A stretch of DNA of 64,000 bases from contig DASPUC010000020.1 in the NCBI GenBank assembly GCA_035623075.1, positions 1 to 64,000 on the forward strand, read 5' to 3'. Below the pieces are notes generated by a model. That model did not search any database. It saw nothing but the letters and a program-made list of their open reading frames with translations, and was not told where the DNA came from. This document shows positions 1 through 64,000 of this stretch, piece by piece. A program made the position numbers and the translations under genes. This DNA comes from Nitrospiraceae bacterium. GTDB taxonomy: Bacteria > Nitrospirota > Nitrospiria > Nitrospirales > Nitrospiraceae. Positions within the stretch are counted from its first letter, which is position 1. The number at the start of each line of letters is the position of its first letter.

Positions 1-160
1 CATCCCAACCCTGGTGAACCAAGAGATGCGCCTTTTCCCGCACAAACACCGCTTATAGTCCTTCCAAGCCTGCCTAATTATCTCTTTGCAGGGCCGCCTG
101 GTTGATCCTCGAATGCGCGCGTCGAACACAGTTTGCCTTCCCTCCCTCTCGCCTTCCTTC

Positions 161-189
161 TTGACACCTCCCAGCGGACAGCCTAGCCT
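161..189 (+). promoter_or_regulatory. Candidate sigma70-type promoter for the SIMPL gene
   Basis: TTGACA (161-166) is followed after 17 bases by TAGCCT (184-189). The -35 is a perfect match to consensus and the -10 matches 3 of 6 positions. It lies about 60 bases before the start codon at 252. Bases 1-160 show no gene I can support. Confidence 0.45.
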
Positions 190-251
190 TCGGCAATACT
201 AAGACTGTGAAAAGAGAGAGTAAGTGGTTTTAGCCTATGGGGGGGACGACC

Positions 252-989
252 ATGCCGCGCATGCCATTGATTGCTTTCGTCATTGCTCTCCTAGCTGTGC
301 CGGGCGGCGTGTGGAGTGCTGACAGCACAACACCGGAGATACCGACTCTGACCGTGGTTGGGACCGGCAGCGTGACGGCTGCTCCTGATTCGGCGTTCGT
401 GACTGTGGGGATGGATTCGGCGGGCAGGTCGCTGGCGGAGGCGCAGCGCCAGAACTCTGCCGTGATCCAAAAAGTCTTGGAGCGTCTCAAAGAGTTGAAG
501 ATTGAGAAGGAACGCATCCAAACCTCCGCATTTACCGTGTCACCTCAGTACAAGTCGACATCCCGACGGTCTGCCGACGCTTCCCCAGCGCCGCCGGAGA
601 TCGTCGGGTACACCGTCAGTAACACCTTGACGGTCGAAGTGCGCGAAATCGACAAGGTGGCGTCCGTGATCGAAGAATCCTTGTCAGCTGGCGCCAACCA
701 CTTTCAAGGATTGCGATGGGCCTTGCGGGATGAACAACAGGCGCGCCTCAACGCGCTGAAGATCGCAGCCGGCAAGGCGCGCGAGAAGGCGACGGCGTTG
801 AGCGAAGCGGTGAATGTGAAACTCGGCCGGCTCGTGAACGTGACGGAAGGCACCCACGTCGTCGCCCCCATGCCTCGTGTCGGCCGAGCCATGGCTGCCA
901 TGGAAGGGGCGGGCGGTGAAGTCCCCATCTCATCCGGGGAGATGAGGGTTGAGGCGACGGTCACATTAATTTATGAGATCGCGCGGTAG
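252..989 (+). CDS. SIMPL (DUF541/YggE-like) domain exported protein
   Basis: A 245-residue protein with an N-terminal signal peptide (hydrophobic core at about residues 5-18, likely cleavage after VWSA) followed by one SIMPL domain. The domain begins at the motif LTVVGTGSV and ends in a beta strand, LIYEIAR. SIMPL (DUF541) proteins are periplasmic or envelope proteins linked in some bacteria to oxidative-stress defence; the biochemical role is unsettled. I prefer the ATG at 252 to the ATG at 237, because a GGGGGG run at 239-245 gives 252 a well-spaced ribosome-binding site and the signal peptide then starts cleanly. It stands alone on the plus strand, and the next gene is convergent. Confidence 0.85.
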   Translation: MPRMPLIAFVIALLAVPGGVWSADSTTPEIPTLTVVGTGSVTAAPDSAFVTVGMDSAGRSLAEAQRQNSAVIQKVLERLKELKIEKERIQTSAFTVSPQYKSTSRRSADASPAPPEIVGYTVSNTLTVEVREIDKVASVIEESLSAGANHFQGLRWALRDEQQARLNALKIAAGKAREKATALSEAVNVKLGRLVNVTEGTHVVAPMPRVGRAMAAMEGAGGEVPISSGEMRVEATVTLIYEIAR

Positions 990-1000
990 TCGGGCCGGTC

Positions 1001-1369
1001 TTACCTGGCAGGTCCCGTCAGGCCGTCGAGGATATGCGGCAGGTTTTCGGCGTTGGGGTGGTTTTTCATCGTCTGGGCAATATCGTCGAGCAGGGGACCG
1101 GCCTCGGGGTTGAGGGCTCGTAACTTTTGCTCCAGATTGCCCGCCGTCAATTCCTCCTGGATCTGCTCCTATGTCAGCTTCCCTTCTTTCAGGTCTTGTT
1201 GCAGAATCTTTCCGAGCTGCTGAATTTTCACCATCACATCCGGCGGCAGCTCGCTCATCAATTTTAGGATGTCGGCCTGCTTCTGTGCGCCGATCGGCGT
1301 TTGCGCCAGGACAGAGGGCTGCCAGGAGCACCAGAGTGTGAGGAACAGGAGCAAGGTCCAGGTCTTCAT
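1001..1369 (-). pseudogene. Small exported protein gene interrupted by an in-frame amber codon
   Basis: The first part (1369 down to 1172) encodes 66 residues with a clear signal peptide (MKTWTLLLFLTLWCS..., cleavage near VLAQ) and a helical region. A TAG occupies 1169-1171. The same frame then stays open for 55 more codons, to a TAA at 1001-1003, with charged helical sequence of the same character (EQIQEELTAGN...). The gene has a good AGGAGG ribosome-binding site and a promoter candidate, so it looks recently broken, read through, or affected by a base error. I do not recognise the family. Without the stop it would be about 122 residues. Confidence 0.6.
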
Positions 1370-1423
1370 GATCCCCTCCTATGGCCGTGCGGCGTGGTGT
1401 CGTGAGCCCACATGGCTCCCACC

Positions 1424-1452
1424 AGTATCTCAACGACTTTTCCGATTGTCAG
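1424..1452 (-). promoter_or_regulatory. Candidate promoter of the small exported protein gene
   Basis: On the minus strand CTGACA (1447-1452) is followed after exactly 17 bases by GATACT (1424-1429), about 55 bases before the ATG at 1369. Matches to consensus are 5/6 and 4/6. Confidence 0.4.
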
Positions 1453-1525
1453 CTTATTCTCAATTTATCAGAGGAAGAGCGAGAAGCCCGGAAGCGAGGC
1501 GTTCCGGCACAGCGCGCCGCGTTCG

Positions 1526-2962
1526 CTAGAAGTTCGTCTCGAGACTTGAGGGCGTTTTATTGAGGACAGTGGCGGCAGCGCGGGAGAGGGCGGCGTCCTG
1601 TTCGTGGCCGAGGGTATAGATGCGGAACTGGATGAGCCTGGTGGGAAGAAGATCCAGAAATTCTTCGAGCGGATCGGTCGAGACTCCTTTGGTCCCTGGG
1701 TCGTAGACGTAAAGAGGATTGCCGCGGCGATCCTTCGGGTCCGGTCGGGGATCGAGCGGTGCCATGTCGACGCGGAAGGCGGTCTTCTGCAACGGAGCCG
1801 ACAGTTCCTTCCTGATCTGCTTTTCAAAATGCTCGTGGCTGGGGAAATCCATCCCCCGCTCCTGCCCCTTTTCCTTGAGCACCGTACTGTAGGCCATCTT
1901 CCATTTGATGTCGCGGCCGAGGATGCGCGACCATTCGTCGCCCAACCGCCGTTCCGCCGCATGGCGCGAGGTCTTCCAGTTCCGCACCTGTTCCAGGAGC
2001 GACCAGTCGGTCAGCGTGATGTACTCATCCATCTTCTTGCGTGGGTCGTGGGGGAAGAGCAGCTTCATCGTGTCGCCGAAGATGTCGCGCAAGTGAATGT
2101 CGATAGCCCTCGTCGTCCGGTGGAAATAGACGTTCGAGTACAGATACATGCGGGTGTTGAGAAACATCTGCAGCGCGGGGAGGCCGGTCTTGTGAATCGT
2201 GAAGCCCTTGTCGGTGATGATCGTGTAGTGAATGAGGCGGCTGAGATCCACGGGACCGACGGCGACGCCGCACATGTAGGAATCGCGCAGGACATAGTCG
2301 AGGTTGTCCGCGGTGTAGCTTCCGGAAATCACCGGCTGGAGCATGTTCAGCCAGCGGGGGATGCGCGAGTTGTCTTTGCTCTTTTCCTTCAGGATCACGT
2401 GGGCGATCTGATCAGGGTCTAATTCCTCGCCCTTCGCGAAGGGGCCTGAGGGACTGCGCCGAATCTTGCGAATGGTCGATCCGAGATGCTCGCGGATGAT
2501 GATCTGCCCGAGTTTTTCATGGCTGGAGTGCAGCGCGTGCAGATAGTTGTCGTCGAAAAAGTGACAAAAGGGGCCGTGGCCGATGTCGTGCACGAGCGCG
2601 GTGATGCGGAGGAATTCTTCGACATAGTTGGCGGAGGGGACGTCCTTGGCCGCCTTTTTGAGGAAGGGATAGAGATGGCGGGCGAACCGGCCCGCCACGT
2701 GCATGGTGCCGAGTGAATGGACGAAGCGGCTGTGTTCCGCCGAGGGATAGACCCAGCGGGCGCTTTGGAGTTGATAGATGTAGCGGAGTCGCTGCACCCA
2801 AGGCGAATCGATCAGATCTTTTTCGGTCTGTTCATGCTGGTCCGGGTTGGCGTAGGGGACGGTGAACGAGACGTAGTGGTGAATCGGATCGGCGATGAGC
2901 GCCGAGCCGTCATAGGGCGCGTTGGATGGATGATCGGATGGCTGCATACCGATGCCGCACAT
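1526..2962 (-). CDS. HD-superfamily phosphohydrolase (dGTPase/SAMHD1-like)
   Basis: A 478-residue protein with an HD domain in its first half. The metal-binding pattern is visible as H-S-R-F-V-H-S-L-G-T near residues 80-90 and the HD pair in VHDIGHGPFCH near residue 125. The C-terminal half is long and helical, as in the YdhJ/SAMHD1-like branch. Such proteins hydrolyse phosphate esters of nucleotides, often dNTPs; the substrate here is unknown. The ATG at 2962 lies 5 bases after the stop of the DUF2062 gene, so translational coupling is likely. A second ATG at 2947 is possible. It is the last intact gene of a minus-strand run from galU. Confidence 0.8.
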   Translation of the reverse strand: MCGIGMQPSDHPSNAPYDGSALIADPIHHYVSFTVPYANPDQHEQTEKDLIDSPWVQRLRYIYQLQSARWVYPSAEHSRFVHSLGTMHVAGRFARHLYPFLKKAAKDVPSANYVEEFLRITALVHDIGHGPFCHFFDDNYLHALHSSHEKLGQIIIREHLGSTIRKIRRSPSGPFAKGEELDPDQIAHVILKEKSKDNSRIPRWLNMLQPVISGSYTADNLDYVLRDSYMCGVAVGPVDLSRLIHYTIITDKGFTIHKTGLPALQMFLNTRMYLYSNVYFHRTTRAIDIHLRDIFGDTMKLLFPHDPRKKMDEYITLTDWSLLEQVRNWKTSRHAAERRLGDEWSRILGRDIKWKMAYSTVLKEKGQERGMDFPSHEHFEKQIRKELSAPLQKTAFRVDMAPLDPRPDPKDRRGNPLYVYDPGTKGVSTDPLEEFLDLLPTRLIQFRIYTLGHEQDAALSRAAATVLNKTPSSLETNF

Positions 2963-2967
2963 CCATC

Positions 2968-3462
2968 TTAGCCCAGCGGATCATGAGGCGGCAATGGCTC
3001 TTCCGGAGGAATCGGATGTGCGTGGCGATACTTGCTGATGAGATAGTGGGCCACTGGATAGGAGAGGGCTGCCCCGATGAAGCTGAGGACGAATCCGCCG
3101 ACGGCGAAGGGGACCGCATAGGGCATGACCTGCTCGTAGATGGCGGAAAAACTCAGGTCGTGCCAATCGAAAGCCGGGGTGTCAGACCGGCCCAAGAGGA
3201 CTGCACCGGTCCAGTACGTGGCGCCGAGGAACGGGACAAGGGTCCAGGGATTGTTGATGGATGCACCGGCAAACAAGGCGAGAAAGTTGAGGCCAAAGAC
3301 GAACGTGCAAAGACCGACGAGGATCGTATGGAATCCGTAAAGCGGACAGAAGGCGATCCAGACTCCGACCGCGAAGGCCACCGCGGTCCGCTGCGGTGAT
3401 TCGCGGAGATGGAGGATGTGCCGGAGCAAGGTGCGAATTGATGGAATGGCAGCCACGGTCAA
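2968..3462 (-). CDS. DUF2062 integral membrane protein
   Basis: A 164-residue protein with three to four hydrophobic segments. It carries the DUF2062 hallmarks: a segment reading AVGVWIAFCPLYGFHT and, further on, the conserved N-N-P-W-T sequence. DUF2062 proteins are small inner-membrane proteins of unknown function, sometimes fused or adjacent to glycosyltransferases. It sits 12 bases after thiL and 5 bases before the HD gene, so the three are probably co-transcribed. Confidence 0.85.
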   Translation of the reverse strand: MTVAAIPSIRTLLRHILHLRESPQRTAVAFAVGVWIAFCPLYGFHTILVGLCTFVFGLNFLALFAGASINNPWTLVPFLGATYWTGAVLLGRSDTPAFDWHDLSFSAIYEQVMPYAVPFAVGGFVLSFIGAALSYPVAHYLISKYRHAHPIPPEEPLPPHDPLG

Positions 3463-3474
3463 TCTGGGACTGGT

Positions 3475-4494
3475 TTATATGAAGTGTTCGTAACTGGTGA
3501 CCGGCAAGGGGCGGGACCCTCTCTTCGAAGACCGTGCGTGCATGCCCAGCCGTGCCGGTCGAATCGTCCCGATGTTGGTGATGCGAAATCCCAGCCGCTT
3601 CGCTTCGCGCTCGAGCCTCGCCTGATGCCGTGGTGCGACAGTGAAGAGGAGCTCGTAATCCTCACCGCCGGCTAAGGCGACCGCGGTCGGATTGAGCCGT
3701 CGACCCTGCGCGTAGGCTCGGCAGGCTGGCGACAAGGGAATGGCTGCGAGATTCACCTCGACTCCCACGCGGCTTTCGTCACACAGATGGTGGAGATCGC
3801 CGGATAATCCGTCGGAAAGATCGATCGCCGCCGTCGCCAGTCGTCCCGCACTGAGCCATCGTCCTTCCTTCACGCGGGCGGTCGGGTGCAGATGCCGCTG
3901 GATCAAGAACTGTTTGTGTGTTCGGGACAGAGTGCCGCGCTTGCCGCGCCGGTACCGGCGCGAGGCCGCTTCGTTCAAGAGCGTGAGCCCGATCGACGCA
4001 TCGCCGAGAGTGCCGGTGACATAGAGCAGATCGCCGGCTTGTGCTCCCTTTCGAAGTAACGCCCGGCGAGGCGCGACCGTTCCGATAAGAGCGAGACTCA
4101 GGAACCATCCGCTTTTCGAGGCCGAAGTGTCTCCGCCGATGAGGCGGACTCCATGAGGCCGGCAGGCCGCCATCATGCCGCGATAGAGTTGATGCACCTG
4201 CGCCCTGGTCCCACCTGAGGGAACGGCAAGGGCGATCAGCAGATATTGCGGTGTCCCGCCCATTGCGGCGATGTCGCTGAGGTTGGCCACAGCAGCCCGA
4301 TAGCCGATCTCGGAGAACGAAGCGGTGTGACGGTCGAAGTGGATACCTTCAACCAGGAGGTCGGTGGTGAGCAGACTCCACGATCCCGAGGCAGCGCGCA
4401 CGACGGCGGTATCGTCGCCGATACCGCGGATGATGGAGGAATGTCCCTTGCCGTAGCGACGATGCAACTCCGCGATAAGGGAGAATTCGCGCAT
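3475..4494 (-). CDS. thiL: Thiamine-monophosphate kinase ThiL
   Basis: A 339-residue AIR-synthase-like (PurM fold) kinase that phosphorylates thiamine monophosphate to thiamine pyrophosphate with ATP. Visible signatures are the N-terminal GIGDDTAVV metal/nucleotide motif, LTTDLLVEGIHF near residue 50, a G-G-D-T-S segment, IDLSDGLSGD near residue 220 and GGEDYELLF in the C-terminal half. The frame stays open upstream to 4596, but the ATG at 4494 (MREFSLI) matches the usual start of the family and avoids overlap with lon. It is encoded on the same strand, just after lon. Confidence 0.93.
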   Translation of the reverse strand: MREFSLIAELHRRYGKGHSSIIRGIGDDTAVVRAASGSWSLLTTDLLVEGIHFDRHTASFSEIGYRAAVANLSDIAAMGGTPQYLLIALAVPSGGTRAQVHQLYRGMMAACRPHGVRLIGGDTSASKSGWFLSLALIGTVAPRRALLRKGAQAGDLLYVTGTLGDASIGLTLLNEAASRRYRRGKRGTLSRTHKQFLIQRHLHPTARVKEGRWLSAGRLATAAIDLSDGLSGDLHHLCDESRVGVEVNLAAIPLSPACRAYAQGRRLNPTAVALAGGEDYELLFTVAPRHQARLEREAKRLGFRITNIGTIRPARLGMHARSSKRGSRPLPVTSYEHFI

Positions 4495-4531
4495 GGTGCG
4501 AGGAGCCTTCCGCCCGCTCGGGGAATACATT

Positions 4532-7036
4532 CTAGCGTAGACGTGAAATCGGCGCGGCCGTGATCGTGGCCTGTGTCTGCGCCGGTCTGGCGGCACGGCC
4601 GGGACGTTTGGCGGGAGGCCCGGGCTGGCGTGCGTGCTGCGGGGCCTGGGTCTTCTTCCCTGAGCGACTGGCTTTGGAAGGTCGCCGGAGTGCGATCTTC
4701 ATCACGTCGTCCATGGTGTCGGCGAAGGCCAGCTGGATGCCTTTCAGCAGATGTTTGGGAATCTCATCGAGATCCTTCTTGTTTCGTTTCGGCAGAATGA
4801 CTATGGACAGCTTCGCGCGTTTCGCGGCCAGGATTTTTTCTTTCAGGCCTCCGATGGGAAGGACGCGGCCCCTGAGCGTGATCTCACCGGTCATGGCCAG
4901 GTCACGCCGGGCAGGGATCTGCGACAGGGCCGAGGCGATGGCTGTTGCCATGGTAATGCCGGCGGACGGGCCGTCTTTCGGAATCGCGCCGGCCGGCACG
5001 TGAATGTGCAGATCTTGCTTCGTAAACATGTCCGGATTGATGCCGAGAGATTTTTCTCGTGACCGGACGTAGCTCAAGGCAGCTTGGGCCGATTCCTTCA
5101 TCACGTCCCCGAGATGGCCCGTGAGGGTCAATTGCCCCTTCCCCTTCATGCCGGTCGCTTCGATATAGAGGACGTCGCCTCCAGACTCCGTCCATGCGAG
5201 TCCCGTGGCCACGCCGATCTCGTCTTTCTCCAGTTCCGATTCGGGCACGAACTTCGGCACGCCGAGGTACTTGTGCAGATTGGCCTGGTTGACCGGGAAA
5301 CCGAGGCCCTTGCCCTCGGCGACTTTTTTCGCGACCTTGCGCATGATATTGGCAATTTCCCGCTCCAGATTCCGCACGCCGGCTTCTCTGGTGTAGTGGG
5401 CGATGATCTGGCGGATCGCCTGCTCGGCAATCTGGACATGTTTCTGCGTGATCCCGTGTTCCTCCAGCTGACGGGGAATCAGGTACTTCTGTGCGATGCC
5501 CAGTTTTTCTTCTTCCGTGTAGCCGGGGATTTCGATGATCTCCATCCGGTCGCGTAACGCGGGCAGAATGGGATCGATCAGGTTGGCCGTCGTGATGAAC
5601 ATGACTTCCGTGAGGTCGAACGGGACCCCCAGATAATGATCGGTGAAGGAATTGTTCTGCTCCGGGTCGAGCACTTCGAGCAACGCCGCCGATGGGTCTC
5701 CGCGGAAGTCCATGCCCACCTTGTCGACTTCATCGAGCATGAAGACCGGGTTGTGAGTGCCCGCTTGTTTGATCCCTTGGATGATCCGGCCCGGGAGGGC
5801 CCCGACGTAAGTGCGTCGGTGGCCGCGGATTTCCGCCTCGTCTCGGACGCCGCCGAGGCTGATGCGGACGAATTCACGTCCGAGTGCCCGCGCGATCGAT
5901 TTCCCCAGTGACGTCTTGCCGACGCCGGGGGGGCCGACGAAGCAGAGAATCGGACCTTTCATCTTTTCTTTCAGCTTCCGGACGGCGAGGTACTCGAGAA
6001 TCCGCTCCTTGACCTTTTCGAGATCGTAGTGGTCTTCGTTCAGCACCTTGTGCGCGGCCTTCAGGTCGAGATTGTCCTTGGACTTTTTCGACCAGGGGAG
6101 TTCCACCATCCACTCAAGATACGTGCGGACGGTCGCCGATTCGGCCGTGTCCGGATGCATCTTTTCGAGTCGCTTGATCTGCTTCTCCGTCTCTTTCAGC
6201 ACTTTCTCCGGCATTTTGGCGTCTTTGATACGCTTGCGGAATTCCGCAACTTCCTCCGCCCGTTCGTCGAGATCGCCGAGTTCCTTCTGAATCGCTTTGA
6301 GCTGCTCACGAAGGAAGTATTCTCGCTGGGTCTTGTCCATCTCGCCCTTCGCCTGGGCCTGGATCTTTTGCTGCATGGAGAGGACGTCGATTTCCTTCGC
6401 GAGGATTTCACTGACCTGACGGAGCCGTTTGATCGGATCCGTGATCTCCAGCACCGACTGCGTCACTTCGACCTTCAGGCCGAGATTGGACGCCACCATG
6501 TCGGCCAGACGGCCTGGCTCTTCAAGGTTCTCGATCACCACCATGACGTCCGGGATCAGGACCTTGCCGAGGCTCACGATCCGCTCGATCTGTTCTTTGA
6601 CCGTCCGCATGACGGCCTCAGTCTCGAGGGTCGACCCGGTGGCCTTGCCCTCCGTGATCTTGTCGATGCGGACCGAGTAGTAGGGGTCGGTTTGGATGTA
6701 GTCGGCGATCTTGGCTTTGGAGAGACCCTGCACCAGAATCTTGATCCGCTCATCCGGCAATTTCAGCATCCGCATGATGATGCCGACGGTGCCGATCGTA
6801 TGGATGTCGCTCGGCTGGGGATTCTCCACGTCCAGGGCCTTTTGCGTCGCCAGAAAAATCATCCGGTTCCCGGCGAGCGCAGCCTCGATGGCCTTGATCG
6901 ACATCTCGCGGCCGACGAACAGCGGCAGCACCATGTAAGGGAAGACCACGATATCGCGGACGGGCAGGAGCGGAAGCTGCTCTGGGATCTCGATGTTTTG
7001 CGGAGGCTGCAAATCTTGTTCGATGGATTCGCTCAT
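4532..7036 (-). CDS. lon: ATP-dependent protease La (Lon)
   Basis: An 834-residue cytoplasmic AAA+ serine protease that degrades misfolded and regulatory proteins. In order it shows the N-terminal substrate-binding domain ([13 protein letters not shown]), a long coiled-coil, Walker A GPPGVGKT, Walker [10 protein letters not shown], and the C-terminal protease domain with the catalytic serine in KDGPSAGI and a conserved lysine in the following segment. After the protease domain there is an unusual tail of about 50 residues, rich in K, R, P, A and Q. The ATG at 7036 is preceded by AGGAACAG. No clear promoter is seen in the 84 bases before it, so it may be transcribed from galU. Confidence 0.97.
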
Positions 7037-7120
7037 GGAAAATCTGTTCCTGTTACGACGGTTGAATCACGTTGACTGGAGTGTCCGTCATGCGTGAAGA
7101 GGTGCAGAAGATGCGTGATA

Positions 7121-8020
7121 TCACCGCGCCCGGCGCCGCGTTCCGTCTGACCGAAGCCGTTCCCGCAGATAGTCGCCGAAATCGTGTCCTAGGGAAGGAT
7201 TTTTCAAGGCGAACTCGACCGTTGCGATGAGAAATCCGAGCTTGTTGCCTGCGTCATAGCGCTGTCCCTTGATTTCCAGCGCATACATAGGAGATTTTCT
7301 GGCAAGTTCCTTGAGCGCGTCGGTCAATTGAATCTCTCCCCCCTTGCCCGGTTTCGTTTTCCTGAGAATGGGGAAAATCTCCGGCGGCAGCACGTACCGG
7401 CCGATCACCGCCAGATTTGAAGGAGCGTCAGCCGGGGCCGGCTTCTCCACGAGATCCTGCACCTGATAGAGTCCTTCCCGCAAGGTCTTCGGCGACACGA
7501 TTCCATAGTGATTCACGTCATGGAGCGGGACTTCCTGCACCCCCAGTACCGCGCCGTTTTTCTTCTTGTAGGTATGAATCAGCTGAGCGAGGCCCGGCAC
7601 CGGGGCATCGATAATTTCATCGCCCAGAATGACGGCGAACGGTTCGTCACCAATCAGATGTTGTGCGCAGAGAACCGCATGGCCGAGCCCGAGGGCTTCC
7701 GTTTGACGGACGTAACAGAAGTTCGCGAGGCTCGATATGTGACGGATCTGACTGAGGAGTTGGGCTTTTCCGTTGCCTTTGAGATTTTCTTCCAGCTCCA
7801 CCGACCGATCGAAGTGGTCTTCGATCGCGCGCTTGCCTCGCCCGGTGACGATGATGATGTCCTCGATCCCGGAGGCGACGGCTTCCTCAACCGCATATTG
7901 GATCAGTGGTTTGTCGACGAGCGGCAGCATTTCTTTGGGAGACGCCTTGGTGGCAGGGAGAAAGCGCGTACCGAGCCCGGCGGCGGGTAAGACGGCCTTG
8001 CGGACGTTGAGCAAAGACAT
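7121..8020 (-). CDS. galU: UTP--glucose-1-phosphate uridylyltransferase GalU
   Basis: A 299-residue nucleotidyltransferase that makes UDP-glucose from UTP and glucose-1-phosphate for LPS and exopolysaccharide synthesis. The signature AAGLGTRFLPATK with downstream PKEMLPLVDKP sits at the N terminus, and family motifs such as LVEKP and GKGGEIQLTDAL follow. The start is fixed by the motif position, yet no ribosome-binding site precedes it, and a promoter candidate places the transcript start at or next to the ATG. Translation may therefore be leaderless. Confidence 0.95.
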   Translation of the reverse strand: MSLLNVRKAVLPAAGLGTRFLPATKASPKEMLPLVDKPLIQYAVEEAVASGIEDIIIVTGRGKRAIEDHFDRSVELEENLKGNGKAQLLSQIRHISSLANFCYVRQTEALGLGHAVLCAQHLIGDEPFAVILGDEIIDAPVPGLAQLIHTYKKKNGAVLGVQEVPLHDVNHYGIVSPKTLREGLYQVQDLVEKPAPADAPSNLAVIGRYVLPPEIFPILRKTKPGKGGEIQLTDALKELARKSPMYALEIKGQRYDAGNKLGFLIATVEFALKNPSLGHDFGDYLRERLRSDGTRRRAR

Positions 8021-8026
8021 GATGCG

Positions 8027-8055
8027 ATACTATGTGATGGGGTAGGGGAAGTCAA
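8027..8055 (-). promoter_or_regulatory. galU promoter candidate (leaderless arrangement)
   Basis: On the minus strand TTGACT (8050-8055), a 17-base spacer and TAGTAT (8027-8032) form a good sigma70-type promoter. The -10 ends only 6 bases before the galU ATG at 8020, so the mRNA would start at or within a base or two of the start codon. Confidence 0.55.
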
Positions 8056-8111
8056 GGAATGCACGAAGTCGTCGTGACGTGAAGCCGAACGTCATCGCAG
8101 ACCAAAACACC

Positions 8112-8140
8112 TTTACATTGAAAAACCCCCTTCATATAAT
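8112..8140 (+). promoter_or_regulatory. Strong sigma70-type promoter of the bamA-lpx operon
   Basis: TTTACA (8112-8117), a 17-base spacer and a perfect TATAAT (8135-8140). The expected start near 8147 would give a leader of about 200 bases before the preferred bamA start. It diverges from the galU promoter. Confidence 0.65.
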
Positions 8141-8355
8141 TTAAGAGTTTGACACGCTCTGATCCGTCGCTGGCGCGAGTGCGTTTAGCTCGTATGGATC
8201 TCACGTCCGCAACCTCCGTTCGGGCCCTCATCGTACGCTCCCGGTCCCCTGTGCCGGCAGCCGGACGGCCGACGCAGGGGGTGGTGTCTCGCTCGCACAG
8301 GCTCAACCATGCTATCGCGCTCGTCGTGTTGGATGATCTGGGAGAACGGGACTCT

Positions 8356-10686
8356 GTGAAGGAGCTAGTGCATGCGTTCGGTCCCGGGTGGCTCCTGGTC
8401 GTGATGACGACAGTCTGCATGATCGGATTTGTACTTCACGCGGGGGCACAGCAAACCGGCACGACCGTCAAATCGATTGAGATTCGCGGGAATAAACGGA
8501 TCGAATTGCCGGCGATCACCGGGCGACTGACGCTCAAAGCGGGGGATCTCTACACGCCGGAACGCGTCCGCGGGCAGATCAAAATCCTGTACGACATGGG
8601 CTATTTTGAAGACGTGCAGGTGGAAACCGAATCCGTGCCCGGCGGCATGGCGGTCACGTTTCTGGTCCATGAAAAACCCTTCATCACGGAAATCGTGTTC
8701 GACGGAAATGAGGAGTTGAGCGACGAGAAGTTGAAAGAAAAGATTACCATCAAGAGCCAATCGTTTCTGGATCAGCAGCAGGCGAAAGAGAGCGCTGAAA
8801 AAATCCGTCTCGCGTACCAGGAAGACGGATACTATGACGCACGGGTGATTCCCATCGTTCAGACTCTGGACGAGGATCGGAAGCGACTCACGTTCTTCGT
8901 GAAAGAGAACGATAAAGCTCGGATTAAGACCGTGACGTTCGACGGATTGCATTCCGCGACGAAAGAAGAAATGTTCAAGGTGACGGCAACGCGCGAATGG
9001 ATTCCGTGGTACGGGCTTTTTACTCAGCTCAAGTTGCCGTCGTTCGTGTCCGATGCCGGTATTCTGAAGCGGGAGGAGTTGACGAATGACGTCGAGCGGG
9101 TCCGCGAGGTGCTGCTGAACAAGGGGTTCCTGAACGCGCAGATCGGCCTCCCCTCGGTCGAACTCAGCGAGGATAAGAAATGGTTCTCCGTCAGATTTGC
9201 CATTTCGGAGGGCGAACCCTTCACCGTGTCCGAGGTCGGTTTTCGCGGGAACACGGTCTTTGAAGTGCCGGACTTGCGCGATGGGTTGAGCATTAAAGAG
9301 GGTGAAATTTTTCAGCGGGTCAAGATCCGCGATGAAATCACGCGCATTACCGATCTCTACGGAGCCAAAGGCTATGCATTCGCAGAGGTAGTTCCCAACG
9401 TCAACCAGAACGCCGAAGAACGGACCGCCAGCATCATCTTTAATATTAAGGAAGGGGAGATGATGCGGATCCGTCAAATCAACATCAACGGTAACGACAA
9501 GACGAAGGACAACGTCATTCGGCGTGAAATACGTGTCGATGAGCAGGACGTGATCGACACGCCATCGCTCAAACGGAGCTTTCAGCGACTCAACAACCTG
9601 AATTTCTTCGAGACGGTGGAAATCCTTCCGCAGCAGGTGGAGCCCGACAAGGTGGATCTCAACGTGCGCGTCAAGGAAAAGGCGACTGGACAGTTCAGCA
9701 TCGGCGGCGGGTTCAGCACCCTCGACAAATTGATGGCGATCGCCGACATCACGGAAGGAAATCTTGGCGGGAACGGCTACCTCGGGCGTATCCGAGGTCA
9801 GTTGGGTCAGCAGCGGACGTTGGGTTTGATTACGTTCCGCAATCCCTATCTGAACGACTCGTTAACTTCGATGCAGATCGACGTCTACAAAAGTAATACC
9901 AACTACAACACCTATTACGAGAAGAAGTTCGGTGCGAGCCTTACCTTTGGCCGCTGGCTCTCGGAGTATGTGTCGGGCAGCATTAGTCTCGTGGCGGAGG
10001 AGTTGGACTACCAAGATCCGAACAACTACTGCCTTAGTACTGTTACTTTTAATAATTTTGTCTGCCGGCAGCTGGGATATCAGACTACGACCGGATTCCG
10101 CACCTCGGTGTTTCGCGATACCCGGGATTATTACCTGGATCCCCGAAGGGGAACGAGGATCGGCGGAGGTGTCGATTACGGCACGCCATATCTTGGTGGG
10201 ACGAACAATTTTTACAAATACTACTTTGATGCAATCAAGTATACTCCCCTCCCGTACGACACGCGGTTTTCGCTGCGAGTAAGATACGGGGATGCGGAAG
10301 GCATTAAGGATAAGCCTGTTCCTCTCACCGAGCTCTTTTTTGTCGGAGGCATCAATACCATGCGCGGATTCGCATTCGGTCGAGCCGGACCGGTCAATCC
10401 GACCACATACTCCCTGCTCGGGGCGAACAAACAGCTGATCTTCAATAACGATTTCATCTTCACGATTTCGTCGGAGGCGAAGCTCAACGGAGTGATTTTC
10501 TTCGACTATGGCAAAGGGTTTGCCCAGGATGAGTCGGTCACGCTCAATTTGCGAAAAGCGGCCGGTATCGAAGGACGATGGATCTCTCCCTTCGGTCCGC
10601 TGCGGGTAGCCTACGGTATCAATCTGGAGCCGCGCACCGGTGAGCGAAAAGGCGTCTTCGAGTTCACGATGGGACAGATGTTCTAA
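8356..10686 (+). CDS. bamA: Outer membrane protein assembly factor BamA
   Basis: Core beta-barrel component of the BAM complex that inserts proteins into the outer membrane. After a signal peptide (WLLVVMTTVCMIGFVLHAGAQ) come five POTRA repeats, beginning at VKSIEIRGNKR, and a C-terminal 16-stranded barrel of about 380 residues that contains the conserved lid-loop region FFVGGINTMRGF and ends FTMGQMF with the terminal aromatic. The frame is open back to 8149, but that extension has no signal sequence. The GTG at 8356 has GGAG 11 bases upstream; a GTG at 8368 with AAGGAG is an alternative. This gives about 776 residues. It is the first gene of the envelope operon. Confidence 0.95.
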   Translation: MKELVHAFGPGWLLVVMTTVCMIGFVLHAGAQQTGTTVKSIEIRGNKRIELPAITGRLTLKAGDLYTPERVRGQIKILYDMGYFEDVQVETESVPGGMAVTFLVHEKPFITEIVFDGNEELSDEKLKEKITIKSQSFLDQQQAKESAEKIRLAYQEDGYYDARVIPIVQTLDEDRKRLTFFVKENDKARIKTVTFDGLHSATKEEMFKVTATREWIPWYGLFTQLKLPSFVSDAGILKREELTNDVERVREVLLNKGFLNAQIGLPSVELSEDKKWFSVRFAISEGEPFTVSEVGFRGNTVFEVPDLRDGLSIKEGEIFQRVKIRDEITRITDLYGAKGYAFAEVVPNVNQNAEERTASIIFNIKEGEMMRIRQININGNDKTKDNVIRREIRVDEQDVIDTPSLKRSFQRLNNLNFFETVEILPQQVEPDKVDLNVRVKEKATGQFSIGGGFSTLDKLMAIADITEGNLGGNGYLGRIRGQLGQQRTLGLITFRNPYLNDSLTSMQIDVYKSNTNYNTYYEKKFGASLTFGRWLSEYVSGSISLVAEELDYQDPNNYCLSTVTFNNFVCRQLGYQTTTGFRTSVFRDTRDYYLDPRRGTRIGGGVDYGTPYLGGTNNFYKYYFDAIKYTPLPYDTRFSLRVRYGDAEGIKDKPVPLTELFFVGGINTMRGFAFGRAGPVNPTTYSLLGANKQLIFNNDFIFTISSEAKLNGVIFFDYGKGFAQDESVTLNLRKAAGIEGRWISPFGPLRVAYGINLEPRTGERKGVFEFTMGQMF

Positions 10687-10687
10687 G

Positions 10688-11281
10688 ATGACGAAGGAGT
10701 TGACACTCGTGGAGTGCAGAGACTTGTGGCAACGCAACAAGGGGATCGCGACAGGATTCGCGACCGGTTGTCTCCTGGCGTTCTGGCTATTGACCCTGCC
10801 TGGATGTGCCGGTACTGGGCCACGCATTGAAGGAAAGATCGGTGTGGTCGACCCCGGAAGAGCGTTTAACGATACCACTGCGGGGAAAAGGGTGAAGGAT
10901 ACCTTGGCGGCCTTTTCGAAAAATCGGCAGGCCCTCATCGAGCTGGAGGAGAAAGAGCTCCGCCGCATGGAGGAGGACTTCGTCAAACAGGCCAGTGTGC
11001 TGAGTCCGACGGCGAAGAAAGAACGAGAGGATCAGTTTCGTCGGCGGATGGGCGAATACGAACGTAAGGTCAGTGAACTGAACCGTGAAGTACAGGAGAA
11101 ACAGAAAGACGTGCTGGACGGATTTCGCGACAAGCTGGAGCTCGTTGTCGGGAGGGTCTCCAAACGGCTTGGTCTACAGGTGGTGATCGACAAGGGGAAG
11201 GGCGGACCGACCCTTTACAACGATGAGACGATCGACATTACGGGGCAGGTACTCGAAGAATTCAACCGCGAGTATCCGTGA
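10688..11281 (+). CDS. OmpH/Skp-family periplasmic chaperone, predicted lipoprotein
   Basis: A 197-residue protein one base after the bamA stop. A hydrophobic segment ends in the lipobox L-P-G-C near residue 38, so it should be lipid-anchored, unlike soluble Skp. The mature part starts with the beta strand IGVVDPGRAF and continues as a long coiled-coil rich in E, K and R, then the C-terminal strand LQVVIDKGKGG, which is the Skp layout. Skp binds unfolded outer-membrane proteins and hands them to BamA. The ATG at 10688 is preferred because earlier codons of the frame lie inside bamA. Confidence 0.85.
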   Translation: MTKELTLVECRDLWQRNKGIATGFATGCLLAFWLLTLPGCAGTGPRIEGKIGVVDPGRAFNDTTAGKRVKDTLAAFSKNRQALIELEEKELRRMEEDFVKQASVLSPTAKKEREDQFRRRMGEYERKVSELNREVQEKQKDVLDGFRDKLELVVGRVSKRLGLQVVIDKGKGGPTLYNDETIDITGQVLEEFNREYP

Positions 11282-11325
11282 TGGAGAGCCGGCTCGGGGG
11301 CATGAAGTTGAAGGAGGGAGTGACT

Positions 11326-11865
11326 ATGAAGGGGCGACGGCTGGGAGGTTGGTTGCTGGGTGTCATTGGATGGTGGCTGGTGATTATGTCGCAGGCGGTC
11401 GCGGCCGAGGCCATCAGGGTTGCGATCATCGATCAACAGCTTGTGATCGAAAAATCGAAAGCCGGCAAACGTGCGTTGGAAGAGCTCAAGTCCTACGCCT
11501 CGACCAGGCAGAAAATCATCAATGCCGACGATCAGGAGTTGAAAGAACTAGAACAGTCGATACAGGACAGCAAGCTGAGCGACGCCGCCAAGCAGGAAAA
11601 GCAGGGCCAGTTTCAAGCCAAGCTGGAAGCCTATCAACGCCGGTTGGCCGACTTTAACCGCGAGATTCAACAGAAACAGCGCGAGATGGTCGCCGAATAC
11701 GCGAAGAAGGTGAGTGATGCGGCGCAGGTCGTCTCCCAACGGGAGGGATACACCGCCATCATCGATCGCGGAAACGACGCCATGATCAGGATCGTGATCT
11801 ATCACCAGCCGGGCCTCGATATTACAGAGCAAGTGATCAAGGAGTTCGATCGACAGAACAAGTAG
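11326..11865 (+). CDS. OmpH/Skp-family periplasmic chaperone, secreted form
   Basis: A 179-residue protein with a cleavable signal peptide (core WLLGVIGWWLVIM, cleavage after AVAAEA), then IRVAIIDQQLV, a long helical hairpin and the closing strand YTAIIDRGND. It is paralogous to the gene just upstream but has no lipobox. The ATG at 11326 is chosen because AAGGAGGGAG lies directly before it; earlier starts at 11278 and 11302 are possible. The pair suggests one membrane-tethered and one soluble chaperone working with BamA. Confidence 0.85.
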   Translation: MKGRRLGGWLLGVIGWWLVIMSQAVAAEAIRVAIIDQQLVIEKSKAGKRALEELKSYASTRQKIINADDQELKELEQSIQDSKLSDAAKQEKQGQFQAKLEAYQRRLADFNREIQQKQREMVAEYAKKVSDAAQVVSQREGYTAIIDRGNDAMIRIVIYHQPGLDITEQVIKEFDRQNK

Positions 11866-11877
11866 GGCTACGGTCCC

Positions 11878-11956
11878 TTTGGTCTATCTGGTTTATCCGG
11901 TTTGTTTGGTTGTCTGGAGTGGCCTTATCGGTTGCTCACGAAACTAACCAAGCAAG
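11878..11956. repeat. 9-bp degenerate repeat array (locus A), intergenic
   Basis: On the minus strand 11881-11917 reads as about four nonamers of the type CCARAYAAA. A shorter arm in the opposite sense (AAACTAACCAAGCAAG) lies at 11941-11956, so the region can fold as an imperfect hairpin. The same unit recurs at 19134-19228, 27775-27848 and 28219-28275. It fills the ompH-fabZ gap, where lpxD is often found. Confidence 0.6.
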
Positions 11957-12001
11957 CTGATCACACCGTGTTGAACTGATTCATGTGAGGAGGCGTTGTC
12001 G

Positions 12002-12460
12002 ATGGCTGTGATGGAGCAGGCAGAAATCCAATCGCTCTTGCCGCACCGGTTTCCGTTTTTGCTGGTCGATCGAATCCACGAGTTGGACCCCGATCGGCGC
12101 ATTGTGGGCATGAAGAACGTCACGATCAATGAGCCGTTCTTTCAAGGCCATTTCCCGGGGCGTCCAGTGATGCCGGGAGTCTTGATCATTGAAGCGATGG
12201 CCCAGGTCGGTGGGATTCTCGCATTCAAATCACTCGGGAACGTGGCCCGGCCGGTGGTGTATTTGACGGGGGTCGACAACGCGAAATTTCGCAGGCCGGT
12301 GGTTCCCGGCGACCAGATTCGGTTTGAAATCGACCTCGTCAAAAAACGTGTCCCATTTTGGAAGATGCAGGGAAAGGCATTTGTCGGCACGGAGCTGGTG
12401 TGCGAAGCGGGCATCACGGCTATGGTGACGGAGGAGAAGGCTGGTGACGTGAATCGTTAA
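12002..12460 (+). CDS. fabZ: 3-hydroxyacyl-ACP dehydratase FabZ
   Basis: A 152-residue hot-dog-fold dehydratase of fatty acid synthesis. The catalytic histidine is in the motif FFQGHFPGRPVMPGV, with the partner glutamate in IEAMAQ. The N-terminal LLPHRFPFLLVDR is typical. The ATG at 12002 has GAGGAGG 8 bases upstream; a TTG at 11996 is too close to that site. It competes with LpxA for 3-hydroxyacyl-ACP, which explains their common pairing. Confidence 0.95.
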   Translation: MAVMEQAEIQSLLPHRFPFLLVDRIHELDPDRRIVGMKNVTINEPFFQGHFPGRPVMPGVLIIEAMAQVGGILAFKSLGNVARPVVYLTGVDNAKFRRPVVPGDQIRFEIDLVKKRVPFWKMQGKAFVGTELVCEAGITAMVTEEKAGDVNR

Positions 12461-12543
12461 ACGTAAATCGTGAAGAGAAAGTACACGACACATCGGCGAC
12501 CGTCGAATAATGAATAATGATTAACGTGAACGGGAGGTATCGA

Positions 12544-13353
12544 GTGCAGATTCATCCGAGTGCCATCGTGCATCCGAAGGCGGAATTAGCCGCCGACGTG
12601 GTCGTGGGACCGTTTTGTCACGTCGGCGAGCACGTCAAGATCGGGAAGGGAACGAGGCTGATCTCTCACGTGAGTCTGGATGGATGGACGGAGATCGGAG
12701 AACGCTGCGAAATCTATCCTTTTGCGTCGATCGGGGGACCGCCGCAGCATTTGGGTTATAAGGGCGAACCGACCAAGGTTGTGATCGGCGACGACAATAT
12801 CTTCCGCGAATATGTCACGGTCAACCGAGGGACGATACAGGGAGGCGGTGTGACCTCCGTCGGAAACAAGAATTTTTTGATGGCCTATGTCCATGTGGCT
12901 CACGACTGTCGGCTCGGCAATCATCTCATCATGGCGAACGCGGCCAGTTTGGCAGGGCATATCACGATCGGAGATCACGCTATAATCGGAGGCCTGAGCG
13001 GGATTCACCAATACGTCCGCGTCGGTGCCTATTCGATGGTCGGCGGTTGTTGTGCCCTCGGGCAGGATCTCCCTCCTTATATGCGTGCGGCCGGAGGGTA
13101 CCGTGCACGGATGTACGGCCTGAATTCTGTTGGATTGCGCCGGCACGGGTTTTCTCCCGATCGTGTAGCAGTCTTGAAACGGGCGTACGATCTGCTCTTC
13201 CGCTCGGGGCACCGGACAGCGGAAGCCGCAAAATTGGCAAGGGTGGAATTCGTCGATCAACCCGACGTCATGACAGTCGTCGCGTTCATGGAGGGTACCA
13301 AGCGCGGAATCTGCCGGTCCGTCGAGCGTGATCGGGAGGATGAGGAGGATTAA
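12544..13353 (+). CDS. lpxA: UDP-N-acetylglucosamine O-acyltransferase LpxA
   Basis: A 269-residue left-handed beta-helix acyltransferase that starts lipid A synthesis by adding a 3-hydroxyacyl chain from ACP to UDP-GlcNAc. Hexapeptide repeats run through about the first 185 residues and the catalytic histidine is in VHVAHDC. The C-terminal helical domain follows (LNSVGLRRHGFS). I prefer the GTG at 12544 with GGGAGG six bases upstream; the frame also allows an ATG at 12517. Confidence 0.95.
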   Translation: MQIHPSAIVHPKAELAADVVVGPFCHVGEHVKIGKGTRLISHVSLDGWTEIGERCEIYPFASIGGPPQHLGYKGEPTKVVIGDDNIFREYVTVNRGTIQGGGVTSVGNKNFLMAYVHVAHDCRLGNHLIMANAASLAGHITIGDHAIIGGLSGIHQYVRVGAYSMVGGCCALGQDLPPYMRAAGGYRARMYGLNSVGLRRHGFSPDRVAVLKRAYDLLFRSGHRTAEAAKLARVEFVDQPDVMTVVAFMEGTKRGICRSVERDREDEED

Positions 13354-13358
13354 GCGGG

Positions 13359-14210
13359 GTGTCTCGACCGCCTTACGCGAACAGCGGGCAACGCATCGGG
13401 CTCATCGCCGGCAACGGCCGGTTTCCCATCATCTTCGCCACCAACGCCAGACAACTCGGCTATCATGTGTCGGCGGTCGCCCATGAAGGCGAAACCGAGC
13501 CGGAGCTGGCCAATCACGTCGATCGGATTCAGTGGATCAAGATCGGCCAACTCAACAAACTCATTCAAGCCTTCAAGGAGGACGACATCAGCCAGGCCGT
13601 CATGTTGGGCGGTATCAAGAAGACGCACGTCTTTACGACGGTGCGGCCGGATTTTCGAGCACTGGCACTGGCTGCCAAGCTGGCGTTGTGGAAAGACGAT
13701 GACATCCTTCGCGAGATTGCCGCCGAATTGGAACGGGAAGGGATCACGATCCGCGAGTCCACGTTCGGCCTTCAAGGGATCTTGGTCGAAGAAGGAACCT
13801 TGACCAGGAAAGGCCCCACGAAGAAGGAATGGGACGACATTCGTTACGGGTGGGAAGTCGCTCACGAGATCGGACGCCTCGACATCGGGCAATGTGTGGT
13901 GATCAAGGACCGTGTCGTGGTGGCGGTTGAAGCGGTGGAAGGTACCGATGCAGCCATCAAGCGCGGCGGAGAACTAGCACAGGATGGAGCGGTGGTCGTC
14001 AAACGTTCCAAGCCACAACAGGATTTACGCTTTGATCTTCCCGCCGTCGGGCCGCGTACGATCGAGGTGATGCAGTCGGTCAAGGCGTCGGTGCTGGCGC
14101 TGGAGGCGGGCAAGACCGTGCTATTGGATCGTGAGGTCATGCTCGAGAAAGCGCGCCAGGCCGGTATCACCGTCATCGGGATCGCATCGCTCGACGCGAG
14201 TCCCGAGTGA
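13359..14210 (+). CDS. lpxI: UDP-2,3-diacylglucosamine pyrophosphatase LpxI
   Basis: A 283-residue LpxI-family (DUF1009) protein, the alternative to LpxH. It releases UMP from UDP-2,3-diacylglucosamine to give lipid X. Visible features are the N-terminal GLIAGNGRFPI, a central MLGGIKK segment and the C-terminal domain with EGTDAAIKRGGEL, ending in ITVIGIA. The GTG start at 13359 has GAGGAGGA nine bases upstream. It lies 5 bases after lpxA, which supports the pathway role. Confidence 0.93.
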   Translation: MSRPPYANSGQRIGLIAGNGRFPIIFATNARQLGYHVSAVAHEGETEPELANHVDRIQWIKIGQLNKLIQAFKEDDISQAVMLGGIKKTHVFTTVRPDFRALALAAKLALWKDDDILREIAAELEREGITIRESTFGLQGILVEEGTLTRKGPTKKEWDDIRYGWEVAHEIGRLDIGQCVVIKDRVVVAVEAVEGTDAAIKRGGELAQDGAVVVKRSKPQQDLRFDLPAVGPRTIEVMQSVKASVLALEAGKTVLLDREVMLEKARQAGITVIGIASLDASPE

Positions 14211-14220
14211 GCGACCGAAT

Positions 14221-15222
14221 ATGACACCGTTACGAGCGGGCGTCGTCGGAATCGGCCATCTGGGCCAGCATCATGCGCGTCTTTATGCGTCGCTTCCCGG
14301 GTCCCAACTGATCGGAGTGGTCGATCAGTTGCCGGAACGAGCGCAGGTGGTCGCGGAGCGCCACGGCGTGCGTCTGTTCCGGAACCTCGAGGAATTGTTG
14401 CCTCAGGTTGACCTCGTGAGCATCGCGGTTCCCACCTCGGCACATTATGAAGTGGCACGCCGGTGTCTGCTGGCGGGAAAACATGTGTTGGTCGAAAAGC
14501 CGCTCGCCGTGATGCCCAAAGAAGCCCGCGAGCTCGTGGAACTCGCGAAGGGGCGCAGCTGCCGACTGCAAGTCGGGCATAGCGAACGATTCAATCCTGT
14601 GATGCAGGTGATGCGGCCGCACATCGGGCGGCCGGTCTTCATCGAATGCCATCGTCTCAGCTCGTTCAGTGAGCGGGGGACGGACGTCGACGTAGTGCTG
14701 GATTTGATGATTCACGACCTGGATCTCGTCCTGTCCTTCGATCCCGGGCCGGTCGAAGAAATTCGCGCGGCCGGGGTGGCGGTGCTGTCGGCCTCCGTCG
14801 ACATCGCCAATGCGCGCATCCAGTTCGGGAGCGGCTGCGTCGCCAATTTTACCGCGAGCCGGGTCTCAACCAATAAAATGCGCCGCCTGCGGGTGTTTCA
14901 GCCGGATCAGTATCTCTCGCTGGACTTTCAAACACGTCAGGGGATGATTTGCAGGCGCCAGACGAAGGCTGGCGAGCGTCCGACCGTGGTCATCGAACAA
15001 GTGCAAGGCGGGGACGAAGAGCCGTTGAAACTCCAGCTCGAATCGTTCCTGGACGCCGTTCGGACAGGGAAGAAGCCGGTGATCTCCGGCGAGGACGGAG
15101 CGGCCGCTGTCGACGTAGCGCACGATGTGTTGCAGGCGATCGCGACCTTTGCCTCACGTCATGGAAATCCGGATCGAACTTTGGGATCTGCAGACGACGC
15201 CAACCCTTCCGGTCGAAGATGA
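14221..15222 (+). CDS. Gfo/Idh/MocA-family oxidoreductase in the lipid A operon
   Basis: A 333-residue NAD(P)-binding oxidoreductase: Rossmann motif GVVGIGHLGQHHARLY at the N terminus, the conserved EKPLAV segment near residue 95, and a C-terminal alpha/beta domain with the catalytic-type HDLDL region. In other bacteria a gene of this family lies between lpxI and lpxB. By analogy with GnnA it might oxidise the 3-position of UDP-GlcNAc before amination for N-linked lipid A, but no GnnB-type aminotransferase is adjacent, so its substrate is open. It starts 10 bases after lpxI. Confidence 0.85.
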   Translation: MTPLRAGVVGIGHLGQHHARLYASLPGSQLIGVVDQLPERAQVVAERHGVRLFRNLEELLPQVDLVSIAVPTSAHYEVARRCLLAGKHVLVEKPLAVMPKEARELVELAKGRSCRLQVGHSERFNPVMQVMRPHIGRPVFIECHRLSSFSERGTDVDVVLDLMIHDLDLVLSFDPGPVEEIRAAGVAVLSASVDIANARIQFGSGCVANFTASRVSTNKMRRLRVFQPDQYLSLDFQTRQGMICRRQTKAGERPTVVIEQVQGGDEEPLKLQLESFLDAVRTGKKPVISGEDGAAAVDVAHDVLQAIATFASRHGNPDRTLGSADDANPSGRR

Positions 15223-15259
15223 ATCCGCTGGAGCTGATCACGGCGAGGCCGTTGCCCTT

Positions 15260-16390
15260 ATGCCACGAATCCTGATTGTGACGGGCGAAGCCAGCGGAGA
15301 CCTTCACGGGGCCAATTTGGCGAAAGCGATTATGGCGATGAATTCGACGGCGGAACTCGTCGGCGTCGGGGGGGCTGCGATGCGGGCTGCCGGTGTGGCC
15401 CTAGTCCCGGGGGTTCCGCAGCTGGACTTGGTGGGTCTCATCGGGGTTTCGGCCTTGGGCGCCGTTCTCCGGCGCATTCGCGCGATCAGGACGGTGCTCA
15501 AATCGCAGCCATGGGATCTCGTGGTGTTGATCGACAACCCGGGACTCAATTTTCACTTCGCCCGGGTGGCCAAGGCCGCCGGTCACCGGGTACTCTATTA
15601 TATTGCGCCGCAAATCTGGGCCTGGCGGCCTCGCCGGATAAAGTGGATACAGCGACGTGTCGATCATGTCGTGGTCATTCTCCCGTTCGAGCACGACCTG
15701 TATCGCCGGGCGGGAGTCCGTTGTACCTTCGTCGGCCATCCGCTGCTCGATGCGGTGGCGCCTCAGTACGATCGAGCTGCGCTCCGGACAAAGTTCGGGC
15801 TGCATGAGGCCGGCCCTGTCGTCGGATTGCTTCCGGGAAGTCGGGCCGGTGAAGTCAGAAGCTTGCTCCCGGTTCTGCTGGATTCGGCACAGCGACTCAT
15901 GGCGGCGAACCCGAAAACACAATTTCTCCTGGCACAGGCCTCGTCGATTGACGATAATCTGCTCCAGATGCATCTTCGTCACAGCCCCGTGCCGGTGCAG
16001 GTTGCATCCGATCAGGCGAGCGAGGTGATGGCCGCTTCTGATGTGCTCCTCGTGGCCTCGGGTACTGCGACTCTGCAAGCAGCTGTGGTGGGGACTCCGA
16101 TGGTCCTGCTGTACAAAGTTCCGTGGCTGACGTACTGGCTTGGTCGCCTGCTGATTACGGTGCAGTGGATCGGATTGGTGAACCTTGTAGCTGGCCGGTC
16201 CGTCGTTCGGGAATTCATTCAGAGTGAGGCGACGGCCGAACGTATCACGGAGGAGGCGCTTCGTCTCTTGCGGGATCGGGCGGTCTATGATGAGATGAAG
16301 CGGGGATTGCGGGAGGTCCGAGAATCACTCGGAGAGCCGGGCGCGTCACATCGAACGGCGCAGGTGGTGTTGGCAGAATGTCGAGCGTAG
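15260..16390 (+). CDS. lpxB: Lipid-A-disaccharide synthase LpxB
   Basis: A 376-residue GT19 glycosyltransferase joining lipid X and UDP-diacylglucosamine. Hallmarks are the N-terminal TGEASGDLHGA, IDNPGLNFHFA, YYIAPQIWAWRPRR and the C-terminal domain with LLPGSRAGEV and VASGTATLQAA. The ATG at 15260 is fixed by the conserved N terminus; the open frame upstream overlaps the oxidoreductase gene. Its end overlaps msbA by 13 bases. Confidence 0.95.
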   Translation: MPRILIVTGEASGDLHGANLAKAIMAMNSTAELVGVGGAAMRAAGVALVPGVPQLDLVGLIGVSALGAVLRRIRAIRTVLKSQPWDLVVLIDNPGLNFHFARVAKAAGHRVLYYIAPQIWAWRPRRIKWIQRRVDHVVVILPFEHDLYRRAGVRCTFVGHPLLDAVAPQYDRAALRTKFGLHEAGPVVGLLPGSRAGEVRSLLPVLLDSAQRLMAANPKTQFLLAQASSIDDNLLQMHLRHSPVPVQVASDQASEVMAASDVLLVASGTATLQAAVVGTPMVLLYKVPWLTYWLGRLLITVQWIGLVNLVAGRSVVREFIQSEATAERITEEALRLLRDRAVYDEMKRGLREVRESLGEPGASHRTAQVVLAECRA

Positions 16391-18120
16391 ATCATTTTTT
16401 CCGACTGCTTCGCTACGTGAGGCCTTATCGAGGCCGGTTCATCGGAGCTTTCCTCTGCTCCGGACTCGTCGCAGCCCTTTCGGCTGCCTATGCCTGGCTC
16501 GTTCGGCCCGTCCTCGACGGAATTTTCATCGACAAAAATGAGACGCTGCTGTTGGTGTTGCCCCTCGCCCTGTTCGGTGTCGCTGTGTTGAAAGCGCTCT
16601 TCAGTTACGGACAAACGTATCTGATCAGCTATGTTGGCAACCAGGTGATCACCGATATTCGGCAGGGACTGTTTGATCGGTTGATGCGATTGCCGATCGG
16701 GTTCCACGACTCGAATACGTCCGGGCGCTTGGTTTCCCGTGTGGTAAGCGATGTCAGTGTGATGGCCAATGCGGTATCCAACGTGCTTAAAGATATGTTT
16801 CTGAACGGGTTGACGTTTCTGGCGATGCTTGGGGTGATCTTTTATCAGAATTGGCAGATGGCCGGGTTGTCGCTGATCGTAATTCCGCTCGCGGCGTTTA
16901 CGATGGTTCGGGTGGGGAAACGGCTTCGCAACCTTGCCACCCGCGGTCAGGAGCGGATGGGGGATATGGCGTCCACTATCCAGGAATCATTGGCCGGGAT
17001 CCGCATCGTCAAAGCCTTTTGCCGTGAGGATGCCGAGTCGGAGCGGTTCAGGGCGAATAATCAAGCGTTCCTCTCCACGACGTTGAAATCCAATCAAGTG
17101 TGGTCGATCGGTTCCTCCTACATGGAAGTGATCGCAGTGCTCGGCGTCGCCGTGATTGTCTGGTACGGGGGCTACCTGGTGATTCAAGGAACCATGACGC
17201 CGGGGGCCTTCTTCTCATTCCTGACGGCGATGTTCATGGCCTTCACGCCGATCCGCAAGTTGTCCGGCTCGAACAATTCGATTCAGCAGGCGGTGGCGGC
17301 GGCGGAACGGGTCTTTGACGTCCTGGATCTCCCCACGGAACAGGATGCGGAGCGCGGGCGGTTGGAATTGCCGCGAATCACACGATCAATCGAGTTTCAA
17401 GATGTGACGTTCCACTACGAGGGGCATGGAATTCCGGCGGTGTCCGACATTGATTTGTCGATTCGCGCCGGCGAAATCGTTGCGCTCGTCGGCAGCAGCG
17501 GGAGTGGAAAAACGACGCTGGTCAATCTCCTGCCGCGGTTCTATGAGCCAACACTTGGGCGAATCCTTATCGACGAAGTGGACATCCAGTCCTACTCGCT
17601 CCAATCCCTCCGGGCGAAGATCGGGATTGTGTCCCAAGAGGTGGTGCTCTTCGACGACATGGTTCGCAACAATATTGCTTTCGGGCGACCGGGGGCGACG
17701 GACGAGGAGATTCTGCAGGCGGCTCGCCTGGCCTATGCGCACGAGTTTATCGAACGACTGCCGCAAGGCTACCGGACACTGGTCGGCGAGCGTGGCGTGA
17801 AACTGTCGGGCGGGGAGCGCCAACGTATCGCCATTGCCCGAGCGATCTTGAGGGATCCGCCGCTGCTGATTCTCGACGAGGCGACGTCGGCGTTGGATAC
17901 GGAGTCCGAACGGGTCGTGCAGCAAGCGCTGGGCAATCTGATGAAAGGCCGCACGACCGTCGTGATTGCACACCGGTTGTCGACGATCCAGCGGGCCGAC
18001 CGAATTGTTGTGCTTCATCGCGGCACGATCGCGGAAATCGGCACCCATGAGGAACTCTTGCGTCGGGACGGCCCCTACAAGCGGCTTCATGCGATGCAAT
18101 TTCAGGATGTGGTGGAGTAA
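16378..18120 (+). CDS. msbA: Lipid A export ABC transporter MsbA (permease-ATPase)
   Basis: A 580-residue half-transporter that flips lipid A-core across the inner membrane. Six transmembrane helices occupy about residues 15-310, followed by a nucleotide-binding domain with Walker A GSSGSGKTT, Q-loop, signature LSGGERQ and Walker B LLILDEATSALD. The start lies inside the lpxB end, so translation is coupled. Its position between lpxB and waaA supports MsbA over a generic exporter. Confidence 0.93.
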   Translation: MSSVDHFFRLLRYVRPYRGRFIGAFLCSGLVAALSAAYAWLVRPVLDGIFIDKNETLLLVLPLALFGVAVLKALFSYGQTYLISYVGNQVITDIRQGLFDRLMRLPIGFHDSNTSGRLVSRVVSDVSVMANAVSNVLKDMFLNGLTFLAMLGVIFYQNWQMAGLSLIVIPLAAFTMVRVGKRLRNLATRGQERMGDMASTIQESLAGIRIVKAFCREDAESERFRANNQAFLSTTLKSNQVWSIGSSYMEVIAVLGVAVIVWYGGYLVIQGTMTPGAFFSFLTAMFMAFTPIRKLSGSNNSIQQAVAAAERVFDVLDLPTEQDAERGRLELPRITRSIEFQDVTFHYEGHGIPAVSDIDLSIRAGEIVALVGSSGSGKTTLVNLLPRFYEPTLGRILIDEVDIQSYSLQSLRAKIGIVSQEVVLFDDMVRNNIAFGRPGATDEEILQAARLAYAHEFIERLPQGYRTLVGERGVKLSGGERQRIAIARAILRDPPLLILDEATSALDTESERVVQQALGNLMKGRTTVVIAHRLSTIQRADRIVVLHRGTIAEIGTHEELLRRDGPYKRLHAMQFQDVVE

Positions 18121-18127
18121 GACCGGC

Positions 18128-18804
18128 GTGGGGATTCAGGATGCGATGCGCCGATTCACGGCCTGGCTGAAACTGTCCGTCCTTCCTCCGGTCGGGGCGT
18201 CCATCATCCGTGGGATCGGACGGACCATGCGCCTTGACCAGCAGGGTCATGAACACGTGGATGCGCTCTATCGAGAAGGGCGGCACATCATTCTGGCGTT
18301 TTGGCACGCGCAGCAATTGATGATCCCATTCGGGTATCGTGGAACGGGCTCTCATGTGTTGATCAGTCAGCACCGGGACGGAGAAATCATTGCTCGCATT
18401 ATCGCCCGATTCGGTCACCAGTCAGTCCGGGGATCGAGTACCAGGGGCGGAGCGAGGGCCATGAGAGAATTGATTCGATTGGGCCGATCGGGTGTGGATC
18501 TGGTCGTGACGCCGGATGGACCGAAAGGACCGAGAGAGGTTGCCAAAGTAGGCGTCGTCCAGCTTGCGAAGGCGACCGGCCTGCCGATCATTCCCTTGGC
18601 CTTCAGCTGCTCAAAAAAAAACTCTTCGCAAGCTGGGATCGGTTCATGGTCCCGTATCCATTCTCCCGGGGGGTATATTGCTGGGGCGCTCCCATCTGGG
18701 TGTCGCGAGACGCCGATGGCACAGCGCTGGAAACGGCGCGCCGGGAACTCGAAGCCTCACTGAACCAACTGACGATGCAAGCGGATCACGCCCTGGAGCT
18801 CTAG
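18128..18804 (+). CDS. Lysophospholipid acyltransferase-like (DUF374) protein, frameshifted at an A9 tract
   Basis: The first frame (GTG at 18128) encodes a DUF374/LPLAT domain: FWHAQQLM, ISQHRDGEI, the glycerophosphate-binding-type RGSSTRGGARAM and TPDGPKGP, up to PLAFSCS. At 18613-18621 a run of nine A residues shifts the frame. The family-like continuation (LFASWDRFMVPYPFSRG...) is in the -1 frame and ends at 18804, while the original frame stops at 18763 with unrelated sequence. One extra A, or a -1 slip, restores a complete protein of about 225 residues. The A_AAA_AAC heptamer is present in the right phase. It may be a sequencing error, a pseudogene, phase variation or slippage. It likely acylates lipid A or a related lipid. 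Confidence 0.8.
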
Positions 18805-18879
18805 CAAGATGTTGAAAAGAGTTTGCCGCTCGCCCTCTTTCGACTTGGATACGATCAACAATGAACCAGGTAGAGGAGG

Positions 18880-19003
18880 CAGGCTGTTCAAAAAGGCCGT
18901 CCAGCAAGGCCGCAGCGAGCGAAGGGCCGAGGCGTACCCTCTGGGGTACGTTAAGGGTCTGAGCGATGCGAGAACAACGCTGGAGGACTTTTTCAACAGC
19001 CTG
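18880..19003. repeat. Palindromic intergenic element (about 124 bp)
   Basis: The two ends are near-perfect inverted copies (CAGGCTGTTCAAAAAGG at the left; the complement of CTTTTTCAACAGCCTG at the right) and the centre holds the palindrome GTACCC-TCTG-GGGTAC. The whole can fold into one long hairpin. It sits inside the operon and ends 13 bases before the waaA start. From memory, similar hairpins are dispersed in Nitrospira genomes, but I could not search for them. Confidence 0.7.
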
Positions 19004-19016
19004 CTAGACCGCAATC

Positions 19017-20426
19017 ATGTGGTACTTCCTCTATAACCTTCTGTTGCTGGTCGGATCACCAATCATCCTTGGGATCCTGTTGGCGAAAAAACGCTGCCGT
19101 CGCGGCCTGCTGCAACGGCTGGGGTATGAAAACGGTTTGTTTGGTTTGTCTGGTTTATTTCATTGGCTGAAACTCCGAGAACCTAACAAACCAAATCAAC
19201 CAAACAAACCAGATCAATCCGATCAACCGCTTATTTGGGTTCATGCTGTGTCTCTCGGCGAAGTAGTGGCCGTAGTGCCGCTGGTGAAGGAATTGCGCCG
19301 GCGCCATCCGACCTATCGATTGATCGTGTCGACATTCACGGAAACGGGGCGAGAAGCCGTCGAGCAGCGATTGGCGGCCGTCGCAGAACATCGGTACGCG
19401 CCGTTGGATTTTCCCTGGATCGTGGAGCGAGTCATTCATCGCTGGCAACCGAGCCTCTATGTTTTCGTGGAGACGGAATTCTGGCCCAATCTACTCCGGG
19501 CGTTGCGGCGCCGAGGCGTGCCGACGGTTCTGGTCAACGGGCGCCTCTCCACACGATCCTATGCGCGTCAACAATGGGGACCGGTACGATCGTTCTACCG
19601 GGCGATGCTCCGGATGGTCAGCCTTTTTCTCATGCAATCGGACCGTGATGTCGAGCGGGTGATTTCGCTAGGAGCCGATTCCCGGTTCGTTCGACGGACG
19701 GGGAATATCAAGTTCGATCAGCCGGCGACAGAGCCATCGGGGTCTGCAATCACGCGGTCCGATATTGGAGTAGGGGAGCATGAGCAGCTCCTGGTCGCCG
19801 GCAGCACGCATCCGGGCGAAGAAGAGGCGATTGTCACCGCCTACCATCAGATTGTGAAAGTCTGTCCATCCGCGGTGCTCTTGCTGGCACCGCGCCATAT
19901 CGAACGTGTAGAACAAGTCGAGGCGATGCTCCGATCGCAGGGGACGACGGTGCAGCGGCGCAGTGCCGTTCTCAAGGGCAGCGCAGTGGCCAGCGGCCCG
20001 CGCGCGGTGATTCTCGATACGAGAGGTGAACTCGCGTCGCTGTATCGGGAAGCGGCCGTAGCGTTCGTTGGCGGGACTCTGGTTCCAATCGGTGGGCATA
20101 ATTTATTGGAACCGGCGGTGTGGGCCAAGCCTGTGCTTTTTGGACCCTACACGGACAACTGCGCTGAGATCGCCGACTTGCTCAGCCGGGGTGGAGGTGG
20201 GGTGCGCGTGATTGATGCGGCGACATTGGCTCAGCAGGTCATACGAATTCTCAACCATCCCGATGACGGAACGCAGATGGGGCAATTGGCGCAGCACGTG
20301 ATTCGACAAAACCAAGGTGCGTTACAGCGTAGCCTCGATGCCATCGAAACTCTGCTCGCGCCGGATCAAGCACACGACGGATCCTCTCTCGAACGCCGGA
20401 CGGTTCCTCTCATGGTGGGACGTTAG
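19017..20426 (+). CDS. waaA: 3-deoxy-D-manno-octulosonic acid (Kdo) transferase WaaA
   Basis: A 469-residue GT30 inner-membrane enzyme that adds Kdo to lipid A precursor. An N-terminal membrane anchor (LYNLLLLVGSPIIL), the family motif WVHAVSLGEV, the segment FVETEFWPN and the C-terminal GT-B domain with VGGTLVPIGGHNLLEP are present. Residues 40-71 are an insertion encoded by a 9-bp repeat array (locus B), lying between the N-terminal helix and the WVHAVSLGE motif. No ribosome-binding site is visible, because the palindromic element ends just before the ATG. Confidence 0.95.
   Translation: MWYFLYNLLLLVGSPIILGILLAKKRCRRGLLQRLGYENGLFGLSGLFHWLKLREPNKPNQPNKPDQSDQPLIWVHAVSLGEVVAVVPLVKELRRRHPTYRLIVSTFTETGREAVEQRLAAVAEHRYAPLDFPWIVERVIHRWQPSLYVFVETEFWPNLLRALRRRGVPTVLVNGRLSTRSYARQQWGPVRSFYRAMLRMVSLFLMQSDRDVERVISLGADSRFVRRTGNIKFDQPATEPSGSAITRSDIGVGEHEQLLVAGSTHPGEEEAIVTAYHQIVKVCPSAVLLLAPRHIERVEQVEAMLRSQGTTVQRRSAVLKGSAVASGPRAVILDTRGELASLYREAAVAFVGGTLVPIGGHNLLEPAVWAKPVLFGPYTDNCAEIADLLSRGGGGVRVIDAATLAQQVIRILNHPDDGTQMGQLAQHVIRQNQGALQRSLDAIETLLAPDQAHDGSSLERRTVPLMVGR
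19134..19228. repeat. 9-bp repeat array (locus B) inside waaA, inverted arms
   Basis: The left arm 19134-19160 (GGTTTGTTTGGTTTGTC...) and right arm 19183-19228 (nonamers ACAAACCAA, ATCAACCAA, ACAAACCAG, ATCAATCCG) are complementary over about 23 bases with roughly three mismatches. Because the unit is 9 bp, the right arm encodes a P-N-K/P-N-Q-type tripeptide repeat and the waaA frame is kept. Confidence 0.75.
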
Positions 20427-20432
20427 CGAACG

Positions 20433-21515
20433 GTGTTCACGCCTGGTACAGAAGTCCGATGGTGGCTGCTCTGGGCTGCGATACCATACGGGTTTGTGAT
20501 GTGGCTACGCGCCCGCTGTTACGAACATGGCTGGTTCGTCCAGCGAAAGCTTCCGATCCCGGTCATCAGCGTCGGCAACCTGACCTTGGGTGGAACGGGA
20601 AAAACGCCGGTCGTGATCCTGCTGACCGAATGGCTGCTGGCTCAAGGCCGGCGTGTGGCTATCCTCAGCCGTGGATATCGGCGGGCGAGCCGGCAGCCGT
20701 TTCTTTTGGTTTCTGACGGGGCGCGGCTGTTGGCGGGGCCGCTCGAGGCGGGTGACGAACCGTTCCTGATCGCACGACGTTGTCCCAAGGCGATCGTTGC
20801 GGTCGGGGCCGATCGCTATGCGTTGGGACGATGGGTATCGGATCGACTTTCTGTCGACTGTTTCCTGCTCGACGACGGGTTTCAGCATCTGAAGCTCGTT
20901 CGGGATGAAAACATCTTGTTGATCGATGCGACGGATGCCCAGGGGTTACAAGCGGTCGTACCGGCCGGCCGGTTGCGGGAGCCGTTGGGTGCAGTCGGTC
21001 GCGCGATGGCGGTGCTGATAACCAGAGCCGATCACCAGGCCGATGTCGACGGGGTGCTCGCGCACCTGCGCAAGTTAAGACGGCCGTTGCCGGACGTGGC
21101 ACATATTGTGTTCAAACCTGAGGGGCTCACGTCCGTGACGACGCAGGAATGGCGTGATGGTTATTGGTGTACCGGAAAGACCGCGGTCTTGTGCAGTGGG
21201 GTCGGACACGCCCGATCGTTCCGGTCTGTTGCAGAGACGATGGGCTTGCGAGTTCTTGAGGAGGTCCTGTTCCCGGACCATCACGCTTATACGGCGGCTG
21301 AGGTGCAAAGGGTTCGCATCACCGCGCAGACTGCGCAAGCTGAACTCATCGTCACGACTGAAAAAGACGCCGGCAAGCTCGCGGCTCTCTTGAAGCCGGG
21401 AGATGCTTGGTGGGCGGTGCGGCTCTCCACACAGGTGTCGGTGGGAGAAGAAAAACTTCGTCAGCGAATCTTGAACTGTACCAAACCGAATCGGGTGAAT
21501 GCCTGTGCGTCATGA
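20433..21515 (+). CDS. lpxK: Tetraacyldisaccharide 4'-kinase LpxK
   Basis: A 360-residue P-loop kinase that phosphorylates the 4' position of the lipid A disaccharide at the inner membrane. The N-terminal hydrophobic helix, VISVGNLTLGGTGKTP (Walker A), ILSRGYRR, DDGFQH and the late TTEKDAGKL are all present. The start is a GTG 6 bases after waaA. The end overlaps the next gene by 17 bases. Confidence 0.95.
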   Translation: MFTPGTEVRWWLLWAAIPYGFVMWLRARCYEHGWFVQRKLPIPVISVGNLTLGGTGKTPVVILLTEWLLAQGRRVAILSRGYRRASRQPFLLVSDGARLLAGPLEAGDEPFLIARRCPKAIVAVGADRYALGRWVSDRLSVDCFLLDDGFQHLKLVRDENILLIDATDAQGLQAVVPAGRLREPLGAVGRAMAVLITRADHQADVDGVLAHLRKLRRPLPDVAHIVFKPEGLTSVTTQEWRDGYWCTGKTAVLCSGVGHARSFRSVAETMGLRVLEEVLFPDHHAYTAAEVQRVRITAQTAQAELIVTTEKDAGKLAALLKPGDAWWAVRLSTQVSVGEEKLRQRILNCTKPNRVNACAS

Positions 21516-23193
21516 GAGGGTTCAACGACTGCTCGTGCGCGGGCCCAATTGGCTCGGCGATGCGGTGATGTGCGAGCCGGCGCTGCGAGGGTTGCGGAGG
21601 ATGTTCCCCGACGCCGATATCTCGTTGCTCGTCAAGCCGGGCGTTGCGGAACTTCTGATCGGCCATCCAGCTGTGAATCAGATTCTGGTCTACGACGAGA
21701 AGGGGAAACATGCCGGGTTCTCGGGTAAATGGGCGTTAGCCGGCCAACTACGTCGGCAGCGGTTCGACCTGGCGGTCCTCTTCCAAAACGCGTTCGAAGC
21801 GGCGCTGCTCGTGTGGCTCGCCGGAATTCCCCGTCGATACGGCTATGCGACCGACGGCAGGAGTGTCCTGCTGACTGAACCGATTGCAGCACCGGACACA
21901 CGAGCGCACCTTCATCAAGTTCACTACTATTGGAATCTTTTACGACCGCTGGGGCTCCACGGTGATCCTCCTGCGCCGGAACTGTTCGTTTCGGAGACGG
22001 AACAAGATGCCATGGCCCGACGACTCGGTGAGCATGGCATTGACAAGTCCACGTTTGTGATCGGCATCAATCCCGGATCCATATATGGGGGGGCCAAACG
22101 GTGGCTGCCGGATCGTTTCGCCGATACAACGGAGCGCCTTGGTCAGACGGTTCACCAATCCCATGCGAGGGATGTGGCGGTGATGATTGTCGGGGCCAAA
22201 GGAGAGGAGGCGCTGGGCAATGAAATCGCTTCGCGCCTGACTCATCGAACGGTCGTCCTGTCCGGTGCCACGACCATCCGCGAACTGATGGCGGCCGCGA
22301 AACGCTGCAGCCTCCTGCTGACGAATGACACGGGGCCGATGCATATTGCGTCGGCCATGCAGGTACCGGTTGTGGCGATCTTTGGCTCGACGGATTGGCG
22401 AACCACGTCGCCTGACAGCATGGCTCATACGATTGTTCGCCACCCCGTCGATTGTGCTCCGTGTTTGTTGCGGGAGTGTCCGATCGATCATCGCTGCATG
22501 ACCGGGGTGACGGTGGATCAAGTGTATGAGGCGGCGGTGAAACAGCTAACGCCTAGCCATCAGCTATCAGCTACCAGCCATCAGCCGTCGGAGGATACAC
22601 ATCCCGCGTCACGCGTCACGCATCACTCGGTCCTTCAAGGAGTGACCGTCTTTTTCGATCGTGACGGGACACTGAACTATGATCCTGGATATCTCAAATC
22701 AGCCGCGGAACTGCGGTTATTACCCGGTGTCACGGCAGCGTTGGCACGTTTGAAGGCGGCCGGCGCCCGCCTCGTCGTTGTCACAAATCAATCGGGGATC
22801 AGTCGAGGCTTCCTGACGTTGAAAGATTTGGAAGCGATTCATGCACGATTGCAAGGGATCTTGGAGCAAGAAGACGCAGCGCTCGATGCCATCTATTTTT
22901 GTCCCCATCATCCTGACGACGGATGCCGATGCCGAAAGCCCGGTACTGCGATGGTGGAGCGGGCGGTTTCGGAGCTACAGCTCGATCTCAAGCGGTCGTA
23001 CGTCGTCGGCGACCATATACGGGATGTGCAGTTGGCACGGAATATCGGTGCCACGGCCGTCCTTCTTGCATCAGGGCAGGTCGATACCCAAGCATTGGAG
23101 ATTCTGAAGGCAGAAGGGGCAGAGCCGGATGTCATCGTGGCCTCGATGGCCGACGCGACCGAATGGATTCTCGCTGACGCCACGGCGTCTTGA
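21499..23193 (+). CDS. Fusion: heptosyltransferase II (WaaF) + D,D-heptose 1,7-bisphosphate phosphatase (GmhB)
   Basis: A 564-residue two-enzyme protein. Residues 1-350 are a GT9 heptosyltransferase (LLVRGPNWLGDAVM, NPGSIYGGAKRW, TNDTGPMHIASA). Residues 383-564 are a HAD phosphatase of the GmhB type (FFDRDGTLN, TNQSGISRG, and the zinc-binding C-P-H-H...C-R-C motif). GmhB dephosphorylates heptose bisphosphate on the way to ADP-heptose, and WaaF transfers the heptose to the inner core. The linker (about 353-376) is encoded by two heptamer repeat arrays. It is the last gene of the envelope operon on this strand. Confidence 0.93.
   Translation: MPVRHERVQRLLVRGPNWLGDAVMCEPALRGLRRMFPDADISLLVKPGVAELLIGHPAVNQILVYDEKGKHAGFSGKWALAGQLRRQRFDLAVLFQNAFEAALLVWLAGIPRRYGYATDGRSVLLTEPIAAPDTRAHLHQVHYYWNLLRPLGLHGDPPAPELFVSETEQDAMARRLGEHGIDKSTFVIGINPGSIYGGAKRWLPDRFADTTERLGQTVHQSHARDVAVMIVGAKGEEALGNEIASRLTHRTVVLSGATTIRELMAAAKRCSLLLTNDTGPMHIASAMQVPVVAIFGSTDWRTTSPDSMAHTIVRHPVDCAPCLLRECPIDHRCMTGVTVDQVYEAAVKQLTPSHQLSATSHQPSEDTHPASRVTHHSVLQGVTVFFDRDGTLNYDPGYLKSAAELRLLPGVTAALARLKAAGARLVVVTNQSGISRGFLTLKDLEAIHARLQGILEQEDAALDAIYFCPHHPDDGCRCRKPGTAMVERAVSELQLDLKRSYVVGDHIRDVQLARNIGATAVLLASGQVDTQALEILKAEGAEPDVIVASMADATEWILADATAS
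22555..22626. repeat. Two heptamer arrays in the WaaF-GmhB linker
   Basis: 22559-22586 contains four copies of ATCAGCT-type heptamers and 22605-22625 three copies of CGCGTCA/CGCATCA. Seven-base units rotate the frame, so the peptide is not obviously periodic (SHQLSATSHQP...). Confidence 0.7.
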
Positions 23194-23261
23194 TCCCGAG
23201 ACACGTGCTCCATAACAACGCTTCTGAAATTTCTTCTCTGAGAACACGTTTAGCCTGCAGC

Positions 23262-24362
23262 TTATTCTGAAAGGGCCCGCCGATAAACCTGATCGAGGCG
23301 ATCAAGCATCCGGTCGATCGAATAATGTTCCGTAATGTGGCGATGAGCGTTTGCACCGAGCGTACGGCATAAGGGACCATTGTCGAGGAGTTCTTCGATG
23401 CGCTTGGCAAGGGCATCGCTATCCCGTGGGGGAACAAGCAAACCGGTTTGTCGATCGATGACGACGTCCGGGATCGACCCTGCTGTAGTCGAAATGACGG
23501 GCAATCCCACCGCCATTGCTTCGATCAAAACCTGCGGAATGGTATCTCCCTCGACCGACGGGATGACGAAGAGATCGAGCGATCGGAGCACATTGAGCAG
23601 GTCGGGGCGAAATCCAAGCATTCTGACGTGACCCTCCACGTGCGCCTGCGCTATCTGGTTTCTCAAGGTGTCTTCTTCCGGGCCTTCGCCGACGATGAGG
23701 AATGTCACGTCCTTCACGCGTGGAATCAGCTGGGCCGCGGCTTCGATCAAATAGCGATGTCCTTTATAGGAACGAAGGTAGGAGACGATGCCGATGAGGC
23801 GGTGACTGGAGGATAACCCCAACTCGGTTCGTAAATCCCGTTCAGGGGGACCTGGTACATGGCGTGCGAGGTCGATCCCGATCGGGAACGCGTCGACTCG
23901 CTCCGGCTCCAGGCCATCCCGCTCCACGAGATCTCGATAGGTCGTTTGTCCCCCGGTTCCGATGACATGGTCAAAGAGGTGCCGATAGAGGATGCGAGTC
24001 GGAAGGTTACGGTTCAATGGTGATGATATATGCCGGCTCTTGATAACCCTGATGCGAGGGTACACCAATCGTGCTGACACGGCGCCCAGCCAACTATCCC
24101 GTGAGCTGTTCACGTGGAGGATATCCGGCCGTTCCTTTCGAAGGACCTTGCGAAAGCCGAGCAGCCCAGCAAAAGTGAGCCTCCGCATCGGCAGAGACGT
24201 CGAGCGTAAGCCCCACCGCGCTGCAAGTTGTTCGATCGAGGACCCAGGATGAACCAGCAACAGCACATCGTGCCCCCGTTTTTTCAGGCCCACTGCCTGC
24301 CTTACAATGGCAAGTTCCTGGCCGCCTTTCCCGGGTGAGGACTCCGACATCACAATCTTCAT
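23262..24362 (-). CDS. Glycosyltransferase family 4 protein
   Basis: A 366-residue GT-B glycosyltransferase. The N-terminal domain begins MKIVMSESSPGKGGQE with the glycine-rich acceptor-side loop. The C-terminal donor domain has GIVSYLRSYKGHRYLIEA, IVGEGPEE and the E-x7-E type motif around VEGDTIPQVLIEAMA, typical of GT4. It probably adds a sugar to LPS core or a surface glycan. It is convergent with the waaF-gmhB fusion; donor and acceptor are unknown. Confidence 0.88.
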   Translation of the reverse strand: MKIVMSESSPGKGGQELAIVRQAVGLKKRGHDVLLLVHPGSSIEQLAARWGLRSTSLPMRRLTFAGLLGFRKVLRKERPDILHVNSSRDSWLGAVSARLVYPRIRVIKSRHISSPLNRNLPTRILYRHLFDHVIGTGGQTTYRDLVERDGLEPERVDAFPIGIDLARHVPGPPERDLRTELGLSSSHRLIGIVSYLRSYKGHRYLIEAAAQLIPRVKDVTFLIVGEGPEEDTLRNQIAQAHVEGHVRMLGFRPDLLNVLRSLDLFVIPSVEGDTIPQVLIEAMAVGLPVISTTAGSIPDVVIDRQTGLLVPPRDSDALAKRIEELLDNGPLCRTLGANAHRHITEHYSIDRMLDRLDQVYRRALSE

Positions 24363-24636
24363 CGAGCTAGGCTTCCAATCATTCGATCAGTTAATGCATA
24401 GAACCGGGCGATGCTCATCATTACACTCCTGCCATCTCCTTCGGCTTTACCGTCGATTTCCTAGGATTGGCGTAGTCGTGCGTGTTCTGACTGGTGGAGA
24501 GTCGATGATGAAGCTGTGCACTCAACCTCGAGGTTTACGATATCGTGTTCAACTTGAATTTAGAACCGATCGATCTCACTTTATCTGTTGGGATTGAAGG
24601 GAGTCAATAAACGGAAATGACATGGGAAATTGCCGT
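24363..24636. other. Intergenic stretch without a recognisable gene
   Basis: This is AT-richer than its surroundings. It presumably carries the promoter of the minus-strand glycosyltransferase, but I found no convincing -35/-10 pair. GGAAG lies 8 bases before that gene's ATG. Confidence 0.4.
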
Positions 24637-25026
24637 TGACCTTCCTCCTTTAAACCAGGCCAGCGGCGGAACTAGGCTCGCTGGCCAGACAAGGGAGGAG
24701 CGATGGTACGGAAACTGTACACCGTGGAAGAGATCGTTGGGCATCTGCACACATTCAAGATTGAGATGGGCAAGGGGGTAGCGGTGCGCGATGTCTGTCG
24801 GAAACTCAGGATAACGGAACAAAGTTCCGGGACGAGTTGCTTAACGGGGAATTCTTCTATACGTTGCGGGGAGCGCAGGTTGTCATTGGCTGCTCGCGGC
24901 CGGCGTATAATCAGGTCCAGCTCCACAGTGCCTTGGGCTATCGGCCTCCGGCGCCTGACACCATCGTTCCGCAAGTGGTGTGTGCACGACTAACTGAGAG
25001 GGTGGCCTAACAACTGGAGGGAGTCA
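24637..25026 (+). mobile_element. Internally deleted IS3-family element (390 bp)
   Basis: It is bounded by terminal inverted repeats (left TTGACCTTCCTCC, right complement TTGACTCCCTCC). The start of an IS3 orfA is present from 24703 (MVRKLYTVEEIVGHL... to RKLRITEQ). It then jumps directly, in another frame, to the last 61 codons of orfB (24825-25010: FRDELLNGEFFYTL..., LHSALGYRPPAP). Everything between, including the DDE catalytic core, is missing. No matching target duplication is visible. Confidence 0.8.
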
Positions 25027-25176
25027 AGAGACGTATGCGTCTCGGCGTTTCAACCGACGAGAATAATAGTGGCATGTTCAAGTTGCCTGAGCTTGATACA
25101 GGAGATCAATTCTTTGATTTCAAGGGACTTAGAGCCGGTCCAAAGGGAAAGCAATTTGCTACCTACGGAGAATGTC

Positions 25177-26277
25177 GTGCATCTCTCTAAGAACCTGACA
25201 AACTGGCTGTGCCGCCATCCTCACTTAAGTATGCTGCTGATCAATGGCGTGCTCCTCATGTTTCTTGCCCTTGGGGTCGAGTTTAGCTTGCGAGGGCTTG
25301 CCTTTAGCTATACTAAAAAACCTGACGGTCTGGTGGTGGCAGACACCTTTCACGTAAATGAGCATGGGCTATTCGTGGCCAACCCTGCGTCTGCGGAGTT
25401 TAAGCGTTCCGGTATCGAGATCAACAAAGACGGGTTTCGTTCCCCTGAATTCGACGCGGCCCAGCTTGCTGGACAGCAGGAAACATCGGTGGTAATTCTC
25501 GGCGACTCGTTCACCTGGGGTGCAACGGCTGTCCCGCTTTCGCGATCATTTCCGGACATGCTTCGTACCGAAGGCTACATAATTCATAACCTTGGCATTC
25601 CTGGTACTGGCCCTCTTCAGTACCGCAGCATGGCTGACGTATATCTGCCGCGACTGAAGCCAGACGTGGTAGTCGTGGCGCTGTATCTCGGCAATGACAT
25701 CTTGACTACACAGTGGGAACCACCTCCTGGTCGACCGCTCTATTATGTGATTGAAAATGGGGATTGGATCACACCGTTTGACGAGAACGGCGAGTATATA
25801 GAAGACGTTGAATCAGCCTATGAGTACTATCACAATAAATTTGGAAGGGCGCGTCGGCTTTTGCGAGAAACTGCAACAGGGACATTAGTTTTGAAGATGG
25901 TGCGGCGTATAATGACATGGACTTACAAGGGGCAAGCCGCATCTGTCACTATGGTGTTCCAAACGCTCAGTCCTCCCGATGCGCATCCGTTAATACGGTA
26001 TGCACACAGCTATATTGAACTCGGCAAGATTCGAAATCTCGCTGAGAAGCTCGGCGCCCGTTACTATACCCTTGTGATTCCTGCGCTGGGTGAGGGCTGT
26101 CTTACGTCAAAAGATTTCAGTCTGGAAGTACAGCGTGACGCCCTGAGAGAGTTCCAGCCGGTGTATGTGGAGCTATCAGACCATCACTATAATGGCGTTC
26201 CTGACTGTCATCTGAATAATGAAGGGCATGCCGTCGTGGCCCGAGCCATCATGAAGCTGTTGGATCGCGGTCTATAA
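25177..26277 (+). CDS. SGNH/GDSL-type hydrolase, membrane-anchored
   Basis: An N-terminal transmembrane helix (LLINGVLLMFLALGVEF) is followed by an SGNH hydrolase domain: block I VILGDSFTWG with the nucleophile serine, block III LYLGNDI, and a C-terminal HLNNEGHAVVA containing the catalytic-type histidine. Such proteins de-esterify or O-acetylate extracellular polysaccharides. I prefer the GTG at 25177, because CGGAG lies 6 bases upstream, giving 366 residues; the frame extends to a GTG at 25069. The gene lies between two deleted IS3 elements of opposite orientation, which suggests acquisition or rearrangement. Confidence 0.75.
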   Translation: MHLSKNLTNWLCRHPHLSMLLINGVLLMFLALGVEFSLRGLAFSYTKKPDGLVVADTFHVNEHGLFVANPASAEFKRSGIEINKDGFRSPEFDAAQLAGQQETSVVILGDSFTWGATAVPLSRSFPDMLRTEGYIIHNLGIPGTGPLQYRSMADVYLPRLKPDVVVVALYLGNDILTTQWEPPPGRPLYYVIENGDWITPFDENGEYIEDVESAYEYYHNKFGRARRLLRETATGTLVLKMVRRIMTWTYKGQAASVTMVFQTLSPPDAHPLIRYAHSYIELGKIRNLAEKLGARYYTLVIPALGEGCLTSKDFSLEVQRDALREFQPVYVELSDHHYNGVPDCHLNNEGHAVVARAIMKLLDRGL

Positions 26278-26417
26278 GGGAGCTCTTAGTTCAAAACGAG
26301 TTGTCTTTGATCTCTCCGACAGTTCATCTTAATCCTCAATCAAGTTTCCGGGGATTGGGTCAAAACTTTTCTGCCCTGCTCCACATGAAGTTCAAGATGT
26401 TAACATTGTATGGAGTG

Positions 26418-26796
26418 TGACCTGCCCCCTGTAGTTGTACAATCTTCAATGTGATCTAGGTGCCCCGCTCCGTAGGCCCCACGGGTGCCGACGGATTATG
26501 GTCCAAGGTACCATGCCTCCGAATCCGGTTAAACGTGTGTCGCCATCCTTCGACAAGCACCTAGACCTCCGACAGTGCATCAACGAGCTCTCGATCCAAC
26601 AGTTCATCCCTTAATCTTGTTCGGTGTTGTCAAGGGTCTGGTAAACTTGGACGCCGAAGTGGCCCTTGTCAGGGCCACTTCGGCTTCACGTAATTTGGCA
26701 AGAATCTGTTCGACAGTAGGACACGGTCGTGGCGTACGCCCCTCCTTTCGGCCCGACCCCCACAGAGAATGGGGACCTATTTAGGGGGCTAGGTCA
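26418..26796 (-). mobile_element. Second internally deleted IS3-family element (379 bp), inverted
   Basis: It is bounded by TGACCTGCCCCCT (26418-26430) and the complement of TGACCTAGCCCCCT (ending 26796). On the minus strand it contains a piece of orfA (TVEQILAKLREAEVAL) and, after a deletion, the end of orfB (RDELLDRELVDALSEV then a stop, VLVEGWRHTFNR). Stops and frameshifts show it is dead. It has the same architecture as the element at 24637-25026 but is clearly a different IS lineage. Confidence 0.75.
26653..26684. repeat. Perfect 14-bp hairpin within the IS remnant
   Basis: GCCGAAGTGGCCCT, loop TGTC, then the exact complement AGGGCCACTTCGGC. It overlaps the orfA fragment and is not followed by a T tract on either strand, so it is not a standard intrinsic terminator. 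Confidence 0.7.
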
Positions 26797-27060
26797 CTCA
26801 TTTCACCCCGTACCGCTCAATGCATTACCACTCTCGACAGGAGTTTATTCGTCGGGTCGCAAGGAGCGCCTACAGAAGATATCTTTCTGAGAGGGTTGAC
26901 ATTTTCGGTAAAACAGTTTGGAAGGGCAAAAACCTCTTTGATTTTCCAGGTTTTAATTAGCCCTATGACGCAAAATTCAATGTGGCGTACTTGAGCTGCT
27001 TTCATCCCTTCCGTTTAGAGATCTAGCTTTCGTTGCCCTCGGCCGGCGAAAGAATTTTCC
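26797..27060. other. Intergenic stretch without a recognisable gene
   Basis: AT-rich sequence between the second IS remnant and the regulator's promoter region. I see no coding potential, RNA gene or strong hairpin. Confidence 0.4.
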
Positions 27061-27090
27061 TTGACTCGTAGCTCATTGTATGTTCATATT
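27061..27090 (+). promoter_or_regulatory. Candidate promoter of the winged-helix regulator
   Basis: TTGACT (27061-27066) with CATATT (27085-27090) at 18-base spacing. The -10 is weak but overlaps a clear palindrome. Confidence 0.4.
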
Positions 27091-27097
27091 CTGAACA
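27081..27097. promoter_or_regulatory. Operator-like palindrome TGTTCA-N5-TGAACA
   Basis: A perfect 6-bp inverted repeat with a 5-base centre, overlapping the putative -10 and 25 bases before the regulator's start codon. The size and position suit binding by a dimeric winged-helix protein, so autoregulation is a reasonable inference. Confidence 0.5.
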
Positions 27098-27121
27098 TCC
27101 CATGCAACTATCGGAAAAATC

Positions 27122-27709
27122 ATGAATCTGCAGGGGCAGCGAGACCTCCTCCTGCTTTCAGAAGTTGAACGGGATGCGCATGTGACGCAGCGCTCGCTCG
27201 CGTCAAAATTGGGTGTAGCCCTTGGTCTGACCAACCTCTATCTCAAGCGGCTGGCCCATAAGGGCTATATTAAGATTTCCACAATCCCTCCGCACCGCAT
27301 CCGGTATCTCCTGACACCGCAAGGCATGGCTGAGAAGTCGCGCCTGACCTACCAATATATGCAGTATTCAATTACCCACTATCGCGATATGAGGACGAGG
27401 CTTCGCGGCACGCTGACAGATGCCATAGGAGATGGTGTCGCACGTGTCGTCATCTATGGGACGGGTGAGCTGGCGGAAATGGCCTATCTCTCGCTGAAAG
27501 AAATGAATCTGACCCTTGTCGGATTCATCGACGACAAGGGGCAAGACAAGTTCCTGTCCTACCCGGTCTGCGCCCCTGACCTGGTCGGCAGGTGGGATTT
27601 CGATGCGGTGTTGTTGACGGATTTGGAAAACGGCGAGAAACATCGTGAGATCCTCGGGCGGTACCTTGAGCCCGAGAAAAAGATCCTCACGCTGAGTCTT
27701 GTCGCCTGA
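27122..27709 (+). CDS. Winged-helix regulator with C-terminal nucleotide/sugar-sensing domain
   Basis: A 195-residue protein. Residues 1-75 form a MarR-like winged helix (VTQRSLASKLGVALGLTNLYLKRLAHKGYI, then the wing). Residues 100-190 resemble a Rossmann or CoA-binding-like module (VVIYGTGELAEMAYLSL, GFIDDKG, VLLTDL). Proteins of this layout occur at the head of exopolysaccharide clusters. The second domain resembles the N-terminal PglD-type fold, so a nucleotide-sugar signal is possible. The gene stands just before the S23-like and NusG-like genes. Confidence 0.7.
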   Translation: MNLQGQRDLLLLSEVERDAHVTQRSLASKLGVALGLTNLYLKRLAHKGYIKISTIPPHRIRYLLTPQGMAEKSRLTYQYMQYSITHYRDMRTRLRGTLTDAIGDGVARVVIYGTGELAEMAYLSLKEMNLTLVGFIDDKGQDKFLSYPVCAPDLVGRWDFDAVLLTDLENGEKHREILGRYLEPEKKILTLSLVA

Positions 27710-27774
27710 GCGGAGCGAGAGTCGCCCCGGTTTTTGTGATCACTGTAAGTGAAAGGGCGAAGCTATATCTGAAT

Positions 27775-27848
27775 CAGGTTTATCTGGTTGCTGGTTTGTC
27801 TAGTTGTTCTGGTTCATAACGCAAAACCAAACAAACCAGAAAAACCAG
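27775..27848. repeat. 9-bp repeat array (locus C), hairpin before the four-helix-bundle gene
   Basis: The left arm (GGTTTATCTGGTTGCTGG...) and right arm (CAAAACCAA, ACAAACCAG, AAAAACCAG) can pair over about 25 bases. The array ends 4 bases before the ATG at 27853 and leaves no visible ribosome-binding site. Confidence 0.7.
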
Positions 27849-27852
27849 TCCT

Positions 27853-28245
27853 ATGAAGATAACGCGGTTCGAAGATCTTGATTGTTGGAAAGAAGCCAGG
27901 CTACTCACCCGACAGGTGTATGAGGCAATCGAACAGAATCCTCGCTGGCAAAAAGAGTTCCGGTTTTGTGGGAAAATTCAAAGTGCTGTGGGGTCAGTAA
28001 TGGCCAATATAGCAGAAGGGCTCGTTCGTCGGTTTAACAAGGAATTTGTGCAGTTTCTGTTCATCGGCATGTCTTCATGTGCCAAAGTTCAAAGCCATCT
28101 GTACATCGCGCTTGATCAGGGGTATCTGTCAAAGGATTCTTTTGAGTCGATCTACGGGCAGGCCGGCCGAACCTCAAGAATTATTTCCGGCCTCATCAAG
28201 TACCTTCGCATCAAGCAGGCCAAACCAACCAAACAAGCCAGATGA
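27853..28245 (+). CDS. Four-helix-bundle protein (S23/23S rRNA intervening-sequence protein family)
   Basis: A 130-residue protein with the family's N-terminal signature FEDLDCWKEARLLTRQVYEAI, then IQSAVGSVMANIAEG and a final helix SRIISGLIKYL. These small helical bundles are encoded in rRNA intervening sequences, as free genes, and as the Avd partner in diversity-generating retroelements; their molecular role is uncertain. No reverse transcriptase or variable repeat is nearby. Both flanks are 9-bp repeat arrays, and the last residues (KPTKQAR) are themselves encoded by the right array. It overlaps the NusG-like gene by ATGA. Confidence 0.85.
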   Translation: MKITRFEDLDCWKEARLLTRQVYEAIEQNPRWQKEFRFCGKIQSAVGSVMANIAEGLVRRFNKEFVQFLFIGMSSCAKVQSHLYIALDQGYLSKDSFESIYGQAGRTSRIISGLIKYLRIKQAKPTKQAR

Positions 28246-28275
28246 ACCAGATAAACCAGATAAACCAATCAAACC
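28219..28275. repeat. 9-bp repeat array (locus D) spanning two genes
   Basis: The nonamers GATGAACCA, GATAAACCA, GATAAACCA and ATCAAACCA, preceded by CCAAACCAACC, span the end of the four-helix-bundle gene and the first codons of the NusG-like gene, giving the N terminus MNQINQINQSNH. One unit supplies the ATGA stop/start overlap. Confidence 0.75.
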
Positions 28276-28763
28276 ATCTCCGCTGGTATGCATTGCGGAC
28301 CAAGTCGCGGCATGAAAAATTGGTGCGTGATCGGCTGGAGAAGCAGGGGATCGAACCCCTCCTGCCGACGGTCAAGCGCCTCAGCCAGTGGAAAGATCGG
28401 AAGAAGGAAATCGAGGTCCCGCTCTTCTCCGGCTATTGCTTCGTGCGGTTTGGGTCTCAGCAGAAGCTGCCGGTTCTCAAAACCATCGGCGTCGTCGAGG
28501 TCGTCGGCGGTGGGAAGCGGCCTGAACCGATCCCGGACGAAGAGATCGCCGCGCTCCAGACGCTCATGACCAGCGTCCTTCCCTATGATCCGCATCCGTA
28601 CCTGCATGAAGGCATGATGGTCGAAGTCGTCCGAGGGCCGCTTCAAGGAGTGCATGGGATTCTCTTGCGCAAGGAGAAGCGCCACCGGCTCGTGTTGGGT
28701 GTTCGGCTGATTCAACAGGCTGCGGCGGTAGAAATCGACGTGAACGATGTCCGGCCTATCTAG
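28242..28763 (+). CDS. NusG/UpxY-type transcription antiterminator
   Basis: A 173-residue NusG paralogue: an NGN domain from HLRWYALRTKSRHEKLVRD to about residue 105, with FSGYCFVRF, then a KOW motif (VEVVRGPLQGVHGILLRK) near residues 125-145. Specialised NusG paralogues (RfaH, UpxY, LoaP) bind RNA polymerase and prevent termination in long polysaccharide operons. Its position just before an operon of more than 35 kb on the same strand supports that role. The repeat-encoded N-terminal dozen residues are atypical. Confidence 0.88.
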   Translation: MNQINQINQSNHLRWYALRTKSRHEKLVRDRLEKQGIEPLLPTVKRLSQWKDRKKEIEVPLFSGYCFVRFGSQQKLPVLKTIGVVEVVGGGKRPEPIPDEEIAALQTLMTSVLPYDPHPYLHEGMMVEVVRGPLQGVHGILLRKEKRHRLVLGVRLIQQAAAVEIDVNDVRPI

Positions 28764-28932
28764 GCAACCAATTCAACTCACCCCCCTCAAACGTTGACAG
28801 TCGATTCTTTCATTGTTCTGGCGAAAAATCCGGACCAGAGGCAAGTTGGACTGATGGTGTCAATCCTTGAGGTCCAGATATCCCGGTGGGGACCAACCGC
28901 TACGATGTCCAACATTCGCCGGGGGTTTGATC

Positions 28933-30522
28933 ATGAGTAGTGCGCATAGCGGAAGTGTGCCTCGTGTGGCGGTTGTCGGGGCCGGCTACTGGGGCAAGAA
29001 TCTCGTCCGCAATTTTCAGAGTTTACATGCTTTGGGTGCGGTTTGTGACAGCGATCCGGAGCGGTTGGAATCTTTCAAGCAACAGTATTCGTCGGCAAGC
29101 ATGTTCAGCGCCTATTCAGATGTGTTGCGAGATGAGACGATTCGGGCCGTGGCGATCGCGACGCCTGCTGAAGCACATACACGAGCGGTGAGAGAAGCAT
29201 TGCTGGCCGGGAAAGATGTCTTCGTTGAAAAGCCGCTTTGCCTCTCTGTCGAAGAAGGGGAAGAACTCGTCGGTCTGGCGAAAAAGAGGGGTCGGATTCT
29301 GATGGTCGGACACCTGCTCTGGTATCACCCGGCCGTGCTGAAGTTGAAGGAGCTCATTGCTGCGGGAGAGTTGGGAAGAATCCAGTACATCTACTCCAAT
29401 CGCTTGAATCTCGGGAAGATTCGCCGCGAAGAAAATATTCTGTGGTCGTTTGCTCCTCATGATATTTCGGTCATTCTCGGTCTCCTCAATGAAACGCCGG
29501 ACGGAATCCGCGCGCAAGGCGGAAACTACCTCCACCAACAGATCGCCGATGTGACGATCAGCCTGCTGTCTTTTCCAAGCGGAGTGAAGGCTCATATCTT
29601 CGTCTCCTGGCTGCATCCGTTCAAAGAGCAAATGTTGGTGGTGGTCGGGGATCGAAAAATGGCGGTGTTCGATGATCTTGAAAAAAAGGACAAGCTTGTC
29701 TTGTATCCCCATTCGATCGATTGGAAGAATTATATTCCAATCCCCAACAAGGCCGATGCTCAACCGGTCGAGCTCGATACGCAGGAGCCTCTTCAAGCCG
29801 AGTGCCAGCATTTCCTGGACTGCGTGGTGTCCCGATCACGCCCCAGAACAGATGGGGAAGAGGGACTGAGAGTGTTGTCTGTACTTCAACGTTGCCAGGA
29901 AGCACTGGAGAAAGAAGCGACCCGACTGGCCAAAACGGAAGCGCGATCGCGTCAGCAGCTCTATTTCATTCACGACTCGGCCTGCGTGGACGACGGAGTG
30001 GAAATCGGCGAAGGGACCAGCATCTGGCACTTTTCTCATGTGCTCAAAGGGTCGCAGATCGGGAAGCATTGCAAGATAGGCCAAAACGTCGTTATTGGCC
30101 CGAAGGTAAGGATCGGCAACGGCGTCAAGATTCAAAACAATGTATCCGTGTACGAGGGAGTGACGCTCGAAGACTTCGTTTTCTGCGGTCCCTCGATGGT
30201 CTTTACCAACGTCTTCAATCCCCGCAGCGAAATTCCGCGTATGACGGAGCTCAGGCCGACGCTCGTCAAACGTGGAACCACGCTGGGCGCAAATTCAACC
30301 ATTCTGTGCGGAATTACAATCGGTCAATACGCATTCATCGGAGCAGGAGCCGTCGTCACGAAAGATGTACCCGATCATGCACTCGTCGTCGGGAACCCAG
30401 GCCGAGTGACTGGTTGGATGTGTAACTGTGGGGTGAAGCTTCTGGTGAAGGGGAAGAAGGCGAGCTGTCCGACCTGTGGGAAGCATTACCTATCCGGCAA
30501 GACGGGGATGAAGGCGGTCTAA
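28933..30522 (+). CDS. Fusion: Gfo/Idh dehydrogenase (WlbA-like) + hexapeptide N-acetyltransferase (WlbB-like) + zinc ribbon
   Basis: A 529-residue protein. Residues 1-330 are a Gfo/Idh/MocA oxidoreductase ([25 protein letters not shown]; the catalytic-type W-S-F-A-P-H-D-I). Residues 350-495 are a left-handed beta-helix acetyltransferase ([18 protein letters not shown]... GNPGRVTGW). Residues 496-529 contain C-N-C...C-P-T-C, a probable zinc ribbon. The domains match WbpB/WlbA (oxidising UDP-GlcNAcA at C3) and WbpD/WlbB (N-acetylating the 3-amino group). With the next gene they could make a UDP-2,3-diacetamido-uronate. The ATG at 28933 has GGGGG upstream. Confidence 0.88.
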
Positions 30523-30542
30523 CAAAAAAGAAGGAGAGCTTC

Positions 30543-31679
30543 ATGGGAGTTCCGCTTCTCGATTTGAAGGCACATCACGAGCCGCTCCATAAAGAAATCA
30601 TGGATGCCTTGGAGCAGGTTTTTCGGAGCCAGGCGTTCATTCTGGGGCCGGAGGTGACAAAGCTGGAAGAACGAGTGGCGACCTATTCCCAAGCTGGATA
30701 CGGCATCGGAGTGTCGTCCGGGACAGATGCGCTCCTTCTCGCGCTGATGGCGATCGGGGTGGGTCATGGGGACGAAGTGATCACGACACCATACTCCTTC
30801 TTTGCGACAGCAGGAGCGGTTGCTCGCCTTGGCGCCAAACCGGTCCTCATCGACATTGACCCAAAGACATACAACATTGATCCAGCGAAGATTCGCGGCG
30901 TGATCACATCCAAGACCAAAGCCGTAATTCCGGTCCACCTCTATGGGCAATGTGCCGATATGGCGCCGATTCTCGACATCGCTCAGCGGCACAACCTGAA
31001 AGTCATCGAAGATGCGGCCCAAGCCATCGGGGCGGAATACCGCGACGGTCGGCGAGCCGGCAGCATGGGGACGGTCGGATGTCTCTCCTTTTTCCCGAGC
31101 AAGAACCTTGGATGTCTAGGAGATGGGGGGATGGTCGTGACGAATGATCCCGATCTCTCGGAGCGAATGAGAGTGCTGCGCGTTCACGGAGGAAAGCCGA
31201 AATACTACCACAAGGTGATTGGAGGCAACTTCCGGATCGATACGATCCAGGCCGCCGTGCTCAACGTGAAACTGAATTATTTGGATGAGTGGACGAGAAT
31301 GCGTCAGGAGAATGCCCGACGCTATGAAACACTGTTCCAGCAGAGTGGATTAGTGCAAAAGGGAAAAGTGCGACTGCCGGTGCCTGTCTATCGAGATTCG
31401 GGCAGCAAGCACTACCACATCTACAATCAATTCGTGCTGCGGGTCGACAAACGGGACGACTTGATGGCATTCCTCAAGCAGAACGGGATCGGAACAGAAA
31501 TCTATTACCCGGTTCCGTTTCATTTGCAAGAGTGTTTCCGATACCTGGGGCATAAGGAAGGAGACTTTACGGAATCGGAACATGCAGCCAAAGAAACCTT
31601 GGCCATCCCGATCTATCCCGAACTGACTGCGGCGCAGCAGGAAGAGGTTGTGGCAGCGACGAGCAAATTCTATGCGTGA
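30543..31679 (+). CDS. DegT/DnrJ/EryC1/StrS aminotransferase (WlbC/WbpE-like)
   Basis: A 378-residue PLP-dependent sugar aminotransferase. The PLP lysine lies in SFFPSKNLGCLGDGG, and other landmarks are SSGTDALLLAL and EDAAQAIGAEY. Right after the dehydrogenase-acetyltransferase fusion, it most likely aminates the 3-keto sugar made by the first domain before acetylation by the second. The ATG at 30543 has AAGGAGAG 8 bases upstream. Confidence 0.9.
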   Translation: MGVPLLDLKAHHEPLHKEIMDALEQVFRSQAFILGPEVTKLEERVATYSQAGYGIGVSSGTDALLLALMAIGVGHGDEVITTPYSFFATAGAVARLGAKPVLIDIDPKTYNIDPAKIRGVITSKTKAVIPVHLYGQCADMAPILDIAQRHNLKVIEDAAQAIGAEYRDGRRAGSMGTVGCLSFFPSKNLGCLGDGGMVVTNDPDLSERMRVLRVHGGKPKYYHKVIGGNFRIDTIQAAVLNVKLNYLDEWTRMRQENARRYETLFQQSGLVQKGKVRLPVPVYRDSGSKHYHIYNQFVLRVDKRDDLMAFLKQNGIGTEIYYPVPFHLQECFRYLGHKEGDFTESEHAAKETLAIPIYPELTAAQQEEVVAATSKFYA

Positions 31680-31794
31680 AAGCAGGTTTGCGGTGTATGA
31701 ATACCTGCGAGTCAAGGAGCGTTTGTCTATGCTTCTCCCACCTAGAGATTGGATCAGAACGGCTCACCATGAAAATGTCTAAAGAGGCACAAGA

Positions 31795-32085
31795 CGGTAA
31801 TCCTCCATCGGTGTTGTTGGAGTGATTAGTGGTGGACGGTGGCCTGAACCGATCCCAGACGAAGAGATCGCCCCCCGCTCCAGACGTTGATGATCAGAGT
31901 CCTGCCGCACGATTCCCATCCTTATTTCCACGAGAGCATGATGGTCCCAGTCATTCGCGGTCCGAAAGAGGCGAGGGGGTATTCTTCAACAGAAAGAGAA
32001 TCGAGATCATCTGGTGCTTGGTGTTCGTCTCAATCAATAGGCTGCCATGGTCGCAATCGACGTCCGTGACGTAGTGCCGATATGA
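31795..32085 (+). pseudogene. Degraded NusG/UpxY antiterminator remnant
   Basis: The sequence aligns at DNA level with the C-terminal half of the NusG-like gene at 28242: GGCCTGAACCGATCCC and GACGAAGAGATCGCC recur with few changes, followed by the KOW region and the final I-D-V...D-V-V-P-I-stop at 32083-32085. Frameshifts and the loss of the first half make it inactive. Its stop overlaps the next gene's ATG as ATGA. Bases 31680-31794 before it hold no gene I can recognise. Confidence 0.75.
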
Positions 32086-32759
32086 GACCTTCTGTTAAAG
32101 CATTTATTCAGGCCCGCATGTCCTCGAAGCGATATCCGGGGAAAGTACTGGCCCCGTTTCGAGAAGAACCGTTGATTCGCCACGTTGTCCGGGCAGCGGA
32201 AGCAGTGCTCCTCCGCCGCAATGTGGTGGTCGTGACGAGCACGCATGTAACGGACGATCCGCTAGCCTCCTATCTACAATCGGTTGGTGTGCAAGTATTT
32301 CGAGGCCCGCTCGACAATGTGCTGCAGCGATTTCTCCTGTGTCTGCGCGACCATCCATGTGACTGGGTGTTCCGGATCAACGGTGATAGTCCCTTGCTGT
32401 GGCCAGAGTTAATTCAGATTTTTATGCGAGAGGCTGAGCAGTTCAGCGGGGATGTCATGACGACGATCTTCCCGCGAACTTTTCCAAGGGGACAAAACTT
32501 GGAACTGATCGGCGCCCACGTCTTAAGAGAGCTTGCCGGGGAACCACTGACTTCGGAAGATTTAGAACATGTCACACCTTATGTCTATCGTCATCCCGAG
32601 CGGTACAGGATTACCAACATTGAATCTGGTGACGCGCGGCTGAGCGAAACTAGCCTAGCAGTGGATACGATCGAAGACTTCCGACGGTTGGGCGCGCTGA
32701 CGACGAGTGATCTCCAGCACCTCTTGCCACCTGTTCTTTCGTCACGAGTACTCTCATGA
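32082..32759 (+). CDS. Cytidylyltransferase-like nucleotidyltransferase (SpsF/NeuA-type)
   Basis: A 225-residue GT-A-fold nucleotidyltransferase with the N-terminal signature FIQARMSSKRYPGKVL, the acidic NGDSPLL motif near residue 105 and a late LAVDTIEDF. SpsF/NeuA-like enzymes load CMP onto acidic sugars such as nonulosonic acids. The NeuB-type synthase three genes on makes CMP-activation of a nonulosonate the likely job. It overlaps the NusG remnant by 4 bases. Confidence 0.85.
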   Translation: MRPSVKAFIQARMSSKRYPGKVLAPFREEPLIRHVVRAAEAVLLRRNVVVVTSTHVTDDPLASYLQSVGVQVFRGPLDNVLQRFLLCLRDHPCDWVFRINGDSPLLWPELIQIFMREAEQFSGDVMTTIFPRTFPRGQNLELIGAHVLRELAGEPLTSEDLEHVTPYVYRHPERYRITNIESGDARLSETSLAVDTIEDFRRLGALTTSDLQHLLPPVLSSRVLS

Positions 32760-32787
32760 ACACCACCATGGCTGGGAACGCTAGCCG

Positions 32788-33945
32788 ATGAACGTACCAC
32801 GACAGATTCCGTTCGCCAGGCCATGGATCACAGACGAGGACAGAAAAGCCGTGATGGAAGTCCTCAATGGCCATATTCTAACCCATGGTCCCCAGTGCAA
32901 GTCGTTCGAGCAGGAATTCGCGGAATTTGTGGGTCACGGGGCTCATTGCATCTCGGTGAGTTCCTGCATGGCGGCACTCCACCTGGCTTACCTTCACTTC
33001 GGTATCGGACCGGGGGACGAAGTGATCGTGCCGGCGCAAACACATACCGCGACCGTGCACGCAGTCGAATGGGTAGGAGCCAAACCGGTGTTCGTGGACT
33101 GTGATCCACGCACGGGCAATGTCACGGCTGCGGCGGTCGCAGCCTCGGTCACGTCCAAGACGAAAGCGCTCTCAGTCGTTCACTTCGCCGGGATTCCCTG
33201 TGAGATGCCGGCAATCATGAAAATTGCCGCGGGGCGTGATCTGAAGGTGATCGAAGACTGCGCGATCGCGCTTGGGGCGCACTACGCGGGGCAGCATGTG
33301 GGGCTGTTCGGCGATGTCGGTTGTTTTTCGTTCTATCCGGTGAAGCATATGACTACGGCCGAGGGAGGGATGTTTGTGACTCGTCACGGAGCCGTAGCGC
33401 AGGCCGTCGGCCGCCTCCGCGCGTTCGGGGTCGATCGGACGCATAGTGAGCGGTCGCTGCCGGGAATGTACGACGTGCCGTCGCTGGGGCTGAACTATCG
33501 GATGAGCGAAATGCAGGCCGCCCTTGGACGTTCCCAATTGCAGCGCATGAAGATCGGGCTGGAAAAACGAGCCGCGCTGTTTGAACGGTATCGGCGGTTA
33601 TTGGAGCCGATTAAGGGAGTCCGATTGATCGATTCAGTCGACCCTAAAGCCGCCTCGAGCCACTATTGCGTCAGTCTGGTATTCGAACCACCCTACGCGG
33701 TGAAGCGTGACGAGATTGTCATGCGGCTCAATGCGGCCGGAATTGGAACGAGTATTTACTATCCCCAGCCAGTTCCGAGAATGACGTTCTACAGGAAGAA
33801 GTATGGCATCGAGCCATCGAAGTACTCGATCGCCTCTCAACTCAGCGACCATTCCGTGGCACTGCCCCTGGGGATGCATGTCGAGAATGCGGATGTCGAT
33901 ATGATTATCGCGACCCTGGCGGAGATCTTGAAATCGCCCAGCTGA
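32788..33945 (+). CDS. DegT/DnrJ/EryC1/StrS aminotransferase
   Basis: A 385-residue PLP-dependent sugar aminotransferase with ISVSSCMAALHLAYL, VIEDCAIALGAHY and the PLP lysine in FSFYPVKHMTTAEGG. It probably aminates a keto-sugar nucleotide in the nonulosonate-like cassette, in the position PseC or LegC would hold. It is not a close copy of the aminotransferase at 30543. Confidence 0.9.
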   Translation: MNVPRQIPFARPWITDEDRKAVMEVLNGHILTHGPQCKSFEQEFAEFVGHGAHCISVSSCMAALHLAYLHFGIGPGDEVIVPAQTHTATVHAVEWVGAKPVFVDCDPRTGNVTAAAVAASVTSKTKALSVVHFAGIPCEMPAIMKIAAGRDLKVIEDCAIALGAHYAGQHVGLFGDVGCFSFYPVKHMTTAEGGMFVTRHGAVAQAVGRLRAFGVDRTHSERSLPGMYDVPSLGLNYRMSEMQAALGRSQLQRMKIGLEKRAALFERYRRLLEPIKGVRLIDSVDPKAASSHYCVSLVFEPPYAVKRDEIVMRLNAAGIGTSIYYPQPVPRMTFYRKKYGIEPSKYSIASQLSDHSVALPLGMHVENADVDMIIATLAEILKSPS

Positions 33946-33961
33946 CTGAAGGAGGGCAGAC

Positions 33962-35005
33962 GTGATTGAGTTACGGGGACGAAAGATTGCCTTGATTGGT
34001 GGAGCTGGTTTTATCGGACACAACCTAGCGTTGACTCTCTCCAGATTAGGCGCCGAAGTGCACGTAGTCGATAGCCTCCAAGTTAATAATCTGGGAGCGT
34101 TTTCTAATTCGCATGATGATCAGAACAAGTCACTTTACCTGCACCTTATTAACGAACGGTTGCGACTGCTCACAGAGGCCGCAATCCCATTGCATGTGGT
34201 CGACGCCCGTGATTACCAAGTGTTATCTCGTTGCCTGAGCGACATGAAGCCAGAAACGATTGTGCAACTGGCGGCCATTGCCCATGCTAATCGAGCAAAC
34301 AAGGATCCGTTCAATACCTTCGATCACAGTTTCCGGACGTTAGAGAATGCCCTGGACTGCGCGCGCGGACAGGATCGGCATTTCATTTATTTTTCATCCT
34401 CTATGGTTTATGGAAATTTCGACGGCGGCGCGGTTTCCGAAGATCAACGGTGTGAGCCGCTCGGCATCTATGGTGCTCTGAAGTACGGGGGTGAAAAATT
34501 GGTCATCGCGTATAATCAGGTATTTGGACTCTCTTACACCATTGTCCGTCCATCCGCTCTCTATGGGGAGCGTTGCGTGAGTCGGCGAGTCGGGCAGGCA
34601 TTTATTGAAAATGTTTTACGTGGACTCCCGCTCAGCGTTAATGGAGATGGCGGAGACGCGCTAGATTTCACGTACATCGAGGATTTAATTCAGGGACTAG
34701 TGCTCTGCATGGTGAAGGATGAGGCTCGGAACCAAATTTTCAATCTCACATTTGGCGGATCGAGGACCCTGAAACAGATGATCGATATCGTCCGGGCCGA
34801 GTTTCCCGACGTGCCGGTCAATTACCAGCCGCGAGACAAATTGATGCCCGAGCGCGGAACCTTATCGATCGAAAAGGCCAAGCGGTTGCTTGGGTATGAA
34901 CCGCAGTTCCCGCTTGAAAAGGGGTTCCGGCGCTATATCGAATGGTACAAGAAATTGGCAGAGGAACAACCCCGATTTTTCTCTCCGGCCGCGTCAAAAA
35001 ATTAA
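33962..35005 (+). CDS. NAD-dependent sugar epimerase/dehydratase
   Basis: A 347-residue extended SDR protein with Rossmann motif ALIGGAGFIGHNLA, the catalytic SSSMVYG and Y-G-A-L-K-Y-G (YxxxK), and a C-terminal substrate domain (KRLLGYEPQFPLEKGF). It acts on a nucleotide sugar as a 4-epimerase or a 4,6-dehydratase; sequence alone does not decide. In this cassette it would supply the substrate for the aminotransferase. Confidence 0.88.
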   Translation: MIELRGRKIALIGGAGFIGHNLALTLSRLGAEVHVVDSLQVNNLGAFSNSHDDQNKSLYLHLINERLRLLTEAAIPLHVVDARDYQVLSRCLSDMKPETIVQLAAIAHANRANKDPFNTFDHSFRTLENALDCARGQDRHFIYFSSSMVYGNFDGGAVSEDQRCEPLGIYGALKYGGEKLVIAYNQVFGLSYTIVRPSALYGERCVSRRVGQAFIENVLRGLPLSVNGDGGDALDFTYIEDLIQGLVLCMVKDEARNQIFNLTFGGSRTLKQMIDIVRAEFPDVPVNYQPRDKLMPERGTLSIEKAKRLLGYEPQFPLEKGFRRYIEWYKKLAEEQPRFFSPAASKN

Positions 35006-35023
35006 GAGCACCAAAGTTTATTT

Positions 35024-36040
35024 ATGAAGTTATTCGGAAAGGATTTGGATCACGAGGTCCTTGTGGTCGGCGAAATCGGCGTCAATCACGAGGGCGACGT
35101 CGAGGCGGCGGCCAAGTTAATTCGGCTGGCACACGAGGCCGGAGTCGATGCCGTCAAGCTTCAAAGCTATACGCCTGAACGGCTCGCCTCAACGGCTGAC
35201 CCTATTCGTTTTCAGCGCGTCCGACAATTCTGCCTCGATCGAGCTGCTCATGTCCGTTTGGCTGAAGAAGCCAGGAGGCTTGGTGCGAATCTGTTCTCCG
35301 CAGCGATCACAGAGGATGTTATCCCGCTGCTCGCGGAGCTCTTTCCAGTCATCAAAGTTGCCAGCGGGGATCTGAACTTCGAACCGATCGTGCGCGGTGC
35401 TGCTGTGACAGGAAGAATCATCATTCTTTCAACAGGAAACAGTACGGTCGAAGAAATCGACCAGGCGATAGAGTGGTGCCGGTCGGAAATCGGTGAGGAG
35501 GCAATGCGCGATCATGTTGCATTGCTGCACTGCGTATCGGCTTATCCAGTCCCAATCGAACAGGCCAATCTTCTAAGCATACCGTTTCTTCGCGATCGGT
35601 ACGGTTTGGTCACCGGCTATTCCAATCACGTATTGGGAACAGAAGTGGTGTTGGCGGCCGTAGCGCTTGGTGCCAGGATTATAGAAGTGCATGTGACGGA
35701 CCGGCGTGAAGGTCGAGAGTTCAGGGATCATCACCTGTCTTTTGAACCAAAGGAGTTGGTGCAGCTTATCGAGAGTATCAGAAAAGTCAGCGCGAGCCTT
35801 GGTAAAGCTGAGAAACGGCCCCAGCCTGCCGAAACTGAGATTCGCACCGCTATGAGAAAAGGAGTCGTGGCTGCCCGAGACCTGCGTCCCGGGGTGCTTC
35901 TCACGAAAGACGATCTTATGTATGCCAGACCCGCGAGCGAGTTTCCCGCTGCGGAGCTTCCGCTGCTCTTGGGCCGGCGGTTGAAAGTGGCGCTTCGACG
36001 AGGCGACGTGATTCCACGTGCCGGCGTGGAGGAGGCCTGA
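35024..36040 (+). CDS. N-acetylneuraminate synthase-family (NeuB/PseI/LegI-type) nonulosonate synthase
   Basis: A 338-residue enzyme with a TIM-barrel NeuB domain (VVGEIGVNHEGD, DAVKLQSY, ASGDLNF, LHCVSAYP, GYSNH) and a C-terminal SAF domain (RKGVVAARDLRPGVLL). NeuB enzymes condense phosphoenolpyruvate with a 6-carbon amino sugar to form a nonulosonic acid. Which acid (sialic, legionaminic, pseudaminic or another) cannot be told by eye. Confidence 0.92.
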   Translation: MKLFGKDLDHEVLVVGEIGVNHEGDVEAAAKLIRLAHEAGVDAVKLQSYTPERLASTADPIRFQRVRQFCLDRAAHVRLAEEARRLGANLFSAAITEDVIPLLAELFPVIKVASGDLNFEPIVRGAAVTGRIIILSTGNSTVEEIDQAIEWCRSEIGEEAMRDHVALLHCVSAYPVPIEQANLLSIPFLRDRYGLVTGYSNHVLGTEVVLAAVALGARIIEVHVTDRREGREFRDHHLSFEPKELVQLIESIRKVSASLGKAEKRPQPAETEIRTAMRKGVVAARDLRPGVLLTKDDLMYARPASEFPAAELPLLLGRRLKVALRRGDVIPRAGVEEA

Positions 36041-36050
36041 GGTCGAAACG

Positions 36051-37055
36051 ATGGATTGTTTGCGGGCAGGCATCATCGGCCTCGGGGTAGGCGAGCAACA
36101 TGCGGAAGCACTGGCGGCGATCACGGAGTGTAAACTGGTGGCAGTTTGCGACCGGGATCAACTGAAACTGAAGCAGGTGGCGTCGCGATTTCCCGGTGTG
36201 CGGGCGGTCGACGTCGATCGTGACATTCTCGACGATCCGACGATCGATCTGGTTTGTATCGCAAGCTATGACAGCGATCATTTCTCTCAGACACTGCGCG
36301 CGTTGGAGAACGGCAAGCATGTGTTTGTAGAGAAGCCCTTCGTGATGCATGAACAGGAAGCCCGAATGGTACGAGAGGCGCTTCGGAAGAACAGGCAGCT
36401 GCGGCTATCGTCCAATTTGATTCTCCGCCGCTCGCCGCGGTTTCTGGATTTGCGACGGCGAATTCAGAACGGTGAATTGGGCCGGCTTTACCATGTGGAG
36501 GCGGGCTATAACTATGGCCGGCTCCAGAAGATTACCGAGGGATGGCGTGGGCAGTTGGACTTCTATTCCGCGGTGCATGGCGGGGGTGTCCACGTGGTGG
36601 ACCTGCTGATGTGGCTTACGGGCGACCGGATCGTCGAAGTGTCGGCGGTAGGGAATGCGATTGCCAGCGAGGGGTCGGGATTCAAGAATTTTGACAATGT
36701 GGTCGCGTTGGTGCGGTTCGCGGGCGGCGCAATCGGGAAAGTCGGGGCGAACTTCGGGTGCGTCGCGCCCCATTTTCACTCGGTTGAGTTCTATGGTACC
36801 AAGGCGACATTCGTGAATGGGCGGGAGTGTGCGTGGCTCTTCACGTCGCGCGATGCGAATGTGCCTCCTGTTCGGATCGACACCGCCTACCCGGGCGTGC
36901 ACAAAGGGGCGCTCATCGCTGGTTTTGCGAAAGCGATCGTCGATCGCAGCGATGCAGAGGTGACGGAAGAAGACGTATTTGCCGGTCTGTCCGTGTGTTT
37001 TGCGATCGAGCGCAGCGTGCATGTAGGGTCTCCAGTCAAGGTCGAGTATGTCTAG
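36051..37055 (+). CDS. Gfo/Idh/MocA-family oxidoreductase
   Basis: A 334-residue NAD(P)-dependent oxidoreductase with Rossmann motif AGIIGLGVGEQHAEAL, the EKPFVMHE segment and a C-terminal domain with GGGVHVVDLLMW. It starts 11 bases after the NeuB gene and its end overlaps the GNAT gene by 8 bases. A role in oxidising or epimerising a sugar of the cassette is likely but the substrate is unknown. Confidence 0.87.
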   Translation: MDCLRAGIIGLGVGEQHAEALAAITECKLVAVCDRDQLKLKQVASRFPGVRAVDVDRDILDDPTIDLVCIASYDSDHFSQTLRALENGKHVFVEKPFVMHEQEARMVREALRKNRQLRLSSNLILRRSPRFLDLRRRIQNGELGRLYHVEAGYNYGRLQKITEGWRGQLDFYSAVHGGGVHVVDLLMWLTGDRIVEVSAVGNAIASEGSGFKNFDNVVALVRFAGGAIGKVGANFGCVAPHFHSVEFYGTKATFVNGRECAWLFTSRDANVPPVRIDTAYPGVHKGALIAGFAKAIVDRSDAEVTEEDVFAGLSVCFAIERSVHVGSPVKVEYV

Positions 37056-37806
37056 CGTCTCATCGAGTGTCCGACAGGTCATCACGGCAGGTGGCCTGTC
37101 GATTGTGTACGATTCATGGCTCTCCGAGGTCATGTCGCGGGAAGTCCATCGTGTGAGCGGCAAGGTCGAGGAAGAGGATGAAGCGCAGCGTGCTGTGCAG
37201 CAGATCGCTCACCTTCCCGGGTTTTCCTTCGCGCGAGTGCGAACTGATGATGTGCGGACGACTCAGATGCTTGAGCGCTGCGGGTTTCATCTTGTTGACA
37301 CGGCAGTAACGTTGGAAGTTTCTGGATTGTCTGCCTCGAGTGCAGGGAGCGGTAATGTACGCCTCGCGCGTCCTGAGGATCGCAAGGCGGTTGAGGGGAT
37401 TGCGCGGCGCAGTTTCACCTGTTCACGCTTTCATCTTGATCCGGCCATTCCGAAGTCGCTTGCCGACGAAATCAAAGCGCAGTGGGCGGGTAATTTCTTT
37501 CTTGGGAAGCGGGGCGACCAGATGGTTGTCGCAGAAAAGGCTGGCGAGATTGTGGGGTTCGCCCAACTTCTCAAACCTTCCGGAAACGTGCTCGTCATCG
37601 ATCTCATCGCCGTGGAAAAAACTCATCGCGGGCAGGGTTTGTCAAAAGAAATGATCCGTTTTTCCTACATGTCCTGCGGGCATCCCCGGATCATGCGGGC
37701 GGGGACCCAGATCGCCAACACGGTGTCCTTAGGAGTCTACCAGGACATCGGCTTCCGTATTGTTTCGTCCGATTATGTGTTTCATCACCATCTTGTTATC
37801 GGCTAA
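37048..37806 (+). CDS. GNAT N-acetyltransferase (WecD-like)
   Basis: A 252-residue protein. The C-terminal half is a GNAT domain (VRLARPEDRKAVEGIARRSF; the acetyl-CoA loop VEKTHRGQGLSKEM; ANTVSLGVYQDIGF). The N-terminal half resembles the WecD/RffC accessory region. WecD acetylates a 4-amino sugar nucleotide. Here it probably acetylates the product of the aminotransferase at 32788. Confidence 0.82.
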   Translation: MSSVSSSVRQVITAGGLSIVYDSWLSEVMSREVHRVSGKVEEEDEAQRAVQQIAHLPGFSFARVRTDDVRTTQMLERCGFHLVDTAVTLEVSGLSASSAGSGNVRLARPEDRKAVEGIARRSFTCSRFHLDPAIPKSLADEIKAQWAGNFFLGKRGDQMVVAEKAGEIVGFAQLLKPSGNVLVIDLIAVEKTHRGQGLSKEMIRFSYMSCGHPRIMRAGTQIANTVSLGVYQDIGFRIVSSDYVFHHHLVIG

Positions 37807-37869
37807 TTGCCCAGGCCGTATTCCTATGGAACCGGTGCGGAATCCGCCTCGTCGAGGAGCCTGTTGATT

Positions 37870-39699
37870 ATGTGCGGGATTGCAGGATTTGTCGGCACGC
37901 GTCAAATTCCGGACGAAGCAGTGCAATCCTGTCTCAAGCTCATGGGGCGGCGCGGTCCTGACGCGACTGGGGTTCGGCGCTTTGCCGCGTCCGCCGGTCG
38001 TCAAGTGCTGCTCTTGCACAGCCGGCTATCGATCATTGACCTGGATTCCCGGTCGGATCAACCATTCAACATAGGGCGCCGATGGATGGCGCTGAACGGG
38101 GAACTGTACAACTACGTCGAATTGAAGGAACAGTTATCGGCCGATGGCGCCCAGTTTCGAACCAGCTCGGACACGGAGGTGTTTTTGACTGCCATCGACC
38201 GTGAAGGATGGGACACCCTTGACCGGGCAGAGGGCATGTGGGCTCTGGCGGTCTACGACGAAGCCGACGGTAGCCTCACCCTTTGTCGGGACCGCTTCGG
38301 CGAAAAGCCGTTGTACATCGTGCGTGCGCCGGAAGGGATCTATTTCGGTTCCGAGCCGAAGTTTCTGTTCGAGTTAATGAGCCGTCGGCTTCCGGTGAAC
38401 CGGGAGCATCTCTGCCGATATCTCGTCAACGGCTATAAGTCGATCTACAAGACCAAGGAAAGTTTCTTTCAAGGGTTGCAGGAGTTGCCGCCTGCGGGTC
38501 TGTTGCAGGTGGACCGACATGGACATGAGACGGAGACGTGCTACTGGATGCCGAATTATCGGCCGCAGGAATCCATGACCTATGAGGAGGCTGTAGCGGG
38601 TGTACGGGAACGGCTGATTCGGTCCCTGCGGCTTCGCTTACGAAGCGATGTGCCGTTGGCGTTTCTCATGAGCGGCGGGGTGGACTCGAACACCCTTATC
38701 AGTATTGCCAAGCGCATGTGCGATTACGATGTGCACGGGTTCACGATCATGAATACCGACGAGCGCTATGACGAGCGCGAGGTCGTCGAACAATCGGTCC
38801 GAGAACTCGGCCTCCGTCATACGCCGGTGTCGATTACACAAGACCGTTTCCTAGAACGATTGCGCGAACTGGTTCGCTACCACGACGCTCCGGTTTTCAC
38901 GATCACCTATTACGTGCAATGGCTGCTCATGCGGCAGGTCCACAGCCATGGGTACAAGATTTCCGTCAGCGGCACAGGTGCGGATGAGTTGTTCACCGGA
39001 TACTATGACCACCACCTCATGCATTTGGCGGAGATCAAGGGGACTGCGCGTTATCACGCGACGGTCGAGGCTTGGCGACGGTACGTTCAACCGGAGGTAC
39101 GCAACCCGTTTCTCAGCAATCCGGACCTGTTCGTCGAAGATCCGGAGTTCCGCGACCATATTTTCCTCAACAACGAGGGATTCGCCGCTTATTTGACCAG
39201 ACCGTTTCTAGAGCCGTTCACCGAAGAACGCTATACAACGTCGTTGCTGCGTAATCGCATGCTCAACGAGATGTTTCATGAGGCCGTGCGCGTTATTCTG
39301 CACGAAGACGATCTCAACGCGATGTACTACTCCATTGAGAACCGCTCCCCCTTCCTCGATCGTGAACTCTTCGAGTTCTGTTACTCCATTCCGACAGTGC
39401 ATCTTATCCGCGACGGGTTCAATAAAATTGTGCTGCGCGATGCGGTCCGTGGGATTGCACCGAATTGCGTGTTGGATCAACGAAAGAAGGTAGGTTTCAA
39501 TGCGCCCGTGCTGTCTTTCCTGGATACCGGCGATCCCGCAATTCGTGCTCAATTGCTGGAGGACAGTCCTGTATTTGATCTCATTCGACGCGACAAGATC
39601 GGCGACTTGCTGACGAAGCGCGATCTACCAAACAGTGAAAGTAAATTTCTGTTTTATTTCGTGAACACCAAAGCCTTTCTCGAAGAGTTCGCGGCATGA
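37870..39699 (+). CDS. Asparagine synthase (glutamine-hydrolysing) AsnB-type
   Basis: A 609-residue class II glutamine amidotransferase. The ATG at 37870 gives the essential Cys2 (MCGIAGF), with RGPDATG and the glutaminase residues around LNGELYN. A synthase domain follows with the ATP motif LMSGGVDSNTL. In surface-glycan clusters such enzymes amidate uronic-type sugars rather than make free asparagine, which is the better guess here. The open frame upstream to 37807 is not used, because Cys2 must be N-terminal after Met removal. It overlaps the next gene by 4 bases. Confidence 0.93.
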   Translation: MCGIAGFVGTRQIPDEAVQSCLKLMGRRGPDATGVRRFAASAGRQVLLLHSRLSIIDLDSRSDQPFNIGRRWMALNGELYNYVELKEQLSADGAQFRTSSDTEVFLTAIDREGWDTLDRAEGMWALAVYDEADGSLTLCRDRFGEKPLYIVRAPEGIYFGSEPKFLFELMSRRLPVNREHLCRYLVNGYKSIYKTKESFFQGLQELPPAGLLQVDRHGHETETCYWMPNYRPQESMTYEEAVAGVRERLIRSLRLRLRSDVPLAFLMSGGVDSNTLISIAKRMCDYDVHGFTIMNTDERYDEREVVEQSVRELGLRHTPVSITQDRFLERLRELVRYHDAPVFTITYYVQWLLMRQVHSHGYKISVSGTGADELFTGYYDHHLMHLAEIKGTARYHATVEAWRRYVQPEVRNPFLSNPDLFVEDPEFRDHIFLNNEGFAAYLTRPFLEPFTEERYTTSLLRNRMLNEMFHEAVRVILHEDDLNAMYYSIENRSPFLDRELFEFCYSIPTVHLIRDGFNKIVLRDAVRGIAPNCVLDQRKKVGFNAPVLSFLDTGDPAIRAQLLEDSPVFDLIRRDKIGDLLTKRDLPNSESKFLFYFVNTKAFLEEFAA

Positions 39700-40874
39700 C
39701 ACTCTCGGTCCGGCAGGATGAGGGACACACGACCAGCGCTGCGTCGGCGCCGTTGCGGTACTGCAGATCCTGTGTTCTTCCCAACACACGGCCGAATCTG
39801 GCCCTGGATGGGGAAGGGATCTGCAACGCTTGCTTGGTGCACCGGACGAAGCCGACGATCGATTGGAGTGCCCGCCAACAGGATTTCCGCAAACTGGCGG
39901 ACAGGGTCAAGACGAGATCGAATGGATACGATTGCCTCATTCCGGTGAGCGGGGGCAAGGACAGCACCTGGCAAGTCGTGAAATGCCTGGAGTATGGTCT
40001 GACGCCGCTGGCGGTCACCTGGAAGACACCGGCACGCACGCGCATAGGACAAAGCAATCTCGAGAACCTTGTGAGGCTGGGCGTCGATCATATCGACTAC
40101 CAAATCAATCCAAAAGTCGAAAGCCGCTTTATGCTGAAAGCGTTGGAGCGGTTTGGCAGTACGGCTATTCCCATGCATTTGGCTCTGTTCAATATTCCAC
40201 TTACGATCGCCGTCAAATTCAAGATTCCATTGGTTGTTTGGGGGGAGAACTCTGCGTTTGAATACGGCAGTGTCAACGAGAGCCACACCGGGTTCAAGCT
40301 TGACGGGGCCTGGTATAAGACGTACGGGGTAACCCATGGAACTACGGCGGCGGATTGGGTCGGAGATGGATTGACAGCGAAAGAACTGGTCGCGTATTTC
40401 GGGCCGGATCCAGACGAACTGGAAGCCTGCGGTGTCCACGCGATATTTCTCGGATATTACTTTCCATGGGATCCCGTCACGAGTCTGCAGGTTGCTCGTG
40501 CTCATGGTTTCCAGTCAGATCCAGGCGGTGCCCGCACTGGCTACTATGATTATGCGGACATCGACGACGACTTCATCTCCATTCATCACTGGTTGAAATG
40601 GTATAAGTTCGGCTTCACCAGGCTATTCGATAATCTCTCGCTGGAGATACGCAACGGACGTATGACCCGCGAGTGCGCGATTGAAATCATCCGGAAGACC
40701 GCCGATCAAATTCCCGCGCAGGACATTGAAAAGTTTTGTGCTTTCACAGGCATCACGCGCGAGCGGTTTTTTGGAATCTGCGAAAGATTCAGAAATCATG
40801 CGATATGGCAACGTCGTCCGGACGGGTCATGGTATATCCCAGGTTTCCTGATCCCGGACTGGAGGTGGTCGTGA
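39696..40874 (+). CDS. N-acetyl sugar amidotransferase (WbuX/WbpG/PseA family)
   Basis: A 392-residue PP-loop ATPase. A zinc-ribbon start (C-R-S-C-V-L-P ... C-N-A-C) is followed by IPVSGGKDSTWQ and the family's VVWGENSAFEYG. WbuX-type enzymes convert a sugar acetamido group to acetamidino with ammonia from a HisH/HisF-type partner. None is adjacent, but the AsnB just upstream carries a working glutaminase domain and overlaps it by 4 bases. Confidence 0.88.
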   Translation: MTLSVRQDEGHTTSAASAPLRYCRSCVLPNTRPNLALDGEGICNACLVHRTKPTIDWSARQQDFRKLADRVKTRSNGYDCLIPVSGGKDSTWQVVKCLEYGLTPLAVTWKTPARTRIGQSNLENLVRLGVDHIDYQINPKVESRFMLKALERFGSTAIPMHLALFNIPLTIAVKFKIPLVVWGENSAFEYGSVNESHTGFKLDGAWYKTYGVTHGTTAADWVGDGLTAKELVAYFGPDPDELEACGVHAIFLGYYFPWDPVTSLQVARAHGFQSDPGGARTGYYDYADIDDDFISIHHWLKWYKFGFTRLFDNLSLEIRNGRMTRECAIEIIRKTADQIPAQDIEKFCAFTGITRERFFGICERFRNHAIWQRRPDGSWYIPGFLIPDWRWS

Positions 40875-41251
40875 AGTTCCTGCCGAAAAATCCTCCACGA
40901 CGGTTTACCGTGGGTAATAGCGTAAAGTTTGACATGAAAGACTGTGGAACCCTCGCGCTGACTCCGGACGAACAGATTACATTGGTGACCGACAATGGTG
41001 CTGAGTATGACGTGGCGCGCAAAGACTGGGGCTTCTATGCCACGCCGTCGTTAAACGGGCGGCTGGAGCAATTCGGATTGCGCGCGGTGCTGATTAAGAA
41101 TCGTGGGACAGGACGCTACTTTGTTCTGTTGGTCGAACGAGGACATGAACCATCATTCGACGCGTACTGCGACCAGGAGAATCTGGCCGTGATCTCCTGG
41201 CTCGACAACACACAAGTCCTCGATGCGCTAGCGGAAAAGATCGGTCCCTAA
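40871..41251 (+). CDS. Hypothetical protein, surface-polysaccharide cluster
   Basis: A 126-residue protein from a GTG at 40871 that overlaps the amidotransferase stop as GTGA and has AGGTGG upstream. It has no signal peptide or membrane helix and is rich in predicted beta strands (RFTVGNSVKFDMKDCG, EQITLVTDNGAEYDV, RYFVLLVER). I do not recognise the family. Tight coupling on both sides suggests a small accessory protein of the sugar-modification step. Confidence 0.6.
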   Translation: MKFLPKNPPRRFTVGNSVKFDMKDCGTLALTPDEQITLVTDNGAEYDVARKDWGFYATPSLNGRLEQFGLRAVLIKNRGTGRYFVLLVERGHEPSFDAYCDQENLAVISWLDNTQVLDALAEKIGP

Positions 41252-41254
41252 CGT

Positions 41255-42094
41255 ATGGGACGTCCCACGATTCAGTGTCCCTGTGACCGCCGGTTCGATG
41301 AACCTGCATTCAAATATGATGCACCACCCGCTGGTGAAACCCGATTTGAGCTGGGGGGGCAGGCGTATTGCCGCGCCTACTTTCGTTGTGGATTATGCGG
41401 CCACTGGTACTCCGATCATAAAATGGACCTGACCAATCTCTACGACGGCGCCTATGCCGAAAGTACCTATGGGCACCGAATGCGTCAGACATTCGATCGT
41501 ATTCTGGCGCTGCCGGAAGAAAAGTCTGATAACGCCGGACGAGTGGCCAGGATTCTTTCCTTCGCCCGGTCTTTTTTCCCCCACGGGAAAAAGCCCCGGC
41601 TCCTGGATGTCGGGTCGGGGTTGGGAGTGTTTCCCTATCGTATGAAAGAGGCCGGTTGGAAGTGTACCGCTTTGGACCCCGATCCGCGCGCAGCGGCTCA
41701 TGCTAAGGAATTAGTCGGTGTACAGGCTGTGGCGGGAGATTTTCTCTCGATAGGGCCCGATCAACTGGGTGCATTTGACGTCATCACATTCAACAAGGTG
41801 CTCGAACACGTGGAAGACCCGGTTGTCATGCTGTTGAAAGCGTCGCGCCATCTGAACCCGGGCGGGTTTGTCTATGTGGAAGTCCCCGACGCGGAGGCGG
41901 CCGCAGTCGAAGGGCCTGAACGCGAGGAGTTTTTCATCGAGCATAATCATGTCTTCAGTCCGAGCTCCTTGGCGATGATGATTGTGCGTGCGGGATTCCG
42001 AGTCGTAGCACTCGAACGGTTGCGCGAACCGAGTACGAAGTACACGATACGTGCTTTTTTGCAGGCCCCGCTGCCAGAGATTCCTCAAAAATGA
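41255..42094 (+). CDS. Class I SAM methyltransferase with N-terminal zinc ribbon
   Basis: A 279-residue protein. An N-terminal C-x-C ... C-G-L-C-G segment suggests a zinc-binding module. The SAM-binding motif RLLDVGSGLGVFPYRM, the acidic ALDPDP and the post-motif EHVEDPVVML follow. It probably methylates a sugar or an ACP-bound intermediate, since it lies directly before a KASIII gene and overlaps it by 4 bases (ATGA). Confidence 0.85.
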   Translation: MGRPTIQCPCDRRFDEPAFKYDAPPAGETRFELGGQAYCRAYFRCGLCGHWYSDHKMDLTNLYDGAYAESTYGHRMRQTFDRILALPEEKSDNAGRVARILSFARSFFPHGKKPRLLDVGSGLGVFPYRMKEAGWKCTALDPDPRAAAHAKELVGVQAVAGDFLSIGPDQLGAFDVITFNKVLEHVEDPVVMLLKASRHLNPGGFVYVEVPDAEAAAVEGPEREEFFIEHNHVFSPSSLAMMIVRAGFRVVALERLREPSTKYTIRAFLQAPLPEIPQK

Positions 42095-43080
42095 AGCTCC
42101 GCCATATTGCCTACGCGATACCGGATCGGCGAGTGGAAAGCGCGGTCATCTCACAGTGGACCGGGCTTGATTTGCAGTTCCTAACGGAAAAGATCGGTAT
42201 CGAGTCTCGCCGGTTTCTTGGTCGCGAGGAGCAACCGATCGATTTGGCTCATGCGGCGTGCCGAAATCTGTTGTCCGAGTGTCATGAGCTGGATCTTGCC
42301 AGAATCGGCCTTTTGGTCGTGGTCACTCAGAATCCCGATTATAAGATCCCGCATTCCTCTGCGCTTCTTCACCATGCGCTTGGCTTAGGGAAGACTGTCG
42401 CCTGCTTCGATTTAAACTTGGGCTGTTCCGGCTTTGTATACGGCCTATCAGTTGTGAAGAGCCTCATGCTGGCAGAATCTTTGACGGACGCGCTTCTCGT
42501 GACCTGCGATCCCTATTCTCGGATCATCGGAAGAATGGATCGGGATACCGTGGCTCTATTCGGCGATGCGGCGACCGCAAGTTGGCTCTCAGCTGAAGCC
42601 GGAGGTGATTTGGGGAAACCGGATTTTGGTACCAATGGAGCCGGTGCAGAAAATTTGATGGTCAAACTGGGTGGGAGCGCGTATCCCGTTATGTCGATCG
42701 ATGGTGAAGCGAAGGAGGCGGGTTCCGCAGAAGGATATCGGCTCCACATGAATGGGCGCGGAATTCTTGAGTTCATGATGCAGGAGGTGCCGCGGACAGT
42801 GTCACGCTGCCTGAAAAAGAACGGCCTCGAGCTATCGGACATAGACTCTTTTGTGTTTCATCAGGCGAGCCAGTATTTACTCCAGCAGTTGCGAAAGAAA
42901 CTAGGGCTTGCTCCGGAAAAGGTTCCCTGCAACATTAGGGATGTTGGCAACACGGTGTCTTCTTCCATTCCTCTTCTTCTGGCACAGTTGCAAACCAAGG
43001 AAGGTTTGGCCGGAAAACGGATATTGGTGTGTGGGTTCGGCGTCGGACTGTCCTGGGCGACCAACGTCATCCAATATTGA
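42091..43080 (+). CDS. 3-oxoacyl-ACP synthase III (KASIII/FabH-like)
   Basis: A 329-residue condensing enzyme. The catalytic cysteine is in NLGCSGF at residue 112, the histidine in FVFHQASQ and the asparagine in DVGNTVSSS, so the Cys-His-Asn triad is intact. It would condense an acyl-CoA with malonyl-ACP or transfer an acyl group. The neighbouring ACP and AAC(3)-type acyltransferase suggest a dedicated acyl donor for sugar N-acylation instead of general fatty acid synthesis. Confidence 0.9.
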   Translation: MKLRHIAYAIPDRRVESAVISQWTGLDLQFLTEKIGIESRRFLGREEQPIDLAHAACRNLLSECHELDLARIGLLVVVTQNPDYKIPHSSALLHHALGLGKTVACFDLNLGCSGFVYGLSVVKSLMLAESLTDALLVTCDPYSRIIGRMDRDTVALFGDAATASWLSAEAGGDLGKPDFGTNGAGAENLMVKLGGSAYPVMSIDGEAKEAGSAEGYRLHMNGRGILEFMMQEVPRTVSRCLKKNGLELSDIDSFVFHQASQYLLQQLRKKLGLAPEKVPCNIRDVGNTVSSSIPLLLAQLQTKEGLAGKRILVCGFGVGLSWATNVIQY

Positions 43081-43089
43081 AGGAGACTC

Positions 43090-43338
43090 ATGAATCAACA
43101 GCAAGCTCTCGAAGCTATTCATGCCGCGTTGAGAAAAACTTTGGATCGAGCGGATATTTCTGTGACGATAGAAACTGATCTTGTGGAAGAGAAGATTGTC
43201 GATTCGTTAGACGGCATGATGTTTCTTCTCGAGCTTTCCGGTGTGACAGATAAGAAATTTCCCGAGAGCGATCTGGTAAAACTTGGATTTTTCAGGGTCA
43301 GAAAACTGGTCGAGTTTCTAACGGACTCTATCGGATAA
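43090..43338 (+). CDS. Acyl carrier protein-like protein
   Basis: An 82-residue, helical, acidic protein with the phosphopantetheine attachment serine in the D-S-L-D motif (residue about 38). The usual ACP spacing is kept. AAGGAG lies upstream. It lies between KASIII and an acyltransferase, which points to a private carrier. Confidence 0.85.
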   Translation: MNQQQALEAIHAALRKTLDRADISVTIETDLVEEKIVDSLDGMMFLLELSGVTDKKFPESDLVKLGFFRVRKLVEFLTDSIG

Positions 43339-43375
43339 AGGGCTCGGTGCTGTTCGGCTTCAAACAGGCGCAAAT

Positions 43376-44260
43376 ATGAAAAAGTTGGAGAAGGGGGAGT
43401 TGATCCAAGCCCTGCGAGCGGCTGGAATAGCGCGCGGCGACGTCGTTCATGTGCAGAGCGATCTATTACGTATAGGGCCCGTCAATTGCGGACCGGGTCG
43501 GGAGGCGCCTCTCTGTTTTTATCTTGAGGCGTTTCAAGAATTGCTTGGGACTGAAGGAACGTTAACGACCTGTACGGCCTTCGAAGACTACGGCCGTTAC
43601 GGAACGCCTTTCGTTAGGGAAGAATCCCCCTCTCGTTTAGGAGCGTTCAGCGAATATATTCGAACTCGACCAGGGGCTGTTCGCTCGATGCATCCGATCG
43701 TGTCGGTGACGGCTGTAGGTCGTCGGGCGACTGAACTCTGCGGGGGGCATCATTTCGATGGGTTCGGATATGCATCTCCATGGGGGCGCCTTCATCAATT
43801 AAATGCGTGGATTCTTACGCTAGGGATGGATTCCATGGGCGGAGGCACCACCTTTTTCCATTATGTGGAAAAGCTCTATGGTGTTCCCTACCAGTATACG
43901 AAACTGTTCCCCTATGAAGTTTATTCGAATGGTCGACTCGTCGAAGGCCCCTTCACTATGTCGGTGCGGTACTTAGACTATGGAATCGTCAATACACCGG
44001 TGCGGGTCAAGAAACGCATGGTGGATTTGGGGGAAGCTAAAGAGGTAAGAACCGGCTATGTATCGAGCTGGTGTGCCAGGACTCACGCTATCGTTGCTCG
44101 TATGATGCAAATGTTCGATGAGAACAGATGGGTGATGCTCCAGGAGCCGCCCAAGTTCCGCCCTGGGGAAATCCCCATGGACGGAGTCACCGGAGATATG
44201 CGGGTATATTACGACAAGTCTGCAGCCGGAAGGCACGATGAACCACTCCCACCCGGTTGA
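43376..44260 (+). CDS. AAC(3)-family N-acyltransferase
   Basis: A 294-residue member of the aminoglycoside 3-N-acetyltransferase fold: GDVVHVQSDLLRIG near the N terminus, TLTTCTAFEDY, the HPIVSV motif and the late GGGTTFFHYVE. In polysaccharide loci such proteins acylate amino sugars, not antibiotics. The adjacent ACP suggests it may use an acyl-ACP. Its end overlaps the next gene by 23 bases. Confidence 0.82.
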   Translation: MKKLEKGELIQALRAAGIARGDVVHVQSDLLRIGPVNCGPGREAPLCFYLEAFQELLGTEGTLTTCTAFEDYGRYGTPFVREESPSRLGAFSEYIRTRPGAVRSMHPIVSVTAVGRRATELCGGHHFDGFGYASPWGRLHQLNAWILTLGMDSMGGGTTFFHYVEKLYGVPYQYTKLFPYEVYSNGRLVEGPFTMSVRYLDYGIVNTPVRVKKRMVDLGEAKEVRTGYVSSWCARTHAIVARMMQMFDENRWVMLQEPPKFRPGEIPMDGVTGDMRVYYDKSAAGRHDEPLPPG

Positions 44261-44846
44261 CGTCGTCGCCGAACTCACGCTCCCCTTTCTGGGGAATCGA
44301 ACCTACCTGCATGGGACCACTCTCTTCGAATCGATGCGCAGTCATCTGTCGTCGGATGGCCCGATAACATTCAAGATCGCCCGCAGGATAGAAAGTAATC
44401 GGGTGAGAATCAGTCTTGTGACTGATTTGGTCCAGCAGAAGGACGAGTGGGCAGCGTCTCTTGTATTTCGTTCGGCGAAGGGGCCACAAATTCTTGTCGC
44501 ACAGCCGTTGGAACTTCTCCCTCCGATTGAGAGACAGGCCTACGATGAGTCGGTGATAATAAGTAGGGCGACAGGTGGGAAAAACGAGTTGTGGTTTGAA
44601 GGGCCTTCTCCGTTCACCCTTATCGCCACACTCATTCCCATGTTCAAAGTATTGCTCAAGCGGGAGCATCCGATGAATGTGCCTGGCCAGTGGATGTTTA
44701 CGCGCTTGGATTTAGAAGGCCACCCAGAGAAGCAGGGACGACTGGGCTTGCGACTCGACGCTGTTCTGGGAAGTGTTTTAGCCAGAAGTGTAATCCTGCG
44801 AGATCACGTTTCATGCGGGCATCTCTACTATTCATGGGTGGCTTGA
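44238..44846 (+). CDS. Hypothetical protein in the acylation cassette
   Basis: A 202-residue soluble protein with no signal peptide. I see beta-rich segments (DVVAELTLPFLGNRTYLHG, ITFKIARRI) and a helix around TLIATLIPMFKVLLKR, but I do not recognise the family. Its coupling to the AAC(3)-type gene argues for a role in making or modifying the acyl group. A hot-dog-type dehydratase is conceivable but unsupported by any motif I can name. Confidence 0.6.
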   Translation: MNHSHPVDVVAELTLPFLGNRTYLHGTTLFESMRSHLSSDGPITFKIARRIESNRVRISLVTDLVQQKDEWAASLVFRSAKGPQILVAQPLELLPPIERQAYDESVIISRATGGKNELWFEGPSPFTLIATLIPMFKVLLKREHPMNVPGQWMFTRLDLEGHPEKQGRLGLRLDAVLGSVLARSVILRDHVSCGHLYYSWVA

Positions 44847-44883
44847 GTGCAGGCTGACGAACATGATCACAATAGAGTAAACG

Positions 44884-46269
44884 GTGATGATCACGCCTCA
44901 AATCTGCGGTTCGGCGATGCTTGACTTGACAAGGGATCTGTGCGCGTTTGCCACCGGTGTTGTCGCCGACGACAATGAAAAACTGTTTGCCCGCATCGGG
45001 AAGGAGCTGCAACTGAAGCTGCACCGCTACAAGTCCGACGATACCTACAACGGTTGGGTTGTTCCGAAGAATTGGCGTGTGATGAAGGCGGAAATCCGGC
45101 GGGACGGCAAGGTGCTCTTCGATGGAACTGTCCATACACTCGGCGTGGCCCGTTATTCCAAAAATTTCAAGGGAGTCCTGTCGTGGGAAGAGTTGAAGCC
45201 GCGATTGGTCACGCGTCCGGACCTGCCCGGCGCCTACGTTTTCCACTGCATGTGGCAGTACCGCCCTTGGGCGGCAGATTGGGCCCTGTCGGTTCCCTAC
45301 TACATACATCGAGAATTCGGACCCGGTCGTTATGAAGTCGATCTTCAGACTGAATATAGCCAAGGGGAGATGCTGGTTGCTGAACACAACAAAAAAGGGC
45401 GGAGCGACAAAGTCATCGTATTCCACTCGAATTCCTGTCACCCGCACATGGCGAACGACGGGTTTGCGGGGACGGCGTTGTTGATCCGACTATTTCAATG
45501 GCTTGCCGGCCAGGACACCTACTACACCTATCGATTGGTTATCGGGCCGGAGCACGTGGGAACGATTTTCTACCTGCGGGACATGCCGAGGTCCGAGTTG
45601 CAGAGGATCGTCTGTGGCGTCTTCGAAGAGATGCCTGGCACGATGGGGCCGATCAAGGTCACCTCGACCTTCGCAGGCGGGCATATCCTCGACCGGGCCT
45701 TCGCCAATGTGGTCCGCCATCACGCCAAAGCGTACGCGCTGGTGCCCTGGCGGCAGGGCGCCGGAAATGACGAAACGGTATGGGAGGCGCCTGGCTATGA
45801 AGTTCCCTTCGTCGAGGTCACGAGATCCGAAGCGCTGATGCAGCCTTATCTCGAGTATCACACCAGCATGGACTCACCGGAGCTAATGAATCCGCTTCAG
45901 CTGGAGGAGCTGCTCGACGTGTTGAAAAGAGTGGTAGAAGTGCTGGAAGGGAATGCCAGGATGCATCGCACGTTCGACGGGCTCATCTGTCTCTCGAATC
46001 CCGCGTACGACCTGTACATGGAACGAAAGGATCCCGCGATCGCGAAAAATCTCCCCGACGATTCCGAGAAGTGGGGGTATCTGTTGGATTGCATCCTCCG
46101 CTATTTCGATGGATCGATGACCGTGCTCGACATCGCGGAGAAGCACGATCTGCCGTTCGAACGAGTCCTGGCCTATGTGCGTCGTTTCGAGGAAAAGGGG
46201 TTGGTCCGGACCGAGTTCGTGCCGATGTCTCGCGCCATGCCGCATCCAATGGACGGGACGAGACGATGA
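44884..46269 (+). CDS. DUF4910 zinc-aminopeptidase-like protein with winged-helix tail
   Basis: A 461-residue DUF4910 protein. The central domain has M28-type metal residues (HSNSCHPHMANDGFAG, GPEHVGT, and a later HTSMDS). The last 60 residues form a winged-helix-like module (SMTVLDIAEKHDLPFERVLAYVRRFEEKGLV). DUF4910 genes are common in surface-sugar clusters; whether they cleave peptides or sugar amides is unknown. The start is a GTG; an ATG at 44887 is next. It overlaps hisH as ATGA. Confidence 0.8.
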   Translation: MMITPQICGSAMLDLTRDLCAFATGVVADDNEKLFARIGKELQLKLHRYKSDDTYNGWVVPKNWRVMKAEIRRDGKVLFDGTVHTLGVARYSKNFKGVLSWEELKPRLVTRPDLPGAYVFHCMWQYRPWAADWALSVPYYIHREFGPGRYEVDLQTEYSQGEMLVAEHNKKGRSDKVIVFHSNSCHPHMANDGFAGTALLIRLFQWLAGQDTYYTYRLVIGPEHVGTIFYLRDMPRSELQRIVCGVFEEMPGTMGPIKVTSTFAGGHILDRAFANVVRHHAKAYALVPWRQGAGNDETVWEAPGYEVPFVEVTRSEALMQPYLEYHTSMDSPELMNPLQLEELLDVLKRVVEVLEGNARMHRTFDGLICLSNPAYDLYMERKDPAIAKNLPDDSEKWGYLLDCILRYFDGSMTVLDIAEKHDLPFERVLAYVRRFEEKGLVRTEFVPMSRAMPHPMDGTRR

Positions 46270-46898
46270 TCGCCCTGGTCGATCTGAGAATCAGCAACGT
46301 TGGATCCATTCGGCACGCGCTTGCGCGGGTCGGCTGCCCTGACACCGTAGAAGCCACGGCCGCCTCCGTTCCCCGCGCCTCCGCGCTGATCATTCCGGGC
46401 GTCGGTTCCTTCGGGGACGGCATGGCCAGCTTGCGGGAGCAAGGCCTCGTCGAACCGATCCGGCGCGCGGCGCAGGAAGGCATGCCCCTATTTGGAATTT
46501 GCCTCGGTATGCAGCTGTTGGCATTCGAAAGCGACGAGCACGGGCGTCACGAAGGGTTGGGGTTACTCGAAGGGCGGGTGGTCACCCTCGCTCCGACCGA
46601 CCCCCGGTTCCGTGTCCCCAATATCGGCTGGTGCGACGTCCGGAGCATCCGTTCCGGCGTCTTGTTCGGCGACCAGCCCGGCGGTTGTTTCTATCACGTG
46701 CACAGTTACCACCTCGTTCCGAAGGACCGGAGAGTGATCGCCGCCGCCATCGACTACAGCGGTCAGGAAATTGTAGTGGCAGTGGAGCAGGAGAATATCT
46801 TCGGCGTTCAGTTCCATCCGGAGAAAAGCCAGGACGACGGCCTTGATTTTCTGGCCCGGTTTGTCCGCCACGCCGCCGCTCCCGTTCACAGCCGGTGA
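46266..46898 (+). CDS. HisH-type glutaminase subunit
   Basis: A 210-residue class I glutamine amidotransferase with the catalytic cysteine in GICLGMQLL and the histidine/glutamate pair in VQFHPEKS. It supplies ammonia from glutamine to a HisF-type partner. Since the next gene is a HisF domain that lacks the normal cyclase aspartate, it probably serves acetamidino sugar formation instead of histidine synthesis. Confidence 0.9.
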   Translation: MIALVDLRISNVGSIRHALARVGCPDTVEATAASVPRASALIIPGVGSFGDGMASLREQGLVEPIRRAAQEGMPLFGICLGMQLLAFESDEHGRHEGLGLLEGRVVTLAPTDPRFRVPNIGWCDVRSIRSGVLFGDQPGGCFYHVHSYHLVPKDRRVIAAAIDYSGQEIVVAVEQENIFGVQFHPEKSQDDGLDFLARFVRHAAAPVHSR

Positions 46899-46908
46899 GA
46901 CGTTCCGC

Positions 46909-49005
46909 ATGACGCGACCGAGACTCATTCCCGTGCTCCTGCTGAAGCACGGAGTGATCGTGAGAAGTCAATTGTTCAAGGTGCATCAGGTCATCGGGAA
47001 TCCGATGAGCACGGTGCAACGGTTGTCCAATTGGAACGTCGACGAGCTGATCCTGCTCGATATCAGCAAGAACGACTTCCATGATCTCCGGCGCGACGAC
47101 CTTCAGCAGCGCTACCAGGGGACATCGGCGCTGGACGTGCTGCGCGAAGTCGCCAAGGTGTGCTTCATGCCGTTGACCTTCGGCGGGCGCGTGCGCACGC
47201 TGGAGGACATCCGCTCCCGGCTCGAAGCAGGTGCCGACAAAGTGGTGATCAACACGGCGGCGCTCGATAAACCGGCCTTCGTCCGCGAAGCCTCGGCCCG
47301 TTTCGGGGCGCAATGTATCGTGGTCTCAATCGACGCCGTCCATCGGCTGGCCGGGTGCTATGAAGTCATGGCGGAGGACGGACAGCGGGCGACCGGTCTG
47401 AAGCCTCAGGAATGGGCCCGCCAAGTGCAGGACCTTGGAGCGGGAGAAATATTCCTCAACTCAGTCGATCGCGACGGTTCCGCAAAAGGGTTCGATCTCG
47501 AGCTTGTTCGTCGCGTCGCCGCCGCCGTCCGCATTCCGGTCATCGCGTGCGGTGGGGTCGGAAAGTACGCGGACTTCGCTCCCGGCATTTTGCAGGGTGG
47601 CGCCGCCGCCGTCGCCGCCGCGAACATTTTTCACTTTTTCGAATCCTCTTATCCGCTTGCGAAGGAGGCATGCATCGAGGCGGGTGTGCCGATGAGGCCG
47701 GTTAAACTGGACAGCCGTTGGCAGCGTCGGGAACCCGAGTACGACGACGCGTTCGAAAACCGGCGCATCGAAGACCGTCTCAGACGGGCGCGCGAACATG
47801 ACTATGTCGCTGGGCAGCCGAGGGCCGTGAAGCAGCGGATTCGTTGGTGCACGCGATGCCTCTATCCATCTATCAGCGCGGCACCCACGGAGTTCGACGA
47901 GGCCGGCGTGTGCATGGGATGCCGTATGGCAGAGGTCAAGACGGCGATCACTCCGTCAGAATGGAAGCGACGCAGGGAGCTCTTGCGCGAGATTCTGGAA
48001 CGGTATCGATGCCGAGACGGTAGCCGCCACGATTGTGTCATTGCAGTCAGCGGCGGCAAGGACAGCTGGTTCCAGACCCACGTGATCAAACACGAATTCG
48101 GGCTGAATCCGCTTCTCGTGACGTATGACGGCAACAACTGGACGCCACCCGGCTGGCGGAACATGATCCGGATGCGGGAGGTCTTCGGTTGCGATCACGT
48201 CGTCTGCCGCCCTTCCGTGGAAGTGTTGAAAAAGCTCAACCGTCTCGCGTTTATTGTCATGGGCGACATGAACTGGCACGCGCACGTCGGGATCACGACG
48301 GCGCCGGTCCGGGTGGCGGCGGAGCACCGGATTCCGCTTGTGATTTGGGGGGAGCACGGCTATTTGGATCTGTGCGGCCAGTTCTCGATGGACGATTTTC
48401 CTGAAATGAGTTACCGCGATCGGCTCGAGCACTTCGCTCGGGGGTATGAGTGGAATTATTTCGTTGGCAAAGAAGGTCTGACGAGCCAGGACATGATCTG
48501 GTGGAAGTATCCCAGTGATCGGGAGTTGTTCGATTTGGACATCCGGGGCATCTATCTCGGCAATTACGTTTATTGGGAGGCCAACGAGCACGGCAAGATG
48601 GTCGTGGATAAGTACGGGTTCGAGGTCAGCGACATCGCGTTCGAGCGGACCTACCGCCGCATGTCCAATCTGGACGATATGCATGAGAACGGTGTGCACG
48701 ACTACCTGAAATACATCAAGTTCGGCTATGGCCGGTGTACCGATCACGTCTGCAAGGACATCCGTGCGGGTTTGATGACCCGTGCAGAAGGATTGGCGTT
48801 GGTGAGGCGAATGGATCCTGTGAAGTCGAGCGATCTGAATCGATGGTTGGACTATGTCGGCATGACGGAGGAAGAGTTCGATTCGATCGCCGATACGTTC
48901 CGGGATCCTCGCGTGTGGCGTATGGAACAGGCCCGCTGGACCAAAGACGAGCCGGAAGCCTGCACCTCATACAAGCAGTCGGACGCGATGGTGAAACAAC
49001 GATGA
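46909..49005 (+). CDS. Fusion: HisF-like ammonia channel + WbuX/PseA-type N-acetyl sugar amidotransferase
   Basis: A 698-residue fusion. Residues 1-255 are a HisF-type (beta/alpha)8 barrel, but the catalytic aspartate at position 11 of normal HisF (CLDVKDG) is leucine here (PVLLLKHG), while the second aspartate is kept (VSIDAVH, D142). Residues 310-690 are a WbuX domain: zinc cysteines at 314, 317, 335 and 338, and the PP-loop SGGKDS at 381-386. With HisH this makes a complete amidotransferase: glutaminase, ammonia conduit and sugar amidinating enzyme. In Pseudomonas these are separate genes (hisH2, hisF2, wbpG). Confidence 0.92.
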   Translation: MTRPRLIPVLLLKHGVIVRSQLFKVHQVIGNPMSTVQRLSNWNVDELILLDISKNDFHDLRRDDLQQRYQGTSALDVLREVAKVCFMPLTFGGRVRTLEDIRSRLEAGADKVVINTAALDKPAFVREASARFGAQCIVVSIDAVHRLAGCYEVMAEDGQRATGLKPQEWARQVQDLGAGEIFLNSVDRDGSAKGFDLELVRRVAAAVRIPVIACGGVGKYADFAPGILQGGAAAVAAANIFHFFESSYPLAKEACIEAGVPMRPVKLDSRWQRREPEYDDAFENRRIEDRLRRAREHDYVAGQPRAVKQRIRWCTRCLYPSISAAPTEFDEAGVCMGCRMAEVKTAITPSEWKRRRELLREILERYRCRDGSRHDCVIAVSGGKDSWFQTHVIKHEFGLNPLLVTYDGNNWTPPGWRNMIRMREVFGCDHVVCRPSVEVLKKLNRLAFIVMGDMNWHAHVGITTAPVRVAAEHRIPLVIWGEHGYLDLCGQFSMDDFPEMSYRDRLEHFARGYEWNYFVGKEGLTSQDMIWWKYPSDRELFDLDIRGIYLGNYVYWEANEHGKMVVDKYGFEVSDIAFERTYRRMSNLDDMHENGVHDYLKYIKFGYGRCTDHVCKDIRAGLMTRAEGLALVRRMDPVKSSDLNRWLDYVGMTEEEFDSIADTFRDPRVWRMEQARWTKDEPEACTSYKQSDAMVKQR

Positions 49006-50057
49006 CCGTCGACGCGAACCGGGCCGCAGCGATCAGTGAACGTCTGAGCGAGAAAGAGCTCTGTCCCGACGAGCTGTTGGCGGGACAGGAAGCGGCCTTT
49101 CAGCGCGACATCGCCCGGCTGCATGCGCGATCGGCAGAATTCGTGACGGTGCCCTGCCCTGCCTGTGGCGAGGGTAGAGACGTCCCGGCGTTCGCAAAAT
49201 TCGGGTTTCAGTTTCAGGCTTGTCCGAAGTGCCGGACCATCTATATGAGTCCGCGACCCTCCGAAGCGCTCATGGCGGACTACTATGCTCATTCTGAAAA
49301 CTACGCCTATTGGGCCAAACATATTTTTCCGGCTTCCGAGGCGTCACGGCGGGAAAAGATCCATAAGCCTTGGCTCGAACGGGTCGTCGGCTATTGCGAC
49401 CGGTTCGACATACCGCGGGGCACCTTGGTGGAAGTGGGGCCCGGATTCGGAACCTTTGCGGCGGTGGTAACGGAGTCCGGACGGTTCCAGCGAGTGCTGG
49501 CAGTGGAGCCGACCCCCGAACTGGCGGCGGCATGTCGCGAGCGTGGCGTAGCAGTCATCGAGCGCCGAATCGAAGAAGTGACCGACGAAGTGGAAGGTAT
49601 CGATGTCCTGGTGGCATTCGAGGTGATTGAACACCTCTTTGAACCGAGGCGGTTCATCGCTCGGTGTGCCAAACTGCTTCCCCCGGGTGGCCTCCTAGTG
49701 GTGTCCTGTCCCAACGGACTGGGATTCGATATCGCGTTGCTCGGGGCCCATGCCTTGGCAGTCGATGCGGAGCATGTCAATCTGTTCAACCCCGAATCAT
49801 TGTCGGGATTGCTCCGGCGCAGCGGTTTCGAGGTACTGGAGGCGTCGACACCCGGTCGCCTGGATGCCGAGTTCGTTCGAGAGGCCGCCTTGAAAGGTGA
49901 GTGCGACCTGTCGCGCGATCCGTTTCTAAGACGGGTTTTGTTGGAGGAATGGGACCGCCTGGGGTGGCCATTTCAGCAGTTCCTGGCGGCGAACGGGCTG
50001 TCCTCGCACCTCTGGATCGTTGCGCGCAGGCTGGAGAAAGAGGCGCATGGCGAATAA
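49002..50057 (+). CDS. Class I SAM methyltransferase with zinc-ribbon N terminus
   Basis: A 351-residue methyltransferase. The N-terminal C-P-A-C ... C-P-K-C ribbon precedes the SAM motif LVEVGPGFGTFAAVV and EVIEHLFEPRRF. It overlaps the HisF-WbuX gene by ATGA and its end overlaps the next methyltransferase by 11 bases. The substrate is unknown; O- or N-methylation of a glycan residue is likely. Confidence 0.85.
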   Translation: MTVDANRAAAISERLSEKELCPDELLAGQEAAFQRDIARLHARSAEFVTVPCPACGEGRDVPAFAKFGFQFQACPKCRTIYMSPRPSEALMADYYAHSENYAYWAKHIFPASEASRREKIHKPWLERVVGYCDRFDIPRGTLVEVGPGFGTFAAVVTESGRFQRVLAVEPTPELAAACRERGVAVIERRIEEVTDEVEGIDVLVAFEVIEHLFEPRRFIARCAKLLPPGGLLVVSCPNGLGFDIALLGAHALAVDAEHVNLFNPESLSGLLRRSGFEVLEASTPGRLDAEFVREAALKGECDLSRDPFLRRVLLEEWDRLGWPFQQFLAANGLSSHLWIVARRLEKEAHGE

Positions 50058-50961
50058 TCCGAATCGGCTCTCTGTCGAAGCCGCGGTCAAGCACTGCTAT
50101 TCGACCTGGGCCGACAACTACCATCGGGATTACTATACCGAAAAGGCTGCGTATCCTCCGGTTCACCAAGACTTGATCAGAAAGTTGCTCCTCGACGCCA
50201 GTGTCAAGACCGTCCTCGATGCTGGCTGTGGCCCCGCATCGATGTTGAGAGGGTTGGCAGGATCGGGGTTCGAGCTGTTCGGGTTCGATCTCACTCCGGA
50301 GATGGTCAAGGAAGCGCGCCGAGTGATGGCTCCGTTTGGCGTACCCGAGGGGCACATCTGGGAGGGGAGCGTGGCGGACACGGCCGCCTTCCGTGTGCCT
50401 GCCGACGGGCGGGCCGGATTCGACGCCGCTATCTGCGTCGGCGTGTTCCCTCACGTGCCGGCCGAGTTGGAAGCAGCCGCTCTGACCAATCTTCACTCTG
50501 CCGTGCGGCCGGGTGGGTTGGTCGTGATCGAGGCGCGCAATCAACTCTTCGCTCTCTTCACGCTCAACCGGTATTCGTACCGGTTTTTCCTGGACGAACT
50601 GGTACGCGACGAGGAGTTGTTCCAAGGCGAGGACGAGGCCGGCCATCGCCAGGTGCTCGACGAACTCGGGCAACGGTTCCGGCTCGATCTTCCACCGGTG
50701 CGCGGAGGTAAGGCTGGCGAACCCGGCTATGACGAAGTGTTATCCCGGACGCACAATCCGCTGGTATTTCGAGAGCAGTTTGCCGCCGTCGGGTTTAGGG
50801 ATGTCCGGGTCCTTTTTTACCACTACCATTGCCTCCCGCCTCTCTGCGAGCAGACGGTCCCTGATCTGTTCCGCCGACGAAGTCTGGCGATGGAGAATCC
50901 GGAGGATTGGCGGGGCTACTTCATGGCGTCGGCCTTCGTGGTCACGGGCGTTCGAGCATGA
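50047..50961 (+). CDS. Class I SAM methyltransferase
   Basis: A 304-residue methyltransferase with VLDAGCGPASMLRGL, FGFDLTPEMV and a CVGVFPHVP post-motif. The long C-terminal region after residue 180 may bind the acceptor. It is the second of three consecutive methyltransferases joined by short overlaps. Confidence 0.85.
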   Translation: MANNPNRLSVEAAVKHCYSTWADNYHRDYYTEKAAYPPVHQDLIRKLLLDASVKTVLDAGCGPASMLRGLAGSGFELFGFDLTPEMVKEARRVMAPFGVPEGHIWEGSVADTAAFRVPADGRAGFDAAICVGVFPHVPAELEAAALTNLHSAVRPGGLVVIEARNQLFALFTLNRYSYRFFLDELVRDEELFQGEDEAGHRQVLDELGQRFRLDLPPVRGGKAGEPGYDEVLSRTHNPLVFREQFAAVGFRDVRVLFYHYHCLPPLCEQTVPDLFRRRSLAMENPEDWRGYFMASAFVVTGVRA

Positions 50962-51638
50962 TACGGAAGGACGGCTGGGAGGCCTATTGTATCTGGGAGC
51001 ACAGCGCCACTGTTCGGGATCTCTACCGACGGCGATGCCGTCGTGAAGCCGAAGAAATGACGTCTCACAAGCAAGCCGCCGAGTTGCTTGTTTCCCGCAT
51101 CAGACCGGGCGAAAGCCTGCTCGATGCTGGATGCGGGAGTGGTTACTTCTACCATTCCTTGTCGTCCCGGAAACTTCCAGCCGAGTATTGGGGCGTGGAC
51201 GCAGCGTCCACCCTGATTCACATCGGGCAAGCCGAGTTGCCCGCCTACGGCCTGCCGGCCGAGCGGCTGTTGCCGTGGCGCATCGAGGATCTGGATGGGC
51301 GTGTGGACCACACAGTGTGCCTCAACGTGTTGAGCAACATCGACAACTACCATCGCCCGCTCGAACGACTGCTCAAAATGACGAAACGAAGCCTCATCCT
51401 GCGCGAGTCTCTCAAGACTGAGGCGGAGTATCGCTACGTCGAGGACAGGTTTCTCGATCCCGGCGTGACGCTGAAAGTGCACGTCAATCACTACGACGTC
51501 GGAGAGGTGTGCGACTTCATCCGGGGATACGGGTTCGACGTGCGGGAGGTTGTCGATGAGCGGACGGGCGGCAAACCGGAAGATGTGATCGGCTATCCCC
51601 ATTATTGGACCTTCCTCGTCGCGGACCGCCATCTCTGA
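50958..51638 (+). CDS. Class I SAM methyltransferase
   Basis: A 226-residue methyltransferase with LLDAGCGSGYFYHSL, WGVDAAST and LNVLSNIDNYH. It overlaps the previous gene by ATGA and lies 4 bases before the second asparagine-synthase homologue. Acceptor unknown. Confidence 0.85.
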   Translation: MIRKDGWEAYCIWEHSATVRDLYRRRCRREAEEMTSHKQAAELLVSRIRPGESLLDAGCGSGYFYHSLSSRKLPAEYWGVDAASTLIHIGQAELPAYGLPAERLLPWRIEDLDGRVDHTVCLNVLSNIDNYHRPLERLLKMTKRSLILRESLKTEAEYRYVEDRFLDPGVTLKVHVNHYDVGEVCDFIRGYGFDVREVVDERTGGKPEDVIGYPHYWTFLVADRHL

Positions 51639-51642
51639 CACC

Positions 51643-53553
51643 ATGTCTCGAATCACAGGTTTTTTGTCCTCCGTTGATCTCGACCAGGCTCGGCAGCGAT
51701 GCCGCCGTATGGCTGAGGTGTCAGTGCATCCCGCCTGGCGATCTGTATCCGAAGCGACTGGTTTAGCGTCGATGTCCTGGTGTGGTTCGAAGTGCCCGAA
51801 TCTGGCGAAGGTTGGCGACGTAATAGCGGTAGTGGATGGCCACGTGTTCAATCGGCAGGAGATCGGCGAGTCGGGTGTCGGGCCAGGAGCGTCGACGGCC
51901 GAATGGCTGATCTGCCTCTATCGCGCTTTCGGCTTCGAGAAGACTATGGAGAAACTGGCCGGCGACGTCGCCGTGGCGTTGTACGATGCCGGATCGGGAC
52001 AGCTGTGGCTGGTGCGCGATCGCGTGGGCCATCGGCCGCTGTACTATGCGGAGACTCCGCTCGGGATTGCCTTTGCCTCGCGTCCCGGAGCGCTTTTGTC
52101 GATTCCGGATGTGCCGGCCGAGCCGAACCGCCGGTTTGCGGCGGTCTTTGCCGGCTCCCATTACCGGTACATCGACAATGTCCCCGACGAGTCTCCCTAT
52201 GCCGGTATACGCCAGGTGCCGGCGGCCACGATAGTCTGTTTCACCAACGGGACGGGCCGCGCCACCCGGTATTGGCGGCTGACCGAACAGCCGGAGTTTT
52301 CAGAGAGCGAGCCAGAACTCGCCGTTTGGTACCGGGACCTCCTGATGGACGCGGTTCAGCGGAGGCTTGCCTGCTTCGACAACCCGGCCTTCACACTCTC
52401 CGGAGGTATGGACAGCTCGTCCGTCCTGTCTTGTGCAGTCGAGGTTACAGGGCGAAAGCTCCACGCCTTTTCATCCGTCCATAGCGATAAGACCTATGAT
52501 GAAAGCGGAGACATTCGATCCTTTCTCGACTACAAAGTCGACGTCTGGCATCCGATCCCGATCGAGGGATTCGATCTGTTCGCCACAGTGCGCAGGATGG
52601 TGGCCGCTCATGACGAGCCGGTTGCGACTGCTACCTGGCTGTCTCACTTTCTGCTGTGTCAAGCTGTTCGTGAAGCGGGATTCAACGCGCTCTTTGGAGG
52701 CCTGGGCGGCGATGAACTGAACGCGGGTGAGTACGAATACTTTATCTTTCACTTTGCCGATCTCGCCCGAGCCGGCCGTCACGACGAGCTGACACATGAG
52801 ATCGAACAGTGGGCGCGGCACCACGACCATCCGATCTACCGCAAGAATCGGGTGGCGGCGGAAGAAGCGATTCGACGTATGACCAATGAGACGCAGTCCG
52901 GCGTTGTGATCCCTGACGGGCGCCGTCTGACCAGGTATTACCCGGCAGTGTCGAAGGACTATTACGATCTCCGCACATTTCAGCCGGTGCTCGACCATCC
53001 GTTCACGTCGTGGCTCAAGAACCGGACCTATCAGGACATCTTTCGTGAAACAGCTCCCTGCTGTTTGAGGGCCGAGGATCGGGACTGTGCGGCGTTCGAT
53101 CTCGACCATGCCGATCCATTCTTCGATCACCGGCTGGTGGAGTTTATGTTCCGTGTTCCCAGCCATATGAAAATCAGGGACGGCATCACGAAGCGCCTGT
53201 TGCGTGAGGCCATGAAAGGGATCCTTCCGGAGGAAACGCGTACGAGAATTAAGAAGACGGGCTGGAACGCGCCGGCCCATCTGTGGTTTTCAAAAACGGC
53301 GTTGACGGAGCTTCAGGATCTGATGCATTCGCGGCGCTTCATCGAGAGGGGTTTGTACGATTTCGCGGAGGTCCAGCGGCTCTTGGACGAGCATGTCGAG
53401 ATTGTGGAGTCCGGCGCGGCCCGCGAGAACCACATGATGTTCCTCTGGCAGTTGGTCAATATGGAGCTGTGGTTGCAGCACGTGGATGAGTTGCAAACGA
53501 CGAGAGCTGCAGCGGTAAAAGTTTCCACCACAGGCCGGGAAGGAGGAAGGTAA
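51643..53553 (+). CDS. Asparagine synthase-like protein lacking the glutaminase cysteine
   Basis: A 636-residue homologue of AsnB. The N-terminal domain keeps the Ntn fold pattern, but residue 2 is Ser (MSRITGF) instead of the essential Cys, so it cannot hydrolyse glutamine in the usual way. The synthase domain is intact, with the ATP motif TLSGGMDSSSVLS and the late D-H-A-D-P-F-F-D-H. It may use free ammonia, or form another amide or ring, as beta-lactam synthetase does. It ends in a TAATG overlap with the PhyH gene. Confidence 0.88.
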   Translation: MSRITGFLSSVDLDQARQRCRRMAEVSVHPAWRSVSEATGLASMSWCGSKCPNLAKVGDVIAVVDGHVFNRQEIGESGVGPGASTAEWLICLYRAFGFEKTMEKLAGDVAVALYDAGSGQLWLVRDRVGHRPLYYAETPLGIAFASRPGALLSIPDVPAEPNRRFAAVFAGSHYRYIDNVPDESPYAGIRQVPAATIVCFTNGTGRATRYWRLTEQPEFSESEPELAVWYRDLLMDAVQRRLACFDNPAFTLSGGMDSSSVLSCAVEVTGRKLHAFSSVHSDKTYDESGDIRSFLDYKVDVWHPIPIEGFDLFATVRRMVAAHDEPVATATWLSHFLLCQAVREAGFNALFGGLGGDELNAGEYEYFIFHFADLARAGRHDELTHEIEQWARHHDHPIYRKNRVAAEEAIRRMTNETQSGVVIPDGRRLTRYYPAVSKDYYDLRTFQPVLDHPFTSWLKNRTYQDIFRETAPCCLRAEDRDCAAFDLDHADPFFDHRLVEFMFRVPSHMKIRDGITKRLLREAMKGILPEETRTRIKKTGWNAPAHLWFSKTALTELQDLMHSRRFIERGLYDFAEVQRLLDEHVEIVESGAARENHMMFLWQLVNMELWLQHVDELQTTRAAAVKVSTTGREGGR

Positions 53554-54593
53554 TGGCTCTTTCGATGGCCTCAAAAATGATTCAAGGTGCCAAGGCATCG
53601 CTGAGAATGGCGGCCGGAGCATGGCAGTTTTCCAAAAACCGGACGACTCCCAACTATGCGTATCAAAGTCTCGTTCAGTTGTTCTGTTTGACGGGGGGAC
53701 GGTCGAACGACCTAATGGCCAGAGCAATGGCGTTGAGGTATCCAACGTATGACCTAGGGTCCGCTGAAGGTATCTTGGGAAAGTTGACTCGGCGTGACGT
53801 GACAAACGTCGTGGAGGACATCAAGGAGCATGGCTTCCATGTGTTCAGCGAAAAGCTTCCAGCCACGATCTGTGATCGACTCGAAGCGTTTGCCCTGAAA
53901 CAAGAAGCGATTATCCGGCAGATGGATCAGGAGTCCGCCCGGCAGTATGGCACTCGCAAGGCGGTGTATAACCCAGTGGCTCCCCAAGGAATTATCTATG
54001 AGTTCGACCCCGAGGTCCTCATCAATCAGAACGATATTCAGATTCTCATGACCGATCGCTCGATCTTGTCGGTTGCGCAGGGTTACATCGGTTCAAAGCC
54101 GGTGCTCGATGAGGTCAATCTTTGGTGGAGTACTGCGTACAGAGCGAATGCCGATGCCAGCGCGGCGCAGCTCTATCACTTCGATATGGATCGGATCAGG
54201 TGGCTCAAGTTCTTCATCTACTTGACCGATGTCGAGCCACAAAACGGCCCTCACTGCTTTGTGGAAGGCACCCATAGAACGGGCGGAATTCCACAGGATT
54301 TTCTCAAGCGCGGTTATGTGCGTATTAGCGATCAAGAAATACAGGCTGCATTTTCGCACGACCGCCTGATCGAATTCACCGGCCCGCGGGGCACCATCAT
54401 TGCCGAAGACACGCGTGGGCTTCACAAAGGACGGCCGATCTTAAGAGGTCATCGGTTGATCCTTGAATTTGAGTTCTCGAACAGCTTGTTCGGCGGCACT
54501 CCTCACAAGGTTAGTCGTTTTGGGACGTTTCACGGGCAGGACATTGAGCACTTCATTCGGACTCATTCACGCGTTTATGAGCGTTGGCTGTAG
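53553..54593 (+). CDS. Phytanoyl-CoA dioxygenase (PhyH)-family protein
   Basis: A 346-residue Fe(II)/2-oxoglutarate oxygenase-like protein. The iron-binding H-x-D appears in LYHFDMDR and the distal histidine in DTRGLHKGRP, with a following arginine for 2-oxoglutarate. The N-terminal 60 residues look helical. PhyH enzymes hydroxylate or desaturate small substrates. In this cluster a sugar or acyl side chain is the plausible target. Confidence 0.83.
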   Translation: MALSMASKMIQGAKASLRMAAGAWQFSKNRTTPNYAYQSLVQLFCLTGGRSNDLMARAMALRYPTYDLGSAEGILGKLTRRDVTNVVEDIKEHGFHVFSEKLPATICDRLEAFALKQEAIIRQMDQESARQYGTRKAVYNPVAPQGIIYEFDPEVLINQNDIQILMTDRSILSVAQGYIGSKPVLDEVNLWWSTAYRANADASAAQLYHFDMDRIRWLKFFIYLTDVEPQNGPHCFVEGTHRTGGIPQDFLKRGYVRISDQEIQAAFSHDRLIEFTGPRGTIIAEDTRGLHKGRPILRGHRLILEFEFSNSLFGGTPHKVSRFGTFHGQDIEHFIRTHSRVYERWL

Positions 54594-54639
54594 AGGTAGA
54601 TGGTCCGCTCTGGTCAACAATCGCGGATGAGCTGAGGTC

Positions 54640-56451
54640 ATGAAGCCCTGGTCGTACACGAAACAGATAATTGACCTGCTTGAGATTGGAGAGCGGCGCC
54701 AATTGTACGTTCTGCTTGGTGCGATCACCCTGATGGGCCTGATTGACGTAATCGGGATTTCCTCGGTTCTCCCGTTCATGGCTGTGCTGGCGAAACCGGA
54801 TGTGATCCAGACCGCCCCGGTGCTCCACACAATCTATGACCGGTGGGGATTTGTAAGTCCCAACCGATTTCTTTTCTTTCTGGGCCTTATTGCGCTCGTG
54901 ACGATCACCTTAACGAATCTGTTCACCTTATTCGTATCCAGGGCGATCCTACGATTTTGCTATCTCACAGGGCATGCCCTCTCCGAGCGAATGTTGCGGG
55001 GATATCTCTCCAGGCCGTATGAGTTCTTCTTGATGCGCAATAGTTCTTCTCTCATGCTCAATGTCATGGGGGAGGTTACCGGAGTTGTCCAGGGGATCCT
55101 GTTCCCCGGCATGCAGGTAGTGGCCAAATGCGTTGTGGCAATGTGTGTGCTGACGTTTGTGGTGCTCATGCAGCCCGGTTTGGCATTAGGCTTCGCAGCG
55201 GTTCTGGGCGGCGCTTATGTGGTCCTCTTTGCCTTCGTGCGTAAGAGGGTTACCCGGCTTGGAGCACGTAGCCAGGACGCGAACCGTGAGCGGTATCGGC
55301 TGACGACCGAGGTGTTCGCGGGAATCAAGGATCTGCGGCTGTTGGCTCGCGAGATGGAATACTTTGATCGCATAAGGCAGGCCTCTCGAGAATATGCCGT
55401 CAATCAGAGCGCCACGGAGTTAATCGCGATGGCGCCGCGCTATGCATTGGAAGCGATTGCCTTCGGTGCAGTCCTTATGTTGGTGCTCTTCCTGCTGGCG
55501 GTCGAACGCGACGTGTCGCGCATGGTGCCACTTTTAACACTGTATGCCTTTGCGTCCTACCGATTGTTGCCCGCATTTCAGCAGGTGTTCTCAAGCTTGA
55601 CGCATATCCGTTTCAATCTGCCCTCCCTGGATGTTGTTACGCGAGAACTTAAGGAGTTGCGACACTCCAAGGAACAGGACGAGACCCCGGTCGGAAAAAT
55701 TGCTCCCCGGGCGCTTGCGTTCGACCGGGAAATTGCGCTTGAGCGAGTCATCTATCGGTACGAGGGGCGTGAGAGTCCTGTACTGCAAGCGATCAGCTTT
55801 GCCATCAAGAAGAATACGACGGTGGGTTTGGTCGGTGAAACAGGCTCGGGGAAGACGACCCTTGTCGACATTATTTTGGGACTCCTGGAGCCGGTAGATG
55901 GCAAGTTGCTCGTCGATGGCAGCCCCATCACTGCTGGGAATGTCCGCGCGTGGCGCAGGAATCTCGGGTATGTGCCGCAGCAGATTTTCCTGAGCGACGA
56001 TACGGTTGCTCGCAACATCGCGTTCGGAGTGCCGCAATCGGCAATTAACCGAGCACGGGTAGAAGAGGTGGGAAGGATCGCCAACATACATGACTTTATC
56101 GTCAGCCAGTTGCCTCAAGGATACGATACTCCTGTGGGTGAACGAGGGGTACGATTGAGCGGTGGACAGCGGCAGCGCATCGGGATCGCTCGGGCCCTGT
56201 ATCATGATCCGTCTGTCTTGGTCATGGATGAGGCGACGAGTGCCCTCGACGGCATTACGGAGGATGCCATCATCGATGCCATTCATGCGCTTGCACATCG
56301 GAAAACGATTATCCTCATCGCTCATCGGTTTGCCACGGTTCAGGACTGCGACATCATCTATATGCTCGATAGAGGTCGTCTCATCGATCAAGGCTCCTAC
56401 GACGAACTGATCGTACGCAGTGAGCAATTTCGAGCAATGGCTAAGGTCTGA
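54640..56451 (+). CDS. ABC transporter permease-ATPase, MsbA/PglK-type flippase
   Basis: A 603-residue half-transporter with six transmembrane helices in the first 330 residues and an ATPase domain with Walker A GETGSGKTT, signature LSGGQRQ and Walker B VLVMDEATSALD. PglK-type proteins flip lipid-linked oligosaccharides. In this cluster it is a better candidate for glycan repeat export than for lipid A export, which the msbA at 16378 covers. Confidence 0.88.
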   Translation: MKPWSYTKQIIDLLEIGERRQLYVLLGAITLMGLIDVIGISSVLPFMAVLAKPDVIQTAPVLHTIYDRWGFVSPNRFLFFLGLIALVTITLTNLFTLFVSRAILRFCYLTGHALSERMLRGYLSRPYEFFLMRNSSSLMLNVMGEVTGVVQGILFPGMQVVAKCVVAMCVLTFVVLMQPGLALGFAAVLGGAYVVLFAFVRKRVTRLGARSQDANRERYRLTTEVFAGIKDLRLLAREMEYFDRIRQASREYAVNQSATELIAMAPRYALEAIAFGAVLMLVLFLLAVERDVSRMVPLLTLYAFASYRLLPAFQQVFSSLTHIRFNLPSLDVVTRELKELRHSKEQDETPVGKIAPRALAFDREIALERVIYRYEGRESPVLQAISFAIKKNTTVGLVGETGSGKTTLVDIILGLLEPVDGKLLVDGSPITAGNVRAWRRNLGYVPQQIFLSDDTVARNIAFGVPQSAINRARVEEVGRIANIHDFIVSQLPQGYDTPVGERGVRLSGGQRQRIGIARALYHDPSVLVMDEATSALDGITEDAIIDAIHALAHRKTIILIAHRFATVQDCDIIYMLDRGRLIDQGSYDELIVRSEQFRAMAKV

Positions 56452-56477
56452 ATCGCTTTACACTCTGAAATGTAATC

Positions 56478-58232
56478 ATGAAAATTCTATTCTTCGCGCC
56501 ACACTCAGCCATTTGGGTTCATGCTTTCCCGGAAGCGCTAGTCGCTGACGTTCTCAAACAAGGAGGGCATGAGATCGTATACATCACATGTGGCGAGCTA
56601 TTTAGTCGCTTCTGTGTATGTATGAGCGCCCATCGAATTCCTATCGACGCATCTGAAGAGGATCGGAAAGCCGTGTGCGGCCTCTGCCATGAGTACAAAA
56701 ACATTATCCGACACGAGTTTGCTCTTTCCGGGTATGACCTTGCATCGGTTCTTACCTCAGAGGATTTGAGAGAGGTCGAGCGGATCGGTGATAGCGTCAC
56801 CCCTGAAGACCTTCTTGATCTGACCATCGATGGCGTCGAAGTTGGTCGCGCGGCGCTGAGTACCTTCCTCTTGACTTACAAGCGTGTGAGCCTCACGTTT
56901 TCCTCAGAGGAATGGCTTATATTCAAGATAGAACTTGTCAATACGCTACGCTCATTCTTCGGCTGCCGGAAAGTATTAGATCGCGAACGACCGGACCGAG
57001 TTATTCTCTATTCATCCGGATACTCCGTGAATCTTGTTTGGTGTCATCTTGCGCAGAAACGAGGGATCCTCTTTTATTACATGAACGCTGGAAGTAATCT
57101 CTCTGACCGGCTACAGAAGGTAGTGCTTTCTCGAGGTCATTCATTGCAACGAAGGCTTCTCAGTTACTGGGATCAGTACAAAACGATTCCATGCCCACCG
57201 AACACAATGGCCTACGTGACCGACCATTTTCTTGAGCTGCTCAAAGGGCGCCATAGTTTTGTGTATTCGGTCCCCAAAAGCGTGGAAGGCATTGACCTAA
57301 GGCATCGATTCGGCATTCGCCCAGATCAAAAGGTGCTGGTAGCCACTCTCAGTAGCTATGACGAATTGTTTGCAGCCCAGGTGACCGGATTGTTTCCGTC
57401 CGATTTACATTTTCTGTTTCCGCTTCAGGTGGATTGGCTACGAGCGATGTTGAATTTCATTAGATTGCGGCCTGATCTCTTTTTAATCATACGGGTTCAT
57501 CCCCGCGAGTTTCCGAACAAGAGGGAGATCGTTAAGTCCGAACATGCCAGGCAACTCGAAGAAACTTTCCGTGATCTCCCGAGAAACACAGCAGTCAATT
57601 GGCCGGCGGATGGCATTTCGCTATATGATCTTGCCGACATCACTGATGTGTGTCTGAACGGATGGTCAAGTGCAGGGAAAGAACTGAGCCTGCTCGGCAT
57701 CCCGGTCGTCATCTACTCCTCGAATCTGGTGTTTTATCCCCCTGATCTGAATTACCTTGGTGAAACGATGGAGAGCTACTTTGGGCAAATTGAGCAGGCA
57801 CTCAAGGACGGTTGGTCTCACGAGCGCATTCGCCGGACATACCGATGGCTTGCCCTGGAAGATCAATACTCTCGGCTAGATATCTCAGACAGCTATGCGT
57901 ACAAGGAACATGCTTCGCGACCGATCTGGCAAAGGGTGTTTGGTCGTATTTGCCGCGAACTCTCTCCGCATTTCCAGCAGCGAAGGGATTGCAAGCATCG
58001 GGCGACGAGAATGATTAGTGCACCCCTCATTAACCGTATTGTGACCGAGGGACGAGATTCCGTGCTTGATATATTGGAGCCTAGTCAGCATGAGCGCGTT
58101 TCCGATGAAGTAGAAACCAGGGCGTTGAAAAATCAGATTGGCCGTCTCGTCTCTGCGCTCTACGGTGAGCAGTCGAGATTGCCTATCTCGCACACTCTTC
58201 ACCAACGTTTAGTCAGCTTCGTCGAATCATAA
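56478..58232 (+). CDS. Probable GT-B-fold glycosyltransferase / capsule synthesis-like protein
   Basis: A 584-residue protein with no signal peptide. It begins with a Rossmann-like strand-loop (KILFFAPHSAIWVHA). In the second half FLIIRVHPREFPNKRE and the WSSAGKELSLLGIPVVIY segment resemble the donor domain of capsule polysaccharide and CDP-glycerol-type transferases. The N-terminal C-G-L-C-H region is distinctive. I cannot name the exact family. Confidence 0.6.
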   Translation: MKILFFAPHSAIWVHAFPEALVADVLKQGGHEIVYITCGELFSRFCVCMSAHRIPIDASEEDRKAVCGLCHEYKNIIRHEFALSGYDLASVLTSEDLREVERIGDSVTPEDLLDLTIDGVEVGRAALSTFLLTYKRVSLTFSSEEWLIFKIELVNTLRSFFGCRKVLDRERPDRVILYSSGYSVNLVWCHLAQKRGILFYYMNAGSNLSDRLQKVVLSRGHSLQRRLLSYWDQYKTIPCPPNTMAYVTDHFLELLKGRHSFVYSVPKSVEGIDLRHRFGIRPDQKVLVATLSSYDELFAAQVTGLFPSDLHFLFPLQVDWLRAMLNFIRLRPDLFLIIRVHPREFPNKREIVKSEHARQLEETFRDLPRNTAVNWPADGISLYDLADITDVCLNGWSSAGKELSLLGIPVVIYSSNLVFYPPDLNYLGETMESYFGQIEQALKDGWSHERIRRTYRWLALEDQYSRLDISDSYAYKEHASRPIWQRVFGRICRELSPHFQQRRDCKHRATRMISAPLINRIVTEGRDSVLDILEPSQHERVSDEVETRALKNQIGRLVSALYGEQSRLPISHTLHQRLVSFVES

Positions 58233-58238
58233 GGTTCT

Positions 58239-59219
58239 TTGGTGGTACGGCGGTTGTTTAAACACCTTGTTGCTGACACGCGGGTTTACCGCAAGCTCAG
58301 AAACAGACTCCTCTTTCCGGGTCTCTCCCTTTCCGAAGACGCTAGGTTGGAAGTCGCGGGACAATTTATCTATGGTTCGGGGGCAAGTATAAGTGAAAGA
58401 GCGAGAATACTGATTGGAAAAGATAGCAATTTCAGGGTTGGCGAGAGCGTTCATATTGGACGCGAGTGTGAAATTGTCCCGCGGTCACTTGTCGATATCG
58501 GGGATGTTACGTCGATTCAGGATAGATGCATGATCCACGGAGATGTTTCGATAGGGAGGTTTTGTTCGCTTTCTCTCAATGTGTTCATTTCTTCTGGTAC
58601 ACACTGTTTTGACCTTTATCCTGAAATGTTTATGAAGGATCAGGATTTGATCTGGGTGAGCCGGCCTGAACTTGTCATGCGATATAGCAAGGGGATTAGG
58701 ATCGAAGACGACTGCTGGCTTGGCATCAATTCCGTGATATTGCCTGGTACTACAATTGGAAAGGGAGCGATCGTAGGAGCCAACTCTGTCGTTAGCTCGG
58801 ATGTCCCACCCTATACTGTTGTTGCCGGAGCTCCGGCCAGGGTGATTAAAAGGCGTCTTGAGTTTGCCCCTCCAAAGAAGCTCACCAGCGTTTCGTCTCA
58901 TGACCTTCCATATTTCTATTCAGGGTTTGCCCTTTCGAACAAGGAAGTAGAAGAAGGGCGGCGACAAGGAGGAATCTTGGCCGGCCGTCGATTTCAGTTA
59001 ATGATGGATATGGAAGGTGTAAATGGCATCATTTTGGAAATCCGATCGTTGACCACAGCTCCATGTGCAATCGGCTTTTATGAAAAGAGCATGAAGATCG
59101 GGAAAGAGATTGCGACCATACAATTCTCCATCGACAGTGAAAAGCCTCTCGAGTTTACAGTCCTCTCAGAAGGACGAGACCGCTGGCCCGTTTGCGTGGC
59201 GAGCGCACGAGTCACTTAG
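58239..59219 (+). CDS. Hexapeptide-repeat acyltransferase with extra C-terminal domain
   Basis: A 326-residue protein. Residues 40-205 form a left-handed beta-helix acetyltransferase (IEDDCWLGINSVILPGTTIGKGAIVGANSVVSS). About 110 further residues follow, including FAPPKK and beta-rich sequence, and are not typical of the family. It probably O-acetylates a glycan residue. The start is a TTG at 58239, with a GTG at 58242 as alternative. Confidence 0.78.
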   Translation: MVVRRLFKHLVADTRVYRKLRNRLLFPGLSLSEDARLEVAGQFIYGSGASISERARILIGKDSNFRVGESVHIGRECEIVPRSLVDIGDVTSIQDRCMIHGDVSIGRFCSLSLNVFISSGTHCFDLYPEMFMKDQDLIWVSRPELVMRYSKGIRIEDDCWLGINSVILPGTTIGKGAIVGANSVVSSDVPPYTVVAGAPARVIKRRLEFAPPKKLTSVSSHDLPYFYSGFALSNKEVEEGRRQGGILAGRRFQLMMDMEGVNGIILEIRSLTTAPCAIGFYEKSMKIGKEIATIQFSIDSEKPLEFTVLSEGRDRWPVCVASARVT

Positions 59220-59241
59220 GTAACTCCGAGGAAGTTCAGCA

Positions 59242-59937
59242 TTGTTGAAGGCAATATACCGTGGTGTGGTTACATTTGATGGTGAATTTAAGAAAGTCTG
59301 TGAATTTGCTGGACGGGAAGCACCCAAATCTCTTCCGAGGCGAAGAATTCTCGATGTCGGGTGCGGGTACGGGCGCTATTTGCGAGACCTGAACGCGCGT
59401 GGTTACGAGGTAACCGGAGTCGATACCAATCCCGAGCTAGTGAAGGCCAATCAGAAGGCCGGACTGCATTGTCTCACAGCCGATGAGTTTGCACGGACGC
59501 ACGATTCATACGACGCCGTTCTCATGTCCCATGTGATTGAACATTTTCCACCAAATGATCTCGTCCCTTTCTTAGATAGTTACCTCGACCGACTCAAGGT
59601 TGGAGGGCAGTTGATCATCGCAACTCCACTCCTAACGCCGTACTTCTACGATGACTTCGATCATGTAAAACCTTATCACCCCATCGGGATCTTAATGGTG
59701 TTTGGCACGGAGCAGGCCCAAGTTCAATACTACTCCCGCAATAAGCTCACCCTGGAGGATATCTGGATTCGTCGCAGTCCTCTGCGACCTCCACATACCC
59801 GCGGACGTTACCTGCACTCGATCAAGGCGCGTCCACGCCAGGTACTCGAATTCCTTAGCGCGCTTCTGTTCCGGGCCTCGGGAGGAATTATCGGCGAGTC
59901 GGATGGGTGGGTGGGGCTCTTCAAAAAAGTCAGCTAA
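59242..59937 (+). CDS. Class I SAM methyltransferase
   Basis: A 231-residue methyltransferase with ILDVGCGYGRYLRDL, GVDTNPELV and SHVIEHFPPNDL. The start is a TTG at 59242, preceded by GAGGAAG. It is part of the late polysaccharide block. Acceptor unknown. Confidence 0.82.
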   Translation: MLKAIYRGVVTFDGEFKKVCEFAGREAPKSLPRRRILDVGCGYGRYLRDLNARGYEVTGVDTNPELVKANQKAGLHCLTADEFARTHDSYDAVLMSHVIEHFPPNDLVPFLDSYLDRLKVGGQLIIATPLLTPYFYDDFDHVKPYHPIGILMVFGTEQAQVQYYSRNKLTLEDIWIRRSPLRPPHTRGRYLHSIKARPRQVLEFLSALLFRASGGIIGESDGWVGLFKKVS

Positions 59938-59978
59938 CCGCATCCTTTTCTTCCTATAGGCTGATCCTTCAAGTAGTC

Positions 59979-60881
59979 ATGAATCTCGCTCCTGTTGCTT
60001 TGTTCGTCTACGACCGCCCGGAGCACAGTCTTCGCATATTAGAATCTCTTAGCCAGAATACGCTGGCAAGCCAGAGTGATCTCGTCATTTTTTCCGATGC
60101 CCCTCGCACATCTGAGCATAAAGACAAAGTGACTGCTGTTCGGGCGGTGGTCTGCCGAGTCGATCGGTTTAAATCTGTACAGGTGATCGAGCGTGAGCGT
60201 AACTGGGGCCTTGCCGCTTCAATTCAAGATGGGGTGGAAAGGATATGCGATGAACAGGGGAAGGTCATCGTCATAGAGGATGACCTCGTTCTGTCGCCGT
60301 ATTTCCTTTCGTTTGTCAATGCCGCCCTTGATCGCTATCAGGACGAAAGTCGAGTCATGCAAGTTTCAGGATACATGTTTCCGGGCAAGTATGATCCGTC
60401 ATCCGATGCCTTGTTCTTATCCTTGATTAGCTGTTGGGGATGGGGAACTTGGAAACGGGCCTGGAAGCATTATGATGCCCACGCCTCAGGGTTCGTGCGA
60501 TTGCAACATGATGCTAGTCTGAAACGGCAGTTCAATCTCGGTGGTGCGTATGATTACTTCCACATGCTCGAGCAGCAGATGCGCGGAGAAATCGATTCTT
60601 GGGGCATCCGGTGGCTCTTAAGTGTCTTTTTGGCAAAAGGGCTTGTACTCTATCCGCGCCAGTCATTGGTGAAAAATGCCGGCGTGGATGGTTCCGGTAC
60701 CCATGGTATTGGAGTGGCTTCGCTTCAGTCCGAACTCGGTCCCCCTGATTCCCGGTATTCACAGCCTCACCTGCCCGATGAAATTGAGCTAGATGTTGCC
60801 GCGATGGAACAGGTGCGAAGGACTCTTCGGGCTGCCAACTCGGGAATCATGACTCGCTTGCTTAGAAAGCTGGTAGGATGA
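59979..60881 (+). CDS. GT-A-fold glycosyltransferase (GT2/GNT-I-like)
   Basis: A 300-residue glycosyltransferase with an N-terminal nucleotide-binding region (APVALFVYDRPEHSLRILESL) and a D-D acidic motif (VIVIEDDLVLSPYF), then CWGWGTWKRAWKHY. The ATG at 59979 was preferred over an in-frame extension into the methyltransferase gene. It ends in an ATGA overlap with the next gene. Confidence 0.83.
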   Translation: MNLAPVALFVYDRPEHSLRILESLSQNTLASQSDLVIFSDAPRTSEHKDKVTAVRAVVCRVDRFKSVQVIERERNWGLAASIQDGVERICDEQGKVIVIEDDLVLSPYFLSFVNAALDRYQDESRVMQVSGYMFPGKYDPSSDALFLSLISCWGWGTWKRAWKHYDAHASGFVRLQHDASLKRQFNLGGAYDYFHMLEQQMRGEIDSWGIRWLLSVFLAKGLVLYPRQSLVKNAGVDGSGTHGIGVASLQSELGPPDSRYSQPHLPDEIELDVAAMEQVRRTLRAANSGIMTRLLRKLVG

Positions 60882-61567
60882 AGGACGTCATCAAGGACCT
60901 ATGTCCGCCCTTCTTGTTGCGCAGTCTTCGATCCATGAAGAGCCGCATCACACTTCGGTCTTCATCGAGTCCCAGGTCCGGGCGTCAAGATCTAGATGTG
61001 TATTGGGATCCCAAGATGGCGGAAATGCTCGAGCATTGGGGTGAAGGCAACGCGTGGAATGAGATTCAGTTGCTTATGGTGAATCGGAAAGGAACGGTCC
61101 TCGATATTGCGTGCGGGACAGGTAAGACCATGAGCCTGCTTTCCCATTTCTCGGAATTGGAAGTGTATGGTTGCGACATCTCGGACATGCTGATCGCGAA
61201 GGCCATTGAACGGGGTATCCCACGGGAGCGGCTTGCTGTCACAGATGCCACTAGCATGAAGTATACCGAAGGGGCCTTCGATTGGGGTTATTCAATCGGA
61301 TCGCTTGAGCATTTCACTGAGGATGGTATCGCGAAATTTCTTGGGGAGTGCTCTCGCGTGGTGAAGGGAGCCACTTTTCACATGGTGCCCGTTGCGCGGA
61401 GCGGACGTGACGAGGGATGGATCAAGACATTTCAAAGTTACCATAATAATGGCGTCGGCTGGTGGGTGGAGAGGTGCCGGCGCACATATCCCACTGTACA
61501 TGCCCTTGACTCAAGCTGGTCGGATAACTTCTCGCTTGGGAAGTGGCTCGTCTGCATGAAACGTTGA
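60878..61567 (+). CDS. Class I SAM methyltransferase
   Basis: A 229-residue methyltransferase with VLDIACGTGKTMSLL, CDISDMLIAKA and SIGSLEHFTEDG. It overlaps the glycosyltransferase by ATGA. Acceptor unknown. Confidence 0.82.
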   Translation: MKDVIKDLCPPFLLRSLRSMKSRITLRSSSSPRSGRQDLDVYWDPKMAEMLEHWGEGNAWNEIQLLMVNRKGTVLDIACGTGKTMSLLSHFSELEVYGCDISDMLIAKAIERGIPRERLAVTDATSMKYTEGAFDWGYSIGSLEHFTEDGIAKFLGECSRVVKGATFHMVPVARSGRDEGWIKTFQSYHNNGVGWWVERCRRTYPTVHALDSSWSDNFSLGKWLVCMKR

Positions 61568-61591
61568 AGGACCTAAGCACGTGTTGCCGGC

Positions 61592-62182
61592 ATGGTGAAC
61601 TATCTTGCGCGACTTTATTCTGAGCTTTCGGCTCGTTGCCGGGAAACTTCCGCGAGGCGAAACAGCCGCATTGGAGTTGAAACACGGATACTTCCAGGTG
61701 GCAATATCGTTAACTTGCAGAATGTTCAACAAGCGATCACGATCGGAAGCTGTACTTGGATCGCCGGACAATTGCTCGTTTTTTCGCATGCCGGGCGTAT
61801 CAGGATTGGAGACTACTGCTATATCGGCGAGTCTGCTCGGGTCTGGTCTGCTGCAGAGGTCATCATCGGGGATCGTGTATTTATCGCTCACGGCGTGAAT
61901 ATCCATGACAATGATTCCCATTCAGTTTCAGCCAAGCAGCGTCATCAGCATTTCCGCGAGATGGTGACAACAGGTGTACCGTCCTTTGTAGAGGACATCA
62001 GCGTGCGCCCGATTTACATTGAGGATGACGTGTGGATCGGCTTCAATAGCTGCGTTCTCAAGGGAGCGACGATAGGGAAAGGTGCCATTATTGGAGCCTG
62101 TACGGTGGTCACACGTGACGTGCCGGCCTATGCCATTGTGGCGGGCAATCCCGCCGTTGTCATCGGTGAATCTCAGCCGTAG
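61592..62182 (+). CDS. Hexapeptide-repeat acyltransferase
   Basis: A 196-residue left-handed beta-helix acetyltransferase (GDYCYIGESARVW, DRVFIAHGVNIHDND, IEDDVWIGFNSCVLKGATIGKG, ACTVVTRDVPAYAIVAGNPA). It probably O-acetylates the polysaccharide. The start codon is uncertain; I used 61592. Confidence 0.82.
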   Translation: MVNYLARLYSELSARCRETSARRNSRIGVETRILPGGNIVNLQNVQQAITIGSCTWIAGQLLVFSHAGRIRIGDYCYIGESARVWSAAEVIIGDRVFIAHGVNIHDNDSHSVSAKQRHQHFREMVTTGVPSFVEDISVRPIYIEDDVWIGFNSCVLKGATIGKGAIIGACTVVTRDVPAYAIVAGNPAVVIGESQP

Positions 62183-62212
62183 CCTCCAGGAATCCCGCCC
62201 CGCGTAATTCGC

Positions 62213-63097
62213 ATGCGATCGATTTTCTCTCTCTTGAAGAAACTCCGCCAGTTGGACGATGTCTCGGCTCGCGTTCGCAGCATTCAGGAGGCTCTTGGGC
62301 GGGTTGAAGCTCGACAATTGTCGGACGCTCCGATCTCAAATCTTTCGCAGTCAGAATTTCGGGTTTTCTCACAATGGGGAGAAGACGGGATCATCCAACG
62401 TCTGATCCATGAAGTTCCCATTGATCGCCGCATATTTGTTGAATTCGGGGTCCAGGACTACCAGGAATCCAATACACGGTTCTTGCTAGTTCGTGACAAC
62501 TGGGCTGGTATGGTAATCGATGGTGACCAGGGAAACATTGACAGGATCAGGCATGATGAGATTTTCTGGCGATACAATCTCAAGGCCGAGTGTGCTTTTG
62601 TGAAACGGGACAACATCAATGAGTTATTGAAAAATAACGGAGTCGTGGGTGACATCGGACTGCTGTCCATCGATATTGATGGAAACGATTACTGGGTTTG
62701 GGAAGCCATCGAAGTGGTCAGGCCGCGCATTGTGGTGGTGGAGTATAATGCTCGTTTTGGCGTAGATCGAGCAGTCACCATACCCTACGATGCGGAATTC
62801 AGTCGTGTCCGTGCACACTACTCAATGGTCTACTACGGTGCCTCGCTGGCCGCACTTGTATCCCTTGGCGTTCGGAAAGGGTACGACTTTGTCGGCGCTA
62901 ATTCAGCAGGGAACAATGCCTTCTTTGTCCGACAGGACCTGCGGCCTTCATTCCTGCCAGTCCTGACGGCAACTGAGGGCTTCGTGGCATCCCAGTTTCG
63001 AGAGTCTCGTGCGAAGAACGGCCACCTGGTGTTTCTGACGAATGACGAAGAGCAACGCATTCTGAAGGAGCTTCCTCTCGTGGAGGTTCCTGGATGA
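62213..63097 (+). CDS. FkbM-like SAM-dependent methyltransferase
   Basis: A 294-residue protein with a helical N terminus (about 45 residues, coiled-coil-like), then the FkbM-type motif FVEFGVQDYQESNTRFL and LLSIDIDGNDYWVWEA. It probably methylates a sugar hydroxyl. It overlaps the next gene by ATGA. Confidence 0.75.
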   Translation: MRSIFSLLKKLRQLDDVSARVRSIQEALGRVEARQLSDAPISNLSQSEFRVFSQWGEDGIIQRLIHEVPIDRRIFVEFGVQDYQESNTRFLLVRDNWAGMVIDGDQGNIDRIRHDEIFWRYNLKAECAFVKRDNINELLKNNGVVGDIGLLSIDIDGNDYWVWEAIEVVRPRIVVVEYNARFGVDRAVTIPYDAEFSRVRAHYSMVYYGASLAALVSLGVRKGYDFVGANSAGNNAFFVRQDLRPSFLPVLTATEGFVASQFRESRAKNGHLVFLTNDEEQRILKELPLVEVPG

Positions 63098-64000
63098 CGG
63101 CCAAGCGGGTACTTGTAACTGGGGCCGCAGGGTTCATCGGTCGGCACGTGGCGCGCCGATTTGCCGAGGCCGATTGGTCAGTCGTAGGGGTAGGACATGG
63201 AACATGGTCTCAAAAAGAAGCCGGCTTGTGGGGTTTGCGGGAATGGCATGCTGCGGATATTTCGTTTGATGCTCTTTCAAACTCGGGGCCCTCGCCGGAC
63301 GCGATCATTCATTGCGCCGGAAGTGGGTCGGTGGGATACTCTCTCACGCACCCTTTCCAAGACTTCAATCGAAGTGCGGGGACGGTAGCGGCGACGCTCG
63401 AGTATATGCGACTCCGGGCTTCGCAGGCTCGTCTAGTCTATCTTTCCAGTCCTGCAGTATATGGATACACCGGAGAAGCGATGATCCGAGAGGACGCAAC
63501 GCTCTCGCCAGTCTCCCCTTATGGAGTGCACAAATTGATCGGAGAATCATTGTGCCGAATGTACGGGACGCAATATAAACTATCCTCCGCGATTGTCCGG
63601 CTTTTCTCAGTGTATGGACATGAGCTACAGAAACAACTTCTTTGGGATGCCTGCATTAAAGTATCTGCCGGAGATTTCTTGTTTGATGGAACCGGGGACG
63701 AAACACGTGATTGGTTGAACATTCACGATGCGTCGGACTTGATTTATAGAGCAGTGGAACATGCTTCTCCTGATCGTCCGGTTGCGAATGGAGGTACGGG
63801 AGTAGCGCCATCGATTCGAGCCGTACTCGAAGAATTGTTTCGTAGCTTGGACATTCAAGGAACGCCGACGTTTTCAGGAGTCGTTCGACCGGGCGACCCC
63901 AAGCATTACAGGGCCGATATTTCTGTCGCCCGTAAATGGGGATGGCTACCTAAGGTGGGTTGGCGCGAGGGAGTGAGCGCGTATGCTGGTTGGTTCAAGG
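63094..64000 (+). CDS. NAD-dependent sugar epimerase/dehydratase (truncated by window end)
   Basis: The ATG at 63094 overlaps the FkbM-like gene and the frame is open to the end of the window, giving at least 302 codons. It shows the Rossmann motif VLVTGAAGFIGRHVA, the catalytic region LSSPAVYG and the YxxxK in SPYGVHKLIGE. It is an extended SDR acting on a nucleotide sugar; the C terminus is not in view. Confidence 0.85.
   Translation, partial: MTAKRVLVTGAAGFIGRHVARRFAEADWSVVGVGHGTWSQKEAGLWGLREWHAADISFDALSNSGPSPDAIIHCAGSGSVGYSLTHPFQDFNRSAGTVAATLEYMRLRASQARLVYLSSPAVYGYTGEAMIREDATLSPVSPYGVHKLIGESLCRMYGTQYKLSSAIVRLFSVYGHELQKQLLWDACIKVSAGDFLFDGTGDETRDWLNIHDASDLIYRAVEHASPDRPVANGGTGVAPSIRAVLEELFRSLDIQGTPTFSGVVRPGDPKHYRADISVARKWGWLPKVGWREGVSAYAGWFK

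Follow-up and report, generated by a model that had tools for sequence, protein, structure and literature searches.

Several well-studied bacteria carry acetamidino sugars on their surfaces and flagella, and therefore the mechanism by which these sugars are formed is of wider relevance. The route of glutamine nitrogen to WbuX-type amidotransferases has so far been assumed from gene neighbourhood. In acetamidino systems the HisF-like conduit and the ammonia-using enzyme are normally two proteins, whereas they appear as one in a 64,000-nucleotide stretch of a Nitrospiraceae contig (hereafter the window), raising the question of whether this fusion is genuine and whether it hands ammonia from one domain to the other. 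The HisH, HisF2 and WbuX components of an acetamidino module are all found at 46266-49005, with HisF2 and WbuX in one ORF instead of separate genes (Table 1). The ORF as listed spans 46843-49005; its start is almost certainly the ATG at 46909, because homologues align from there, giving a protein of 698 residues. The hisH gene (ATG at 46266, stop at 46898) shares a 4-base ATGA overlap with the upstream DUF4910/DUF2172 gene. The original prediction described the whole interval as a one-piece acetamidino synthase. HisH and the fusion indeed both lie there, but the interval covers two genes, the fused protein being 46909-49005, and in each fused locus with a visible glutaminase this remains a protein of its own, so that "one-piece" does not apply.

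Table 1. Features of the window at and around the fusion gene (positions in the window).
Feature	Position	Strand	Description
hisH	46266..46898	+	class-I glutaminase subunit, 210 aa, separate gene; triad Cys79, His184, Glu186
HisF-WbuX fusion protein	46909..49005	+	698 aa; single ORF, two family matches
HisF2/WbuZ-like (beta/alpha)8 barrel domain	46909..47703	+	residues 1-265 of fusion
Linker	47704..47844	+	residues 266-312, ~45 aa; between HisF and WbuX domains
WbuX-type N-acetyl sugar amidotransferase domain	47845..49002	+	TIGR03573 match, 8wex structural match, motifs
DUF4910/DUF2172 aminopeptidase-like gene	44884..46269	+	PF16254 149.3 bits; directly upstream of hisH
Second WbuX paralogue, without own HisF/HisH	39696..40874	+	TIGR03573 326.2 bits
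AsnB-like class-II amidotransferase	37870..39699	+	adjoins second WbuX; TIGR01536 365.8 bits; Cys2 present
Nonulosonic-acid genes	32082..37806	+	family matches including NeuB, PseC

Comparison with the NCBIfam models revealed that residues 312-661 of the fusion match WbuX (TIGR03573) with 305.6 bits, above the curated cut-off of 203.2, and that residues 1-243 match WbuZ (TIGR03572) with 258.9 bits, below the equivalog cut-off of 299.7. The HisF domain also stays below the cut-offs of HisF itself (TIGR00735 of NCBIfam; 219.4 against 294.55 bits) and of the AglZ/HisF2 acetamidino modification protein (NF038364; 221.6 bits against an equivalog cut-off of 310). HisH matches TIGR01855 with 182.5 bits (cut-off 105.4). 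The WbuX domain contains the tetracysteine motif (C314, C317, C335 and C338) and the PP-loop SGGKDS at 381-386, both present in 41 of 41 fused proteins. The HisH triad is found in all 40 HisH proteins from the fused group and is conserved in the split group too.

It might be suspected that an error of assembly or reading frame has merged two adjacent genes, as separate neighbouring genes are the rule among more distant relatives. Among the 77 related loci that could be scored, 40 encode a single-ORF fusion and 37 two genes. The 40 single-ORF homologues, from public genome loci, show 48-80% identity over the aligned proteins. They come from assemblies made independently of each other, some of them of named isolates (e.g. 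L041, L045, L051 and L062), with Leptolyngbya sp. PCC 6406 and Rhabdaerophilum among the cultured environmental carriers, and group as a single clade in the tree of either domain, with a support of 100/100 in the WbuX tree (one change in 100% of the bootstrap trees) and 97 in the HisF tree. These copies refute an assembly error, and we regard such an artefact as practically impossible. The expectation that separate genes in close relatives would betray an assembly error was thus decided in favour of the fusion, and the predicted HisF-WbuX fusion next to HisH holds, as one ORF matching both families. The fused clade spans about ten phyla, the fusion having arisen once and then spread across many bacterial phyla. 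A sample of 395 genomes from the phylum of the host contained no fusion, and therefore the fused locus was probably acquired horizontally. The contig itself very probably belongs to the host genome, since relatives of the host match the flanking gene at 4532-7036 over its full length with 71-90% identity, which counters contamination as the source of the foreign gene. Further candidates were rejected: the apparent long ORFs of two Burkholderiales genomes (G504 and G522) proved to be separate genes, and so did the two domains on a viral contig (L152). In a plasmid collection, both domains are largely covered by six records, which are 31-36% identical and, where annotated, carry separately annotated genes.

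The HisF domain was compared residue by residue with its relatives, using Thermotoga maritima numbering unless window residues are stated. Asp11 and Asp130 are the catalytic pair of HisF in the histidine enzyme, where Asp11 is essential (PMC5919458). Position 11 is Leu in the window protein and in 39 of the 41 fused HisF domains, and Asp in none; Asp130 is kept (window D142), in agreement with the original prediction. Asp11 is also absent in all 36 separate cluster-type HisF proteins that have a residue at that position, indicating that the loss predates the fusion. The fusion is therefore ruled out as its cause, and the earlier suggestion that it explains why cluster-type HisF proteins left histidine synthesis is not supported. 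Histidine synthesis is served by a HisF apart from the fusion, as a canonical copy with CLDV is encoded in the genome of the window, and a canonical copy was found in 11 of 18 fused genomes checked. The residues of the gate and the docking side (R5, D45, E46, D98, K99, Q123, E167 and R249) are shared by the canonical, the separate and the fused HisF proteins. Among them, the ammonia-gate residues R5, E46, K99 and E167 (window R5, E46, K111 and E180) are retained in every member with sequence at those positions. Besides the loss of D11, R, H, Q and N take the places of K19, L26, R27 and S225, and an RRDD-type insert is added; the window barrel has an insert of about 12 residues after strand 2. 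The mouth of the fused protein has the near-invariant new residues R19, H26, Q27, R62, D64 and N239. The excess of the mouth face among switched positions (12 of 16) over kept positions (26 top, 25 bottom) was not significant (p = 0.15), in a comparison whose canonical set, as in the residue comparison, includes at least two HisA-like rows. The new invariant polar residues at the mouth, together with D130 and D176, which are invariant in fused and separate proteins, could point to a HisF domain with its own chemistry, e.g. on the sugar or an adduct via Asp130 and Asp176, rather than a passive conduit. However, Asp11 is lost throughout and the WbuX domain possesses every element that activation and transfer should require, making this very unlikely.

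The AlphaFold model of the window fusion has a pLDDT of 89.4 and a pTM of 0.89, and that of a fused member 48% identical to it has a pTM of 0.87. Structural comparison of the HisF domain with HisF 1gpw yielded a Z-score of 34.5 and 2.0 Å, and that of the WbuX domain with the N-acetyl sugar amidotransferase 8wex a Z-score of 38.3 over 351 residues with 30% identity. The high pTM in two divergent members implies, at the level of the models, a fixed arrangement of the HisF and WbuX domains. The linker contains a conserved R274-E275-P276-x-Y278 element followed by a helix (280-295), and no such linker was observed where HisF and WbuX are encoded separately. The fusion might merely keep both proteins together at the right ratio, with ammonia freed into solution near WbuX and no sealed channel, which would suit the unusually wide and open WbuX pocket of a solved relative (PMC10607449). 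This is unlikely given the fixed arrangement implied by the models, the conserved and structured linker and the universal retention of the gate residues. The predicted physical link between the ammonia conduit and its consumer is the most economical reading of the conserved gate, the conserved HisH triad and the confident two-domain model.

Therefore, we propose that the locus quite probably encodes a glutamine-dependent acetamidino synthase of the HisH-HisF2-WbuX type, with conduit and synthase covalently fused and working by channelled ammonia. In the histidine enzyme, ammonia is known to pass through the HisF barrel (PMC8115485). HisH would dock at the bottom of the barrel and hydrolyse glutamine, and ammonia would cross the fused barrel, which has presumably given up imidazole chemistry, to exit at the former active-site mouth rebuilt with the six new residues. 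The conserved linker would hold the WbuX domain at this mouth, where the domain would use ATP to activate the N-acetyl carbonyl of the sugar, releasing AMP and PPi. Ammonia would then displace water at the activated carbonyl, resulting in the acetamidino group. In addition, the loaded WbuX domain may activate HisH. To our knowledge, no activity or product measurement exists for any fused protein. A natural fusion is strong evidence that HisF and WbuX work as one complex. It makes the long-assumed ammonia hand-over directly testable and provides a single-chain handle for structure determination, channel tracing and the switch-on of HisH without the normal HisF ligand.

Similar to the fusion, the three-gene acetamidino modules, which we take to be WbuX-WbuY-WbuZ in E. 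coli O145 and WbpG-HisH2-HisF2 in Pseudomonas aeruginosa O5, are built from the same three component types and share its WbuX motifs (tetracysteine and SGGKDS); compared by description, they consist of three separate proteins, whereas HisF and WbuX form one chain here. The names of the known modules are found in PMC10607449 and PMC11340318. The Legionella pneumophila N-acetyl sugar amidotransferase LpNASAT (8wex) shares the fold, the zinc tetracysteine and the PP-loop with the WbuX domain and, unlike the fusion, is without a HisF domain; its structure paper makes no mention of HisF, HisH, glutamine or a channel. The HisF of T. maritima imidazole glycerol phosphate synthase (1gpw/1thf) has the barrel fold, the gate residues, Asp130 and Asp176 in common with the fusion, which differs in Asp11 to Leu, K19 to Arg and remodelled loops after strands 1 and 2. 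Yeast HisHF (HIS7) and its bacterial and archaeal copies are also covalent fusions including a HisF barrel, but they join the glutaminase to an active HisF, whereas here a HisF without Asp11 is joined to the ammonia consumer (PMC1963479, PMC11237513). The HisF-WbuX fusion thus is a real architectural variant of a known enzyme system. It is apparently undescribed, as no description was found in the literature searched, which lay mostly outside the subscription journals.

The genes at 32082..37806 encode a CMP-sugar transferase-like protein, a PseC-like aminotransferase (TIGR03588, 302.5 bits, below the cut-off of 423.5), an SDR dehydratase/epimerase, a NeuB/PseI-like synthase (TIGR03569, 248.6 bits, below the curated cut-off of 399.65), an oxidoreductase and a GNAT acyltransferase, and the neighbourhood is a nonulosonic-acid cluster. 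Therefore, judged from the genes around the fusion, the likeliest product would be an acetamidino nonulosonic acid, and the WbuX domain would most likely act on a nonulosonic acid, either free or in its CMP form. The mechanism would also be compatible with an ordinary sugar of the O-antigen or capsule (such as FucNAc or ManNAc3NAcA) as substrate instead of a nonulosonic acid, and sugars of this kind are the substrates of the known WbuX and WbpG (PMC10607449). We consider this alternative rather improbable, because the window has NeuB-, PseC- and cytidylyltransferase-like genes and 16 of 40 fused loci have a NeuB homologue no more than 10 kb away, even though many of the contigs are short. Acetamidino nonulosonic acids, the likeliest product here, are also found with PseA and Cj1295 at the flagellin glycan locus of Campylobacter jejuni. 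We know of no HisF-WbuX fusion at that locus. Cj1295, which modifies sugars in such loci and is aminopeptidase-like (PMC3068675), is by description reminiscent of the DUF4910 gene of the window.

The HisH gene is present in 39 of 40 fused loci. A DUF4910/DUF2172 homologue accompanies 17 of the 40 fused loci and 2 of the 37 split ones, and a second-WbuX homologue 14 of 40 and 1 of 37, respectively. It is possible, though we hold it as a tentative idea only, that the fused clade in many members marks a mobile operon of the order AsnB - WbuX1 - methyltransferase - DUF4910 - HisH - HisF:WbuX - methyltransferase - AsnB2. Its product would be a nonulosonic acid modified by two WbuX enzymes with separate nitrogen supplies, one from the fused HisH/HisF channel and the other from the neighbouring AsnB-type glutaminase, and the fused enzyme would form a closed ammonia channel from the glutaminase through the retired barrel to the covalently docked PP-loop enzyme.

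ORF analysis resolved the segment 46266-49005 into two genes on the plus strand rather than one, hisH and a HisF-WbuX fusion (see table), with the stop of the fusion overlapping the start of a downstream methyltransferase gene as ATGA. Profile matching assigned residues 312-661 of the fusion to WbuX at 305.6 bits, above the cut-off of 203.2, and the N-terminal 243 residues scored 258.9 bits against WbuZ and 219.4 bits against HisF. Since this HisF part falls short of all three curated cut-offs (WbuZ, AglZ/HisF2 and HisF), we describe it from its profile scores as HisF2/WbuZ-like and assign it to none of the three families. The original prediction of a one-piece synthase holds in that HisF and WbuX share one ORF. 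However, the HisH glutaminase is a separate protein, with its own gene in 39/40 fused loci (the one without it is a 3-kb contig), and the system therefore consists of two proteins. The Cys-His-Glu triad of HisH is intact in 40/40 available proteins, and the WbuX domain carries the tetracysteine and an SGGKDS-type PP-loop in 41/41 fused proteins.

Features of the fusion locus and its cluster in the window
Feature	Coordinates	Strand	Length	Remarks
Second WbuX and AsnB-like class-II amidotransferase	37870-40874			adjoining; WbuX without its own HisF/HisH
FabH-like ketoacyl synthase and AAC(3)-like N-acetyltransferase	42091-44260			
DUF4910/DUF2172 aminopeptidase-like gene	44884-46269			C-terminal winged helix; 4-base overlap with hisH; co-occurs with fusion
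hisH	46266-46898	+	210 aa	start overlaps end of upstream DUF4910 gene as ATGA
HisF-WbuX fusion	46909-49005	+	698 aa	ATG start
Second AsnB-like protein	51643-53553			

A search of one genome per species over 84,980 species recovered 80 relatives, comprising 40 single-ORF fusions (a lower bound, as the scan was seeded from the window protein), 37 two-gene loci and 3 incomplete ones by ORF analysis. The queries were peptides of that protein, which biases the scan toward the fused clade, and independent fusions elsewhere would escape it. An assembly error as the cause of the single ORF was excluded by these 40 fusions, which come from both isolates and metagenome bins; the predicted joining of HisF to the PP-loop enzyme is thus real. 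Their record labels name Pseudomonadota, Thermodesulfobacteriota, Myxococcota, Cyanobacteriota, Verrucomicrobiota, Actinomycetota, Planctomycetota, Armatimonadota and Fidelibacterota, making ten phyla with the window's Nitrospirota. The fused proteins form one clade in the WbuX-domain tree (100/100) and in the HisF-domain tree (support 97). The former requires a single change between the fused and split states in all bootstrap trees, a value as low being reached in 0/500 shuffles, and no reversal from fused to split was seen. A single origin of the fusion is the simplest account.

The AlphaFold model of the 698-aa fusion gave a pLDDT of 89.4 and a pTM of 0.89, and that of a marine cyanobacterial member, 48% identical, gave 85.7 and 0.87. 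The relative placement of the two domains (about 265 and 385 residues) thus appears to be predicted with confidence, as such pTM values would otherwise be hard to reach. Structural comparison paired the barrel with HisF 1gpw (Z 34.5) and the remainder with the N-acetyl sugar amidotransferase 8wex (Z 38.3). The two parts are joined by about 45 residues, which include a helix at 280-295 and near-invariant R274, E275, P276, Y278 and R290. Most separate HisF proteins stop around residue 263-265, and those WbuX proteins that are encoded separately begin near the first cysteines. The joining stretch therefore seems to be new in the fused clade and to be constrained.

In the histidine enzyme, Asp11 belongs to the catalytic pair (PMC5919458). 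As predicted, it is lost in the fusion, position 11 being Leu in 39/41 fused proteins, and the second catalytic residue, Asp130, is kept; Asp130 and Asp176 are invariant. The further proposal that the fusion explains the departure of cluster-type HisF from histidine synthesis fails, as the 36 separate cluster-type proteins with a residue at position 11 have Leu, Tyr, Phe or Asn there and none has Asp. Loss of Asp11 is hence a trait of the entire cluster-type group that predates the fusion. R5, D45, E46, D98, K99, Q123, E167 and R249, which we take from the T. maritima enzyme to be the ammonia gate and the HisH side, are common to histidine-type, separate and fused proteins. Near-invariant residues particular to the group lie on the mouth side (R19, H26, Q27 and N239, plus R62 and D64 in an insert after strand 2). 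A formal test of mouth versus bottom positions was not significant (p = 0.15), so the distinctness of the mouth side is an impression, supported by a few clear residue switches. The ammonia of the histidine enzyme travels about 25 Å from HisH, traversing the barrel to reach its far side (PMC8115485). The genome of the window has a second, canonical HisF with a CLDV motif, adjoining a HisA-like match, which covers histidine synthesis; a canonical copy with Asp11 was also read in 11 of the 18 fused genomes examined. The genome of the fused locus L065 holds a second cluster-type HisF (locus L139) with a VLLL motif, within a 390-aa open frame.

None of 395 other sampled genomes of the same phylum has the fusion, the best match there being two separate genes of 57% and 43% identity. 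The nearest fusions, at 77-81% identity, are in Burkholderiales and one alphaproteobacterium, and one flanking gene in the window is matched over its full length, at 71-90% identity, in the host's relatives. Therefore, the cluster was probably acquired horizontally by this genome. The fusion is rare, as among 120 genomes sampled at order level around its closest Burkholderiales carrier, that carrier alone has it. We favour a HisH-HisF2-WbuX acetamidino synthase in which the ammonia conduit was joined to its consumer in a single event and the fused form then spread by horizontal transfer. No description of a HisF-WbuX fusion was found in the papers searched. The fusion is of value because it makes the ammonia hand-over assumed for this enzyme family testable on one chain together with HisH.

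NeuB/PseI-like, PseC-like and cytidylyltransferase-like genes lie 5' of the fusion together with an oxidoreductase and an acyltransferase, indicating a nonulosonic-acid cluster, although their profile scores fall short of the curated cut-offs and do not single out one sugar. Acetamidino nonulosonic acids are known in Legionella and Campylobacter (PMC3694923; PMC3958885), and in Campylobacter one is modified by the aminopeptidase-like protein Cj1295 (PMC3068675). With relatedness ignored and many contigs short, fused loci show an enrichment of DUF4910 homologues (17/40 versus 2/37 split loci), of a second WbuX (14/40 versus 1/37) and of a second AsnB-like gene (16/40 versus 0/37). The second WbuX and its AsnB-like neighbour are found together in several fused loci, which suggests another nitrogen supply for this WbuX. 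The second AsnB-like protein of the window starts MSRITGF and thus lacks the glutaminase nucleophile Cys2, with the synthetase PP-loop SGGMDS kept. The FabH-like and AAC(3)-like genes suggest that the cluster sugar bears an unusual N-acyl group. Viruses may also carry sugar-amidination genes: ten viral contigs from IMG/VR (L152-L161) have WbuX-type genes, one of them also a separate HisF, and in several the WbuX-type gene is near NeuB-, NeuA- or DegT-like genes.
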